Positions 1 to 64,000 of a stretch of DNA of 64,000 nucleotides are shown in pieces. Within the stretch, counting starts at the first letter, position 1. Every line of letters begins with the position of its first letter. The notes under the pieces are model-generated. The model searched no databases. It saw only the letters and a list, made by a program, of their open reading frames with translations, and was not told where the DNA came from. The translations under genes and the position numbers were made by a program. Source of the DNA: Cystobasidium ongulense (lineage: Eukaryota; Basidiomycota; Cystobasidiomycetes; Cystobasidiales; Cystobasidiaceae); the NCBI GenBank assembly GCA_022835595.1, contig BQUP01000001.1:2666001-2730000 (forward strand), read 5' to 3'.

Positions 1-72
1 TCCATCAAGTTGCATGATGTAGAAAGAGAAGGACGAATATGGGTGTGTAGGAAGATATCGATTTATTGAAAC

Positions 73-1179
73 TCACTTGATCAAATGTTGATCAAATTTC
101 TTACTACGTCTGTATTCATCCGTTACTTTTTCAGGTTTCTTGCGCTCTATACTTTCACTCTTCTGGATATTTGTTCTTAAGCTTGTTTTATCGCTGTCTT
201 TCAGAAGCAGCTTGACGTCGCGAGCGAGTTTTTGTTTTATAGGTTTTTCAATCTCTTGTTCTGTATCAGCATCTGTGTCTAATTCATTGCAAGTAAGCGA
301 GTTATGGATTGATTGCCTCTTGATAGGGATGAATGGTTTTGGTTCGGGCAGAGAAGAAGTAGATGAAGAAGCAATTTCGGAAGGTTCTTCAGTGGCGGCG
401 TCTTGAGTGACGTCTGGCGGGAGGTGTGTTGTTTCGTTTGTTGAGACAGCTATAGACTCGGATGATCCCTGGCTAGACGAATCACGAGGACCAAATGGTT
501 GACGGAGTCTTCTCTTCGGTTTCACTCGTGTTGGAGCCATGGTGGTGGGAGGTAGATCAACCGATTTCGAGGGGTTAGAAGAAGAGGAAGAAGTAGGAGC
601 GAGTGTTCTCTGTTTCGTGTGCATCGGTGGAAAAGTTCTCTGTGCCTGATCTCTTGTCTGCTTGTCTGCCAGTGTCTGCGCTTCGGAAGTGGCGAACCGG
701 CAGACTGGAAGAGTGTCAACCTTGACAGTGCCAGGAACGGGGAGATGTGTTTCTTCAGCGTGAAAAGCGGAGAGTGTTCTTTTATGTGATGTGCGGGATG
801 ATATGTCTGAGAGTGTGTCTAGTGATGGCATTATCGAGGTTTGCTTGGATACGAGTGAGGGCGCTCGAGGTGCAATGCTCGTCTCTGCTAGAGGGGCGAG
901 TGGGACTTCCGGTGAAGAGCAGTGGGTGCGTCCTTCAAGGGAAGTGTTGAGTGTGTTGATTGAGGATGAAGAGGAAGACAGAAGAGAAGGGCAGATGGAG
1001 GATGTGGAAGTGTGAAGGTTCGTGTCCTGGAAGTCGTCGTCTTCGTCCTCGCTGTCGAGTGAGGATAGGTCGGAGGAGGAGCCATCGACGATGGCATTGG
1101 AGGTGCGTCGAGAGTCATGGTGGGTATGGGTTGAAGGTGTAGTTGATGCAGTACGAGTGGATGAGTGCTGCTCCTCCAT
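73..1179 (-). CDS. Low-complexity Ser/Thr-rich protein, C-terminus outside the window
   Basis: The product is not recognised. A 368-codon open stretch starts at an ATG at 1179 and is rich in Ser, Thr, Pro and acidic residues. It has a Ser/Asp/Glu run near residues 34-50, a basic patch KPKRRLRQPFGPR in the middle, and a charged Lys/Arg/Glu C-terminal part that could be helical. The apparent stop at 73 is not the real end: the sequence there reads AA|GTGAGT on the minus strand, a consensus 5' splice donor, with the TGA inside the intron. The gene therefore continues past the left edge, and no acceptor is visible in the last 70 bases. It looks like a disordered nuclear or regulatory protein, but I cannot assign a function. 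The 1.3 kb upstream is shared with the divergent decarboxylase gene. Confidence 0.6.
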   Translation of the reverse strand: MEEQHSSTRTASTTPSTHTHHDSRRTSNAIVDGSSSDLSSLDSEDEDDDFQDTNLHTSTSSICPSLLSSSSSSINTLNTSLEGRTHCSSPEVPLAPLAETSIAPRAPSLVSKQTSIMPSLDTLSDISSRTSHKRTLSAFHAEETHLPVPGTVKVDTLPVCRFATSEAQTLADKQTRDQAQRTFPPMHTKQRTLAPTSSSSSNPSKSVDLPPTTMAPTRVKPKRRLRQPFGPRDSSSQGSSESIAVSTNETTHLPPDVTQDAATEEPSEIASSSTSSLPEPKPFIPIKRQSIHNSLTCNELDTDADTEQEIEKPIKQKLARDVKLLLKDSDKTSLRTNIQKSESIERKKPEKVTDEYRRSKKFDQHLIK

Positions 1180-2512
1180 GCCGTATGATGGCTCAGAGGA
1201 TGGTGGATGAGGTTGCAGAGGAAGGTGGATAGACTGCAGAGAGAGGATGAATGAAAGCGAGTGAGCGGGTCAGACTGCCATGTAAATGATGATAGTGAAC
1301 GAAAGAGAATGAAGAAGAGAGTCAGTCGAATCAAGAAAGAGAAGCAGGACGAGCAATCTCTTCCACTTCAACAGATTTTGGCCATTTCCTTCCGAGGACA
1401 CCACCGATCCTATGCAACCAACAGCCAGTCCCCCCGACGGGCGAGCCTAGTCTCCCACAGACCAACTGCCAAATTCACATTCTCCCATGCTACAATCACC
1501 CGGCGCGCCGTTCCTGCTGGCCCAATGCTCAGTTGGTTTGGCGTCGTTCTCTCCGTGCATGCTTCGGTTCGTTCGTGCTGCATCGGCTTTGGCTGGGGTA
1601 GACCTTGTAAAGAGGAACTCTTGCGTAGAATGATTGAATAATGTAGAGACTTGTACATCTACAAGGTAGAAAGGTAGCGGCCACGGTGACAGCCTCCCTT
1701 CTTCATGTCCCTCTGCCGTAGAAGCACAAGCTATAGGGCAGTCGGACAACTTGTATTCAAATTTCATCGATATGTCATACGGTGCCATGCTTCAATTTGG
1801 TTCGTTTACGGGTTTCCATTGCTTGCAAGTTCGATGTTGAATGGACATCTTCTACCACCTTCTTCCTGGAGATCCGGCTTATCGACGAGGTGAGGGGAAG
1901 ACCAAAGTCGAATGGAGGGATGTTGTATTCTCTCAATCTGTCCATGCAAGGCGAGTGAAAGTGGTTGCTTCATCTGTACCATCCATCTCCTTCTACACGC
2001 GCTATCCTGGCATGCATGATTCCAATGTCGAGGCTAGAAGGAGGATCCCTCACAGCACTTGCACGTCAGTTCCAGCAGTGACATTCAACGGCATACCACT
2101 CTTCAAGTTCTGTCGCTAGTCCTCCTCATCGCTGCGTCCATCAGCTGAACCCAGCTCGTGTTGGTTTGTCCTGTCTGTCCGTGGGCGACCAAAGCTCGGC
2201 TTGCTCGACCGCTCGTTCGTCTAAACACCACATACCCCCGACGAGGCCAGATGATAGACGTCACTGGCCGACCTCTGCGTTACTCATGACCATTATCCAT
2301 CTTTCTCGCTGTTGTCCTCAGGCGACTTGACCGCGGGCTCGAAAGCGTGAAGACCGACGACGTGATCGAGCCCGCTATGCCCACATGCTTTTGATACCCT
2401 ACCTCGGCAGCGCCATACGAGAACCACACCGAACAAGTCTCTGTTCTGGCCAATTGATTTTGTGCATCTCTGCTCTGCAAACGAGTCTGCTTTTCTAATC
2501 AGTCTGAGAGAG
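1180..2512. other. Intergenic region, divergent promoter
   Basis: About 1.3 kb between two divergently transcribed genes. Only short unrelated open stretches are present on both strands and none has splice signals or a recognisable product. I see nothing in it beyond presumed promoter sequence. Confidence 0.5.
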
Positions 2513-4522
2513 ATGGATCGGTATCAACAGCTAGCTAAACGCGACCTCCGAACAGCGCGTGTCACAGCTTCGCCTGAAGATTTGGAAAATGCAAGGTCGA
2601 AACTGGTAGATAGATTATCAGAGAGAGGATTAGGTGATGAAGGTGAATTTTTTTCTTTTCTTTGCTTTCTGGCAGTGTTGGATAGTTGACCTCTATTAAT
2701 CCTTTCAGATACGGAGAAGTTACTTTTCGAGTGAGTAGCTTGAAACAATTCACATTCCTTTATAGCTTTCCTCGTCAGCCTTTATATGTGTGATATATCT
2801 ACTAACTTCACTCCTTGTATATTTCGGACAACTTCCTCGCAGCACCATCGTACCAGCACTCGCGCCAGGTCATGCAGGACCACGGTATTTCGGTTTCGTT
2901 ACTGGAGGAAGAACGAATATTTCCTTAATTGCAGACCATATAGTTAGTAATTTAGACAATAATGTTCAAGTTCATTTACCTGTAGGTCCGCCGCTCTCTT
3001 CTCCTCTCTGCATTACATTATTTCTAATCCTCAAGTCGAGTCAATACGTCTAACACGTGCTTTCTTTGCATCAATCCCTGGACCACAATGGATTTAAAGA
3101 ACGATACTATTTCGACACACATTGAAGCGCTAGCTCTAGATCTAGTTCTCGATTTGCTATCGATACCACGTTCTACCTATCCCAGCAAGACTACAACGAC
3201 AGGTGCTACATCTTCCAATATATTAGGGCTAGCATTAGGTCGTCAAGCTGTTATATCGCGTATCAAATCCTCCTCTTCTTTTTCATCTGACCCTTCTTCG
3301 CTATCCTCCAATCAGAAGAATATAGATACAGCATACTCAGTTGCCGAAGATGGTTTTGGAGGTATTGAAGTTGATATTCTATGCGCTGGTGCTCATGCTA
3401 GTATTAGAAAGGCAGCTTCAATAGTAGGTATAGGTAGATCTAGAGTTATAGAACTGATGAAAGACTCGACATCAGTAATAGGAAACGATGAAGAGGAGGG
3501 TAGAAATGTCGTAGCTTTTGATTTGGTTGAACTGGAAAGAAGAATGAGATTAGCTAGAGATGAAGGGAGAGGTATCATTGTTTGTCCTGCTTATGGAGAA
3601 GTGAACACTGTAAGTCTCGCTTCATTTCATGATACTCCTAGCTTTCGAGAGGTGTATTAACGTGTCTAAACTGTGGAATGATCGATGGCTTTTTCTAGGG
3701 AGCTTTCACACCTGATATGCCTATCATACGGAAATTATGCGATAAATTCGGAGCATGGCTTCATCTAGATGCCGCTTTTGGTGGATTTGGAGTATTGCAT
3801 CCTGATTTTGAAGCTGAATTGAGGGAGGGTATGGCACTTGCCGATAGTTTAACGTTGGATGGGCATAAATGGTGAGTTTCGCTCTTTCCTTTTTATGCAA
3901 ATCGTAGTCAAAGGTATACGTAGATATTGAGATTTCGCACTACAGGCTCAACGTTCCATACGATTGCGGGCTTTTCTATACCCGTTCATCCGAAGTTCAT
4001 CAAGCTGTATGTGGTCCAGGTGCACTAGCCCCTGCCTACCTCAGTTTTTCAGCATCTTCAATCCCCTCTCCATTAAATGTGCGACTCGAGAACAGCTCTC
4101 GTTTCCGAGGGTTACCTTTATACGCCTCTTTGGTATGTTACGGAAAAGAAGGGTATACTTCTATCATACGAAGGAATATCGACTTTGCTAGAAGGTTGGA
4201 GAAATGGTTAAGAGAGAACGAAGATTATGATATTCTTACTCCCAATCCTGAAACTACTGGTTTTAAAGTCCTCAATATAGTACTTTTCGCACCTAGTTTG
4301 ATATGTCCGGTTGAAGAAATGAGAGATCCAGTCATTGGAGGGAATATAATGACATCGCGCGTTAATGAAAGTGGAGAGATGTATGTTACTGCTACGAAAT
4401 GGAAGGGTAGAAGTGCTGCTAGATTAGCTGTTTCGAACCACCTTACCGGGATGGGGGAGGGTGATTTTGAGATTGTCATGAATCGCCTGAAGACTATCAT
4501 GGGGCGGTGCGGCAAGGATTAG
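2513..4522 (+). CDS. PLP-dependent group II decarboxylase / S1P-lyase-like enzyme
   Basis: A pyridoxal-phosphate enzyme of the group II decarboxylase superfamily (aromatic amino acid / glutamate decarboxylase fold). Six exons join in phase: 2513-2642, 2709-2730, 2843-2981, 3100-3609, 3699-3871 and 3946-4522, giving 516 residues, normal for the family. Visible landmarks are the substrate-side segment PRYFGFVTGG, the cofactor-stacking His in CAGAHASIRKA, the Asp of HLDAAFGGFG that pairs with the pyridine nitrogen, and the Schiff-base Lys in LDGHKW. The C-terminal small domain follows. A 22-nt second exon is notable. The start chosen is the ATG opening MDRYQQLAK; an in-frame upstream codon exists but adds nothing family-like. 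The substrate cannot be told from sequence. The closest resemblance is to fungal aromatic or tyrosine decarboxylase-like proteins. Confidence 0.88.
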
Positions 4523-4742
4523 CAGACCACAAGCGTGTGAATGGACATGGTTACAAGTGTTAAAGCAATCTTGTAGCATTGGGTAATTCTCGCACAGTAA
4601 TGATATAAGATTATGTGGCGTCATCGATTGCTCTTCCGTTATCGGCTTCACCTCAACCTTCTTTTGCTCTTTCTGCTTCTTTCTTTCCTGCAACACAACT
4701 GCATATAAACAACAACAAACAACACACACGTACACCTCAGAC

Positions 4743-5681
4743 ATGTCTCAATTCAATCCCATCATCCCCAAAGACGAGAAGGTAGCTCCCTACAATCCAT
4801 TCCCGAACAACGACATCTCAGCTCTCGACGAGGGCCGGTTCGACTATCCGTCTGCGAGCGGTGGGGCAAAGATCCACGATAGGTCCGGCAACCCAGTTGG
4901 CGAGAACGCAGAAGACACCGCTCAGGCCGGCGGAAGAATCATACTCGCCTGCTTGGATTTCAACAGGGAAGACCACCTTGTTGTACGTTTGTCCCCCTCC
5001 ACTCGACCTGCGCAGTGCCGTGCCCAGCTTTTATGACGCTGACACCGACCGTCACACCCACACAGAGCGTACTCAAAGAAGCAAAAGCAGTAGCCAAGCC
5101 AGTAGATACTGTCATTCTCTTCAACTCTCTGAACGTCGAAAAGTAAGCTGGGTCGAAGCATTTTCCGAGCAACGGTGGACCTTGGTCATACCCAGTTGCA
5201 TAAAACCGGGAGATGTCAGGATAAAAACTAATATTCCCCACAAACAGACATCCAGACGAGCAGGGAATCGCAGATCAGAGAGTCAAGGAAATACTACAAC
5301 ATGCTAGAGATTTCCCTGAAGGCGCAAAAGTTCTCACCCACGTCGTGTATGCGAAACCTTATGAAATTGCACTCGAGGTAGCAAAGAAGCACGTGAGTCG
5401 GTTGGACCCAGCCTTGCTCTTCCATGCATGCTCTTGGTCAGTTCACTGACATTTTCATTGGTGTATCTTGTCTATTCTCGCATTACAGAAGGTCGACCTT
5501 ATCATCCTCGGAAAGCGAAACCTCCGCGGACTGAAGCGACTCACAGCCAAGTAAGTCGGTCCTATATTAGTAGCTTTGAAGACGACTGAATATCTCTATC
5601 CTTCCTTTCTTGTGCAGCTCTGTATCAGATCACGTCATTGAGTCTTCACCCTGCTCTGTTCTCATCGCAAAGGGTACTTAA
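4743..5681 (+). CDS. Universal stress protein (USP) domain protein
   Basis: A 195-residue protein from five exons (4743-4982, 5066-5142, 5248-5392, 5489-5550, 5618-5681), all joined in phase. The N-terminal 60 residues are polar and probably disordered. The rest is a USP alpha/beta domain: a first strand GGRIILACLDF, a middle strand VDTVILFNSL, and the C-terminal nucleotide-loop region VDLIILGKRNLRGLKRLTAN followed by SVSDHVIESSPCSVLIAKG. This matches the G-x-R-G-L-x-x-L...S-V-S end of ATP-binding USPs, although the first glycine loop is altered (GKR rather than G-S/T-R). USP proteins act in general stress responses; the ligand and partner here are unknown. The gene lies 220 bp downstream of the decarboxylase. 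The upstream sequence has a TATA-like ATATAAAC and a long CA/AC-rich leader just before the ATG. Confidence 0.85.
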
Positions 5682-5964
5682 ATCTGCTGCCTCTGGTAGC
5701 CTACAGCATCATCGAAATCCAAAGTTCGAGATTGCAAAGTCCCGTACTTTGTAGCCTTTTTCATACGTCCTGACCAGCAGAGCTATGCCTGTCGAATAGT
5801 AGCTTCTACAATAAAGCAATAATAATGTCAAATCTGAAATATACAAGAACTATGAAAATTAGATACCATTGCATTTGCATTGCTGCCATGTGTCGGCGAT
5901 TACGTCCATCCAGCCTTGCCTCTTGCCCACTTCCACTTGCTAGCTAGCAAGGCGCATCACCCAG

Positions 5965-7977
5965 ATGGAAGGCGTGATTATTCTGTCGAACAAGTTCGTT
6001 GCTTTATAGCTTGGTCCATCGCATTGCTCATCGTCGACTGACAAGCAATCCGCTCGCAGCAAACCGCTTCTCAGTACACGGTTCTCGAATCCACGTCTGG
6101 CAGACCTCGCAATCGATGCTTTTCTAAATGCACAGCGAAGCAAAGGGAACAACAGCAGGAGCAATGGCAATAATACCACGCTTGAATCATCTTCTTCGCT
6201 GACTGGGAAGGGGCGCGATGACTCGTTGGATCCTATCATCTGGTTCGATGCTTTCGAGGATCTGTCGTCCAAGGCATCAAGACATGCTGCAGGTGGAGCA
6301 GCTGGGAATAATGGACATAGAGGGAAGACGAGAGAAAGACAGAATAGCTATACTATGAGCGATGATGATGATGAGTCTGAAGGATCTGAAGAGGATGACT
6401 CTGAGGAAGAAGAGGACGGCCTCGAGGACGATAGCGGTAATGCATGGGCATCAACTTCCAAAACCAAGACTGAAGACCCCTCAACGGGTACATCACCTAC
6501 AAAGATGAGCACTTCTTATGGATGCTGTCATATATCGTATAACAACTTGCACTTTCTCGTGCCTATGCGTCGAGATTGTAAGCATGTCCTCTTCGCATTG
6601 CGCATCTAGCATGATCGACATGTCCCGTTCTATTAGCTGACTGAATGCTTGATTTCCTACAGTCGATCCATCAATACCGTTCTCATACCTCTACTCCCTC
6701 ATAGGCGTCCTCCGGCAATATCTAGGAGGCGAAGTGAACGACGCCACAATGCGAGAGAACTTTGATGTTTCACTGCAATTGTTAGGCGAGACTTTCAGTG
6801 CTCCATATCCAGTTTCTACGGATGCATCGGCTCTACAAGAATTAGTAACTACCGCAAGTCCTTTCAGCAAAATGCTATTAGCTGGCTTAGCAGCCGCAAC
6901 ACAAGCTACTAGTTCCGTTGGTGTAGGAAGCAATAGTGGTAGTAATCAAAATAATGGAATAGGATCAAATGGTAGTATGACACCTTCATCTCTTTTTTCA
7001 AGTCCTTTGTATTGGAGAAGATCAGGAATTAAATACGCACAAAATGAAATCTACTTTGATATAAATGAAGAAATTAAAGCTATTATTGATAAGAATGGTC
7101 AAATTATTACTGGTGATATTTGGGGTAGAATAGATTGTAGATCTAAATTATCTGGTATGCCTGATGTTTCACTTTCACTTTCTAATCCTTCTTCTATTGA
7201 AGATCCTTCGTTTCATCCTTGTGTGAGGTATGTAAATCACCACTTAATTCCGGCAAAAATACAAACACTACTTCATAGAGATCTTCACTAATAACCCGTC
7301 TTTTACTGATTATTCGAAACAGGATCGGGAAATGGACAACCGCAAAATCACTCTCATTCGTTCCTCCAGATGGCGCTTTTGAATTAATGGGATATCGACT
7401 CAGTAATTCCAGTCCCGGCTCTCTTTATGCACGAAGAACTGCATCAGGCAAATCAAGTGATTCTCTCCCCTTACGGATACGACCTGTAATTACAACAGGA
7501 GAAGCTGGCGGTTCTTTCAATATCTCCCTTGCTCCTTCAGGGACAGCGGGACCTGGTGGATTAGCTATACTCGAGGACGTCACTCTTCATCTACATCTAG
7601 GTTCAAGTGCAACAGCAGTAAAAGGTTCGATACAATCAAACGACAATCGCCGTCTAGCTGCGATTTCGTCGGGTTCCAATTCATCATCAACCAGCAAGAC
7701 ACCTCCAGGAGGATCGTGGGAATTTGACAGTATCTCTCGCACTTTAATCTGGAAAATACCGAAACTTGTTTCTTCTCCAGTCTTGAGCGGAACGTGGCAG
7801 TACGACGATAATCTAGGAAAGAGCGCTCCTTCTCCTGTCATGAGCATCAAATTCAAAGCTCCGTTGACGAATGTCTCGGGCTTGAGCATAACCAGTTTGA
7901 AAGTACTTGGTGAGAAATACTCAATGTATAAAGGGCTCAGAAGCAATATGAAGGGACATATTGAAGTTAGATGGTAG
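5965..7977 (+). CDS. APM3: AP-3 adaptor complex subunit mu
   Basis: Medium chain of the AP-3 clathrin-type adaptor, which sorts cargo from Golgi/endosomes to the vacuole. Four exons (5965-5993, 6060-6577, 6663-7227, 7323-7977) join in phase to 588 residues. The N-terminal longin-like domain starts MEGVIILSN and continues after an acidic insert (about residues 95-140, Asp/Glu/Ser) into PFSYLYSLIGVLRQYLGGEV, typical of mu3. After a linker, the mu-homology domain begins SPLYWRRSGIKYAQNEIYFD and ends with YSMYKGLRSNMKGHIEVRW at the stop. The middle linker is Asn/Gly-rich. The first intron uses a GTTCGT donor, less canonical than the others, so the first 10 residues are slightly less certain. Fungal mu3 chains are usually shorter, and the acidic and Ser/Gly inserts explain the extra length. 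Confidence 0.9.
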
Positions 7978-8079
7978 TCGTGAGTATAGTGACGAATACT
8001 GTTGCACAGTAATGATACAAGCATAGTGGACAGATGGGTATCTAATGAAAGTTGCACCGGAAACAAGCAAACTGTTCCA

Positions 8080-8896
8080 TCATTCTGTGTAGGCAAGAGA
8101 GTCGTCAGATAGTGCAGATTGACGCTTCTCAAATATTGAGGGCACTACATACGGGTGACCCTAATACCAATATTCCGAGACGTCCCCAGCACACTCCTCG
8201 CTAAACTCTCTAGTGGAATATGTTTAAGATGTTCATCCTGCTTCTTGATCTTGGCAATCTCATATATATGCTTCAATGTAACGCTTCCGATTTCCTTGAA
8301 ACCTACTGTCGGTATACCAGGATCACCACTCGGCAGCGCAGGATTCGGTGCATTCCCTAAGAGAATCAAAGCTTTTCCAGCTGGTGGATCTCCTGCGCCT
8401 TTATCTACTCCAGCAGCTTGCATTAACAACCAAGATGTAGGTGGTGATTTGATTGTAAAAGTAAAAGACTTGTTCGTCATGTCGATATTCATCTTTACGG
8501 GCGTAGGTGTTCCGGGTGTTATATGCGCCGTTCTCGCGTTGAATTCTTTGCAGAAATCAGCTGAACGGATACCTCGTGCTCCTGTAATCAGAGGACAACC
8601 GAATTCCTATCAGCCATATTTCCAGCAAGCATGATCGTGACTTTCGTAGTCGCAGGCCTTACCCAACGCAGGACCAATTGGCGGTGACGGCGTCGCCTTG
8701 GCTGTGAATGATGAGAATGCATGAGTTATGGCGATTCCTGCTCTTATACAGCGTTATGATTGCCTACCTGCCGGACATAGAAGCCTGTTCAAAAAGCATC
8801 AGTATGAAATGATGCCGGGTGAAATCTATACACGATGCAGGCCATCATAGCTCACCGCACTGTCTGAAAAGCTGCCGTCGCTGTCTGCTTGCTCAT
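8080..8896 (-). CDS. MRPL19: Mitochondrial large-subunit ribosomal protein L11 (uL11m)
   Basis: Bacterial-type L11 of the mitochondrial 54S subunit, which binds the GTPase-associated rRNA. Five exons on the minus strand (8856-8896, 8768-8784, 8663-8701, 8153-8581, 8080-8084) give 176 residues. L11 signatures are clear: AKATPSPPIGPALG (Pro-rich hinge), DFCKEFNARTAHITPGTPTP, and SFTFTIKSPPTSWLLMQAAG. The C-terminal RNA-binding domain holds a 25-residue insertion rich in Gly/Pro before IGSVTLKHIYEIAKIK. Two exons are tiny (17 and 5 nt). An open reading continues to a TAG at 8145, but it crosses a perfect GTATGT donor at 8152 with a CTGAC branch point and CTACACAG acceptor; splicing it changes the last residues from T-R-M to T-Q. 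The gene converges with APM3, with about 100 bp between stops. Confidence 0.92.
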
Positions 8897-9303
8897 GGTT
8901 GTGAAGAATGTATGCGGAAAGAGCAGAGGTGCATTTGTCGATATTCTGCAGCTCGAATGCCCTCGATCATCGCTCGTGGAAGCTGGACGAAGGCTCTTCT
9001 TCTCTCTCTCTCGCCCACATGAAGCATGGCAATGTCTGGTAGAAGGGCGCATACCTATAACGGAAGCTCCAAAGCCCGATGATGCTCCCGCTCGGCTCTG
9101 TGCATGCGTACTCACTACTTGACGTCAAACAAGCAAAACACGACGGCGTTGGGAGGACATGATTCAAAGCTATGCTATACAAACTACACAATGCTACAGG
9201 TTATACTAAACAAACAAATGAAGACTCAAGAAATGCCGTTCGAAAAATTTCACTGTACTGTTATCGTCTCGATGCACCACATTCTCGCAGGCAGTCTCGC
9301 AGT
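8897..9303. other. Intergenic region upstream of uL11m
   Basis: About 400 bp between the uL11m start and the 3' end of the tentative gene on the same strand. It contains only overlapping short open stretches without splice or homology support, so I read it as promoter/terminator sequence. Confidence 0.4.
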
Positions 9304-9920
9304 TCAGCTGAAACTGCCGGCACGCGGAGTTGCATACTCTTCCTCATCACTTTCTACGACAGTCGGCAACCTGGGAGAGCCTCGCCATGGAAGCGTGGCT
9401 GCTGGACTATGACCGGATGATCTCACAACAAGGGAAACGACCTCTTCATCTTCGGCAGCTCCGTCGTGGCTGCCGCTCTCGCTGTCCGTGGAACAACAAG
9501 AGCCTGAACTTGAAGAGAAAGAGAACCAAGTTGCATAATCGTGGCTGAGAGGTTGACGACGCTCTCGTGCTGCCACAACCGCTGTCATTAAAGCACGCCG
9601 CTGCTCAAACAAAGCTTGAGGCTTGCTGGCCCCGCTTGTGAAGCTTGACTTCATCAGCTTGTTCACAGCCTTTTCATGTCGAGCGCATCTACATACGTCA
9701 GGCATAGATGTGTTTAATGAGCTGGACATTCTACTACGCTGGCCGATCTAGAGACTTACAGTACACCATTCAAGCCGTCGCAACCACCGAGCTCGCCGAT
9801 TTGCACAACGCGACACGGATAGCACTCAAGGCTACCCTCTGTAGCAGGTGGCTTTCTGCCAGGGATGAGTGCTGCTTGTGCATGCATGAGGACTTCTTGC
9901 GGAGTTAACATATCTAGCAT
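9304..9920 (-). CDS. Hypothetical protein with C-x2-C / C-x2-H pairs
   Basis: Not recognised. Two exons (9760-9920 and 9304-9688) join in phase at a GTAAGT donor and a TAG acceptor, giving 181 residues from the ATG that opens MLDMLTPQEVLMHAQAALIP. Residues about 30-65 contain CYPC and, 18 residues later, CARH, a spacing that could form a zinc site; this is only a pattern match. The C-terminal half is Ser-rich then acidic (EDEEVV, ESDEEE). A longer N-terminus is possible through an upstream acceptor at about 9963 (polypyrimidine then CTATCCAG), so the start is uncertain. It may be a small nuclear protein, but no function can be given. Confidence 0.35.
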
Positions 9921-10039
9921 GCTCTTACTTGCCTCTCGAATGAACGCTCTGGATAGATTGCAAGTGAAAAAAGGGTAAAGAGCAAGAGTCCGCAAACACA
10001 AATACATCAACGCCACGCCTTTCAGCCCCGCTACATACA

Positions 10040-10902
10040 ATGCCAAGTGTCGATATCGGGATGTTAGCTGTTGGACCGGACACTCTCCTGTTATACAGTC
10101 CAGACGCTTTCATCCGTTACGGCCTGAAAGGGACCTCACTCTCCGAGTTTCATGGTGGCGAATACGGAACCATACCATTTCTTGCAGGCCTGGGACACAG
10201 CTTACCACTCGCACTGCAATGCATCGCTTCGCATCACCTTGATCGAGATATCGGCATGGCTATGCCATGTAGCGCTGCTGCTCATCTGCAGTATGCCTTA
10301 CTTGAAGAGCTAGGATCCATCTTGTCTCTCTCACAAATCAAAAGACACCCTCTTTCACAATAACAACTCTAACCTATTAAACCTTCACTCCAAGAGCTCT
10401 TCCAATGGCCAACACCTTGAGCAGCGAACTTTCAGGTGGCGCTACCCCACTAGAAGATGGTATCATGGCTTGTTCTCCGTTCGATGCAACCTTTTTCGTG
10501 GCCAAGTTAGGCCATCGAACCCGAAGGCGCGGCGAGTCCACTTCAACTATATCGTCCAGTAAATTGGCTTGCATTCCCTTCCCGTGTGTTGAAAATCGAT
10601 TCTGACTATCTATCCCAGGTACCGCCCACCGTAAGCGCCGAAACACAGCATCTGACTTGCGCAAAATCAGGGTTATCGGACGCTTTGCCAGTCCCGTCCG
10701 CTCGCGAGAGGTATCTCCTGGCTGTCCAGCCTACGATAGTAGTGATAGCGATACTACATCCATGCCTACTCTCACCCATCACATTGCCACCGGCGACGCG
10801 AACCTGGATCCGACTGATGCTGATGATGAAGGTGAAGCAAGAGATGAAATGAACATGCGTGGGCGCAGTCGAAGAGTACGACAGATCTCAGTAATGTCGT
10901 AG
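10040..10902 (+). other. Tentative coding zone, unresolved gene
   Basis: Two open stretches on the plus strand, 10040-10363 (107 codons from an ATG) and 10405-10902. The second is open if a very short 33-nt intron at 10586-10618 (GTGTTG...CCCAG with CTGAC) is removed. It then encodes a polar protein with a basic HRKRR patch, a Ser/Asp stretch and a basic RGRSRRVRQ end. The minus strand is also open at 10377-10664, so strand choice is not secure, and I could not join the first stretch to the second in phase. No family is recognised. It is listed so that the 860 bp is not mistaken for empty sequence. Confidence 0.22.
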
Positions 10903-11592
10903 AGATCTATATTTTCTTTGCAACAGCCTGCAACAGTTTTCATGAGGCATGTGAATGAAGATAGCCCATTGTGAATCAGCAGAAATAGTCGGTGTACCTC
11001 CCCATAAGGCTTGGTAAAACAGTCTGCGTCAGAAGAAGTCTTTACAGATTGCCACTAGGTATTGCGTTGTGCGTGTTGACATGTTGCCCTTCTTTGCCTC
11101 ACTCTGACAGGCTCGTGCAGTTTACCATGGCCATAATCTCCGGATATGCCTCCTGCCAAGATCCGTGGTGACGAGCAACTGAAGTACCACCTCCATCTGA
11201 GGCCGAGAAGAGCAAAAGGTTTCCTTATAGGCTGACATCTCACCAGCTGACCCAGAAATAGTACCTAGAGAATTCCCCTGGGGCGAACTGGTAGCGTCAC
11301 GGTCCTAATGGTTTTTTGTTGGTCGCGGGCATCATTGTGTTTCACTCAGAGTAAATAGTTGTCACAAGCGTCAGAGTTGGCTGCAGCTTAAGATTCCGAG
11401 CCTTAGACACGCAGTGGTGCCAATCCATGCACTGCGCACTGCGGAATATCAGCAAATGTCTCAGGAGCAAGGAAAGGAAGGGGCTTGAGGTCGAAAATGT
11501 AATCGAATAATGGATGATACTATTGCTGCATGCTGCAAGTCTCCCTGATGTCCATGCGGTATATGACAGAAATGTACTCTATTGAACTCAGT
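10903..11592. other. Intergenic region downstream of sulfite reductase gene
   Basis: About 690 bp with no supported gene. One 62-codon minus-strand open stretch (11055-11243) lacks any recognisable feature. It probably holds the 3' flanks of the neighbouring genes. Confidence 0.4.
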
Positions 11593-14500
11593 CTAATATA
11601 CCTCTAATACGTAACGTTCATCCTCCTTGAGCTCCTCAATATAAGCCTCGGCTTGTTCAATGGACTTTCCTTTGGTTTCCAAAGCAGTTGTCAATGCTTT
11701 GTAAACGTCTGGTACGGGCCAAGTAGGTCCGCACAGGTAGAAGACGCCATCTTCGAGGAGATCAGCGAGCAGCTTGGAATCATTCATCATCTTGTGCTGA
11801 ATGTAGACCTTTTGCTTTGTGTCTCGGGAGAATGCCAGTCCAGTGTGTGAAATGACACCATCGCGGACGTAGGCCTCGATCTCCTCTCCGTACAAAAATT
11901 CGGCTGAACGATAACGAGCTCCAAAGTAGTACAGTAGGGGACCGACTTCGATGCCCTGGGCACGCTGCCATGCGCGCTCCTGCATGAAAGCTCGGAAAGG
12001 AGCGGCACCGGTACCAAGACCAGCCATGATGATAGGCTGAGTATCGCGAGGGGGAAGCTGCGTGAGGTCGTCTAGTTAGCGAAAAGATTCTTACCAGTAT
12101 CACGGTAGTCAGACTCACCTTCATGACTGATGGCTTGATGGAGACCATGACTTTGGCTCCAACAGGAAGACCAGCCAGGAATCTCGTGCACTGTCCGAAT
12201 CGCTTCTGACCACCTGAAGTCTCCCAATCGACAGTGACAATGAGTAGATGTACGCTATCGCCGACCGCATTCTGGGAACTAGCAATGGAGTAGTGACGAG
12301 GTTTGATAGTTGAGATTTCAGCTACCATTTCCTCTAAACCGAATCTAGCTCTGGTGCTTGGGAAAGCTTTAAGAACATCAACATAAGTGACAGTCTCGAG
12401 TTCAGCCCACTTCTTGAATGTCGAGGAACCTTCGGCAGAAGCGATGAAGCGCAAATGACGAGCTTCTTCGCGAGAATCTGCGTATTTGCTAAGAACCTCG
12501 TAGAAGGCCTTGGGTGGCTTGCCGAAAATGTCAAGAGTCTGCTGGAATAGCTGGAAGACCGTGCGTACTTCGAGTCTTCCATTTGGATCGGTATGCGAAG
12601 GGAAGCTGACGAGATCTTCACCATTGAGACCACACCATTCGATGAACTCTTTGACCTCCGTCTCGTCATTGAGACCGTGGATACCGAGTGCCTCTCCAAC
12701 GGAATACTTCAGGCCGGTACCAGCAGTGTCGAATTCCATATGGAAGACATTTCGGTCGTAATTATCTGGTGTGAGTCTACGGTTCTCACTGACAGTAATG
12801 ACAAAGTTCTCCTCGTGTAGATCAGGGCGCATCTTTTCTTTCTCTTCGGTTGGTACAGCATAGGCTTCAGGATAAAGGAGCTGCTGAGCGACGAGTTTGA
12901 TGGAGTTGTGGCTGGTAGGAGTGGGTTCCTCGGAAGACTTGAAGGTATTGGGCGCAGTGGCGGCATTGTGTGCTTTAATGAAAGCTGGGTGGTTGATGGC
13001 GCTGTGGTCACCTTCACCCGGTGCAAGCTGTTTCATAGGAACAGCTTTCTCCTCCTCGTCAACTTCCATATCGGACGGAGTGAGATCAACGGCTTGGAGG
13101 CCCTTGGATACGCCATCGATGACCTTATTGAGGGTGTCTTGAGAGTGACTGCCCTCTAATACCTTGGAAAGAGCAGCTTGATTGTTCTGGAGGTACTTGG
13201 TCCAGAAGACAACTTGCTCCACAAGAGCGACACCCTCTTCGCCGGCAACTCCGGCTTCTTTAGCAACAGCATCTGAGTTGATAGTCCAGATATTGTTATG
13301 TCCGGTAAGCTTATTCTTCTCGTGTTTGCCAAGCTTTTCCTTGTATTCTTCAGGAGCCCACTTGGAAGCAAAGACGATCTGGGTCTCGGAGCCAGCTCTC
13401 TCAATAGCATTATACGATGCGAGGACGAATTGAGGGTCGGAGATGAAAATAAGGGAGGGTTCGCTGATCAAAGACAATGCACTAAGTGGTGCATCGTACT
13501 CTGCCTTTTCGCCAGCGGGAGATAGGAGTAATTCGGAGTTCTTAACACCGAGTCCTTTGGCACTCTTGCCTCCCGCAAAATTATCAAAGGTCTCTAGCAG
13601 ACGTGGGACAACGCCACCTTCACCTTGTGGGGCGAGCTGAGCGAAGCGAACGGCGATAGCAGGGGCAACCTTGGAAGAAGCATCGCTATCGGCGGACCAG
13701 AAGCTTGCGAGCTTACTTTGAGCTGGTAGGAGTGATTTGAGTTTTGGTGTAACGAAGGCCTTGCTTGAGCTGGGTGAGGCGATTCTGACCAGTGTAGAAG
13801 CCCACTCTCTGACGGTCCAGAAAGAAACGACAGGAAGAGGAAGAATGGAAGCGGAAGACTTGCCAGATGATGTAATTGAGGAGAGAGCGAGGTCATAAAG
13901 CCAACTCTCGGCCTGACCAAGTTCGCTATCAGCGGTTGGAACGTGGATGGTTTGGACGCTGTGTGGCACAAAGGCCATGAGGTCGTCAGCGAAGGTTGCT
14001 TCGTTGATCTCGTTGACTGAGAGAATAGCAACTTTGGACGTAGCAGGTGACTCCATAGCAGTCAAGGCAGCGACGGCCAAGCTTGCGTGCAGAGAAGAGG
14101 GTAGGAGTAGCAAGACTTCAGGAGATGCATGGCCAACATAGGTGAATGCATCTGTGGCTTGTCCAGAGGGAGCATCGAACAGGATCTGCTCTTGAGCAGC
14201 CTCGAGGTCGTCAAAGACGTGAATGACGACCTTGCCGGGTTTTGCATATGCAGCGGCAGTGGTCTCGAGGACCTGCTTGGGACCCTTGCCACCGCTGAAA
14301 AGAAGCTCGCCCTTCCATCCGGAAGCGCTGAGGCTTAATAGCTTGAGTGCAGCGAAGAGCTCTGCTGTGTTGTTCGAGTTGGCTGCGACGCTGACGACTA
14401 CAGAAGCACCCTGAGCGGAAAGTGTAGCGAGAGTGGGAGCCAAAAGAGTGAGAGAATCTGCGGTGGCGAGGACGCTGACGGGCTTGCTAGCAGAGCCGGA

Positions 14501-14841
14501 GAGCGCAACGGCTGTAGCGAAACCCTGAATAGCGGCACCAACACCCTCTCGAGCTTGGATCTTGTACACGCCTTCAGCTTGAGGGAAGTGCTCGTAGGTG
14601 GGCCAGGTATCGAGCACAAAACTTGCGGCCGAGTTGGCGACTACATGCAATGCGAGCAAGTCGATGGGCTTGCTGAGGGTATCGGTGGCTAGAGGGAATA
14701 CACAGCATCAGCAGGATAGATGCTCACCAATGCCAGAAGCAATGGCTCACCTTTGATGCCTTCGGGTTGACCGGCCGAGGTTCTGCTCTTTTTGCGCGCC
14801 TGCTCTTGAGCAGCGGCAGAGACTCGCTTGGAGGGAGCCAT
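11593..14841 (-). CDS. MET10: Sulfite reductase (NADPH) flavoprotein alpha subunit
   Basis: Alpha subunit of assimilatory sulfite reductase, which passes electrons from NADPH through FAD to the siroheme beta subunit for sulfide and then Cys/Met synthesis; cytosolic. Three exons (14751-14841, 12119-14688, 11593-12057) join in phase to 1041 residues, close to yeast Met10. The N-terminal half is the pyruvate-ferredoxin-oxidoreductase-like region of fungal Met10 rather than a flavodoxin domain. The ferredoxin-reductase half follows: NVFHMEFDTAGTGLKYSVGE, the FAD-binding PRHYSIASS, MAGLGTGAAPFRAFMQER (NADPH pyrophosphate loop), YYFGARYRSAEFLY and FYLCGPTWPVPDV. The last residues are EDERYVLEVY, a short version of the usual aromatic C-terminus. 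The start ATG opens MAPSKRVSAAAQEQARKKSR. A 913-bp divergent promoter separates it from the membrane-protein gene. Confidence 0.95.
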
Positions 14842-15754
14842 GGCGGGGTGTGGAGGGAGGGAAGGTGTGGATAAGGCAAGAGGACAGCAGCTGCGACGTG
14901 CTGATTGAGATGGTATCCAAGCCGTTCACTCTCCGAACCTCGAGCTTTCCACTGCATCTTTCTCAAATTATTCAACTTTCCGCGCCTTGCTTGAATCGCG
15001 CCTTCGTCTCCCGATTGCCGCGATTTCCCGATCACTCTGCTGACTGGCGGATTAGTCAGCTATCTGATGAGAATAAGTGTTTTCACCAGGCAGATCTTCC
15101 TGACCTTTACCAGCCCTTAATACTTGCTATTGACCAGCCTGTTGCGGTCGGTGATTAGACAGACGACATGTCGCGCTGAACACGGATGGCTTGGGCGAGG
15201 AAGCCACTATCTTCAGACCTGGGAAGACCTTCGAAACTCGTTCAACCTGGCCACATCGATACGACGCACTCTGGACAGGGCACTCTGATTCATTTGTGTA
15301 GAACAGCTGACTGTTGCTGACAGAGCATACCTTGAGGCATTGGCGCATTTGACCTGACCAACTGGAAAGCCTCGTCCTCTGCCCAGGTCTCTCCTGCACC
15401 TCAACTTGGTCCGTCAGCATCGTTTTGTCACACGTCGTCACAATCGTGACCGCCTATCATGAAGATAATGAAACTTGTGCGCCACGCACAGCCGACCAGA
15501 CCAGATTAGAAAGCCCTTGGCGCTGTCCACAGCGTACAACAGCGTCACTCAATGTCAAGCTGCTCTGTCACCTTTTCAGGAATGCGAATTTACAAAAGTA
15601 TAAAGCTGTGTCGAGCCGGGCCGAAAGGTTTACTTGCTCTCTCACCCATCCACGCTACACTTGACAGTAATAAGCGATATATATAGATCTATTCACTTTT
15701 CCCTTCACTTCCCTAATCACCTGTCCAAAGCAACGCTCATTTCCTCGAGCAACC
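14842..15754. promoter_or_regulatory. Divergent promoter region, sulfite reductase / membrane protein
   Basis: A 0.9 kb region between two divergent starts. A TATA-like GCGATATATATAGATC lies at about 15674-15689, roughly 70-80 bp upstream of the plus-strand ATG at 15755. No coding potential is supported on either strand. Confidence 0.4.
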
Positions 15755-16436
15755 ATGAAGTACCCACCACCTCGTCAAGAATCCCGCATACTCCACTGCG
15801 TCCATGCAGCTCAGGTCATCCTCGCATCAGCTTCTTTCGTGATTGCTATCGCTAGGCTTGCATTTTATGGAGGTCCACGCTCCCGGACAGATGTCTGGAT
15901 AATCGCAGTGGTAAGCATATCACGCCTTCGAGATTCAGCGGAATATGATTTGGCAATATGGGAACTCAAGCTGACTTGATCTCATGTTCTATTTAACAGT
16001 CTATCAAGTCCCTTGTAGTCCTCGCATATGAATTATCTACCGAACGATTTGCGAAATTACGTCGGTTCGCAAGCATGAAAGCGTACATGATTCTAAACAT
16101 GGTAGAATTCGTATTTTGGGTAGCAGCCGCCGTCATTGGAATAATGGGAATGAAGAGTTGCTCTGGTACTGGATGTACCTACACTGGTATCCTTATAGCC
16201 CTAGCTTTCGTTCTTGTGTAAGTTCTAATGCTAGACAGATCGTGCACTTGAAATCGACACTGACCTTCCCTATTCCTTGATACAGTTTTATGGCTTTTAT
16301 ATCGACAGTCATAACCACCAGACAATTCTACTATCGCAAAAGACATGGACACCATCCAGACGAACAGCATTGGACAAGAGTCCTAGACAGATCCTACCCT
16401 GATAACTCGTTCGATATGCCAGGCAATAAAGTATAG
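15755..16436 (+). CDS. Small four-helix integral membrane protein
   Basis: Family not firmly recognised. Three exons (15755-15910, 16000-16217, 16286-16436) give 174 residues. Four hydrophobic segments are visible: VILASASFVIAIARLAFYGG, WIIAVSIKSLVVLAYELS, MILNMVEFVFWVAAAVIGIM and GILIALAFVLVFMAFISTVI. Between helices 3 and 4 a short loop carries two Cys (KSCSGTGCTYT). The C-terminal tail is polar with several His and Asp. The layout (four helices, paired Cys in the second extracellular loop, short cytosolic tails) resembles fungal MARVEL-like membrane proteins; that is inference from topology alone. Localisation is probably plasma membrane or vesicle. Confidence 0.7.
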
Positions 16437-16747
16437 AATGAAAGAACATTTAGTATTCTCACAAACAATGTACGAATCATCGCCATACCGCAGACAGCAT
16501 TTTGTTATAACCCCGGAGAGTGATTCAGATTGCATCTCACGAATCTAGATGGAATCTGGACTTGATCAACAAGCCTTTATTGTCTGAAAACTTGTAGATA
16601 CAGAACTTAGAAAAGAACGTAGAAACGATGTAGCGATGCAAAAAGCCGAGAACTACAGATGAACTTCTAAGTGTCCATACGCGCATAACTAAAGGAAACC
16701 GCGGAAGAAAAACCCCAAAAATTCCAACTTTGGAAGATCAGACTTGC
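16437..16747. other. Short convergent intergenic stretch
   Basis: About 310 bp between the stop of the membrane-protein gene and the stop of the chitin synthase gene, which converge. No coding or repeat signal was seen. Confidence 0.4.
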
Positions 16748-19700
16748 TCAGTTCTTGCGGCAGCATCGAGTGGATTGTCTCATGAGCCAGAACCAGAAAG
16801 CACCGGCGAATCGGACGGCACTGAGACCTGCTGTGCACCACAGGATAACATTGAAATAGATTGACTGTTTGTTGCTTTGTTCAGCTGCCGAGGTGTCGAT
16901 TCCGTTCACATTGCTGTCCCGCGACGTAAATAATCAGCTCTCAGCTATTTATCGTAAGCAGGCAGCGTTGTATGAGCTCACGAAATGGCAATGACCAGAG
17001 CGCCGTTGGTAAGGAGCCAGATTGCTACCAGTCGAGTTCGGAAAGTACGATTAGAGTCGTCCATAGAGGGCGCCTCTTTGACTTCGTGAGTTTCCACCGG
17101 TATCATAGCACGTGATACGACTTCCTTGAAGACTGAGTCTAGATCTTCGGCCGTCTTCTCAATCTCTTCCACTACCTTGCGATCCCCTCCGTCGGCGTCT
17201 TTGCCGGACTGAACAGATGGTAGAGCGTCTGCCTTGTCGGAGCCTGGAAAGAGCAAGATTGGGTAGTATCAGTATGGTAGGTGACGACGGCTAGCACAAA
17301 AGCATACCTTTAGTTCCCCTAATGGAAGGAAAATCAGTGTAAAGAAAGCCACGGGCGTTTAGCAATCGCATCATCGTGAGAGTTAAGCAGAAAGACACTC
17401 ACCAAGTCACGTCGTTCAGGTTGCAGAAAGAGTAGACTTGAAGTATATTCGTCATGCTCGGTGCGATACCGATGTATTGAGGGAAAGAATGAAGCATATG
17501 CCAAGGGTCGGCGTACAAGAGACTGGTAATGAGGTAGATACCGTATGTCGAAACCAAGGCAGCGAGAAGAGTACCATTGGTACCACTGACGAGTTCTAGA
17601 ACCTTCTCTCCTGCAGTGTTGGCTTCCTTGAATGAGATTTGCTGTTTGAGGGAGATGCATGTCAGTCAAGTCGTTGAAAAAATGTGCTCCGTCCTCGAGA
17701 AGGCGGCTTTGACGTTAGACGCTTAGATCACCTACCGAAAATGCCTTGATAGTAAGCCAGACGGCGCAGACAGTAAGATAGTAACCCAGTATCTGCAAAA
17801 TTAGCACAAAGAGTCGTCTCAGCACTGTGACGGTATGTTGAGGATAAGATATGGAGTTGACTCACTCCGAAGATAACGAAAGACGCGACATATGAATAAA
17901 CTTCTCCCTTGGGTCTATTACCCAAAGCTAGGATGAACTGCATAGCAAGTGTAGCGGCATATAACCATCTAAGACCAAGATTGACCCAATGTGTAATTTC
18001 CAGAGTACCGAAGAAATAAGTCGGGTTTTCACCACTTGGAACGAGGTCGATAATGATAGAGAAAGTAAGCCATAGATTTGCAATTGCGAACCAGCCGAAT
18101 CTATTAAACGTAAATAAAAGACACATCACGCGTCAGTACTCCAGCACTTGACATCAAAAAGCTCAATGCCCAGGAAGATGAGTGCCTACAAAAGCTGGAA
18201 AGCATTGAAAAGTGCTTGGATGTGAAACATGAAAAGACGGAAAGGATTATGACCAGATTTATAGAACCTAAAGAAGTGCACCAAAGCATAGACTGAAGCT
18301 GCAAACGATCCATTGAGCCATCGTCGGCGTTGTCCAATGAGCTCGGCGACACCTGTAGGCACATCATCGAGATAACATGTCAGGTGCCTTGTCAATGGCA
18401 ATTTGGAGAGTCATTTATGCGCGATAACTGACCTTCAGGAACATCGGTCTCTCCTTTTGCTGGTTTAACATAGCTGAGATGCCACTTATCGCCAGCCTTA
18501 GCTACGAGTTCAAAGCAGAGGATACGATCCTCGGCCAAGAACATGTTCTACATGAATTCACCAAAATCAGCTTCCGTGGCTATTGCATCATCAAGGAAAG
18601 GAGAGGAATCCTTGGGCTGACCTTTGTGAAAATGTTCATGCCCTCAACTCCCTTTTTACCTAATCGATGAGCAAGGGTATGATCACCGTGGAAGTATTGC
18701 TCCAAAGGTCGACCGAGTAATGCACGATAGCGATAAGCTGAAAAAGCCCCTGGCAGGACAGAAACGTAACCGAACGATGATTCTAGAGGCTTGTCGAGAA
18801 TGTCTGCAATCATTCCAGAACAAGGGTTAAGCAAAATTCCGGCTCGTAAAATGTGGAGAATGTCTGATTCGACTCACTGGACATCTTGTACTCGAAGCTG
18901 TAGAAACGAAGAGGATTCGAGCGGAGGTTAGTATAGGTCGCTTGGCGTTTTACACATTCTAAGAAGAAACTTACTTTTGAGCAGCGACCAAAGGATTTAG
19001 CAATTTCTTTCCGCTCTTCAACATAGCATGAATCTCGCCACAAGCACCTCCTAAGTTCTTGTCACTATAGGTCAAGAAGGAAGTCAGTCAGTGTCTCGCT
19101 AGCGCTCAATGATCCTGCATTATTCAAAAGGGACATACTTGTAGAAGGCCTCCCAGAGGTGATATAATGATTTACTACCCGGTTTAGTACCAGCGTCAAT
19201 AAGTATACAGACTTCAGGTTCCAACTGTCTACCGATAGCATTAAACAACCATCTATGAGAATTAATCTTCTTGCTATTCTTTTGTTTCAAGCAGAATATC
19301 ATTTGTACGGGTACCAAATTTGAAGAATCTGCACCTTCGACGGGGGTAATGAGTGTTGGTTTTGTATCTACTGATACTTGGGTGGTGTACTGCAACACAG
19401 AAAACCGATACGAAGATCAGCTAGGATGAAGATATGTCGTTCTGTGATCTGAAACATACCTCGAAAAGATGGGCGACAGTTTCTTTGCCGTCAACTTCCT
19501 TTTTCATAATGTTGTCCTGATAGACGCCGCTGCATGATCGTACGAGATTCAGAAATTGAGCTTGAGCTTCGAATCAAATGTTGAAAGCTGACTCACATGA
19601 CCGACAAGACGTCCAAAACATTCTTATCGCAAGGATCAATACCATCAAAGACAAGAGCAACGACGATTCTCTGCCAACCCGGTCTACCTTCTTCCGAACT

Positions 19701-20808
19701 TCTTCTCCAAAATTTAGATTTACTCTTGACAATATCTCTAATATTCAACATTACTCCGTGTAAAGTTCTTGCAACTAGTGTCTTATCTTCATTGTAGTAG
19801 GTGATCGCAATCAATAATTCTGTATCGCGTCCATAGGTCTTTTGTCGGAGTTGCCAGCCGTTCTAGAGTGACCATTGAAGAATCATTTAGTCGGTACCAG
19901 TATACGTGTACGCTTGGGAAAAGACTGCAGGACACTCACTGCTGGTGTAAAGTCGTCTGGATCGACTGTGGCGGCCGAGTACCTGGTTGTACGTGTGAGG
20001 TCAGCGAGGGATTGGCAGAAGTTCAAGGCGGAGCAGACCTACCTCATATGAGAGAACTCGCTTGATTTGGCTGTCAATAAGGCGAGAATATCCTATCAGC
20101 AATGTGTATGCTTGTTGTGCGAGTGGCGACAGCGACGCGTCTCCAAAGGAGTTCGAGGCGCTTGTCCAACATGTTTGTAGAATCTGGCATTCGCAACTCA
20201 CAAGATGCTCTCCATTTCGCTTCTACCGAATTGACGATAGGATTAGGAACAGGGTACTCATGTACGAAGTTACCCTGTTTGGTCAATTTAACCTTGGTAG
20301 TTTTACCTCTTGTAGGCATTCTTGCTCTTTTTTGCCATTCTGCTTCAGAGTCGACTGTAGAGGTGCGAGCTGGGTACGAAGGTCGACTGAAACCGACGTG
20401 TGGTGAAGTGCCATAGTCGTCTTGAGGGCCGTATGGATCGTGTTTGAGGAATCCAGGAGTGCTTGCTCCCGGGTGGATGTTCTGGTACCCTTGCGAGGGC
20501 TGGTGGTTGAGGGTTGTTGTCGAGGCGCTCATCATTGATGGTGGGTAGCCCGCGATATGCTGGGCGTTTGCTGTCAGGGGCGACCTCTCTCCATCCTCGT
20601 ACATGTCTACGTAACCACCACCGCCGACGATGTGCTCGTGTCCTGGAGCATAGGTGGATGGTGTGTTGCCGCCGTAGTTTGCAGGTGATGCTGCGTGGTC
20701 GTAGGGCTGCTGCTGCTGGCGGTTGCTGCGGCCGTAGACGTCGTTGGAGGGCGTATTGGATGGCTGATAGGGCCCATCGTTGGGATAGCGTGGGTAACCT
20801 GACGCCAT
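16748..20808 (-). CDS. Chitin synthase, division 1 (class III-like)
   Basis: Plasma-membrane family 2 glycosyltransferase that polymerises UDP-GlcNAc into chitin. Seventeen exons join in phase to 934 residues; exon 15 is only 11 nt (17308-17318) and exons 2 and 8 are 28 and 20 nt. The first about 190 residues are Pro/Gln/Gly-rich and disordered. The catalytic domain starts around [17 protein letters not shown]. Key motifs are [95 protein letters not shown] (EDR) and the product-site [12 protein letters not shown] (QRRRW). Several C-terminal membrane helices follow. The YTTQ...[14 protein letters not shown] pattern is most like class III enzymes. The start chosen opens [12 protein letters not shown]; an in-frame upstream extension to 20967 looks like leader. 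It ends [15 protein letters not shown]. Confidence 0.95.
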
Positions 20809-21327
20809 GCTGGCTGCTGGATCGGTGGATGGACAGCTAGATGGATGGATGTCGACCTTGCGAGGTGGCTTTTCAGGTCCGCTTGAGAAGTGGAAGGGTG
20901 AGTTGGGGGTGTGTGATGGGAACAGAGCAGTACCAGACTGCAGAGTGGAATAGGAAAGAGTATACACAGCCTTGTCCTGCTACTACGCTCTGTATGCGTG
21001 CTGTGGGTGCAAAGAGAGGCAATGAAGATGTCCTGCAAACAGAGCACAGCGAGCGAGAGTCCTCGATGCGGTGGCGGTGAGCAGGAGAAGACAAGCAAAG
21101 CAGAGCAGACGGGCAAGCCACACACAGCACGCATAGCAATCAGGCACATCGCACTGCCTTTTGAGCTCTGTGCTTTCCATTCATTATTCCCACTCTGCTT
21201 CCGTGATTCACGGTAAAGGCTGCACGAACCTCGCAAGAGCGCGTCTGTGCACGTGATCCACGCGACATCAAGCAGCATTCTGCGGATGACATTATCATCA
21301 TAAAGCTACACTGGTGCCGAGTACCAT
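20809..21327. promoter_or_regulatory. Promoter region of chitin synthase
   Basis: About 520 bp between the Tfb3 stop and the chitin synthase start, both on the minus strand. It is open in several frames but without family features, and probably holds the chitin synthase promoter and leader. No specific sites are claimed. Confidence 0.35.
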
Positions 21328-22899
21328 TCACACCATCACTGCATCCACTGCGACGACATCGTTCAAAGGTCTAACCGTCAATCCCATAACAGCACTTCTA
21401 ATACTTCGTTCCCACACACTCGTCCTGACATCAAATCCACCTGCCCTCCTCCTAACATCCCTCAATGCATTCTCACTAGCATCGTCTCTATATGCTCGCT
21501 GATTGTTCTCATCTCTCAGCTCAAACAAATCTCGATAGTCATAGTAAAGCGTATCGTAATCCTCCATCGGATCTTCAGGTTCAAACATGTCCTTTTCCTG
21601 TTCACCAAAGGTAGATCGATTATAAGAAAGATATTTTGAAAGTAGAGAAGGTTTAGAATCCGCATTGTTGGCAGTAGTATGTTGTAAAGCATGTCTAGCA
21701 GAAGATTTCTTCAATGCCACAGCTCGTTGTTTCTTGATGACCTCTTTCGCAGAAACTTCATCATCACCTTCTTCCAAAGCTTTTATCAATTCCTGTTCAG
21801 CAGCGACTTTTTCTTTCTTATCTTCTAGATCCTGCTTGGCGAACTCCATTGCTCTTTCTGAGCGCAGTCGTCGCTCTTCTTCATCTCGCCTGCGCACGAA
21901 TTCAGCCTGTTGGTCTTCGTATGATGATTGCATGTCGATTTGTTCAGCATTCTCGCGTTGGTAGGCTAGAATGCGGCGGTCTGTCTCTTCGACATCGATG
22001 GAATTGATGAGATTGAAGGCTGCCGGGGAACCTCGTCAGCTTTTACCCATACTCCCCCTGCGTAAATGAATCCTCAACTTACTCAGATCTTCCACTAATT
22101 CGAGATAGTCATTATACGTGTTCAGATCAGGAAAGTCTTCCTGGGTCTTGTTGAATCTGGATGGAGCCGATTGGAAGTTAGAGTCAGCTTACTCTAGTAG
22201 ATTTGAATGCAATCAGCCTTCCGCGCGAACTTACATCTTCGCTATGCGTTTCCGAATAACAACTTCCTTTTCAACACCCAAATCTTCGTATGTTTGGGGC
22301 ATAAATTGTGTTTTTCGAATGATCTGTCCGCATATCGGACATGGACCTGGGCCTAGTGTGAATATTCTGTCTATACACGATTCGCACCTGTCAAGCGTGT
22401 TTAGCGGTTTTGAGGTATGATTGAAATAAAAAATGACAAGCAAGGCAGATAATCACGGTTCAGCAACGAAGCTTAATAAGCAATAAGCAAACACCAGAAA
22501 GGGAAAGGTAGAACGTACATTTTGTGATAGCATTTGGAAACGAGAAGACGTAATGATGGATTAAGATATCTATCTGAGAAGCAAACAGGGCATTTATCGG
22601 CCGGGGACTAGGGTAGGGTTGGTACCATTGATCAGCCTAATTGAACTCTTTCGCCTAGTCGACGATCTCACCGAGTATTCAGCCATCTTCCTATCCTTAT
22701 CAAGTAGATTCTGCTTCATGCCATTGCTCTGCTGCTGCTGTGGCTGTTGTTGAGCTTGTGAAGTTGTTGTCGAACTACCAGAGGCTCGATTGCCTCCAGT
22801 TGTAATGGGTGTACCACTTCGCGAACCAGGCAAGGGAGGCAGACGCGAAGTGCCTAGTGCTCGAGTAGCACCCGTTGCGGGCTTTCTTGATGAAGACAT
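21328..22899 (-). CDS. TFB3: TFIIH / CAK assembly subunit Tfb3 (MAT1 homologue)
   Basis: RING-finger subunit that links the CDK-activating kinase (Kin28/cyclin) to core TFIIH in transcription and repair. Five exons (22672-22899, 22519-22607, 22235-22387, 22083-22156, 21328-22019) give 411 residues. After a disordered Ser/Gln/Gly N-terminus the C3HC4 RING appears: DKCPVCFSDRYLNPSLRLLV, then KCYHKMCESCIDRIF and CPICGQIIRKTQF. Next comes FMPQTYEDLGVEKEVVIRKR with IFNKTQEDFPDLNTYNDYLE, the signature of the family. A long Glu/Arg-rich coiled coil follows (EERRLRSERAMEFAKQDLED and onward). The tail after about residue 330 is less conserved. The chosen ATG opens MSSSRKPATGATR; a longer in-frame start at 22974 adds a non-family leader. 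Confidence 0.93.
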
Positions 22900-23650
22900 G
22901 GCGACCTTTTGTCCCCTTGTTGCACGCTTGAGGATTGCACAACGAGAAGGTGGTTGTGGTGGGAGAGAGAGCAAGCAGCAGCTTGACCTTCAGTCGACTA
23001 GAAAAGCTCCGAACGGCGAGAAAGCAAGACGGAAGCCAGTATACACGTCCACGGTGCTGAATAAGCGATATCCGCAAGCCCACTTGTTCTAGCTCAAGGA
23101 GTGTCTCCCATAGCGTTTCGTCTACTCCCAGCTCGTACATGCTGTTATTCTCGAACGGCAAGGGCTCCAAAGACACGAGTAGTGGCCTGAACTGATAAAC
23201 ATAAACACAGCCAACAATCCCTCGTTGCCTTCCTTTTCGTTATCCTTAAAAGCGAACATGCCCAAGCAAAGTCGGATAATGGGCGATTTGAAGCCCACTC
23301 ATCTTTCCGGCCGAGCAGCGCATGACAATGGCTGGTACTAACCCCTCATATGCTATGCAAAGATTGACACACATATAGTTCTGTGTGGACTAACTGACTG
23401 GCCTGCTTATCATCTTCCTGTTCAGCTGATCATCAACCGCATCAGCAGGTCTCACATTGTTCAAGCCACTCGCAGCGCTATCCCACAGTTGTCCGTTTCA
23501 TTGTACTCCCCTTCACAGCCTCGACTGTCTTGTAGCTGTACAACGAGTAGGTCGGTCGCGCCCTGCCAATGCCGCAAGCCCCCTAAGCATACCAGGCTGA
23601 AGCTGGTCCTTCCGCTCTCTTACAGCAACCACATCTCGAAACCCTCAACC
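22900..23650. promoter_or_regulatory. Divergent promoter region, TFB3 / GT32 gene
   Basis: About 750 bp between two divergent starts. The plus-strand frame of the GT32 protein stays open back to 23489, but the sequence there has no family or signal-anchor features and is read as leader. No other coding signal. Confidence 0.4.
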
Positions 23651-25443
23651 ATGTCAACTCTCAATCTGAACCCTACTTTGCCATCTCGGAAAGATCTCTA
23701 TAGGCGCTTTACAGTCATATGGCAAGGTGTCTGGACAATACTCCTTCCAGAACTGGCGACTTTTGATTCGATCTGCTCCATCGCAGTATACACACTCTGC
23801 TCACACTACATCTACAAGTTCGGCTACTGGTTAGGTGCTCAATCCTGCAGTCTTCAGATGGCATCTATATTTTCCGACAAGCGAGTACTACATGGTTCAT
23901 TTTACCCTCGTGAAGTGCGCCTTTATGCCCAGGTACTGCTTGGCTTGAGCATAGGGACACTGGTCTGGTCAGTCTGCCTAGGACTCAGAACTCTCGAATA
24001 TCAGGACACACAATTAGATACTAGCGCTGTATCCCCCAAATTACCATTCTCGAGCCAGCCCAATTGTTCAAGCCACAAATATACGCCTCTCACCGCCTCG
24101 TTCGTCTCTTTGAGTCCTCGTCAGCCACCATCCGCTATCCGAGCAGCTTGCATCTCGCGAATCAAGAAATTTATTCTGCTCTTCTGTTTCTGTATTGCTT
24201 TCTTGCGTAGGCAGAGAGTATCGCCTACCTTGATCTACCATCCTGTCAATTCCCCTTTTCTGCTACCTGACAGCGCTGTTCAACATGATGAAGCCATGGA
24301 AATTGGAGAAGAACTCGAATTGAGTACTAGATTCGACGATCTTATAGAGAGTAGTGGAAGTGCCAGAAGGCATAACTATACGGTTGTACCATCCGTCGTG
24401 CACTTCGTCTTCGGTATGGACGAAACGTTCGGCGGTAAACCGTTCGACTTCCCTCATTATCTTTCAATGTACAGTGGTAGGTGCAGTGAGATGGTCTATC
24501 CAGAATTTAACGCTGAACCCTGACTTACTATATAGCTATGGTCGAAACCAAGCCTGAGAAAATTATGTTCTGGTATAATTACTTGCCATCCAACCCCGAG
24601 AGTCCTAATTGGTGGTGGGACAAGCTATTGCAAGATGCAGTAGGACTCGATGTTCAAGGTACGTTGATTAAATCCATATTTCATTGCTCCAATCATTAAT
24701 GAGCATGCGTGAGTGTCATTAGTTGAGCTAAAGAAAGCAAGACAACTTGACAATATATTCGGACGCCCAATAAGTAAATTTGCACACAAAGCCGATATTA
24801 TTCGACTGGAAGCGCTGCTAGAGTATGGCGGTATCTACCTCGACCTGGATGTCTACACTATACGATCTTTCGAGCCTTTGCGGCACTTTGATACAGTTCT
24901 GGGACTGGAAGGCGGTGTCCCGTCGCTGCAAGTGCAAGGTCTTTGCAATGGGGTCATTATTTCTACCCCAGATGCGCCATTCATCAGGAGATGGTATGAC
25001 TCGTACCGTTCTTTCAATGAGGACTCGTGGGCGAAACATTCAGTTGCGAAGCCTCTTCAACTGGCATTGAACAATCCGAGTGAGCTCTTGGTGCTTGATC
25101 CATATGCTTTATTCTACCCCGCTTGGAACGAGCATGGCTTGCTCATAGTGCATTCAAGGTGAGCCCGGTTCTAGACTGGCGCGTATTATATAACGCCCAG
25201 GCTAACACAGCAAGCGATATCAGAGCGGCCGAGACATTGAATGAAGGCTGGGACTTTAATGACTCTCACCAATTCGCTTACCACGCCTGGTCAACGCTTT
25301 CGCACAAGCGGTGGCTTTCAAAGCTTACACCTGAGAAGGTTTTCGCGGTAGACACTAGTTTCAACTTACTCCTAAGGCAATGGACAAGCGAGAATCTACG
25401 GGAAGACTGGAAAGTCGCCAAGCAGCAAGGTCTTGTAGCATAG
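23651..25443 (+). CDS. GT32 family glycosyltransferase (DXD type), Golgi membrane-anchored
   Basis: Predicted Golgi sugar transferase of the Gly_transf_sug (Och1/Sur1-like) group. Four exons (23651-24476, 24536-24658, 24723-25158, 25215-25443) give 537 residues. The N-terminal 200 residues carry several hydrophobic stretches (for example LLPELATFDSICSIAVYTLC and LLGLSIGTLVWSVCLGL) and a later anchor FILLFCFCIAFL. The catalytic part starts VVPSVVHFVFGMDE, then KIMFWYNYLPSNPE, and has the family core AHKADIIRLEALLEYGGIYL-DLDV with the DLD metal site, followed by LCNGVIISTPDAPFIRRWYD. The His-containing SHQFAYHAWS lies near the C-terminus. The last intron (25159-25214) is 56 nt; its acceptor was chosen because only it keeps the frame. 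Donor and acceptor sugars are unknown. It converges on a membrane acyltransferase gene. Confidence 0.88.
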
Positions 25444-25518
25444 GTTGCTGCGTTATCTGCTAGTGGGGTTTGGTAACAAATTCAGACATCATGTCGTTTT
25501 TACTCTACAGCTTTGTTA

Positions 25519-26841
25519 TTACAGTTTGCGATATTGTTGTACGAGAAGACTGGCTACAGAGAAAGGCACTGGATGCAGTCGCCACCATCCTAGCTCTCGC
25601 CCGACCGGAAGAACTGTTGCCCACAACGTGACTAAGATGAAACTCGTGGTCCAGACTAAGACCAAAGCCTGATACACTAATTTGGGACGTTTACCAGACT
25701 TGTTGCTTGCAGGTGTATTCGCCTTGCCACGGAGGAACGCATCCGCCAGGCTTTCTAGAAGTATACCGACTGGCTGGAGCCAGAAGAAAGATGCCACTTC
25801 CAAGCGCAACTCGGTAGAGGAGAAAGTAGTGTCTAAGGGAAACGGCGGCACCATGCCAGCGTGGATACATCCACTCCAGAAGAAGGCTTGCCAAGTTACG
25901 ATCGTGTACCATAGTAAAGATCCCCTGGGGAGTTGTAACAGCGCGGCGAGAGCCAGACCTGGAGCCACCGTGACATATCTCAGATTTTGGTGCCAGAACC
26001 GTCCCCAGAATGCCCGTAGTCCCCAACCGCGAGAATTGATTCTCCATATCGAGGAAACGGGTCCGAACATGTTGTCGAGCACAACAGGCGATATCGACGG
26101 ATGGTAGCGCAGCGAAGAGAACGGTGTTATCGCGAGAAGAACAACGAGAGTCGGTAAATGTGCCAGTAGGAAGGAAGCTGCAGCGTAGACGTGAACGAAT
26201 AGAATGGCACCGTCCGAAAGAACGCTCTCTGTACTATTCTCGCACGCGTGCCCTCTACGGATGAGGCACGGGAAAAGTGTAGTTTCTTGGATAAGATAGC
26301 TTGTTATATCGAGAAGAATGAACGAGAATACAGCTCGCATCAAGGTGCGGAGCAGATAATGCGCGAATGTGTCGACGGTCTTTCGCTGGCGTTGTTTGTG
26401 ATCGTGTGTAGGATCTTGGATGAGATAATCGGTGAAGCGGATTGACACAATGAGTGTTGCGACCCATCTAATTCGTGGTAACAATCGAGGAGGGTAAGGC
26501 ATTTCCGCAGATGTTCCATTTGAGCGCTGAATGTGTAAGAAGTCGCGCCGAACGTCGTACCATCCGAGAAGGGCGAAGCTTGTAAGGGTTGTTTGCATAC
26601 TGATAACATCAAAAGATTGATAGCGCTGCCATATCATCCATTGCAATGCAATTATAGCTGGCAGGACGGCATAACGTGTAGTACGACATGACAGCTTCGA
26701 TGGCGGGACGAGCAAGCATGCGAAAGTGAAGTACACAGGGAGGAAGTAAGAGAGAGACCTAGGACCAGGCACTCGATGTAGAGTAAGATAATTGTAAGTC
26801 CCGATTGTTCGTTGCAGAGTATCTTTAAGCCAGTCGTGCAT
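25519..26841 (-). CDS. Multipass membrane acyltransferase, wax synthase-like (MBOAT superfamily)
   Basis: Intronless gene of 440 residues with about eight to ten hydrophobic segments. The motif LRAFWGRFWHQNLRYVTVAP matches the [S/A]-F-W-G-[R]-x-W-H-Q block of wax-synthase-like O-acyltransferases, and a candidate catalytic His lies in FWSGCIHAGM downstream. Such enzymes acetylate or acylate alcohols of secondary metabolites, sterols or glycans at ER/Golgi membranes. The start ATG at 26841 opens MHDWLKDTLQRTIGTYNYL. The stop is about 75 bp from that of the convergent GT32 gene. A glycosyltransferase next to an acyltransferase suggests work on the same glycoside or glycan, but this is only inferred from position. 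The absence of introns is unusual in this window. Confidence 0.82.
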   Translation of the reverse strand: MHDWLKDTLQRTIGTYNYLTLHRVPGPRSLSYFLPVYFTFACLLVPPSKLSCRTTRYAVLPAIIALQWMIWQRYQSFDVISMQTTLTSFALLGWYDVRRDFLHIQRSNGTSAEMPYPPRLLPRIRWVATLIVSIRFTDYLIQDPTHDHKQRQRKTVDTFAHYLLRTLMRAVFSFILLDITSYLIQETTLFPCLIRRGHACENSTESVLSDGAILFVHVYAAASFLLAHLPTLVVLLAITPFSSLRYHPSISPVVLDNMFGPVSSIWRINSRGWGLRAFWGRFWHQNLRYVTVAPGLALAALLQLPRGSLLWYTIVTWQAFFWSGCIHAGMVPPFPLDTTFSSTELRLEVASFFWLQPVGILLESLADAFLRGKANTPASNKSGKRPKLVYQALVLVWTTSFILVTLWATVLPVGRELGWWRLHPVPFSVASLLVQQYRKL

Positions 26842-27445
26842 GTGCGGTGAGCTAACGACGCTCGCGTTAGATCGCTAGGAGGTGGCTTCGAGGATCTTGG
26901 ACAACTTGACACTTGTTGTGAGTGCATTCAATGAGCAAGTCTGAACTTTGGGACTTTGGAAAGTATGCAGAGTATGCGGAAGAGCTGAGCATCTAATTAG
27001 CGCAGCAGGATGTGTAAGGCCTCTCGCCACAACAACGCCACCAAAATGGCCCGAAAGGCCTCAGCTACTGGATCATGGCGACAAAAAGTCAACAGTCAAA
27101 TGTTTGGCGCCTCTACCCGTATCTCTTCCGGCCCTCTTTCCTTTCCCTTCTGTTTGCATGTGTCTCCAGCTTTGCCTGGTCTCAAATCTTTCCCTCTGAA
27201 GGACATCCCTTCATTTGAAACCCGTAGCTTCAGCCAAGATGTCCTATATTCGACTTAGCTATGACCCAATCACAAGACTCGCGTCGGCGAGAGATGCACG
27301 GACGCTGATTTGGCTTTCTGTAGTTAAGCTGGTTGGATATCAACGATTTCCTATGCTGGTCTTGATATTGTTCTTGACGAGAATACAGCAATACTCTGTG
27401 TCGACGCGCGCAGCGTTTTGAAGCCTACAGCGATAGCTGTCTCGC
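26842..27445. other. Intergenic region with weak open stretches
   Basis: About 600 bp. On the plus strand an ATG at 27239 opens about 60 codons containing a hydrophobic segment (about 27300-27390), and an earlier overlapping stretch opens at 27010. Neither joins to a supported exon and neither resembles a known family, so I do not call a gene. Confidence 0.3.
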
Positions 27446-28142
27446 TTACGACGCTTGTTCCCGCTTCTTGCGAATCCATGAAGGTTCCGGACCTTGGAAC
27501 ATTCGGCCACCCAAAGCATCTTGAACATTGCCTCGTCGTTCTGCTTCCGACAAACGTCTCCCTGGAAGGCTGTCAAGGAGAGGCTTCGCAATTCTAGAAT
27601 TTTCGTAGAGGTCTAGTGGAATGATAAGATCTTCAGGACGTTCTGCCAATTTGCGCAAGTGTTGTGCCTGCAGCTGGATTGTCAATGTTCACCGGAAGTG
27701 GAGGTAATCAGCCTATCTTCGTGAGGCACGCTTGACTAGTTCTCACGCGTACTTCGACATTATCAAGGTACAGATCAACCGTCATCAATTCGTCCTGCAG
27801 TTTTGAAGGCTCGTGAATCTGGTGGATCGCAGAATACAACATTTGCCTGTCGAAAGGGCAGTGTTCAGAAGTTCATCTAATCAGCTTTTTGATAACCGAC
27901 CTCACTTGGTACGATAAGCACATAAACGTCTTCTTCGCTGGCCCTCGAGCATCTTCGCCAGCCTGAGACCGCGTCGATATAGACTTCTAATGTCCTGCAT
28001 GGTTGGTGTTTTCGGGGAAACAGCTTGGGCCACAACAGCGATAGATCAGAGCTGTCAAAACAATCGCATTCTAGAACAGCTGGAATGCAGTAACGTTGCC
28101 CTGACCCAAGAGGCTGCTTTGCCTCTGTTCCATGAATCGCAT
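27446..28142 (-). CDS. Small LYR-motif-like protein (tentative mitochondrial)
   Basis: Four exons can be joined in phase: 28095-28142, 27906-27994, 27753-27846 and 27446-27673, giving about 152 residues. Near the N-terminus DIRSLYRRGLRLAKML fits the L-Y-R...R opening helix of LYR proteins, which bind mitochondrial acyl-carrier protein and help assemble Fe-S or respiratory complexes. A second helix-like block QMLYSAIHQIHEPSKLQDEL and a Leu-rich QHLRKLAERPEDLIIPLDL follow. The C-terminal tail is basic/polar (GPEPSWIRKKREQAS). The last exon start could also be at 27667. The first intron needs a GTTACT donor and the true start may lie further upstream, so the N-terminus is uncertain. The gene diverges from the nucleoporin gene. 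Confidence 0.45.
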
Positions 28143-28482
28143 AAGCTCCAGAGGTGATCGACCTTGCTGTCCTTTTTGCTCGTGCCTCCAAGGTCTCGAA
28201 CAGCATAACATCTCCACCATTCCTAGGCAACTCACATGTGTATATTTCCTCAAGACTACGTGAGATAGACAGCGCTGGGACTACTCCTGCTTGCCCAGCG
28301 GCTGCTCTAGCGCAAGAGCGGCAACCGTCATCATCGAAGGCAGGTTTTCCGCCTTGAAAAGCTCAACACGCACAAGACCGTCCAGCAACGGCAAGCTGCT
28401 TCGAGACCGTAGACTACCTACAGAACAGCACCTCAAATTCAGGCTCTTTCCCTGACGGGTGTCGCTCAGCCTTCGCCGTACA
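28143..28482. promoter_or_regulatory. Divergent promoter, LYR-like gene / nucleoporin
   Basis: About 340 bp between divergent starts. The minus strand stays open into this region, so it may include the true N-terminus of the LYR-like protein. No specific regulatory site can be named. Confidence 0.35.
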
Positions 28483-31400
28483 ATGGACGTCACCCCAGCT
28501 CGGTCTTTAGCTGGAGCAGCGCGTCGCTCTCGGCGGCTGCAAGGCTCTTCAGGACACGCTGGAGGAGCTACAACAGCAACAGGATCCCCTTACGCTCGAC
28601 CCACGCTGAAGCGCGATTCGTCCTCGCAGATATTGGCTGCCTTGGAATCTGGCGGTCAGGCCAATGGAAGCAACAACGATGCAGTCAAGTTCGACCACAA
28701 GAAAACAGCAGGCACAGATGGTATCTTCGGACGCTTTAGACGTGGCCTTGGTTGGCTCGTTGGTCGACATTCAGACCCAGCTTCATTGGAAGCGGAGTCG
28801 ATTAGCGAGCTTGATGAAGGCAAAGGTGACGAAGAAAGCATGCTTTCAGGCTCGACACGCTCTCGCACGCGCGCACCTCCAGTAGAAACGCCTCGTGCAT
28901 CCAATAACTTCTCCCGAAAGCCGGCCATGTCATTGTCTAAGCGTGATTACGGAGGCACGCCATCGATTTTATCACACGACGGACAAATGGAAGGCGACGA
29001 GTCTTCAGCTGCAAAGAAGCTACGAACCTCCCACTCCACATTGAATTTACCGGCCAGAAGGTCATCTCCCCCCAAAACAACCAGGCGGGCACATGCATCG
29101 CTGGGATCTGATGCAAGTCGTGCAGTCAGCCCCAATAGGCCTCTATCGCCTCGGCTCGAATTGCCAGAAAGTCAAATAGCTAGCTTGTCTCGGAACAAAG
29201 CTAGCATCTTTGCCTCCGGACCTCTCGGCACGCCTTCATACAATAAGTCGAATGGTCATGCTGCATCATCACGGCGGTCTGTCTCGCCAGGTGGCATGTC
29301 CCAGTATGCATTTGCATCTCAGCCTACATCGGTCACCTCTTCGACTTTCGGACTGCAGTCACAATCGCCTTTCCGAACAGGCGGACATTCAGCAAGATCT
29401 CCTGATCTTGCGGCGCTCAACATATCGTCAGGATTGGCCCGATCGCCTTCACTACCCGCAAACAGGCTGCTGAGCTTACAGCAACAAGGCAGTCGTTTAT
29501 ACCCCTATCAACGATCGCCGTCAGCACTTTCTGGACTGGCGAGACCAAGTGCTATGGTTGCTTCACACTCCGTCGGAAGCGCTCTAAGCGGCCTCAAACG
29601 AGACCATCGAGCCGTATCGATGTCTCCGCCAAAGGTATCTCCAGGAAGGCATACCTTCTCCCGAGCTTCTCCGACTGGGACAGACTTCAGCTCAAACTTT
29701 AGCCATAGAAACAAGAGACAACGTGTTAGCGTTGCATGGCATCCGGAGCAAGGTTTCATCTCTACTGGTGCGGATGGGCATCCACTGCGGAATGATGAAT
29801 CGCCCGTGACCGTCCCAAAGAACGAAGCCGAGCGAATCTTGGAACGACTTGAGAATATCAGGCGGCCGCAAATTGACGGTCTGCGCAATTCGGTACGCGC
29901 GTTCCTCTCGGTTCTCTGCTGAAGTGTAACTGATTTGGCTTCCCGACGTATTTTGCAGAGCCCTCGAAGACTCAATGTGCCGCTACCAGCGCCTACGGCA
30001 GGCAGAGAATCGATTTTCGCGACCCGAATCAGTTCATCGCAAACAGAACCTAATTTGGCTGGATATGCTATATCACCCTACTCTAGGCGGCAACAAGCCT
30101 ATCGCGAGGAACGAGCTTTGCGGAGAGACAAGATCAACTCTCGCGGGGGACTGGGCGAGCATCTCCGTGCAGAGCATATGAGATCTCTGTCACCGCCATC
30201 TCATGCGACGCGCGACGATGCAGATGCGGATCAGATGGAATCTGCACACCCCGAAGAAGACGACGCATCGAACTTCGAGGAACAACAGCAAGATTTGTTG
30301 CCAAAGCCTTCGAACCGTAGAACGCGGCAAAGGACGAGAGAGCTCAGTGTCATGAGTGATACCAGCGTGCAGATGGACGGTGCGATGACTTCCCCTCGCC
30401 GCTCATCCCGTATACGAAAAAAGCCTGTCGAGGAGCCACTCTCCCCCAGGAGAGAACGCAAAAGCGCGAAATCGCCCCCTCCCACGACCAGTAAGCGTCC
30501 TTCCGGAAAGAGCAAGAGGCCAATACAAGCAGCTGCGGAGAACCAGAGCGATGTTGAAACAGAAGACTCGCATGCGTCCAGAGCTGCTTCACCTCGCCGT
30601 GCCAAGACCGCCGACAAGCACGCAGCTCATATTAGCAGAGCCGAGTCCTTCACAGTCGAAAGTCAGAAAGCGACAATCGACCAGGTCATTTCGCCGGCCC
30701 CGCCTGCAGAGACTCCATCAAAAGCCCAGACCAGTCAACGCGCAGAGAGCGCTCGTGAACAACGTCTACGCTCTACAACAGGGCCCAAATCGAGAGGCTT
30801 CTCCGCAAAGGACGACGAAGATGATCTCCTGCCCGCCTCCGCTGCGATCCCAGAGCAGCCTAAACTTAAATTGCCAAATTCTGTTTTTGCTAATCGCTTT
30901 AGCTTCGGACGTAGTCCTTCATCTAGTCTACTGGCTTCCCCCAATCCAAGTCCTTCGCACGCAGCGGACAAAGGAGCATCCTCCGTTGCTGGGTCTACAG
31001 CTAGCGGTAATGCAGTAGCATTGCCAAAGCTCGCCTTGCCTTCCTCTGCATTTGTATCGAACAACAACGCAACTTCGGCGGGACAAGCAGTAACTTCATC
31101 AACCACGAGCTTCACCGCGCCTGTGAAATACACACAGGCTCCTGCTGCCACAGCTCCCTCAAGTAGTGCAGATGCTCTTCCAGCTGCTGCTGGAAAGGCT
31201 GAAACGTCGAGCAGCAAGCCTCTCTTTGCCTTTACCGCGCCTGCAAATGATACTATCAAAACTACCCAGAGTTTCTTCCAAGCTCCAGCCAAGCAGCCGG
31301 AACCAAGTGCTGCGAAAGCGCCATCATTCTCCTTCGCTTCCAGTAATAGTACTCCGGCGCATGACAGTGCCCAGCCGGATGGGAAAGCTGCGCCGTTCAC

Positions 31401-32801
31401 CTTTGGCCAGGCCTCTAGCAAGAGAAAAGTGAGTCAGTCTGTCTTGCGATGCAGAATAATCGGCACTAAGTAAGCTTTTCCTTGCAATAGCCCGAGGAAG
31501 CGACTCCCTCATTCGCCTTCGGGAAGCCCGCGACAACTGCCATCAGTGACGTCGTGCCCGTTATCGATGTCACAAAGCCATCAAATCCATTTGCAGCTTT
31601 CCCCTCTTCAGGCTCTTCGACGCCGGCAATCAGCAATTCGGCGAAGCCCTCTTTCTCCTTTGGTCAGCCAGCGGATACTTCTGGCAGCTCGACTGGTACT
31701 GCCAATGCATCGACTACTACTCCAGGACTCTCGCCAAATACCTCGAATGTGCCGGCCTTCAGCTTCACTGCTGCAACACCAAGTGCTCCTTCTGTATTCG
31801 GTAGTACGGCTACAACTCCAGCGCAGACTGCTGGCGTGGACGGCATGCAGTCCAGTCCACCACCTGCTGCGGCTACGAGCGAAGTGCCTGCCAAAGCGCC
31901 TTTGTCGCCTGTGATACAGACCAGCAAGACACCCAGTTTCTCCTTTGGTCAGACTGCATCTAGCAGCAACAGCGTCCCTCCCATAACCCAGGCACCGACC
32001 TTTGCCTTCGGAGGCCAAGCGGCACCACAAGACGACACGAAGTCGAGGTCTGCCTCTCCTTTCTCTGTCGGTGCTCCAGCGCAGCCGTTTGCATTTGGCA
32101 GTAACACGTCAACAAGCAAGCCGGCTATGGGCGCCTTCGCATTCGGCGCTTCGAATGCAGAAGTCAAAGACGCAGAGAAACCTACTTCATCTGGCGGCTT
32201 CGGTTTCGGATTGGCGACATCAACGGCTGCAACTAGCTCTGCACCAGGCTTCTCTTTCGGTGCTGCCAAACCTGCCAGTAGCAATCCTTTTGCTGCTGTC
32301 CCTAGCACGCAACCTGTTGGCAACGCCTTTGGCTCGACGACCCCAGCGGCGACACCAAGCGTGCAGACCCCTGCTGCGTTTGGTCAAAGCAATATGAATG
32401 GCAGCAGCACGCCCTCTTTCTCATTTGGGGCGTCAGCTAACGGGGCTTCCGGCAATACATCTGCTCCCGCCTTCAGCTTTGGGGGTTCTAGCGCTACCCC
32501 TGCGGCGAGTAGTATCCCGGCTTTCTCGTTCGGTGCTGCCAATGCGCCGAGCTCCGCCCAGCCCTTTACGTTTGGCGGTGGTGCATCAGGTGTTCCCACT
32601 CCTTCGGCTCCCAGCGCAACTGCTCCCTCTTTCAATTTCAACGCGGCTGGCATACCTGGGACACAACCTGCTTCACCCGCTGGTACACCAACTGGCGTTG
32701 GTCCAGCAGGCGGATCTTTCTTTACCATGGGCGCTGGCGATACACCAACGAGCCCCAACAAGGCTCGCCGACCAGTCAAGCCATTAAGGCGTCCTCGGTA
32801 G
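28483..32801 (+). CDS. NUP1: FG nucleoporin, Nup1/Nup153-like (nuclear basket)
   Basis: Three exons (28483-29892, 29959-31428, 31491-32801) give 1396 residues. The N-terminus is basic, then IFGRFRRGLGWLVGRH (about residues 88-105) looks like the membrane-binding amphipathic helix of yeast Nup1/Nup60. A long Ser/Pro/Arg-rich disordered middle follows. From about residue 770 on there are many FSFG, FAFG, FTFG and GFGFG repeats in Ser/Ala/Thr spacers, the phase that binds importins. The extreme C-terminus, SPNKARRPVKPLRRPR, is a basic tail like the karyopherin-binding end of Nup1/Nup153. These three marks in that order are why I call it Nup1-like rather than Nup2 or Nup60; no Ran-binding domain is seen. 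Two antisense open stretches in the FG region are artefacts of codon bias. Confidence 0.85.
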
Positions 32802-34060
32802 ATTGGTCTAAGTGGATTCTATAGGATCATTGCGAAGAGGCCATTTCTCTTAGGCAGAGCCACACTAGAATTTTTGCTGGATGACTTGATGTCGAATGAT
32901 AACGAGCCCGTAGTTGTACATATTAGTCCACGAGTAGCAACGCAGTTACAAGGTATTAACGTCGCGCCAGCTGAACACTGACACCTCTGGTTGCTCAGCA
33001 ACGGTTATCGAGCCCTGCTCCTCTACAGTCCATCTAGGACAAGCCTGTCTGACGCAGGGATGGCTAATTGCTCTGCCTTATGTGGTGTAAGCAGATAAGA
33101 AGTTTATACGGCACAGTACCTAATTTGTTGTGTCTATGTCGAATACGATTCCCATCAGACGCGTTCCGCAATGCATTTCTTTGAGTGAGACCACACCACC
33201 CTACTATATCTACAGTATGCTATAAGAGCTATACGTGATGGTGCATTGGTTACCTATCATTGGATTCCTCGTCCTCATCGAGATTTTTGACAGCAAGCAC
33301 CGAATAAGCTTTCTGGACAGGTTGCAAACTTGCAATACTGTACAGAAGGAGTTATCGCTGTCGTGCCTATCACAGCATCACCTCATCTTATCGATTGTTT
33401 TTGTTCTTTAAGTTCATGCCCGCTTCTGGCAACTCCCAAGACTTGGGGGAAATTTATTGATCGGTTCCCACAACGCAAAGGCGCAAAGAGGGCGACGGCA
33501 CCGAAAGCCGCCTCGAGAAACCCCAGTAGGTAAATCCAAGTGAGCTTCTGGATTTGTGGAAGAAGAAGTGGACAGTGTAATCCACGCATTCCACGGTCAG
33601 AAGCGGATTGAGTGGACCCACAACAGCGCCGTTGCAGGGACAGCTTGTTGTCAGTCCGGAATAATCGCTCAGACAGGAAATTAGAGTCAAGGACGGGCCG
33701 GGGAAAGTCTCGATTCGACAATCCTTGTTATTCTTTGGCAGCAAAGCAAAGCAGTGAATCCAGTCAAGCTCACCTTTCTAGGCATCGAGGGAACTACACT
33801 CAGCAACACATAACTTACAGTGCCTATCATTCACACTGCCTCTTCCTTATCCCACCCTCACCAATCGAATACGCCGCCAGCCTCGCTATGCAACTCGCTT
33901 GACAAGGGCTCCCAAGAAGCAAGTCTCAAGGCATCACAGCAATTGAAAGAGATCTTGCGACTGCTGTGCAATCAACATCAGCTAGGCTGCCCAAGTAGGA
34001 CTCGGCCACGGTACAGCAGAAGCCTTGGTCGGAAGTAACGGGTCGGACCCGCCAGAAAAC
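32802..34060. other. Intergenic region upstream of OPT transporter 1
   Basis: About 1.26 kb. Several short open stretches (for example 33383-33744 minus and 33612-33902 plus) overlap each other and have no splice or family support. It probably contains the promoter and leader of the OPT gene. I see no repeats. Confidence 0.4.
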
Positions 34061-37000
34061 ATGGAGGACCAAGATCATCATGCCACAGCTGTTCAAGCAG
34101 AGGGACGCAAGCCGTCAACAGGGCAGTCATCTGGCTTCAAGCTGCCCCCTCCTACAGCTGCAACAGTTGCGTCCTCTGGCTTCAAGCTTCCTCCACCCAC
34201 ACCTGTGGGCCAGTCAGACGATTTTCAGCCGCTTCCAGCAGAGTACACAGATGCAGGCGCCTCAGTGCCATTGCCACCCCCAACCGGCCTGACGGGGCAA
34301 ATCGAGCCTGGAGATAGAGATTCTGGGATGTTTACATTCAGTAGACCTGGAACAAGAGCAGGAAATTCGAGTTATTACGCTGCACCTGGATCTCGCTTGA
34401 ATACGGGATATGGGTTCGGCTACGGCAGTGATGGCTCGCGATTAAATACCATGGCAGGCGGTAGACCCCTTACAGCGTTCGCAATACCAGAAGAGCATGC
34501 TGGTTTTGACTCAACAGTATCTCCAGCTGCTGCATACGCCGCCGCACATCGCGATGGACAGCCGTACTTGCCGCCAACACGCGGATCCTTGAGGACACCA
34601 GTCATCGAGCTGGACGAGAGGATGCAGAGCGCTATTAGCAGGCTTAGCGGAGGCGACGAGCTCGATGACGAAATGAGCTCTCCCAACGGATCTGGGAAAA
34701 CCGAGTTCGAGTAAGCTTGACTAAATTTGCCCAAGGTTATAAGAACGAGAGAATAGCCAAAACTGACCAACTTGTCTCGCTTTCGCTCGATGTAGAGTGT
34801 ATGGAGCCGATGGAAGACCTCTATCACGCATGTACGATGGGGAGCAAGACGACATGTACAAGCTGGAACAGATGCCAGACACGCTCGAAGGGCAGGATCC
34901 TGACAATTTCTTTGAAGACGAAGAAGACTCTCCTTATCCAGAAGTTCGAGCGAGTGTTAGCAATTTCGACGATCCGGAGATGCCTTGCCTAACCTTCAGA
35001 GCTATATTGTTGGGCGTCACGTTCACACTTCTCGGAGCTGCGGCGAACACTTACTTCTACCTCCGTTATCCTGCACCACTGCTTACTCCGATCGTGGTGC
35101 AAATCATCACTTATCCTTTAGGTGCGGGACTGGCTCGTATCTTGCCCGTCACCTTGTACGACACTCCAAAATGGCTCCAGAAAATGGGCGCTTCGTCCTA
35201 CTGGTCTCTCAATCCCGGTCCGTTCAACATCAAGGAGCACACCGTCATAATTATCATGGCAAATGTCGGCATCGCGCCCTCGTTCACGCAAAGCATGCTC
35301 CTGGCATTAGACAAATTCTACGAGATCAAGACAGGTTTCGGCTATGATATCCTACTGCTCCTAAGCGTCAATACCGTCGGTTTCTCGTTTGCTGGTTTCT
35401 GCAGAAGATTCCTTATCTGGCCTGCAGCGCTAATCTGGCCTCAGACGCTTGTGACATGCACCCTCCTGAATACCTTCCATGCTGAGGACGATGATGCCGC
35501 GAGTGGTTCACTCACTCGGTACCGCTATTTTCTTTACGTCTTCTTCGGCGCCCTGGTGTGGTACATCGTTCCTGGGTATCTCTTCATCGGACTCTCAGCT
35601 TTCTCGTGGGTGTGTTGGATTGCGCCAAGTACGTGTTCGTCTCCACCGTGTTCTGAGCAACACACGCTCATGGACATTACATCCCTATAACAGCCAACCC
35701 GGTCGTGAATCAGCTCTTCGGCATAGTAACAGGCTTAGGCATGAGCAGCATCACCTTTGATTGGTCGCAGATTGCGTACATTGGATCGCCTCTCATTGTG
35801 CCATGGTGGGCCATCGCAAATATCTTTGTGGGCTTCATCGTCCTCATCTGGCTCTTCGCTCCCATCATGTATTACACCAATGTCAGTCTCTCACCGTCTT
35901 TGCGCGTGAGGGGTCTATACTGAACTTTCTCCGCGAATACACAGACATGGGATCTGGCGTATCTTCCAATCTCGGTAAACGCGGTTTTCGACCGCTATGG
36001 ATCAGAGTACAACGTCTCTGCTGTGCTCACCCCTGACCTGCGACTGGATGTAGATGCATATGCGGCATATTCTCCTATGTTCTTCCCTTCCACATATACG
36101 GCGATTTACGCCTTAGCTTTTGCGTTAGCGACCTCGTCACTAGTGCACACCGTTCTCTACTACGGCCCGACCATGTGGCAGACGTTCGGCGACATACAGA
36201 AGGCCAAGACCGATGTTCACGCAAAGCTCATGTCAGCCTATCCGGACGTTCCAAACTGGTGGTACGCTGTCACTTTCGTCGCATGTGCGGCGTTTTCTAT
36301 CGGATTTGTGGAGGTACGCCAAAGCAGACAGACGTTCGCGCGAGGGACATGCTAATCCATGCATCTTTCCCTCCCAGGGATACGACACCGGACTTCCTGT
36401 TTGGGGCCTGCTATTAGCAGGCCTTGTCGTCGCAGTGTACATCATCCCGGGAGGGTACATATATGCGTTGTCATCACAAGCTGTACGTATATGCCCCCTT
36501 AAGTAGACTGCTGTAGACTGACGTGGCTCTTCACAGCTTACCGTGAACATTATTGCCGAGATCATCCCTAGCTACCTGTTCCGCGGTCAGCCTGTGGTAA
36601 ACATGGTAAGCCCAGGACATGACACTAACATCACTCTTCACCACTGATTCTTGCTGTAGCTTTTCAAGGCATTTACTGTTAACTCACTCCAACTAGGGCT
36701 TTATTATATACAAGATCTTAAATTAGGTCATTACATGAAGGTTCCACCTCGTGTGACATTTTCCGGTATGCTCGTCATTTGGTTCTAGGGTGCATAAACT
36801 GACAACATGGATACATAGTCCAAATCACCGCCACGGTCCTGGCTGCCTTCGTACAGGCCGGCATGAAGGAAGGTCTCTTGAAAGGGGTGCCCGATCTCTG
36901 TTCCCCAGACCAGGCAGCCGGATTGTCTTGTCCCACCACAAGAGCGATATTCAATTCCTCAATCGTCTGGTGAGTTGAAGCTGTTATTTTGTTGGCCGAG

Positions 37001-37633
37001 TAGACTGTCTGACACTTGCATACCAGGGGTCTTATTGGCGCGCAACGCATTTTCGGAGATGGATCGCCTTATTCTGCCTTGCTCTGGGCTCTGCTCGTCG
37101 GCGCTGCGCTACCATGCATTTTCTGGGTGATGAGCCGATACTTCAAAGCCCGGTGGCTTCGCCTTGTCAATATTCCTGTCATGCTCTCAGGTCTGGTACT
37201 TATTCCTCAAGCTACTGGCCTCAACTATGCGTCTTGGTTCATCCTAGGGTTCATCTTCCGTAAGGCTTCCCTTCCACCGGATGTCATGTGTAGGCTATGA
37301 GCACTGAACCTTCTACTGCACTCAGAATTTGTGTTGCGGCGGTACCGCTTCCGCTGGTGGTCCAAATTCAGTTTCATTACCTCGGCTGGCTTGGATTCTG
37401 GCACCGTCATCAGTACTTTGCTGGTCTTCTTTGCCCTACAACTACCAAAGAATGGTGGGCTACGCTTGAACTGGTGGGGGAATCTCGTGTATAGAAATAC
37501 ATACGATTGGCTTGGGTACCCTTACAAACTACCGTACGTTCAGCTGGCTTGTGTTTACTAAAAATGCCGCTCTTTTGCTGACTTTTATCTTGACAGGCCT
37601 GAGGAAGGATTTGGACGTCCGACTTGGCACTGA
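34061..37633 (+). CDS. Oligopeptide transporter, OPT family (copy 1)
   Basis: Proton-coupled plasma-membrane importer of small peptides. Eleven exons (34061-34710, 34796-35628, 35694-35881, 35945-36313, 36378-36482, 36537-36605, 36660-36765, 36819-36969, 37027-37259, 37326-37533, 37597-37633) give 982 residues. A 270-residue cytosolic N-terminus is Pro/Gly/Ser-rich and ends EDEEDSPYPEVRASVSN. The transport core follows: DDPEMPCLTFRAILLG, WSLNPGPFNIKEHTVI (OPT signature NPGPFNIKEH), FGYDILLLLSVNTVGFSFAG, LIWPQTLVTCTLLNTFHAED, GLGMSSITFDWSQIAYIGSP, VPNWWYAVTF, QDLKLGHYMKVPPR, VPDLCSPDQ and NYASWFILGFIF. It ends PPEEGFGRPTWH. Six consecutive internal exons have exactly the same lengths as in the convergent paralogue. 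The substrate is not readable from sequence; the Kex2-type peptide gene lies 416 bp downstream. Confidence 0.93.
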
Positions 37634-38049
37634 ATGCGAGCATGTTAGTATGTTCAAATGCCATAGATGCGTATTTGCAGGGTGCACGTTCCGGGACAAT
37701 TAGTTCAAGTGTAACACAGAGTATGCGGAAATTCAGAATAATAATAAAGAAGTTTTACTGTAAGGAAAAGTGTTGTGTTTTTGTGATGGGTATGATGAAA
37801 ATATCATATTGTAAAAGACAGCGAGCAGCGTATGATGGAATAAAAACAGCACTTCCACCATCGCTCCGCAAGAAGAGCATTTGGCAGCGTGGATCGTTCC
37901 AAGTTCGTTCAGGGAGGATATCAATGCACATGACTGAAGCAATCTTTTACTAATCATAAGCACATATCATAGACAAGAGTGTGGTGTTTGTGAACCCGGA
38001 GTGGGCATAGGTCGTTGTAGCGCATTAAACTCAATAGAGCTCGAGGCGT
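37634..38049. other. Intergenic region between OPT copy 1 and the peptide precursor
   Basis: About 416 bp between two convergent stops. It is A/T-richer than its surroundings and contains only short open stretches without support. It presumably holds both 3' untranslated regions. Confidence 0.4.
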
Positions 38050-38989
38050 CTACCAACCGGGGCCTCGACTGTAATTCAAAACCATCAGCGACAATTGAGA
38101 AGACTTGGTGTAACAAGCAGCGACTCACCCCCATCCTCCTCGGACAACGGGTGTTGTAGATGGCTCCTCGTCACGCTTCCAGCCTGGTCCTCGTCTGTAA
38201 CAAATGAAGAACACGATTAGGACGATGTGAGTGAGACTCGTGTAGGTATGCTAGAAGGGATTTGCGTACCCCCATCCTCCTCGTACGACAGGAGTTGTTG
38301 CTGGCTCTTCGTCGCGTTTCCAGCCAGGGCCACGGCTGAGAATAGATGTTCGTCAACAAAGCTGTCAATTGGCATAATGCTTGATATTTACTCACCCCCA
38401 TCCTCCTCGGACGACAGGAGTTGTTGCTGGTTCCTCGTCACGCTTCCAGCCAGGGCCACGGCTGCAGAGTGAGCAGGTACATGTCAACCAAAGCCCTCAT
38501 CTGGCGGGTTTTCATTATCATAGACGTGTTTGACTCACCCCCAGCCACCTCGCACAACTGGGGTTGTGGTGGCATCATCGGCTTCGGCACGCTTCCATCC
38601 GGGGCCACGGCTAGATAGCTAGGATCAGTACAACGATTCCTGCATACATAGTGTAGAAGGAAATGCTTACCCCCAGCCACCTCTAACTACTGGTGTAGTG
38701 GTAGGTGTAGCATCGTCGCGCTTCCATCCGGGACCACGTCTATCGATCACGATCCAGTCAGCTGCTGCGTGATATGCGGGAAAGACGCTCGTAGGTGCGA
38801 CTCACCCCCAGCCTCCTCTAACAGCGACAGAGGTAGTCGTAGAGTCGTCTCGCTCCTGTTGCCAAAAAAGGGCGGTCAGTGCTTGTCGCCGTGCTGCTCA
38901 TCCCGGAAAAGGAAAGAGCCTACCTCGATGACGGGGGCAGCGAGAACGGAAGCAACGAGCCCGAAGAGGGCAGCGACGGCGAGCTTCAT
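38050..38989 (-). CDS. Secreted Kex2-processed repeat peptide precursor (pheromone / quorum-peptide-like)
   Basis: Eight exons (38924-38989, 38806-38855, 38671-38739, 38539-38610, 38396-38461, 38270-38335, 38129-38194, 38050-38068) join in phase to 157 residues. MKLAVAALFGLVASVLA is a clear signal peptide. Six copies follow of the core VRGGWGRGPGW, five of them followed by Lys-Arg. Each is preceded by an acidic/Thr-Pro spacer (DDATPTTTPV, AEADDATTTPV, DEEPATTPV twice, DEEPSTTPV; the first is ERDDSTTTSVA). The last copy ends in Trp directly at the TAG, so Kex2 plus carboxypeptidase trimming would give identical Trp-ended peptides from all copies. All internal introns are phase 2 and fall inside the Gly codon of W-G|R, so each middle exon is one repeat unit. 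There is no Cys and no CaaX box, so this is neither a disulfide nor a farnesylated pheromone. Function is unproven. Confidence 0.85.
38129..38855 (-). repeat. Array of exon-intron repeat units in the peptide precursor
   Basis: Six tandem units of about 126-143 bp, each an exon of 50-72 nt plus an intron of 60-77 nt (unit starts at 38129, 38270, 38396, 38539, 38671, 38806). The exons at 38396-38461 and 38270-38335 differ at five positions, all synonymous, while introns have diverged far more. The pattern is internal tandem duplication of an exon-intron module kept under protein-level selection. Confidence 0.85.
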
Positions 38990-41282
38990 TTTGCAATATG
39001 GGTTCTCTTCTGTACGAGTGGTTTAACGAATGTTCTTCTTTCCTTGGGAGTAGTAGCGGAAATGGGTGGAGATGAGGGAAGCGAAGTCAAGAAGCAACGA
39101 ATGCTCTGGGTTAAGCGTTCTCGCTAGCTTGAGGAGCCAGCTTTCTCAGCGTTAATTTTCCCCAGCGAACCGCGAGTGGCCCTCAAGTTTCACCAGGCAT
39201 ACCTGGCATGCCGAACACCGTACAAAAGTCTGAAAGTGGCGGGACCGCCGAACACCTCATTTGCCTTTCGATTGGATCACACAGCGTGGCTGCATGGCGA
39301 TTTTTGAGGTAATAAGGTTGGAACAGGTGTACGCTTTGAAACCTTAAAAGACGCGTTCGTGGGCGCCAATCAGTCCATCAATTATCGTTAGCCATGATGT
39401 GTCACCTGAGCAGAGATTTACAAAAAGGAGAAGAACCGCAAGCTTTGAAGATCTCCCTAGCGCGACATATACAGTTTTCACGACCACCATCTTCAATGGA
39501 CAGAGTTCAAGAGGTTCAGCCTCTTTCTAGCCTGGAGTCTGTACTGTACATGGATTGAACCGGGCTGGCTACCATTACCAGAGAAAACCGTTCCGTTACC
39601 GTATACGGTATTTACCGTATCACCCGAAAGCCGCAACCGAAAAGGTCACCCGCGACACGGTCTCAGCTTATCGGATCCAGTTCTTCAGAGCGTGAATGCA
39701 CCGCGTACTTATTAGTAACTACCACAATAATACGGTAGTATCGCCTACCAACTGTGCACCGCAAAGGAATTTCCTGAACCAGGGTAGTTCTCATGATTTG
39801 GGAACCGACGCGTACAGGACCGACAGGACACGGTACCCACATGTCAGCAATAAATTACGGTGCTAGCATCATAATGGGTTCATAATGTGATATCAGCTAC
39901 CAAGATACGGGAGCACTGTGTAGATTTGGTCCAAAGATCATCGAGCACACCACAGCAGTCAATGCGGTCTAACTCACTTTTGGGAAAATTGGTTTGTGCC
40001 GCATTCGCTGTCCGCAGGTGCCAGCATACGGTACGGCAAATCTGTATCCGAAATGACCATTGAGAGAGGCTACATAATGCGGTGTCAGGTAGGTCCCTAG
40101 GCATCTGTTAATGATTGGACACGCAAATTCTAATGTTGTTTCCGAAGTCCTCGCTAATCACAAAGAGGGCTCGCATGTGGTATCCTGACCCTAGCACAAG
40201 GCCCCAGGTGCTAGTACCAGTGTCTGGCACTTTATGCCAGCTGTATCTCTGGAGGCAAAGCTGCCCAACTTGCGTTGGTTGCACAAGCATACGGTAGGGT
40301 ACGGTCCCCTTGATACCGTAGAGAAGGCCGCGAGAAAGTCGACTTGTCTTGAAACCTGTATTTGGACTGTAATGCAGTTATTACTGTGGCCACACTCCTG
40401 TTTGGCTTTTCTGCAGGAAATGCAATGGCATTAAATTTATTGCTGTGCACCATCTGATGCCTGTGACAACTTTAACCTACCAGAATTGCGACAGGTCAAG
40501 TCGAGATTGACGTGTGGTAACCTTCTTCGCCGAAGCGGAGGACCGCTGTCAGCGTGACGGTAACTTAACTTACTTGCTCGCGTCAGAAACGTCACGCCCC
40601 GCAGTACAATCGAAGTGATCGTACCCAGCCCGGTATCAGATACCGGAGTAATGAATGGATGGCATGGAATGGCGTGCGCCACCACAGCGTGGGCTCCGTC
40701 CAGAGTCCATGATTCAGCGCAAAGACGCTTCCGGTGCGCTTCGCACGGCTGCGGCTTGCATGCACCATTTCTGGGGTCGCAAGATTTGTAAATCGTCTCG
40801 TCACTGGCTGTGCTGCAGCATGAATACCGTACAGTAACACTCTAATTTGACCATATAGCGGCCATCGAACAAGTCAAGTTCTTCAGCTATGCCCTTGCAG
40901 AATGAAAGAGTCCGCAGGAGCAGCTTACAAGTGTGTTTGTTCGGCACTACTAATTTCACTTTTCGAATTTTGGAACTCCAAGTTCTCGTTGCTATTTGTA
41001 GGGACGCGCTAACACCTGCTTGTCAGACTCTGTTTCGAGCTTGTTCCGAAACCTTTCAGGTTGCATTTGTTGAGCATTTGTGGCCCTTCTAGACTAGGAG
41101 ATTTCGTAATACAATACATCTTCCCAAAGGTCCGCTCGTACCGCATGAAAACCGAGACAGCCGGAACGTCGCAAAGAAGGACCATCTTGCCTCTAACACA
41201 GTGATAGCAGCGAGAAAAACAGATAGAGAAGGCTATTGTGGAGACTGGTAACAAAAACTGTTTCGACAGTTGTTTCCATAAC
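38990..41282. other. 2.3 kb gene-poor region between peptide precursor and OPT copy 2
   Basis: No supported gene. The first about 300 bp upstream of 38989 should be the peptide-gene promoter. From about 39598 to 40830 the heptamer TACCGTA or its complement TACGGTA recurs unusually often (listed separately). Short open stretches on both strands are unsupported. No terminal repeats, transposase-like reading or tRNA signature was noticed. Confidence 0.5.
39598..40830. repeat. Cluster of TACCGTA / TACGGTA heptamers
   Basis: The heptamer appears about eight times in 1.2 kb: three overlapping or adjacent copies at about 39598-39620 (palindromic TACCGTATACGGTA followed by TTACCGTAT), then near 39731, 40026, 40290, 40314 and 40825, with several near-matches (GGTACGG, CACGGTA) between. 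A given heptamer pair is expected about once per 8 kb, and I noticed only scattered copies elsewhere in the window. It could be a transcription-factor site cluster or the remains of a diverged repeat. Confidence 0.5.
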
Positions 41283-44200
41283 TTATGACCATGCTGTTGG
41301 GCCGAAACCTGCTTCAGGAGGTGCTGGACGCAAGGGTCGTCAATCATGGCAGATACTCGCGCAAAGAGAGACGCAGCGAATGACTCACTTTTGAAACTTA
41401 TGCCTTCCCAATCCGCCGTCTTCTTGTAAACATTGTTACCCCACCAGTCCCTAGAAACAATTTTCAAGTGTCAATACGTGTTCTGCTGGACATAATACGC
41501 AAGTACACTATACTAACGGTTGCAGGTTTCCAGCTTTTGGCAGCTGTAGCGTAAGGAAGAAGAAGAAACCCCCCAAGATTGTTCCGCTTTCCAATCCTGC
41601 TGAAGTGATGAAACAAAATTTTGACCACCATCGGAAGCGGAATCGTCGGAGTACATATTCTGTGCAAAGTGCGAGGGCCCGCAAGCAATATCAATACAGC
41701 CTCTTATTTAGCCAGAGTTGGCCAAGCGACTTACGGAACACGAACCCCACAAGAAACCACGACGAGTAGTTGATCCCCGTTCCAGGTGGAATGTACGAGG
41801 CGCCATTCAAGAGGACGGGGATGTTGACATATCTGACCCAAGATCGAGGATAGCGGCGGCTAAGCAGGTAGAATGGGATGGGCAAGAACGCTCCTACAAT
41901 AGTGAAGTAGAGGAGTGGATGATAAATAGAGTTTCGGCCGAAGAAACGGTCTGGTCCTATAGCTCCCCTATGAACACATATTTCCTTCGTTAGCTGAGGG
42001 ACATTCATGTTCAGCAAGCCATGCTCACCAGATGACCGATGCTTCGAACAGCACGCTCGATATAGGACATACCAAGAGTGATTTCTGGTCCGGGCTACAC
42101 AAATCCGGTATAAAGGTCGTCAATGCCTTCTTGGCTGCAATCTGAGATCCTGATGCTACGAGAATTGAAAAGACCTGAACTGCAAGGGTGATCGTCCTGC
42201 TCAACTCATCTGAACAGCCGTAACTCTCCACCAGAAACTCACCCCCGAATGTTATCCTGGGAGGGATCTTCATGTAATGGCCTAATTTGAGATCTTGCAC
42301 GAAGATTAACGCAGAGTTGAGGGTTTGTATACTGTAGATCTTGAATAGCTACCATTTTTATTGTGGTTAGCAAAGTCTAGCTATGATGGTAACAGCCGGT
42401 CTTACCATATTAGCAATAGGTTTGCCGGGAAGCGCGTAGCCAGGAATCGTCTCGGCGACGAGATTGACAGTAATCTTACAGTCTTCTTGTTAGTGAAAGC
42501 CAGCGTACAATTCAGGAAACACTACGACTCACAATTTGACTCGTTACAGCGTAAATAAAGCCACCTGGTAGAACGTATGCGGCTCCTAACAGGATCGAAA
42601 TTAGGAAGAGCCACACAGGTAGTTGAGTTTCGTATATCTGTATGAGGGGACGCAAATGGTTCATTGACAGTCTGATCAATGGCGCGTGAGCCTGCCTTTA
42701 CCTCTATCAAGGCTATGGCCAAGGAAGTAGACACAACAAAGCTAGCCCAGTACCACCAGTCCGGCACTTCAGGATAGTTCCTCATCAACTTCGCATGCAC
42801 ATCTTCCATTTCCGTATGCGCGTTCTTGTACTTGAGATATATATCTTTCCCGTTGTATATGATGGTATGCACGATAGCAGCGGTCGCCAGAGTGAAGCTG
42901 AGAGCATAGACGGTGGTATAGGTTGTTGACATGAAGAGCATAGAATATTCTTTATAGCCCTCGTCGTTCAGAACGATATCGGCTGATATAACTCGCGAGA
43001 TATTGTAGGGCTGTCCCCAACGGTCGAAATTGCCATTCGCTGAAATAGGCATGTAGGCAAAATTCCATGTCTATGAGTTATTCGACGCTGAAAGTCAGCA
43101 AGATGCGCAGACGTGCTTGAACGTACGCCAACTCACGTTGGTATAGTAGAGTATAGGAACAACAAGCCAGTACAGGAGAGCAAAGCCGAGAAAAATGTTG
43201 CATGCAGCCCACCATGGGCAGATCAAGGGGGAGCCGATATAGGCTATCTGGGACCAGTCAAATGTCAAACCGGACATGCCCAGGCCGGAGACGATGCCGA
43301 ACAGCTGATTGACGACTTTCGCCCGTGGCGCCATCCAGCACACGAAAGAGAAAACGGACAGGGCTTTAAACAGAAATCCTGATTTCCAGGGACATGAGAA
43401 CAAATGATTAGCTCCAGGTTCCCTAAACGATCACGAGAAAGCAAAAAAAACCAAAGAAGCGCCCACCTGGCAGAATATACCACACAGCGGCTGCACTCAT
43501 GACATAGGCGAGGTATTTGAAGCGGGTAAGAGAACCATCTGTTCCATCATCGTCTTCTGCGTGAAAAGTGTTGAAGACTGTACAGATGACCAGGTTTTGC
43601 GGCCATATCAGGGAAGCTGGCCAGACTAGATATCTTCTGCATATGCCTGCAAAGCTGAAACCAATGACGTAGGTGCTGATGCAGCACAACCAGTCGAAAG
43701 TCAAACCTTTGGGAACGCCATAGAACTTGTCCATGGTCAGGCTAAACGCGAGAGAATAAGAACTGTTCAGACTCATGTTTGACATTATGACAATCACGGT
43801 GTGTTCCTTGATATTGAATGGACCAGGGTTGAGGGACCATTCCGAGGGTGCACCAACGAATGTAAGGAAGCGAGACGTTTTGAAAGTTCTGGTTGGAAGG
43901 ATGTATGCAAGAAGCTTGCCAAACGGATAAGTGAGGACTTGTGCGGTAAGAGGGGTGAAATACGGAAAAGGGAACCGAATGCCATTAAAAAATGTGACCA
44001 TACTGCACACGATGACACTCGAGCAGCCAATGTATAGCGCTCTGAATGTGAGACAAGGCATTTCTGGATCATCGATATTCGAGACACTTGCGCGGACCTC
44101 TGGATAGGGCGAATCTTCCTCATCTTCCAGCTCAAAAGGTTGGAACGAGTCTTTCAGACCATCCATTCCAGGTGTACTTCCCACGACTGTCGATTCCATG

Positions 44201-45507
44201 CCATCTTCGGTAGCGTAACGGCCGGAAGTAGGATATTTGAGGCCCCCATCACGTGATTCTATACCAATACCAATCTTACTGTCTAGTCCGGATTCCATCT
44301 TGTCGAAGCTATACTCGTGCGATGCATTGGGGAAGTCGCTCTTCGCTCCTGGGCTCTCTGGTGAAGTCCAAGAAGCAGAGTTTCGTCTATCGATAATTCG
44401 CTTACTTTCGTCATGCTCACTATAAGTCTTCGTCATACGGTGGCGAACAGTCTGAGGCGTTTGAGGGAGGTATGAAGCGTTGCGAGTCTTGCCAACATCG
44501 ACGTAATGCCGAGAGTACTGATTGTTGCCGTTGTTGTCGTTGGCAGGAATGCCATATGAATCTTCTGGGTGGAGACCATATTCTGGGGGATAGCTAGTCG
44601 TCATGGAGGATGCCTGTCTCTGCCTGTCCGCAAGCTCAATGACAGGCGTGTCCTGTCGAGAGGTGCTATTTCCGCCAGCTTGTGGATACCTGGGAGCAGT
44701 AGTGTATACGGGTGATCCCGGATACTGATAAGGCTGTCTACGCTTCTGAGTAGCGGCAGATTCGGGAACATCACTTGAATGGAACTGTACGGTTTGAGAC
44801 TCTTCCGGCTTGTCGCTTAATTTACTGGAAACAGAGTGCTTGCTAGATTGATAGTCGAGAGCTACCTTTTGGGCATCTGTCATGCTCGCCGCACTGCTGA
44901 TAGTCTTATCTTTCGGCTTCAGCGGTGCTGCATGATCCCAGCCTGACCTCACGGCCGTTAGAGGTCTGGATTGGGCAGTGTTGGTGGTACGTTGCTCGCC
45001 GGAGGTATAGGGAAGAGCAATGATGTCTTCTGTATCTGCTGATGTGATTGTAGTCGCGCTTTGAAGTGGGTGTGTCTGCTGCGCCGAGAATTGATGGGCA
45101 GGAAGAAGTACGCCAGGGGCTGGGATGTGGGACGATGCAGGCAGGCCTGATGGAGAAGTAGCTTGAGCTGTCTGTGAAGGCGGCATGAACTTGAATAGAT
45201 CCTCGTCGCTATCATCTTCCTCCTCCTCCTCCTCGTCTTGTCCATCATCGAAACCTTCGCCCAAATCTTGTCCGTTGCCATGCTCAGTGGGAATTTCATC
45301 TCCATCTTTGGAATGTGGATGGCGAGAGTGAGCCTTCAAGCGCATCATATCGAGGGTAGCCTGATCCTGTGCTTCCATAGTAGCGTACTGAGGAGTGTCA
45401 ACGCTGCTGCTTGCATGGCCAGCGTGTGGATTGCTTTGCGGGTGTTCCTGTACCGCCGCTTCTTGCTGCTGCTGGCTCGCTCGCTTCTTGCGAAGCGCTC
45501 CAAACAT
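41283..45507 (-). CDS. Oligopeptide transporter, OPT family (copy 2)
   Basis: Paralogue of the OPT at 34-37.6 kb, on the opposite strand and pointing toward it. Eleven exons (43467-45507, 43137-43378, 42702-43070, 42533-42637, 42406-42474, 42243-42348, 42029-42179, 41735-41967, 41518-41659, 41389-41450, 41283-41323) join in phase to 1186 residues. The cytosolic N-terminus is about 470 residues, Ser/Gln/Asp-rich with an acidic run EEEEEEDDSDED. The boundary motif EDEEDSPYPEVRASVSN is shared with copy 1. The core shows WSLNPGPFNIKEHTVIVIMS, GFSFAGICRRYLVWPASLIW, VFNTFHAEDDD, GLGMSGLTFDWSQIAYIGSP, VPDWWYWASF, QDLKLGHYMKIPPR and NYSSWFLVGFVF. It ends PPEAGFGPTAWS, matching the copy 1 tail. Six core exons have identical lengths to copy 1 (369, 105, 69, 106, 151, 233 nt). 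The exon equivalent to 37326-37533 is split by an extra intron here. Confidence 0.93.
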
Positions 45508-47218
45508 ATTTAGTGTAGTGTGATGAGCGTAATTGTAGTAGCGAGGGCTGTAATTGTCTGGTTACAAGCTTCAGCTAGCTGCCCTGAACCCTGCGCTGAG
45601 GGCGACGAAGGGTTGGACGATGCGCGAGATGGCGTCGCGGTTGGAGCACCAATGCCGCACGATGAACGCGGTTGGAGCTGATAGGCTGGCTTGCCTCGGA
45701 GAGAGAGCGTTCTGCAGAAGGAGACTGCACAAATCAGCGCTATACTCTGACTGATCTTGCCAATCTGCACTTCTAGACATCCAGATGTCGACGCGACTGA
45801 GCGACGCATGATGTGTTCGACAGTCGCGCGGAGACTAGTAGAGACCTACCAACTAACGGTTGTCTGAGTGCTCGCAGATTAGACTGGCTACTCGAGCAGC
45901 GGGTTTGTCGTGCAGCAGCGATAGATGCAGTCTGCGTCGAGGTTGGTGCAGTCGACGATTGCGAAGGTCGAAGGTCGTCCAATCGCGGCAACGAGGGAAT
46001 GGAGGGGTGCCTAGGGCGAGGGGAGTAGGGAAAGAGAAAGATGAATGTCAGGTCAGCCAAGCCTGACCGCCCTTCAGTCGCTTCGAGCTTCAGCAGTAGA
46101 CGGTCATGGTGGATCTCGACGCATCAGTCCTGCCTGCCTCTGGGGCTTTTCGGCAGGAGTCGCTGCTTTTCCAGAACCATCCCGCTGCGTTGTCAGACAA
46201 GTCGCCTTTTTTCCATTGAAAGTTTCCACATTGTGTGGGCCACAAAGCTTTGCTCGTAAAACAATCCCTTATCTTGCATTTGGCATGCTTGGTCCGTGCT
46301 CTCTGCCAGGATCAGGCTCCAGCTCCAGCTCAGAAGCTTGCCGTAACTGTCAAGCATGGCAGGGAAGCCTTCCAACGAGCGAATGGTGAAGGAAGTCTTC
46401 CACAGGTTGACCGTCTTCCTTTTCTAACTCCAGACGTCACCGCTCGGGGTAAGGTGTAAAGCTTTGTCTCTCGCAGTCCTTGCAATTCTGTCGGCCTTCT
46501 CTCACCGCAAGCTGACAGGCTCGTCATGACGGCTTGCAATCTTCCCTTGTCGCTACATGTCACATGTCTTTGGGTGAGTGGGTGACGTGTGACAAGCACT
46601 TGCCAGACCTCGACAGAGCGCCGAAAGAATTCGCGAAATGCATGGATAGAAGTATCTTCCTCGATCACGCTCTAATTGCACCGGGTTTGACAGCCTGAGC
46701 TATTGTGAAAAGGGTTCATGTATGATACTGTAGCAGTGCGATGTAAATCCACTAGCCGAGTCCCACACGCTCATAGCACGCTCTAGCCTGTTATGTCGTG
46801 TGGTTCTGCAAAAGAAGCAGCGACTGAACAGCACACCGGATAGCCGAACGTCTTCTACTTCATCCATTCGTTGCTTCCTCGACACTGCTGATCACGGAGC
46901 TTAGGATTTATCAGTGACGTGAGGACTATCATCTACTGCTTGTCGTGCCTCTTTCTACTGCACCTCTACCTCTTGCAGGCGATCTTTCACAACGCGCATG
47001 TCGTCCGGCGACGCCACCGGGGACTTGGTGGTCGATCACGCTTCGGGAAAGGCGGCCGCTGCATGCTCCAGAGAAGGCGTTTGGCTATCTTGTCGTCTTA
47101 TCAGTGGACCTTCCAGCTGTCACTTTAACGAACAACACTCTTCTCCTGCTCCAACAGACCCGAACTGGCCGTTGCTTCACATACATCACCACATACAGAA
47201 TTATATCGTTCTGCAATC
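45508..47218. other. Intergenic region, divergent promoter of OPT copy 2 and hydrolase
   Basis: About 1.7 kb between divergent starts. Overlapping short open stretches on both strands (for example 46045-46389 plus and 45773-46060 minus) have no family or splice support. Nothing else recognised. Confidence 0.45.
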
Positions 47219-48654
47219 ATGCCTCAATCAATCAAATACGCGACTGTAGACGGTCTAGATATCTACCTAGACTTCGTTATACCCGAAACAGCAACTAAAG
47301 AAAAGCCAGCTCCTATCTACTTGTGGTTCGTACGTCTCGCTGTGCTAAAAAAGAGCTGCGCTTCGAATGACCGCGCACAACCTGCTTGCAGCTGTTCTAA
47401 AAACTGATTGATCGGTTCCACCCTATGCAGCACGGAGGCGGACTTCTTCAGGTATGTCCACTATTCTCCCCTCCCCCGTAAGAGATTGACTGAAGGTTAT
47501 CTGACGATAGGGCACTCGCAAAGGTGTGTAGGATCGTTCGCCACGTGGATGTCTCCACAAGCGCCGTGGGCATCCGCACGGCATGTACTGAAACAGTATT
47601 TTGTGCTATACAGGCTTCCCACATCATTGGGAATCAGCCTCTTCCAAGCATGGTCTTTGTACAGTCTCAGCCGACTATAGATTAGCACCTCAAGCTCGCT
47701 TTCCTGCTATCATGCAGGACTGCGCGAATGTGATGAGCTTCTTGCGCTCTGAAGAGTTCGGAAAAGCTACTGAAGGGCGAGTAGATCAGTCAAAAATTTG
47801 CGTCAGTGGAGGCTCCGCCGGTGAGTGCGCCTTATATTGCTCTCGGCAGAAGTTCGTAGACTCACCTCCCATACCTTCTCAAACAGGCGGCTGGCTCGCT
47901 CTTCTTGTCGGTCTTGGAGTCGGCTTTGAGGCATGTGGAATAACTCCACCTGCCGCACCTACATCAATTGCTGCGATCTACCCAATTTCCGATCTAAACG
48001 ATCCGTACGTGGCACCTTGAAAATAGATTCGTGACTGAGTAATTGACTGCATGATCTCTTCTCATCCAGCTTCTGGCACACGAAGCAGCATCCGGTATCT
48101 TACTGGCCTAAAGTCATTAAGGAAGAGGAGCTCAAGGAATACCTTGACCCCAACCAACCTGTCTCCGCAGAGTCTTCGCACGATAGCCCTCGAGCCATCT
48201 TCTACCATTATATGGTCCAGGAGTGAGTCGTGCATGTTCAAGTATACGTGAATTGGTCTAATGTAAATACCTACAGGGGCATCCTGGAAGACCTGCTACT
48301 CAATGGTACTGGTATAGACCCTACTGCTTTCAGCGTCGCCCCCGCTATCAAGAACGGCAAAGCACCACATCCCAATGTGCCAACGTTCATTGTGCACGGT
48401 AGCATAGACGACAAGGTCCCCATAGTACAAGCTGAAGACGTAGTGAATGCAATGAAGGAAAAGGGATTGTTTGTTGGTAAGCTGCGGGCTATTTGAGCTT
48501 TGTGAAAGCTCGGAAGCTGACCACGCATTCGATCCTCATTTGACTATCCCCAGAATACGAGCGAGTTGAAGGCGCCGACCACCTGTTTGATAGAGAGCCA
48601 CAAAGTACCATGGACCAGATGTACGCTTTTATCAAGAAGCAGTTCGGCATGTAA
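47219..48654 (+). CDS. Alpha/beta hydrolase (HSL / abhydrolase_3 family)
   Basis: Carboxylesterase or lipase-like enzyme. Eight exons (47219-47329, 47431-47451, 47511-47523, 47614-47820, 47887-48004, 48070-48222, 48277-48476, 48554-48654) join in phase to 307 residues; exon 3 is 13 nt and exon 2 is 21 nt. The oxyanion-hole motif HGGGL spans exon 2, VSADYRLAPQARFPA follows, and the nucleophile elbow is SGGSAGGW (Ser). The acid is Asp in VHGSIDDKVP and the catalytic His is in EGADHLFDRE. HGGG plus Y-R-L-A-P is the hormone-sensitive-lipase type. There is no signal peptide, so it is probably cytosolic. The substrate is unknown. A link to the peptide locus is possible but unsupported. Confidence 0.88.
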
Positions 48655-49998
48655 TTCCAAATCGGCCCTAGAGGGAAATTTACTACAACACTATTGATAC
48701 GACAGACCAACAACATTCGAAGCCTGCTGCTTGATATACCGCAACACGCTTGAACTTACTAAAACTGACGAGAAAAAATGCTATGACCTCCTTTACACAA
48801 TACGTAGATAGGGGTTAAGTCGGCAAGCTTCCGACCTGCGCAAGAAGACAACAATCCTAGAACAGGAGCTGGTCTTTGCCCTTCTGACAACTGCATCACT
48901 ACTTACCACCCTGACTTGTCGCCTCCAGCAACTTCGTATGGCATCGAAAATCGAGCTGTTCTGGTGCCTGCGCGTCGTAGCGAAGGCACACGAACTGAAG
49001 AGATCTGTCATCTGGAGCATGCTCATGTTTGGTCGCAAGCTGGATAGAGTAGCAGCGAAGCTATGCGGCAACCCAGAGACGATTTACAGATGATGCCCAA
49101 TGCGCACGTTGTCGCTCGCTTGGCTGAGACAGGCTGGTCAGGTGAACGGGTGCCTGCTGAGACCTCGCCGCAACCGATGCAAAGACTTCACGATTTTCCT
49201 GGTCCTCGCAGGGTCGCGCCCATCTGTGAGTGATGTGTTCCGACAGTAATTTCTACAAGTGGAATGAAACCAGCTAACCCTGTGGTCCATGTCCATCGCA
49301 GTCATTCAATGAATATCACCGTCCTTGCTAAGCATATCGCACACGCACGACCTGCAATCCTTAGAGGGACACCACCACATCCTGCTTATCATACAGTAGT
49401 CTATAACTGCTGAAGATGTCTCTTTCCATGATCACCATAGACAACCTTCCCTCATTTTGGCAGTCCCAAAGGACAAAAACCTTCACAAACTTGTAGATCT
49501 AATAGATGTGCCTTTTCTCTTTGATGTCGCAAACAGAATGATTAGAACTGCCTTGAGTGTACGAAACGCAGGACTTCACCCTGACACAGAGAGGTGAGTC
49601 ATGTGCTTTTGCCAGTTGCGTAGACCAGGTTCTCAAATACCCATGGCTTCAATAGGATCCTATGGCTAATGTTGAATGTTGTTAATTTCCATGGAAGACT
49701 ACGCCGAAAAGCCACCTGTATTATCGTAGCATAATATGGCAAGCGAGGCGCATATGTTATTACGTGTCATGGTGGTAAATGATGAGTCTTTTCCATCTGC
49801 CCGTGTATGCTGTTGCATTTCGCACCGAGTCTCGGCTGGTCCGGCTTCATTGGACCGGAATTTGCCACATTCGTGGGCCTTGCTAGACATTTTGTCAGGC
49901 TGATTCATGAGGCTTGCCTTCGAGGTTACCTCAGAAACACACACCTCGTTCAGCTCTTGCGCATTTGATCCCTTGCTCATACTCCATTGCCTACCATC
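48655..49998. other. Intergenic region upstream of thiolase
   Basis: About 1.3 kb without supported coding. It contains short open stretches on the minus strand (48793-49071 and 49699-49980) lacking any recognisable feature. No repeats were noticed. Confidence 0.4.
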
Positions 49999-51850
49999 AT
50001 GTCTGCCCTCGAACGCGTCAAAGAACTAGGTACCTCCATTGCAGGAAAGGTGAGCTTGACATGGTTCATGCGCGCACAAGGCTTGACAAGTCCCACACGA
50101 GCTCTGCTGATCAGTTGAGCTTTCTTCATGCAGGCTGGTAAAGCATACATCTGCACACCATTTCCCAACGACGTTGTCATCTGTGAGCCCACACTTCTGC
50201 ACCTCACGCCCTCCGTGCCTGCCTCTGTCTGTACAGCTAGACATGACTGAACTCGTTCTCTTTCTGGAACAGGCGCCGCTGTCAGAACTCCAATCACGAA
50301 AGCTAGAAAGGGAGGTCTCAAAGATGCATGTCCCGAAGACATGCTTGCTGCTGTTTTCAAGGGCGTCCTGCAGAGAAGTGGTATCGACCCTGCTCTTGTC
50401 GAAGACGTCGCAGTAGGCAATGTACTACCACCTGGCGGAGGAGCCACGGTCGCACGAATGGCAGCTCTATATGCTGGACTACCCAATACTACGGCTGTCA
50501 ACACTCTCAATAGACAATGCTCCTCCGGTCTCGCCACTGTCGTCCAAATCGCCAACGAGATCTCCACAGGACAGATCGATATTGGAATTGGTGAGTAGTC
50601 GGGAACTGTAGACTTGAAGAGCCATCATATCTGACTCTGATCTGTCTTTAGGTGCTGGAGTTGAGTCCATGACCATGGGATTCGGTGCTGGCGCCATGCC
50701 AGAGCATATCAGTGAAGAAGTTTCAAGCAATCCCGAAGCTGCAGACTGCTTGTTGCCCATGGGTAAGCTGACTTTTTTCCATATCTTCAGAGCTAGTATA
50801 GCTGACTTGCTAGTCCTGTGTTAGGTATCACAAGCGAGAACGTGGCAAAGCAATTCGGCGTTTCACGTGCTGCTCAAGACAAGTTCGCTGCTCGCTCATA
50901 CAATTTGGCCGACGCAGCTCAGAAAGCCGGCAAATTCAAGGACGAAATTGTTCCTGTCAAGACCAAGTGGGTCGACTCCAAGTCAGGAGACGAAAAGACC
51001 ATCACTGTCACCGAAGATGATGGCATCCGATCTGGTGTTACCGCCGAAAGCTTGTCCAAGGTCAAGCCTGCCTTTGCCAAAGACGGTACTACTCACGCTG
51101 GTAATGCTTCGCAAGTCTCCGACGGAGCTGCTGCAGTTCTCCTTGCTAGACGCAGCGTCGCCCATAAGTTGGGTCTGCCCATTCTTGGCAAATTCGTGAC
51201 GGCCGCTGTTGTCGGTGTACCACGTAAGGATACCCGCGTACATCAAGGATCATAAACATCTCCGGACTGACCACGTTAACACACAGCCAATGTAATGGGT
51301 ATCGGTCCGGCTTTTGCCATTCCCAAGGCACTCGAGAAGGCAGGAATTTCACAAGACGAGGTCGACTTATTTGAAATGTGAGAGCAACTGAAGACTTTCA
51401 TGCGAGTGCAGGATTCTGACTGGCGTTGATCATAGCAACGAAGCCTTTGCTTCCCAAGCAGTCTACTCTGTCGAAAAGCTCAAGATTCCCTTGGAGAAAG
51501 TCAACCCAGTTGGAGGGTAAGTTTACGTCGGCACTGAGTCGCGACAAAACACGAATTAAACTGGTCATACCTGCAGTGCTATCGCGTTCGGACACCCTCT
51601 TGGTGCTACCGGCTCTCGTCAAATCGCTACTGCCTTCTCCCAATGCAAGCGTACTGGGGCGAAGGTCTTTGTCACCTCCATGTGAGCTACCTTCTTTTAC
51701 GACTTCCGTGAACGCCTGACTGACATCTATCTCAATTCCAGGTGTATTGGATCAGGTTAGCTAAATCTCTTTCCGACTTTCCGTGAACATCTGACTAACA
51801 TTTGCATTACAGGTATGGGTATGGCTGCAGTCTTCGTCAATGAACAATAG
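49999..51850 (+). CDS. POT1: 3-ketoacyl-CoA thiolase (beta-oxidation)
   Basis: Last enzyme of fatty-acid beta-oxidation, cleaving 3-ketoacyl-CoA with CoA to acetyl-CoA. Ten exons (49999-50049, 50135-50183, 50273-50590, 50652-50762, 50825-51223, 51287-51377, 51436-51516, 51577-51681, 51742-51755, 51813-51850) give 418 residues, the length of yeast Pot1; exon 9 is only 14 nt. Catalytic motifs are intact: nucleophile Cys in [19 protein letters not shown], the base His in [13 protein letters not shown], and the second Cys in MCIGSGMGMAA. The N-terminus [20 protein letters not shown] sits where peroxisomal thiolases carry a PTS2, but RVKELGTSI lacks the usual H/Q at position 8. It is called POT1-like from length and similarity; peroxisomal location is likely but not proven. 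Confidence 0.93.
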
Positions 51851-51938
51851 TCGCCTTCAGTTGCATCTTTCATGTTTTTGGAATAGCCGTCCTATCCGGT
51901 GCCGCATTATTTGTTGGATTATAACTCCTGTGATAGCA

Positions 51939-52229
51939 ATGGCAATTGCCTCTGCTATGAGCAACGCCAAGCACGCCGTTAACGTGTCTATGTGGCATTT
52001 GCCTGACTTTATCATGAACCGTGTGAGCGAAAGTCGAGGAGATGCTTTGAGCGCCACCATCAGCTTCTTCCGATCTTTCGATCACGTGAGTTCCTAACAG
52101 AATATACCTAGGTCTGTCGTTGACTATGTGCATTTGCAGCACTTCATTCAAGCCATTCGACGCCTTCAATCGCGCTACTACTTCCGTTCTGATTATCAGC
52201 AGACCAGACGGCAGCGTCGGCGGTTGTAA
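51939..52229 (+). CDS. Tentative small protein, 78 residues
   Basis: Not recognised. Two exons (51939-52085 and 52140-52229) join in phase with a GTGAGT donor and TTTGCAG acceptor. The product starts MAIASAMSNAKHAVNVSMWH, has SATISFFRSFDHHFIQAIRR in the middle, and ends with a very basic QQTRRQRRL. It begins less than 100 bp after the thiolase stop on the same strand, so it could also be thiolase 3' sequence with chance splice sites. The minus strand is open here too. Confidence 0.28.
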
Positions 52230-52445
52230 GCCGTTTTTCAAAAGGGAGCTTTGCCGTCGAATGTAAGGACACTGCAGGCAGATCAGCCTGGTGAGATAGC
52301 CGAGATAGCTCTCTATCTACCTCCTGGACTGGTTTCAGGTTTCAGCCTCTCACCATGCTGATGTCGTGAAGCTGAGCGCATGAATCTGGGCATGGCAGCT
52401 TGAACCTGGAGACAGCACTCGGTAGCTGGCAGTACAATTTCAAGG

Positions 52446-55400
52446 ATGGCCATGCAATCACTATGGCGTCGTGCAGGACGCCAGAAGCGGTCTTCAGATC
52501 GGAAGCTGAATGGAATAAGCCTGCCCTCGAGGAGGCGTCGTGCTTTGCTCTCAATGCCCAGAGGCAGAGGCGTGAAGTGTGCCCAAGAAACAGCCTGCTT
52601 CAAAAAGCTCTTAGATGCCAAAGGCGGTCATCAAGAATGTGATACAGATGGAAAGGACTGCAAAGCTTTCTGCCTCGTCGGGTTCAGTAAGTAGTCTTAC
52701 TCACTCTTCGGACCGCCGTACATCGTCATGCGATGGTCAGACACTCTGTTCGAAGTTCAGCAGATCCCCCGCGCTGACCTATCACTTATTAACATCCCTT
52801 TTTTCGACAGCCTACAGCGTGGACGATATGAAGTGCAAGAGCGTTTTGCTTAGTCGTAGAGGCACAAGTGACGCAGATGAAGCAAACCAAGATACAACTG
52901 TACCAGCAATAACAAAGACCGCTGCGGGCTTGCCTGAAATACCGGAAGCTAAACCTACAGTTATAACCGCCGCGGCCGAGGATCTACCTGAAGTACCTGT
53001 AGCTAGCGCTGAATCCGTGACCGCGACCACCGCTCAGGGCTTACCGATCATCCCAAAGGCTGCTGATATTCCATTGAAAGTCCCTGGGCGGCAAAAGGCT
53101 GTCGCAGGCAAGAAGAACAGCTCTTCATCGTCTTCTTCCTCATCTTCCTCTTCGTCGTTTTCATCCTCGGAATCCAGCAGCAAGGGCGATTCTGATGATG
53201 CGGGAGAGATTATCAAAGACGAACCGGGCCTGCCGCCAGTCGAAGTTGCGAAATCAATAACGACCACTTCCTCATTATCTGTGCAAAGCCCATCTCAGAA
53301 GACTGAGACAATCGAGTCTGCTAAAGCGACAACTAAATTATCAACGGAAGCCGATGTACAGACGACACCTGATTTGCCGACAGGTCAAGAAGCGGTCACT
53401 ACCAAACTTGCGGAAGTAGATACGCCCACATCGACCGCTGACCACCCAGTTGGTACTAACAAGACTACTGATCTGACTACTTCGCCGGAAATACTCGAAG
53501 GTACAACGACTAAAGCCCTGGAACCCGAAGTCTCACCGCAGGTTAACAAGTTGCAAGTACTACCAACTTCGTCCAGAAAAGTGATTCAGTCGCAAGAGGA
53601 AGCGGAAGCCAGTCCAAGTGGAGGTGATAGTACTGAAAATGGACCTCCAGGTGATACAAGTGGTGAAGGGAAAGCTGCAGTATCTGAATCCGAACCCAAT
53701 GGAGAGCCCCAGGATGGAGGAGAGGAAGCATCCTCTACTGGCAACTCCCCAAATAAAGACCCCACAGTACCGGCTGATACAGTGGACGAAGAAGATACCG
53801 GAAATCACACAGAAGGCGATCACACAGGAGAAGACCCTACAGAAGATGATCACACAGAAGATAATCAAGCAGAAGCTGATCACACAGAGATTGACCATAC
53901 AGAAGGTGGTAATACAGAGGGAGAGGAAGCCGCCACCTTCCGGATGGAGGACGACTCTGGAGATGCTGCAGCTTCTGCAAGTATTACAGCGCTGCTCGAT
54001 CAAAAAGGTACACTAGCAAGTTTGGATGAAACTCTAGGATCAGCTACAGTTGGAATCACATCGAAAGAGAAAACAGCAATTGCGGTAGGGTGCGCTGGAG
54101 TTGCTGTTTTCATGATTCTAGTAATCTTAGCTCTAATAAATCGAAGCAAGTTGACAAAAGTTTTTAACAGAAGGAGTCGATGCGGTAGTAGTAGTACGGG
54201 TGGAAGACAAAGTCTGCTAAGTGAAGCCAGCTGGACAGGTTTGGACTCGGAGAAATTGCATCTCGGTGACGATGCTCCCGCTCATCCCATTGTCATGGGC
54301 GGCAACACGAACGGAAATGCAAGAGAAGTATCACATGGCCAAGATCCTCGCATATCGCATTGGTCAGGGTCAAGTAGTGATGAGCAAGAGGAATTCCCAC
54401 AACGCCAACGGCAGAGCGCATTTGCAGTGTCAACACATCATAGTGAACGAGACAATGAAGAGTTGGGGTATGATTGGTTAGACATAGCAACTGAAGGCCA
54501 GGCGGGCGGCACTTCACCCCACACACTCCTCGCACAACAACAATCGCGATTTTCTGCGTCACCACGGAAACGATCCTTTGCTGCACAATCAATCATATCG
54601 TCGCCCGGTATCATAGCCAGGGCATTTAGGATCATAGTGCCTGAAGATAAATTGAAATTGACACCTGCTTTAGGAAAAGTACCGATCTCTAAGAAGAAGG
54701 GTGCATCAAATACTATCTTACGCTTACCTGGTAGTCTGAGATCACCCCCTGCGAAGTCACCGGGTTCCGCTAAGAGAGGTCAAGGCGACGCTTCTCTGAA
54801 GAGCTCACCTACGATGAGGAACGTGACATCGCTTAGAGATGTGAACGAATCATACAGACCTCCTCGCACACCTGCCACTCCCTCGAAAGACGCCAGAAAC
54901 CCGTTTGAAGATCCAGCGACTGATTTGTCTTCTGCTGGTGTCAGTGCTTACGATCAGCACTACGCCGCGAGACAGGCTCCTCTGCCTTACGCGCCCATGC
55001 ATTTGCAGCCGCAAATTTGGCCGAGGCAAGGAGTCCCTTTACCGTACCACCAACGAGCAGTAGGAGACCTAATGGGTGTTGAATATATTCCTTCGACCCC
55101 TCCTAGATCGTCTGTCTCACAGTCCAATTCAGAGGGTTCTCGTCGTTCACTCGCTTTACCCGGTGGTCGTACACCGCCAATGACACCGATGACAGTTACT
55201 CGACAACCTACATCATCTTTAATGTCTATCCCTGAATCTTCCTCTCCCTATATAGATATACACCACTCAACTCAGCGAACGATGGACTTCCGTCATCTAG
55301 ACACAAGTCGGGAGGAAGATTACGAAGAGACATTCCCTGAAGATGCCAGGGATCATGGCGGCCAAGAAGAAGGAGGGTATCAGATACCTCAAGAAGTGTT

Positions 55401-55536
55401 ATATTCTGGGAAGGAAGAATCATGGTATACTCGCTCTTCTGTAGCCCCTCCCAGCCTGCTCGATGCAGTCCCGATAACACAGGAGGAAATACGAAAGAGC
55501 AGGTCTCGAAATACTGTTAGATTTGCGGACTTTTAG
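52446..55536 (+). CDS. Single-pass membrane protein with Cys-rich start, acidic ectodomain and PP1-docking-like tail
   Basis: Not assignable to a named family. The main exon is 52811-55536; an upstream exon ending at 52686 joins it in phase via GTAAGT and TTTTTCGACAG. The junction frame contains six Cys in a short span (KCAQETAC, QECDTDGKDCKAFC, MKC). The start is uncertain: an in-frame ATG lies at 52446 but gives a very basic N-terminus with no signal peptide, so an earlier exon is probably missing. Next come Ser-rich runs, a Thr/Glu-rich ectodomain and imperfect acidic HTE-type repeats (about 53800-53930). One transmembrane helix, TAIAVGCAGVAVFMILVILA, is followed by KLTKVFNRRSR. The cytosolic tail is about 450 residues, Ser/Pro-rich, ending RSRNTVRFADF. 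The layout suggests a wall-stress or mucin-like sensor. Confidence 0.65.
53800..53935 (+). repeat. Imperfect acidic His-Thr-Glu coding repeats
   Basis: Short imperfect units of about 15 nt around GATCACACAGAAG encode D-H-T-E type repeats with spacers of two or three acidic or small residues, just before the membrane helix. A poly-Ser run (about 53118-53170) lies upstream in the same exon. Both are coding low-complexity tracts likely to vary in length between strains. Confidence 0.7.
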
Positions 55537-56052
55537 ATAGATGGAGAATGGTATTCGATGCATTGAATTGTAGATTAGCTTGCTGTTCTGGACCTTGTAT
55601 TTCGTAGTCACGGTTTGAGGTTTCTAGCAATTTTGATCTTGCATGCGACACGGTCTGATGAAGTCGTGAGCTGACAGGACGCGACCACTTGCAGCGACAG
55701 TCGCAGCTAGGGCAGACAGCAAGCTATTCCACAAGTCAAGAAGGCTGACCCGACCATCGCTCGAGCTTCTTCCTCACGCGACTGACTCTGTGCGAACGAC
55801 CGACTCTCTTTACGCGTCTCTCTGCAGCCGGAGCGAGCGAGCGAGTGATCGAGTCTGGTGGAGTGGCGACGACGACGACAACAAGGCGCGTAAACGCCAG
55901 GATGCGGCCAACGTCGACCTTCTGACTGCCTCCAACCACCTCAGCATTGTTCGCACTTTCTTCGTCCACCTCGCATGTCTCGTTAAGCACTCCTCGCACC
56001 CCGTCGTTCAGCCCTCCCGCCCGGCCCTGCTTTTCCTTCTTCCACATCAACC
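55537..56052. promoter_or_regulatory. Intergenic region upstream of Cdt2-like gene
   Basis: About 515 bp. It includes a short GAGC tandem (about 55830-55845) and a pyrimidine-rich leader before the ATG at 56053. No supported coding. Confidence 0.35.
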
Positions 56053-58743
56053 ATGCGCCTGCCACTGGACGACATCACAAACACCGTCACGTCCTCGCCT
56101 CCAGACGCCGCAACAACAGGCAAGACACTGCGCACCTCAAGCTCGCCCATCCTGTCTGGCCTATCTCTGCCCTCGCACTCTTTAAAGGTACCTTCCTCGC
56201 GTCCCAAACTCCTCCGACAGACCTCGCTGCTAGCCTTCGCAGCGGCTCGCTCGGTCCCATCCTCGTCGTCCTCAACCGCGTCTGGCTCGCCCTCACCGCC
56301 GCCATCATGCTCGAGCCTCAGAGCATCCACGAGCAGCTCCTCCTCACCACCTCCACTGCCGCCTTCCTCGTCGTGTCCCTCCGACGAAGGCTATGTGTCA
56401 GTTCGCGACGGGTTCGATTGCGAGTCTCGCGCAGATGAGCTCGAGGAGGACGATGCGTTCTCGGATACAGAGCATCATCAATATACCACTTCCAACAAAC
56501 GACCAAAAATAACCTTTTCTTCATCTCATCATGAACGAGCTAATACCACAAGAGATCCAGCTGCCATTGCAAGACAAGCAAAAGCAATGGCTCGCAATAA
56601 AGCCAATTTATTTGGAGATATCAGTCGCGTAAATGGTATCGAAGATATCGCGCGTCTTTCGGAATACAGTCGCGGTATATCGAATCGAAATACCATTGCT
56701 AGGCTTACTGGTGAGTGGCTGCATGGAACGTCTGCCCATTAGAGGCCTTGCACTGCTAAAGCGTACTTCGTATCGCAAATCCTCAGACCGCCACCGAAAT
56801 GAATACCTGGAATCTTTCGTATCCCACGATCAAAGAGACGTCTACCGCTGTCCATCCTACCGTCCCACGCGCGACTACGCTCCTCCATTCGCGTGTGCTT
56901 TTAGTAAAGGTGAGGACCGTCTCACCCAACTGTCAAGGCAAACGGAATAGTCTTTCTAAACAATCTTGCATTCAACAGAATCCAAAAGAGGTGGAAAGAA
57001 AGTCTTGGCTGTATCCAGCGAAGAAGGGACAGTCTGCTTCATTGACGCGGAGAAGAAGAGGATATCAGAATGTAAGCTTTTCGCACATGCTCACCTGTTT
57101 CCCAGGTCAAAGAGTCTTCGTGCCTACTGACTGTATTTTACAGATGGAGACGCGACTTATTTTCAAGCCCATAATAATGCTGTTTTCGATTTGGTCTGGA
57201 GTGAAGATGATCGTTATATTGTGAGTTGTCGCTTCCCCTTACTTTGTAGTCCTTCGGCAGAAACAAGCTTACATGTAACCTTCCTCGCCTCTTTAACTGT
57301 ACACAGGCTACCGCTTCCGGTGATCAGTCAGCCGCAGTATCGGATGTAGAGAGACAGGTTCGACTATACCACCTCAAAACGCATTGCTGCAGCGTAAAGC
57401 AGATTATCTTTGATCCCCATAATCCAAGTATGTTCACATCAATTCCTTGCATGCATACGTCTCCATGCTGACAAGCTCGTTTCGGTACAGATTTACTTGC
57501 TACCGCTTCGCGAGATGGCTCTATCGGTCTATGGGATCTACGCAGCAAGCCTAATAAAGGTTAGTCTCGGCTACGAAAATACGATTTCTTACTCCAGTCA
57601 CAGACAGCTGATGCTTCGCTTCTCCTCTTGCTTCACATAGATGGCACACTATCTACAGTTAACCAGATCCGATTCGCTCACGACACTTATGCAAAAAGTA
57701 GGAAAGGAAAAGAGACTGCTAGAAGTGTAACTAGGACCGTTACTTCTATCGTATATCTACAACACCAGGATAATTTGCTTGCCAGCGGTGGTTCAGCCGA
57801 TGGGTAAGTTGCATACTTTCTAGTGCATGACTGGCACGAGGACACGCAGGCTGTAGATTGCTGATTTTAATTCTGTCTCGTGTGCAAATAGTGTCGTCAA
57901 GCTGTGGGATCTACGTAAAACATTCTCAAAACGTATCAATCCACCATCAATGGAAGAAAGTATGGATTACACTCCTGCTTCTTCATTCGATATCCAAGGA
58001 CCCTCTTCAGATCTCTCTTCCTCGTTCTCATCGTTCTCCTCCTCGCCTGCTCCACCCACCTCATCTACAACTTCCTCTTTCGCTCCCTGCCGGACCACAC
58101 GCACTCATGGCATTTCCTCCCTTTGCTTGTCTCCTGATGGCTCTCGTCTGTATGCCTTGAGCACTAATTCCAAGTGAGTAGGACAGAGCAGACTAGACTA
58201 TCGCTATTACCGAAGCTGACGTGGACTTTGTTCTATTGTCCTTTTTCCAACAGGATCTACGCACATGATCCACTCTTCCTCTCTCGTCCTCTTCCATCAC
58301 CAATGCATACCTTCTCTTCTCCAACAATGAACAGTTCCTCATTCTATATCCGTCTCGCAATTTCACCAGATGGTAGATATCTAGCAGCTGGAAGTACGAG
58401 TCAAGGTTGGCAGACTTCGATTTGGGATTTGCAGAATCACTCGGCTCGAACTGTTTATGGAGAAACTAAAAAGGCTTCCGTTGCTCTGAAAGGTCATAGA
58501 CACGAAGTGGGAGGCCTTGATTGGGCTGATGGTGTTGTGAGTGTTCTTTCATTCTGTTATCAAACCTCTCAAGCAGTAGAAACTGAATGTCGCACGTCTA
58601 TGATACAGCTCGCAACTTGCGGAGACGACAATCTAGTTAGAGCTTGGAGGTCTGACCCTCACGTCAGCAAATGGGCAGTCCGACACCTAAGAACATGGGA
58701 CACATTCGATTACTCTGGCACATGGGATATGCCAGAAGAATAA
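56053..58743 (+). CDS. CDT2: WD40 protein, Cdt2/DTL-like (CRL4 substrate receptor)
   Basis: Ten exons (56053-56710, 56787-56909, 56979-57071, 57144-57220, 57307-57427, 57491-57559, 57641-57803, 57892-58173, 58254-58536, 58609-58743) give 667 residues. The first 220 are Ser/Pro-rich. The propeller then begins YAPPFACAFSK, followed by VLAVSSEEGTVCFIDAE, FQAHNNAVFDLVWSEDDRYI, ATASGDQSAAV, LLATASRDGSIGLWDLR, NLLASGGSADGVVKLWDLRK, ISSLCLSPDGSRLYALSTNS, LAISPDGRYLAAGSTSQGW and LATCGDDNLVRAWR. The two W-D-L-R ends fit the DWD box that binds DDB1. The order (PPFACxxS, EEGTVxxxD, SRDGSIxxWD, DGVVKLWDLRK) is that of Cdt2, which targets Cdt1 and Spd1-type proteins in S phase. A serine-rich insert (about 57960-58100) interrupts the propeller. 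Other WD40 proteins are possible. Confidence 0.78.
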
Positions 58744-59090
58744 TGAATCAAACCCCACACAGTTCGACATCAATATACACGTATAAACACATTCCCAAAT
58801 GCAACAAACCTCGTTTCAAAATGCAAAACTATTCCGCTAAAATTGAGGCGGCTCTATGGATACCTGTCACCCTGCTCAATCAGTGCATATTCTCGTAACA
58901 ACAAGCTTCTACCCCTAAAATACGCCTTCGCAGCTCTTCCTTTCGTTGTAATTACACCACACATTCGCGAACTTGCGACTTTTACTGTCTCTATTATGCT
59001 TTCTCTAACGATAGAATGACGACTACTTTTGCAAACAGTCTCTCTTTCTTTCAAAATGCAAGGCAAGCAACTTCTACTATTCAATTGCAA
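58744..59090. other. Convergent intergenic stretch
   Basis: About 350 bp between the stops of the Cdt2-like and Atg10 genes, which converge. Nothing else was seen. Confidence 0.4.
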
Positions 59091-59901
59091 TTAGCGTATG
59101 TCTACCAGTGTCGAGACCAGCATCAACCAGGTTTCTATGATTTTTAAAGGCGTTGGCTTATTTTCATCATTGTCCGCTAGAATGTCTTGTAAAGCGGACG
59201 AAGTCTCGCATGGATGGAGGTAAAGACAGGGCATTCCAATCAGAGGATGTTCGCCTTGTGATATGGCTGGGAAACGTGCTTTTGCTTCTTCTGAGCGATC
59301 CGATGGGTCGTCTATAAGGGTATTTAAAGGGTATTCTGATCCGCTTGCGTGGAAGAACGAGCTTTGTGATAGCTTGTCCAGTGGGAGGACGGTACCATCT
59401 AGACACGTACAAGTAACACAGTGACAGTCAGTCAGTAGCCGATTAGACACTGGTTTATGTGATTTGCCCACCTCGCAGACGACCGTGAAAGTACAGCACG
59501 GGCACCTGGTAGACCGGCGAGTATGCGATGTAAAGGTCCACAAAGAGGGAGGTGGAGTGGCTTGATCTGGTCCTAGCAGGTGGAACAGCTTCATCTTCGG
59601 GCTCTACAACGTCTTGCCCCTCCATCATGTCTGCTTCGTCCGTGTCGTCGTCTGCATGATAATGTCCGATCACCACCTTATCGAGGCGTTCAAGCCATGA
59701 CTGACCGGTGAAGGGCTAGAAGGGTAATAAGCAAAGCAGACTCTGCTGATATAGTACGACTTTCCAACCCACCTCCCGCTTCACCTGCCAGTCGCTCGGG
59801 TCCGCTTGCTTGAGCCCCGCGGCGGTATTCGCTGTGTTTTTCGCGGCCTGCTTCAGCCAGTCGTGGAGACCTTGCTCAAACTCGGCGCGGGAGAGCTGCA
59901 T
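59091..59901 (-). CDS. ATG10: Autophagy E2-like enzyme Atg10
   Basis: E2-like enzyme that transfers Atg12 to Atg5 in autophagosome formation; cytosolic. Three exons (59773-59901, 59472-59715, 59091-59398) join in phase to 226 residues, within the normal range. The opening helix is MQLSRAEFEQGLHDWLKQAA. The core strand YIAYSPVYQVPVLYFHGRL is the family hallmark, and the catalytic region reads ISQGEHPLIGMPCLYLHPCE followed by TSSALQDIL, with the active Cys in HPCET. An acidic insert (DDDTDEADMMEGQD) sits before the core. The start is the ATG at 59901; a longer open frame upstream lacks an ATG. It shares a 250-bp divergent promoter with the acyl-CoA dehydrogenase gene. Confidence 0.88.
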
Positions 59902-60148
59902 GGAGGGAGCGGCAGCATATCGCGCGTCTGGACGAATAAATCCAGTCTTCAAGGATGACTCTCTGTGCCGTCCATCGATAAAATGAGGAGACCCGCATTC
60001 AACGCTCGACCGGCCATAACGTTACCGTGCCGATGGCGCTGTCCTCAAAATGCCGGCAATCAATCTTCCCACCTTCAAAGCTTTTCGTTCTCTTCTTGAC
60101 TTGCAACCAAGACATACACATACTCTTTGACCTACTACACTTATCATC

Positions 60149-62395
60149 ATGTCTACCAATACTCGCTCTGCTGACATCTCCGTCCCCGTCGGCGGCCCTC
60201 CCACCCAGTCTGGCCATCCTGTCACAAGGATGCTGCCTCAATCGTGAGTGTCCTCAAGGAAACGTGCACTGCATGGTTATCGCTGACAAGCTCGACTAAT
60301 ACCCCTTCGCAGCACCTGGGCTCTTGTTGAACCAAGGTGCGGCTTCTTGTCTATGTCCTGTCAGCTGGCCGGTCCAGGCTGGGCTGTCAGGAAAAGCAAA
60401 TACGCGCTGACACCGGCTATTGCTTCATCATATCCTCGAATTTCGCCATGATCCTGCTGACAACTGCAGAATCTCACAAGATGCTAAACAAAAGCTAGCA
60501 AAACTCGTCGATTTCGTAGAGAAGGAGTGTATTCCCGCAGAAGCTATCTACGCGGCTCAAGTTTCCCAGGATCCGGTAGAGCGATGGAAGTCTACTCCTC
60601 AGATCATGGAAGATTTGAAGAAGAAAGCAAGAGGCCTAGGCCTATGGAATCTTTTCCTATCAAAGGCGCATTACCCAGAGTGAGCGGTAATCCCAAACAC
60701 AACGATGTTCGCCGATGTGCTCACTCGCCACCATTTCAGCTACGGTATCGATTTGACCAATCTCGAATATAGCATCATGGCTGAAGTCATGGGAAGGAGT
60801 TTTATCGCCCCAGAGGCATGTAACTGCTCTGCACCGTGAGTGTGCAATCAAAATTTGCGGAACACTAAACCGCAATCTGATGTCTTCTCTTTTCATAGGG
60901 ATACCGGAAATATGGGTACGGTTTCGTTCTGACGGATATGAAATTCGTGCTTTGCTGACTGGGTGTATCTCCATTGCAGAGGTATTCGCTCGCTATGGTA
61001 CAACTGAGCAAAAGAAGAAATGGCTTGAGCCTCTCCTAGACGGCAAGATCCGGTCCGCCTTTTCTATGACTGAACGATACGTCGCTTCTTCCGATGCTAC
61101 CAACATCAAACTTTCAATCAAGCGCGAGAATGGTGAAATTGTTGTTAATGGTCTGAAGTGGTGGATTTCTGGTGCTGGTGATCCTCGATGCGCTGTTCAT
61201 CTTGTCATGGGTCAGAGGTAAGCCGACCCGTTCTTCTTCCGGCATTTCCATGTGCTTATGAATGTTTTGTATACCTTTAGTGACCCCACCAATTCGGACC
61301 CATACAAGAGACAATCCATCGTCATCGTCCCCGCCAACTCCCCAGGTGTCAAGCTTGTCAGACCATGCACCATCATGGGCCAGGATGATGCTCCTGAAGG
61401 GTGTGTTGCCTTCCTCCCGAATACTACGCAGACATTGCTGATTGTCTTACAACCCAGTCACATGGAAGTACTGTACGAGAACGTGCGAATTCCAGAAGAG
61501 AACATCATCGCTGGATGGAGTCGAGGCTTTGAAGTCATCCAGGGCCGACTTGGTAAGTGTAATATGCCTCTATCACGGATATGTCTTAGCCTACTTACAC
61601 GCCTTTCGTACAGGACCTGGCCGCATTCATCACTGGTACGCCAGCCTGTCGAATCTATCATACCTTGAATCAGCCTGACCCACCCCTACTTTCACAGCAT
61701 GCGAACTATCGGTGTTGCCCAACGAGCTCTCGATCTGATGATCACCAGAGTCACAGACCCAACCAGGAAGACGTTCGGCAAACAGCTTTCCGAGCATGGT
61801 GTCGTTGTCGCCAAGGTTGCCGAATCCAGAATGGAGATCGAGCAGGCTCGTCTCCTCGTCCTTGTCGCGGCCATGCAGGTGCGTGCACGTGCAGTGATGG
61901 ACGTCTCGAGGTTTTATCTAACGATTGCAAGCGCTATCTAGATTGACGCTGTCCGAGCCAAGGGCGCTCTCAGAGAGATTGGTATCTCCAAGGTGAATAG
62001 AGACCCTCGAATAGCCATCCAACAAAGCAAGGCTAACCTCCTTTTATGTGCATCCTCAGGCTATCGTACCTCAAATGGCACTCAATGTTATTGACCGAGC
62101 CATGCAGATGTTTGGAGCTGAGGGCATGTCCCAGCATACTCCACTCGCCAACATGTGGACTCACATCAGAACCCTCCGATATGCTGATGGCCCCGACGAG
62201 GTTCACATTCAACAGATTGGCAAAAAGTGCGTCAACAGAGACTAGTTCGGGAATCGCCAGCACATGCTAACACCACCCCTCTTTGTATTTTACAGCGAGC
62301 TTAAGCGTGCTGCTGAGCTTCGAAAGATCCTCGAGGCACAGGCAAAGAAGCAAGCCGAGCTCTTCAAGACTAATAACGTTAAAGCACATCTCTAA
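60149..62395 (+). CDS. Acyl-CoA dehydrogenase, ACAD10/11-like, with PTS1-like end
   Basis: FAD enzyme that introduces the alpha-beta double bond in acyl-CoAs. Thirteen exons (60149-60243, 60313-60336, 60470-60679, 60740-60835, 60899-60915, 60980-61217, 61281-61400, 61458-61552, 61614-61635, 61698-61878, 61942-61992, 62060-62226, 62296-62395) give 471 residues; three are 24 nt or shorter. Landmarks are [39 protein letters not shown], the flavin-contact block [36 protein letters not shown]-type [51 protein letters not shown] and [16 protein letters not shown]. This set is typical of the ACAD11-like fungal group. The C-terminus VKAHL ends in A-H-L, which fits the PTS1 tripeptide, so peroxisomal import is likely. 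Confidence 0.92.
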
Positions 62396-62609
62396 AATGA
62401 CATTCAAACGCTGGCTTGTACAGACATAGTATTTCGTGAGGCATGCAGATGAGTGTACAAATGCTTACTTCTTTATGGCATATACGTATAGGCAGACTTT
62501 GCGTTATATAAAAGACGAAGGTCGAGAAACGACTAACTGACATGAGAGCATACGGTCAGCTCGCTTAGAGGGTCCTGAACTCGCATAACTAAGCTTACCT
62601 CTGTTGAAG

Positions 62610-62981
62610 TCAGTACACTCCCATGGGCATTCCATACCCATAAGCCGCGCCACCCATACCCGGGTATCCGCCCATTCCTCTTGCGAGATAAGCAGTAGTC
62701 ATAGGGTCTGCAAAGCCACCCATGCCCATACCGCCGAGCCCCAGGCCCATGCTGCCCATTCCTAGGCCCATGCTGCCCAATCCCAGGCCCATACCGCCCA
62801 TTCCCAGATAGGAAGCAGGATAGCCCATCATAGATGCCGCAAGACCTGCTCCCCCAAGACCGTAGGCGCCTGCGCCCAATCGTGGACCATACATCGAATA
62901 TGGCGAGTACGGATATCTGCTGATATACAAATTACTATTGTGCTATAGCTTGTATGGATCAACAGCTTACAAGCCAAACAT
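62610..62981 (-). CDS. Small Gly/Met/Tyr-rich low-complexity protein
   Basis: Not recognised. Two exons: an 11-nt first exon (62971-62981, ATG TTT GGC TT) and 62610-62916, joined in phase, give 105 residues. After MFGLYPYSPYSMYGPRLGAG the sequence is mostly Gly, Met, Leu and Tyr, with a tandem GLGSMGLGM-type run from about residue 45 and a Tyr/Gly/Met-rich end (GYGMPMGVY). There is no signal peptide or charged region. Such Gly/Tyr/Met tracts occur in prion-like or self-associating proteins; that is analogy only. Confidence 0.6.
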
Positions 62982-63342
62982 TTCGTGGTAACGTGGGGCT
63001 TATTGATCTGGCGTTGAGGTATTGAGGTCTATCTCGTTGTCTTTATAAAGAGGAAGACGAAGAGAGAGAGAGAGAGAGCAAAAGATAGTCGAGATCAGTC
63101 CGCAACATAATCTACCCTTTGTATTGTAGTTGATCGCCGAAAGTGGCAAGCGCCCGATGAAGCGTGACAGCCGGGAATCGAATCAAAAGGGCATTTGCAT
63201 TGCATCAATACGTATAGACAGTTTGCAAGGGATAAATGACTGCATCTCGCATCTTATGCGGTGACCAGCTCGCGATCATTGTTATTCAGTGGGACCCTTG
63301 CTTATTCCTGAATTGGTATGCCCTCAAACTTCCATCATCTCG
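62982..63342. other. Intergenic region with GA microsatellite
   Basis: About 360 bp upstream of the Gly/Met-rich gene. It holds a GA dinucleotide run of about nine to ten units at 63060-63080, otherwise nothing recognised. A tRNA-like TTCGATTCC was checked and rejected. Confidence 0.45.
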
Positions 63343-64000
63343 TCAAAGGTAGTTTCGATGCCAGAATCCACGCAATGGCTGAAGCTGCGCAGGACTGGAC
63401 GTTTGAGGAACGTGACTGTATAGATCTGTCCGACCCCTTTGGAAAGGAGCCGGATCTTCTATGTACGGAACGGAATCGGGCTCTTGGTAATAGATGGGTG
63501 GTCTCTGTCCGATGATGGACTCCTGGAAAGGGAGATGGGAGCTGCCTGGCCAGACCTGTGGTGTTGTGGGATGATGTTTAGGTACCTCAACAAGCTCCCA
63601 GCGGTAATGGAGTGGGGGAACAGTGTTGTCAGGATCATGCGCTGCATGCTGGGTTTGCATGACGAAGCCGTCATCAGCGCAAGCACCTTCATAGTGAAGC
63701 ATCCCGGGATCATAATATGGCACAGGCTCTTGTGACCTGTCTTGTGGGCAATTTGCTGAGAGATGAGTTGGCTGCACTTGTAATGAAGGGTAATGCGGAC
63801 TACTCGCTGTTAAAGCGTAATCAGGAATCCGATCCGCAGCTTGGCTAAAGTAGTTCGGACTCTGAGGTTGCAAGTCATGCGGTTGAGCGCAAGTGTCCCT
63901 GCTGATTGTATGACGTGACGGAGTCGCTTGCAGTTGAAAGTTACGATTGATGGAATCTGTGGCGAAACTTTCATTGCTCGCGAACCAATCCGGAGAACGA
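63343..64000 (-). CDS. Tyr/Pro/His/Gln-rich protein, N-terminus outside the window
   Basis: The minus-strand frame is open from the right edge of the window to a stop at 63343, so this is the C-terminal about 218 residues of a longer protein. It is rich in Pro, Tyr, His, Gln and Ser, with clustered Tyr-containing phrases (SPNYFSQAADRIPDYALTAS, VPYYDPGMLHYEG, PIYYQEPDSVPYIEDP), and ends LQPLRGFWHRNYL. No domain is recognised. It looks like a disordered tail, as in many fungal transcription factors or RNA-binding proteins. Confidence 0.55.
   Translation of the reverse strand, partial: RSPDWFASNESFATDSINRNFQLQATPSRHTISRDTCAQPHDLQPQSPNYFSQAADRIPDYALTASSPHYPSLQVQPTHLSANCPQDRSQEPVPYYDPGMLHYEGACADDGFVMQTQHAAHDPDNTVPPLHYRWELVEVPKHHPTTPQVWPGSSHLPFQESIIGQRPPIYYQEPDSVPYIEDPAPFQRGRTDLYSHVPQTSSPAQLQPLRGFWHRNYL

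What the first reader, a model, noticed from the sequence alone, without database searches (positions are those of the whole stretch)
38050..38989. New Kex2-type repeat peptide precursor with six copies of a Trp/Gly peptide
Seen directly: signal peptide, six copies of core VRGGWGRGPGW, five separated by Lys-Arg, variable acidic Thr-Pro spacers, and a last copy that stops exactly at the Trp that would be the mature C-terminus. This is the logic of alpha-factor-type precursors and other fungal KEP proteins (Kex2 cleavage, carboxypeptidase trimming, possible dipeptidyl trimming at X-Pro/X-Ala in the spacer). The core has no Cys, Tyr or CaaX, so it matches neither ascomycete alpha pheromones, basidiomycete lipopeptide pheromones nor tyrosine-crosslinked dikaritins that I know. 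The released peptide may be the 11-12-residue core or the longer acidic-spacer form.
Basis: partly seen in the sequence, partly recalled or inferred. Interest (0 to 1): 0.92.

Follow-up and report, generated by a model that had tools for sequence, protein, structure and literature searches.

The report
Fungal signal-peptide gene between peptide importers
A fungus, probably a basidiomycete, carries a gene for a secreted protein built to be cut into six near-identical small peptides, and it sits between two peptide-importer genes, a layout like that of a cell-to-cell signalling system of the yeast Cryptococcus, which suggests a peptide that is released and then taken back up.

Summary
On the minus strand, 38989-38050, an eight-exon gene encodes a 157-residue precursor: signal peptide, six exact copies of VRGGWGRGPGW, five followed by Lys-Arg, the last ending Trp-stop. 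Between copies nine core nucleotide sites vary (at least 15 changes), all synonymous, so the peptide is under selection. Relatives in environmental sequence data keep GGWG...W-KR but change the middle. It is a Kex2-processed repeat protein (KEP) of a family I found no report of.

OPT matches in the 19.8-Mb genome fall in three genes, and these two are the ones with NPG and KxPPR motifs. In Cryptococcus neoformans the quorum peptide gene QSP1 (CNAG_03012) adjoins OPT1 (CNAG_03013), the transporter its peptide needs. Best reading: a secreted autocrine peptide re-imported by its neighbouring OPTs, made from an alpha-factor-style multi-copy precursor. Secretion and Kex2 cutting are strongly predicted; import and intracellular action are inferred. 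Common descent with QSP1 is possible, not shown.

The parts
38924..38989 (-). KEP exon 1: start codon, signal peptide and APVIE
   Evidence: similar stretch in P0001, P0003-P0005 and, apparently unspliced, in P0002, P0007, P0008
38806..38855 (-). KEP exon 2: EER, first spacer, first half of core copy 1
   Evidence: GT..AG introns
38671..38739 (-). KEP exon 3: end of copy 1, KR, spacer, start of copy 2
   Evidence: repeat families
38539..38610 (-). KEP exon 4: end of copy 2, KR, spacer, start of copy 3
38396..38461 (-). KEP exon 5: end of copy 3, KR, spacer, start of copy 4
38270..38335 (-). KEP exon 6: end of copy 4, KR, spacer, start of copy 5
38129..38194 (-). KEP exon 7: end of copy 5, KR, spacer, start of copy 6
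38050..38068 (-). KEP exon 8: end of copy 6 (..RGPGW) and stop codon
34061..37633 (+). OPT-A: 982-residue oligopeptide transporter, 11 exons, convergent with the KEP gene (416 bases between stops)
   Evidence: own gene model; PF03169 604 bits over positions 1-622 of 623; NPGPFN and KVPPR motifs
41283..45507 (-). OPT-B: 1186-residue oligopeptide transporter, 11 exons, same strand as and upstream of the KEP gene; 54% identical to OPT-A over 714 residues
   Evidence: own gene model; PF03169 (ORF covering its first exon; later exons); BLASTP; NPGPFN and KIPPR motifs
39597..40831 (.). upstream region of the KEP gene with 8 of the window's 12 TACCGTA sites, three of them within 23 bases at 39597-39619; possible regulatory sites
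   Evidence: function inferred only

Best explanation
The locus encodes a self-signalling peptide together with its likely importers. The precursor enters the secretory pathway through its signal peptide; Kex2 cuts after Lys-Arg and a Kex1-type carboxypeptidase removes the two basic residues, releasing up to six linear peptides, those of copies 2-6 being 20-22 residues and ending in Gly-Trp (such as DEEPATTPVVRGGWGRGPGW). The peptide, whole or cut further outside the cell to a shorter Trp-ended form such as the 11-residue core, is then taken up by the neighbouring OPT transporters and acts inside the cell, most likely on transcription, as Qsp1 does in Cryptococcus neoformans. Shown here: gene structure, repeats, KR sites, selection on the core, relatives with diverged cores, position between the two OPT genes that carry NPG and KxPPR motifs, presence of Kex2-type and DPPIV-type genes. 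Inferred: secretion, Kex2 and Kex1 cutting (a Kex1 gene was not searched for), mature ends, uptake, intracellular target, quorum role, and repeat growth by duplication of frame-neutral exons.
For: Precursor anatomy and frame. All-synonymous variation among six core copies. Relatives with the same architecture and altered cores. No second locus in the genome by protein search. OPT genes: PF03169 gives 10 matches, all 9 first-look candidates scored, which I group into three genes; two flank the KEP gene (the tool warns that counts of families are lower bounds). The third, on C2, gives no tblastn match to OPT-A or OPT-B at 1e-3, with the window as positive control, and lacks NPG and KxPPR in six frames. 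Chance for a given gene to touch such a pair is about 5e-4, a post-hoc figure with an assumed gene count. In C. neoformans QSP1 is CNAG_03012 (PMC8561399, PMC6687208), OPT1 is CNAG_03013 and is needed for Qsp1 transport (PMC8092252), and the two are neighbours (PMC2848560; PMC3618354); passages only. Qsp1 too is a short Gly-containing peptide ending in Trp (PMC5959062 passage), is secreted as a precursor and is inferred to act inside after import (PMC7537855 passages). One Kex2-type P-domain match, one DPPIV-type gene, two loci of the Gti1_Pac2 family (that this is the WOPR family of the Qsp1 effector Liv3 joins a recalled name to PMC7537855). No Ste2-type match (whose control genomes were silent), while a Ste3-type receptor was found by the same method.
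Against: No expression, peptide or uptake data. Adjacency is seen in one genome only; relatives were protein fragments without neighbourhood. The Cryptococcus precursor is matured outside the cell by Pqp1, not by Kex2 (PMC7537855), so the processing route differs. The GGAYPW end of Qsp1 is not encoded as one exact uninterrupted stretch in this genome, and a Trp ending is a weak resemblance: Agaricomycete KEP peptides also end in Trp (PMC9769878). OPT proteins are best known for shorter peptides (recalled). OPT-A and OPT-B are paralogues, so their two positions are not two independent events. Orthology of OPT-A/B with C. neoformans Opt1 could not be tested.
Confidence: 0.5

Rival explanations
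1. An ordinary basidiomycete KEP whose linear peptide acts outside the cell, through an unknown surface receptor or on other organisms; its place between the OPT genes is coincidence or reflects shared regulation of secretion and peptide scavenging.
For: KEPs are common in Basidiomycota, averaging 5.30 per strain, though 1.00 in Tremellomycetes (PMC7329392 passages). Peptides ending in Trp are detected in Agaricomycetes, and knockout strains for six C. cinerea KEPs showed no apparent phenotype (PMC9769878 passages).
Against: Two of the three OPT genes found in the genome flank the only locus matching this gene; the layout recurs for QSP1-OPT1 in C. neoformans; no Ste2-type match in the genome (but its control genomes rang nowhere).
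Confidence: 0.3
2. A structural, surface-active or antimicrobial peptide, as for Rep1 of Ustilago maydis, whose Kex2 products are attached to hyphae.
For: Same multi-copy precursor logic; Rep1 peptides form amyloid-like fibrils (PMC9769878 passage) and are attached to hyphae (PMC6339444 passage).
Against: The four distinct predicted peptides of copies 2-6 are hydrophilic (GRAVY -0.67 to -1.09) and near neutral, net charge 0 to -1; the tight amino-acid conservation fits a recognised ligand better than a coat.
Confidence: 0.12
3. An alpha-factor-type mating pheromone of a basidiomycete, perceived by a Ste2-like receptor.
For: Precursor plan is alpha-factor-like. The basidiomycete yeast Trichosporon oleaginosus has a KEP with an alpha-pheromone-like Trp-ended peptide (PMC6339444 passage).
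Against: No X-Ala or X-Pro dipeptide directly after any KR; no Ste2 match (uncontrolled) although Ste3 is found; [quoted passage not shown]
Confidence: 0.05
4. A precursor of a cyclised, modified peptide (dikaritin-like RiPP).
For: Dikaritin precursors share the signal peptide plus Kex2-repeat plan (PMC9769878 passage).
Against: No Tyr in the precursor; no UstYa match in the genome (control genomes silent); the adjacent genes are transporters.
Confidence: 0.03

Closest known systems
Qsp1-Opt1 quorum-sensing system of Cryptococcus neoformans (QSP1/CQS1 CNAG_03012, OPT1 CNAG_03013)
   Same: Small secreted Gly-containing peptide ending in Trp; peptide gene adjacent to an oligopeptide-transporter gene; precursor must be cut.
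   Different: Here the precursor has six copies with Kex2 sites, against a pro-peptide matured outside the cell by Pqp1; there are two flanking OPT genes; no sequence identity was shown between the mature peptides beyond Gly content and the Trp end.
Kex2-processed repeat proteins (KEPs) of Basidiomycota, including the Trp-ended peptides of Coprinopsis, Lentinula and Pleurotus
   Same: Signal peptide, repeats, Kex2 sites, Trp-ended product.
   Different: Different core; no Ste13 signature; one exon per repeat with the intron inside the core; flanked by OPT genes, a link that the term searches of three KEP papers did not show (main texts only).
Trichosporon oleaginosus alpha-pheromone-like KEP
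   Same: Basidiomycete yeast KEP, Gly-rich peptide with Trp at the C-terminus.
   Different: Has two Cys and a Ste13 signature (PMC6339444 passage); neither is present here.
Saccharomyces alpha-factor precursor
   Same: Multi-copy secreted precursor cut by Kex2.
   Different: No dipeptidyl spacer signature directly after KR, different peptide, no Ste2 match found (uncontrolled search).

Membership tests
Kex2-processed repeat protein (KEP) | N-terminal ER signal peptide | tested here: met
   Sequence MKLAVAALFGLVASVLA-AP, judged by reading; no signal-peptide predictor was run
Kex2-processed repeat protein (KEP) | Repeated peptide separated by Kex2 sites | tested here: met
   Six identical cores, five followed by KR
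Kex2-processed repeat protein (KEP) | Processed peptides released | not testable with these tools
   Needs LC-MS/MS
alpha-factor-type pheromone | Ste13 signature (X-Ala/X-Pro repeats directly after KR) | tested here: not met
   Segments after KR begin DD, AE, DE, DE, DE
alpha-factor-type pheromone | Ste2-type receptor in the genome | tested here: inconclusive
   PF02116 no match, control genomes silent; PF02076 Ste3 found
Dikaritin RiPP precursor | Tyr-containing core | tested here: not met
   No Tyr in the 157 residues
Dikaritin RiPP precursor | UstYa (DUF3328) oxidase gene nearby | tested here: inconclusive
   PF11807 no match genome-wide, control genomes silent; none in the Pfam scan of 10 selected window proteins
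Qsp1-type imported peptide | Peptide gene next to an OPT gene | tested here: met
   OPT-A and OPT-B flank it; reference layout from PMC2848560 and PMC3618354
Qsp1-type imported peptide | Qsp1 sequence identity | tested here: not met
   Exact GGAYPW codon pattern absent from the genome; the core is a different sequence
Qsp1-type imported peptide | OPT-dependent import and intracellular action | not testable with these tools
   Needs uptake and deletion experiments
OPT family (OPT-A, OPT-B) | PF03169 domain with NPG and K-I/V-PPR motifs | tested here: met
   (that these motifs mark the peptide-transport clade is recalled)
Rep1-type repellent | Hydrophobic, surface-active peptides | tested here: not met
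   GRAVY -0.67 to -1.09 for the four distinct peptides of copies 2-6; surface activity itself not testable; that Rep1 peptides are hydrophobic is recalled

The most novel reading that the evidence does not exclude
The gene and QSP1 descend from one ancestral peptide-OPT signalling cassette: the imported quorum-sensing peptides of Cryptococcus-like yeasts began as alpha-factor-style multi-copy Kex2 precursors locked beside their OPT importer, and Cryptococcus reduced its precursor to a single copy (that it has one copy is recalled). A class of basidiomycete KEPs would then be imported, not receptor-sensed.
Probability: 0.3. Interest if true: 0.85.

Novelty: new variant of a known kind. Interest (0 to 1): 0.68.

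Why it matters
Basidiomycetes have many alpha-factor-like repeat precursors although their mating pheromones are of another type; what these peptides do and how they are sensed is open, and knockouts of six in Coprinopsis gave no apparent phenotype (PMC9769878). A KEP gene placed between two OPT importers gives a concrete, testable answer for one family: secretion, then re-import, as for the Cryptococcus quorum peptide. It would also give that system a wider family and a possible origin.

Tried and rejected
Tried and rejected: (1) Placing OPT-A/OPT-B against C. neoformans Opt1 by three residues named in PMC8092252 (P358, M484, W932): spacings do not match cleanly; inconclusive, not used. (2) A Qsp1-like end in this genome: none. 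(3) Ste2 and UstYa searches: no match, but their control genomes rang nowhere. (4) A third protein search with an alignment of six sequences (the window's own plus five relatives) brought no new member; each of the three searches scored only the 8000 candidates sharing most words. (5) Intron similarity between repeats as a sign of recent exon duplication: aligned intron identities (0.65-0.85) are not separable from shuffled introns (mean 0.71, maximum 0.89), so no claim. (6) TACCGTA sites: clustered upstream of the KEP gene, but paired sites occur widely in the genome, 37 rows against 25 for the reversed pattern, palindromic pairs counted twice; no target gene named. (7) Rfam: no match in the window at gathering thresholds. 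(8) Two look-ups of the original Qsp1 papers failed; Qsp1 facts come from passages of later papers. (9) On rechecking the third OPT gene: its largest ORF does give a weak direct BLASTP match to OPT-A (24% over 82 residues, E 2e-4 in a two-sequence set), as expected for a distant member of one family.

Full report
What is there. The minus strand from 38989 to 38050 carries an eight-exon gene. Joined, the exons give 157 residues: a hydrophobic signal-like sequence, APVIEER, and six units each ending in VRGGWGRGPGW. Units 1-5 are followed by KR; unit 6 ends at the stop codon. The seven introns are 60-77 nt, begin GT and end AG, and have at least one branch-like motif. Exons 3-7 are multiples of three and start and end inside the Gly codon in the middle of the core, so a copy could be gained, lost or skipped without breaking the frame. 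Each core is therefore encoded across two exons.

Is it real. Nine of 33 core nucleotide positions differ among the six copies, needing at least 15 changes, and none changes an amino acid; if changes fell at random the chance is about 5e-9, treating them as independent. Spacers vary (after KR: DDATPTTTPV, AEADDATTTPV, DEEPATTPV twice, DEEPSTTPV). In the genome only this locus matches the precursor: 6 match rows at E up to 10, from 3 first-look candidates, all inside the gene.

Relatives. Three protein searches (all that were allowed, each scoring only the 8000 candidates sharing most words) found eight relatives in all, P0001-P0008. P0007 is weak (E 1.3e-3, 0.057) and P0008 is a signal-peptide match only (E 2.8). 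P0001, P0003, P0004 and P0005 (source 'merc') and P0006 ('lgn') read through the core junction without intron sequence and carry cores VRGGWGTRPW, V(R/A)GGWGMTRPW and AGGWGYTRPW with KR sites and extra spacers such as DEALEKR. P0002, P0007 and P0008 look like unspliced fragments of close relatives of this gene. Over nine proteins including the window's own there are 22 GGWG copies; 18 continue to Trp followed by KR (15), K at a fragment end, KK, or the stop; three sequences stop right after GGWG; one reads TRPR. The Arg before GGWG is Ala in some copies, so a cut at that Arg is not a conserved feature. Copy order in assembled environmental proteins may be scrambled. That 'merc' is assembled from marine transcripts is recalled, not from a call. 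Four core strings were searched in the open-access paper library with no hit.

Neighbourhood. OPT-A (34061-37633, plus, 982 residues) converges on the KEP gene, with 416 bases between the stops. OPT-B (45507-41283, minus, 1186 residues) lies upstream of it in the same direction, 2293 bases from its start codon. These are my own gene models, guided by splice signals and by the alignment of the two. OPT-A matches PF03169 over profile positions 1-622 of 623 with 604 bits; the ORF covering OPT-B's first exon matches with 148 bits and its later exons match. They are 54% identical over 714 residues. PF03169 in the whole genome gives 10 matches, all 9 candidates scored, which I group into three genes: four rows each for OPT-A and OPT-B and two on C2 (the tool calls such counts lower bounds). 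The C2 gene gives no tblastn match to OPT-A or OPT-B at 1e-3, while the same run finds both genes in the window; its largest ORF gives a weak direct match to OPT-A, 24% over 82 residues. It lacks NPG and KxPPR in all six frames of its locus, while both flanking genes have them. So the two OPT genes of that type that I found both stand beside the single KEP locus. If the genome has 6000-7500 genes (an assumption), a given gene lands beside such a pair about once in 2000; the figure is post hoc.

Comparison with Cryptococcus. From passages: QSP1/CQS1 is CNAG_03012 (PMC8561399; PMC6687208); OPT1 is CNAG_03013 and is required for transporting Qsp1 (PMC8092252); [quoted passage not shown] and an inversion affects both genes (PMC3618354). 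Qsp1 is secreted as a pro-peptide, matured outside by Pqp1, and is inferred to act inside after import needing Opt1 (PMC7537855). It is 11 residues and ends in Trp (PMC5959062). The window's layout and a Trp-ended Gly-rich core of 11 residues parallel this. Differences: Kex2 multi-copy precursor, two OPT genes, no sequence identity that I could show, and no exact GGAYPW codon pattern in this genome. I therefore say it works like, and may be related to, the Qsp1-Opt1 system; I do not file it as Qsp1.

Organism. It has a Ste3-type receptor on contig C18, and its acetyl-CoA synthetase fragment matches PDB 5ifi best among the 18 distinct chains listed, 347 of 467 positions identical; that 5ifi is from C. 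neoformans is recalled. A basidiomycete, perhaps a Tremellomycete, is the likely reading, not proven.

Processing genes. One P_proprotein (Kex2-type) match, one DPPIV-type gene (two exon matches) and two Gti1_Pac2 loci exist; a Kex1-type gene was not searched for. None of the five segments after KR begins with X-Ala or X-Pro, so Ste13 trimming as in alpha-factor is not predicted; the product of copies 2-6 is likely 20-22 residues unless another protease shortens it.

Regulation. TACCGTA occurs 12 times in the window (0 of 100 shuffles reached that), 8 of them in 38990-40930 upstream of the KEP gene; the expected number there from the rest of the window is 0.12. Paired sites also occur elsewhere in the genome. 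A binding site for a regulator is plausible, nothing more.

Print status. In three KEP papers (PMC6339444, PMC7329392, PMC9769878; passages and term searches of the main text only) I saw no mention of oligopeptide transporters in connection with KEPs. A search for KEP with oligopeptide transporter listed 4 papers, none holding the latter term, and one for Qsp1 with Kwoniella, Tremella and related terms (31 papers, 20 listed, listings and abstract openings only) showed no report of a Kex2-type Qsp1 counterpart. Supplementary tables were not available to me, and most subscription papers are not held, so this gene could be listed somewhere.

Verdict. Real, selected, and a new family of a known kind of precursor; the pairing with OPT importers is what makes it notable. 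Main uncertainty: one genome, no expression or uptake data.

Noticed in passing
window 39597-40831: Dense cluster of TACCGTA/TACGGTA sites upstream of the KEP gene: 8 of the window's 12, including three within 23 bases; paired sites also occur across the genome.
   Followed up: partly
window 53803-53918, inside ORF 52615-55536 (+): Tandem repeat (15/30/60-nt periods) in a long ORF rich in Ser, Thr and Glu with a hydrophobic segment; no Pfam match for the ORF.
   Followed up: no
window 28456-32801 (+): Several long ORFs, the last ones with many FG-type repeats (SFSFG, AFAFG), looking like an FG nucleoporin; only the first ORF was scanned and gave no Pfam match.
   Followed up: no
window 62719-62807: 21-nt tandem repeat, 4.2 copies.
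   Followed up: no
window 20074-20976 (-), 25522-26874 (-), 47592-48017 (+), 50806-51252 (+): Other neighbours: weak chitin-synthase N-terminal match (20.3 bits, below its cut-off), MBOAT_2, alpha/beta hydrolase and thiolase matches; nothing in these scans suggests a peptide-modifying cluster.
   Followed up: partly
G000:C2:2980293-2982160 (L008): Third OPT gene found in the genome, without the NPG and KxPPR motifs in six frames, so probably another OPT subfamily.
   Followed up: partly
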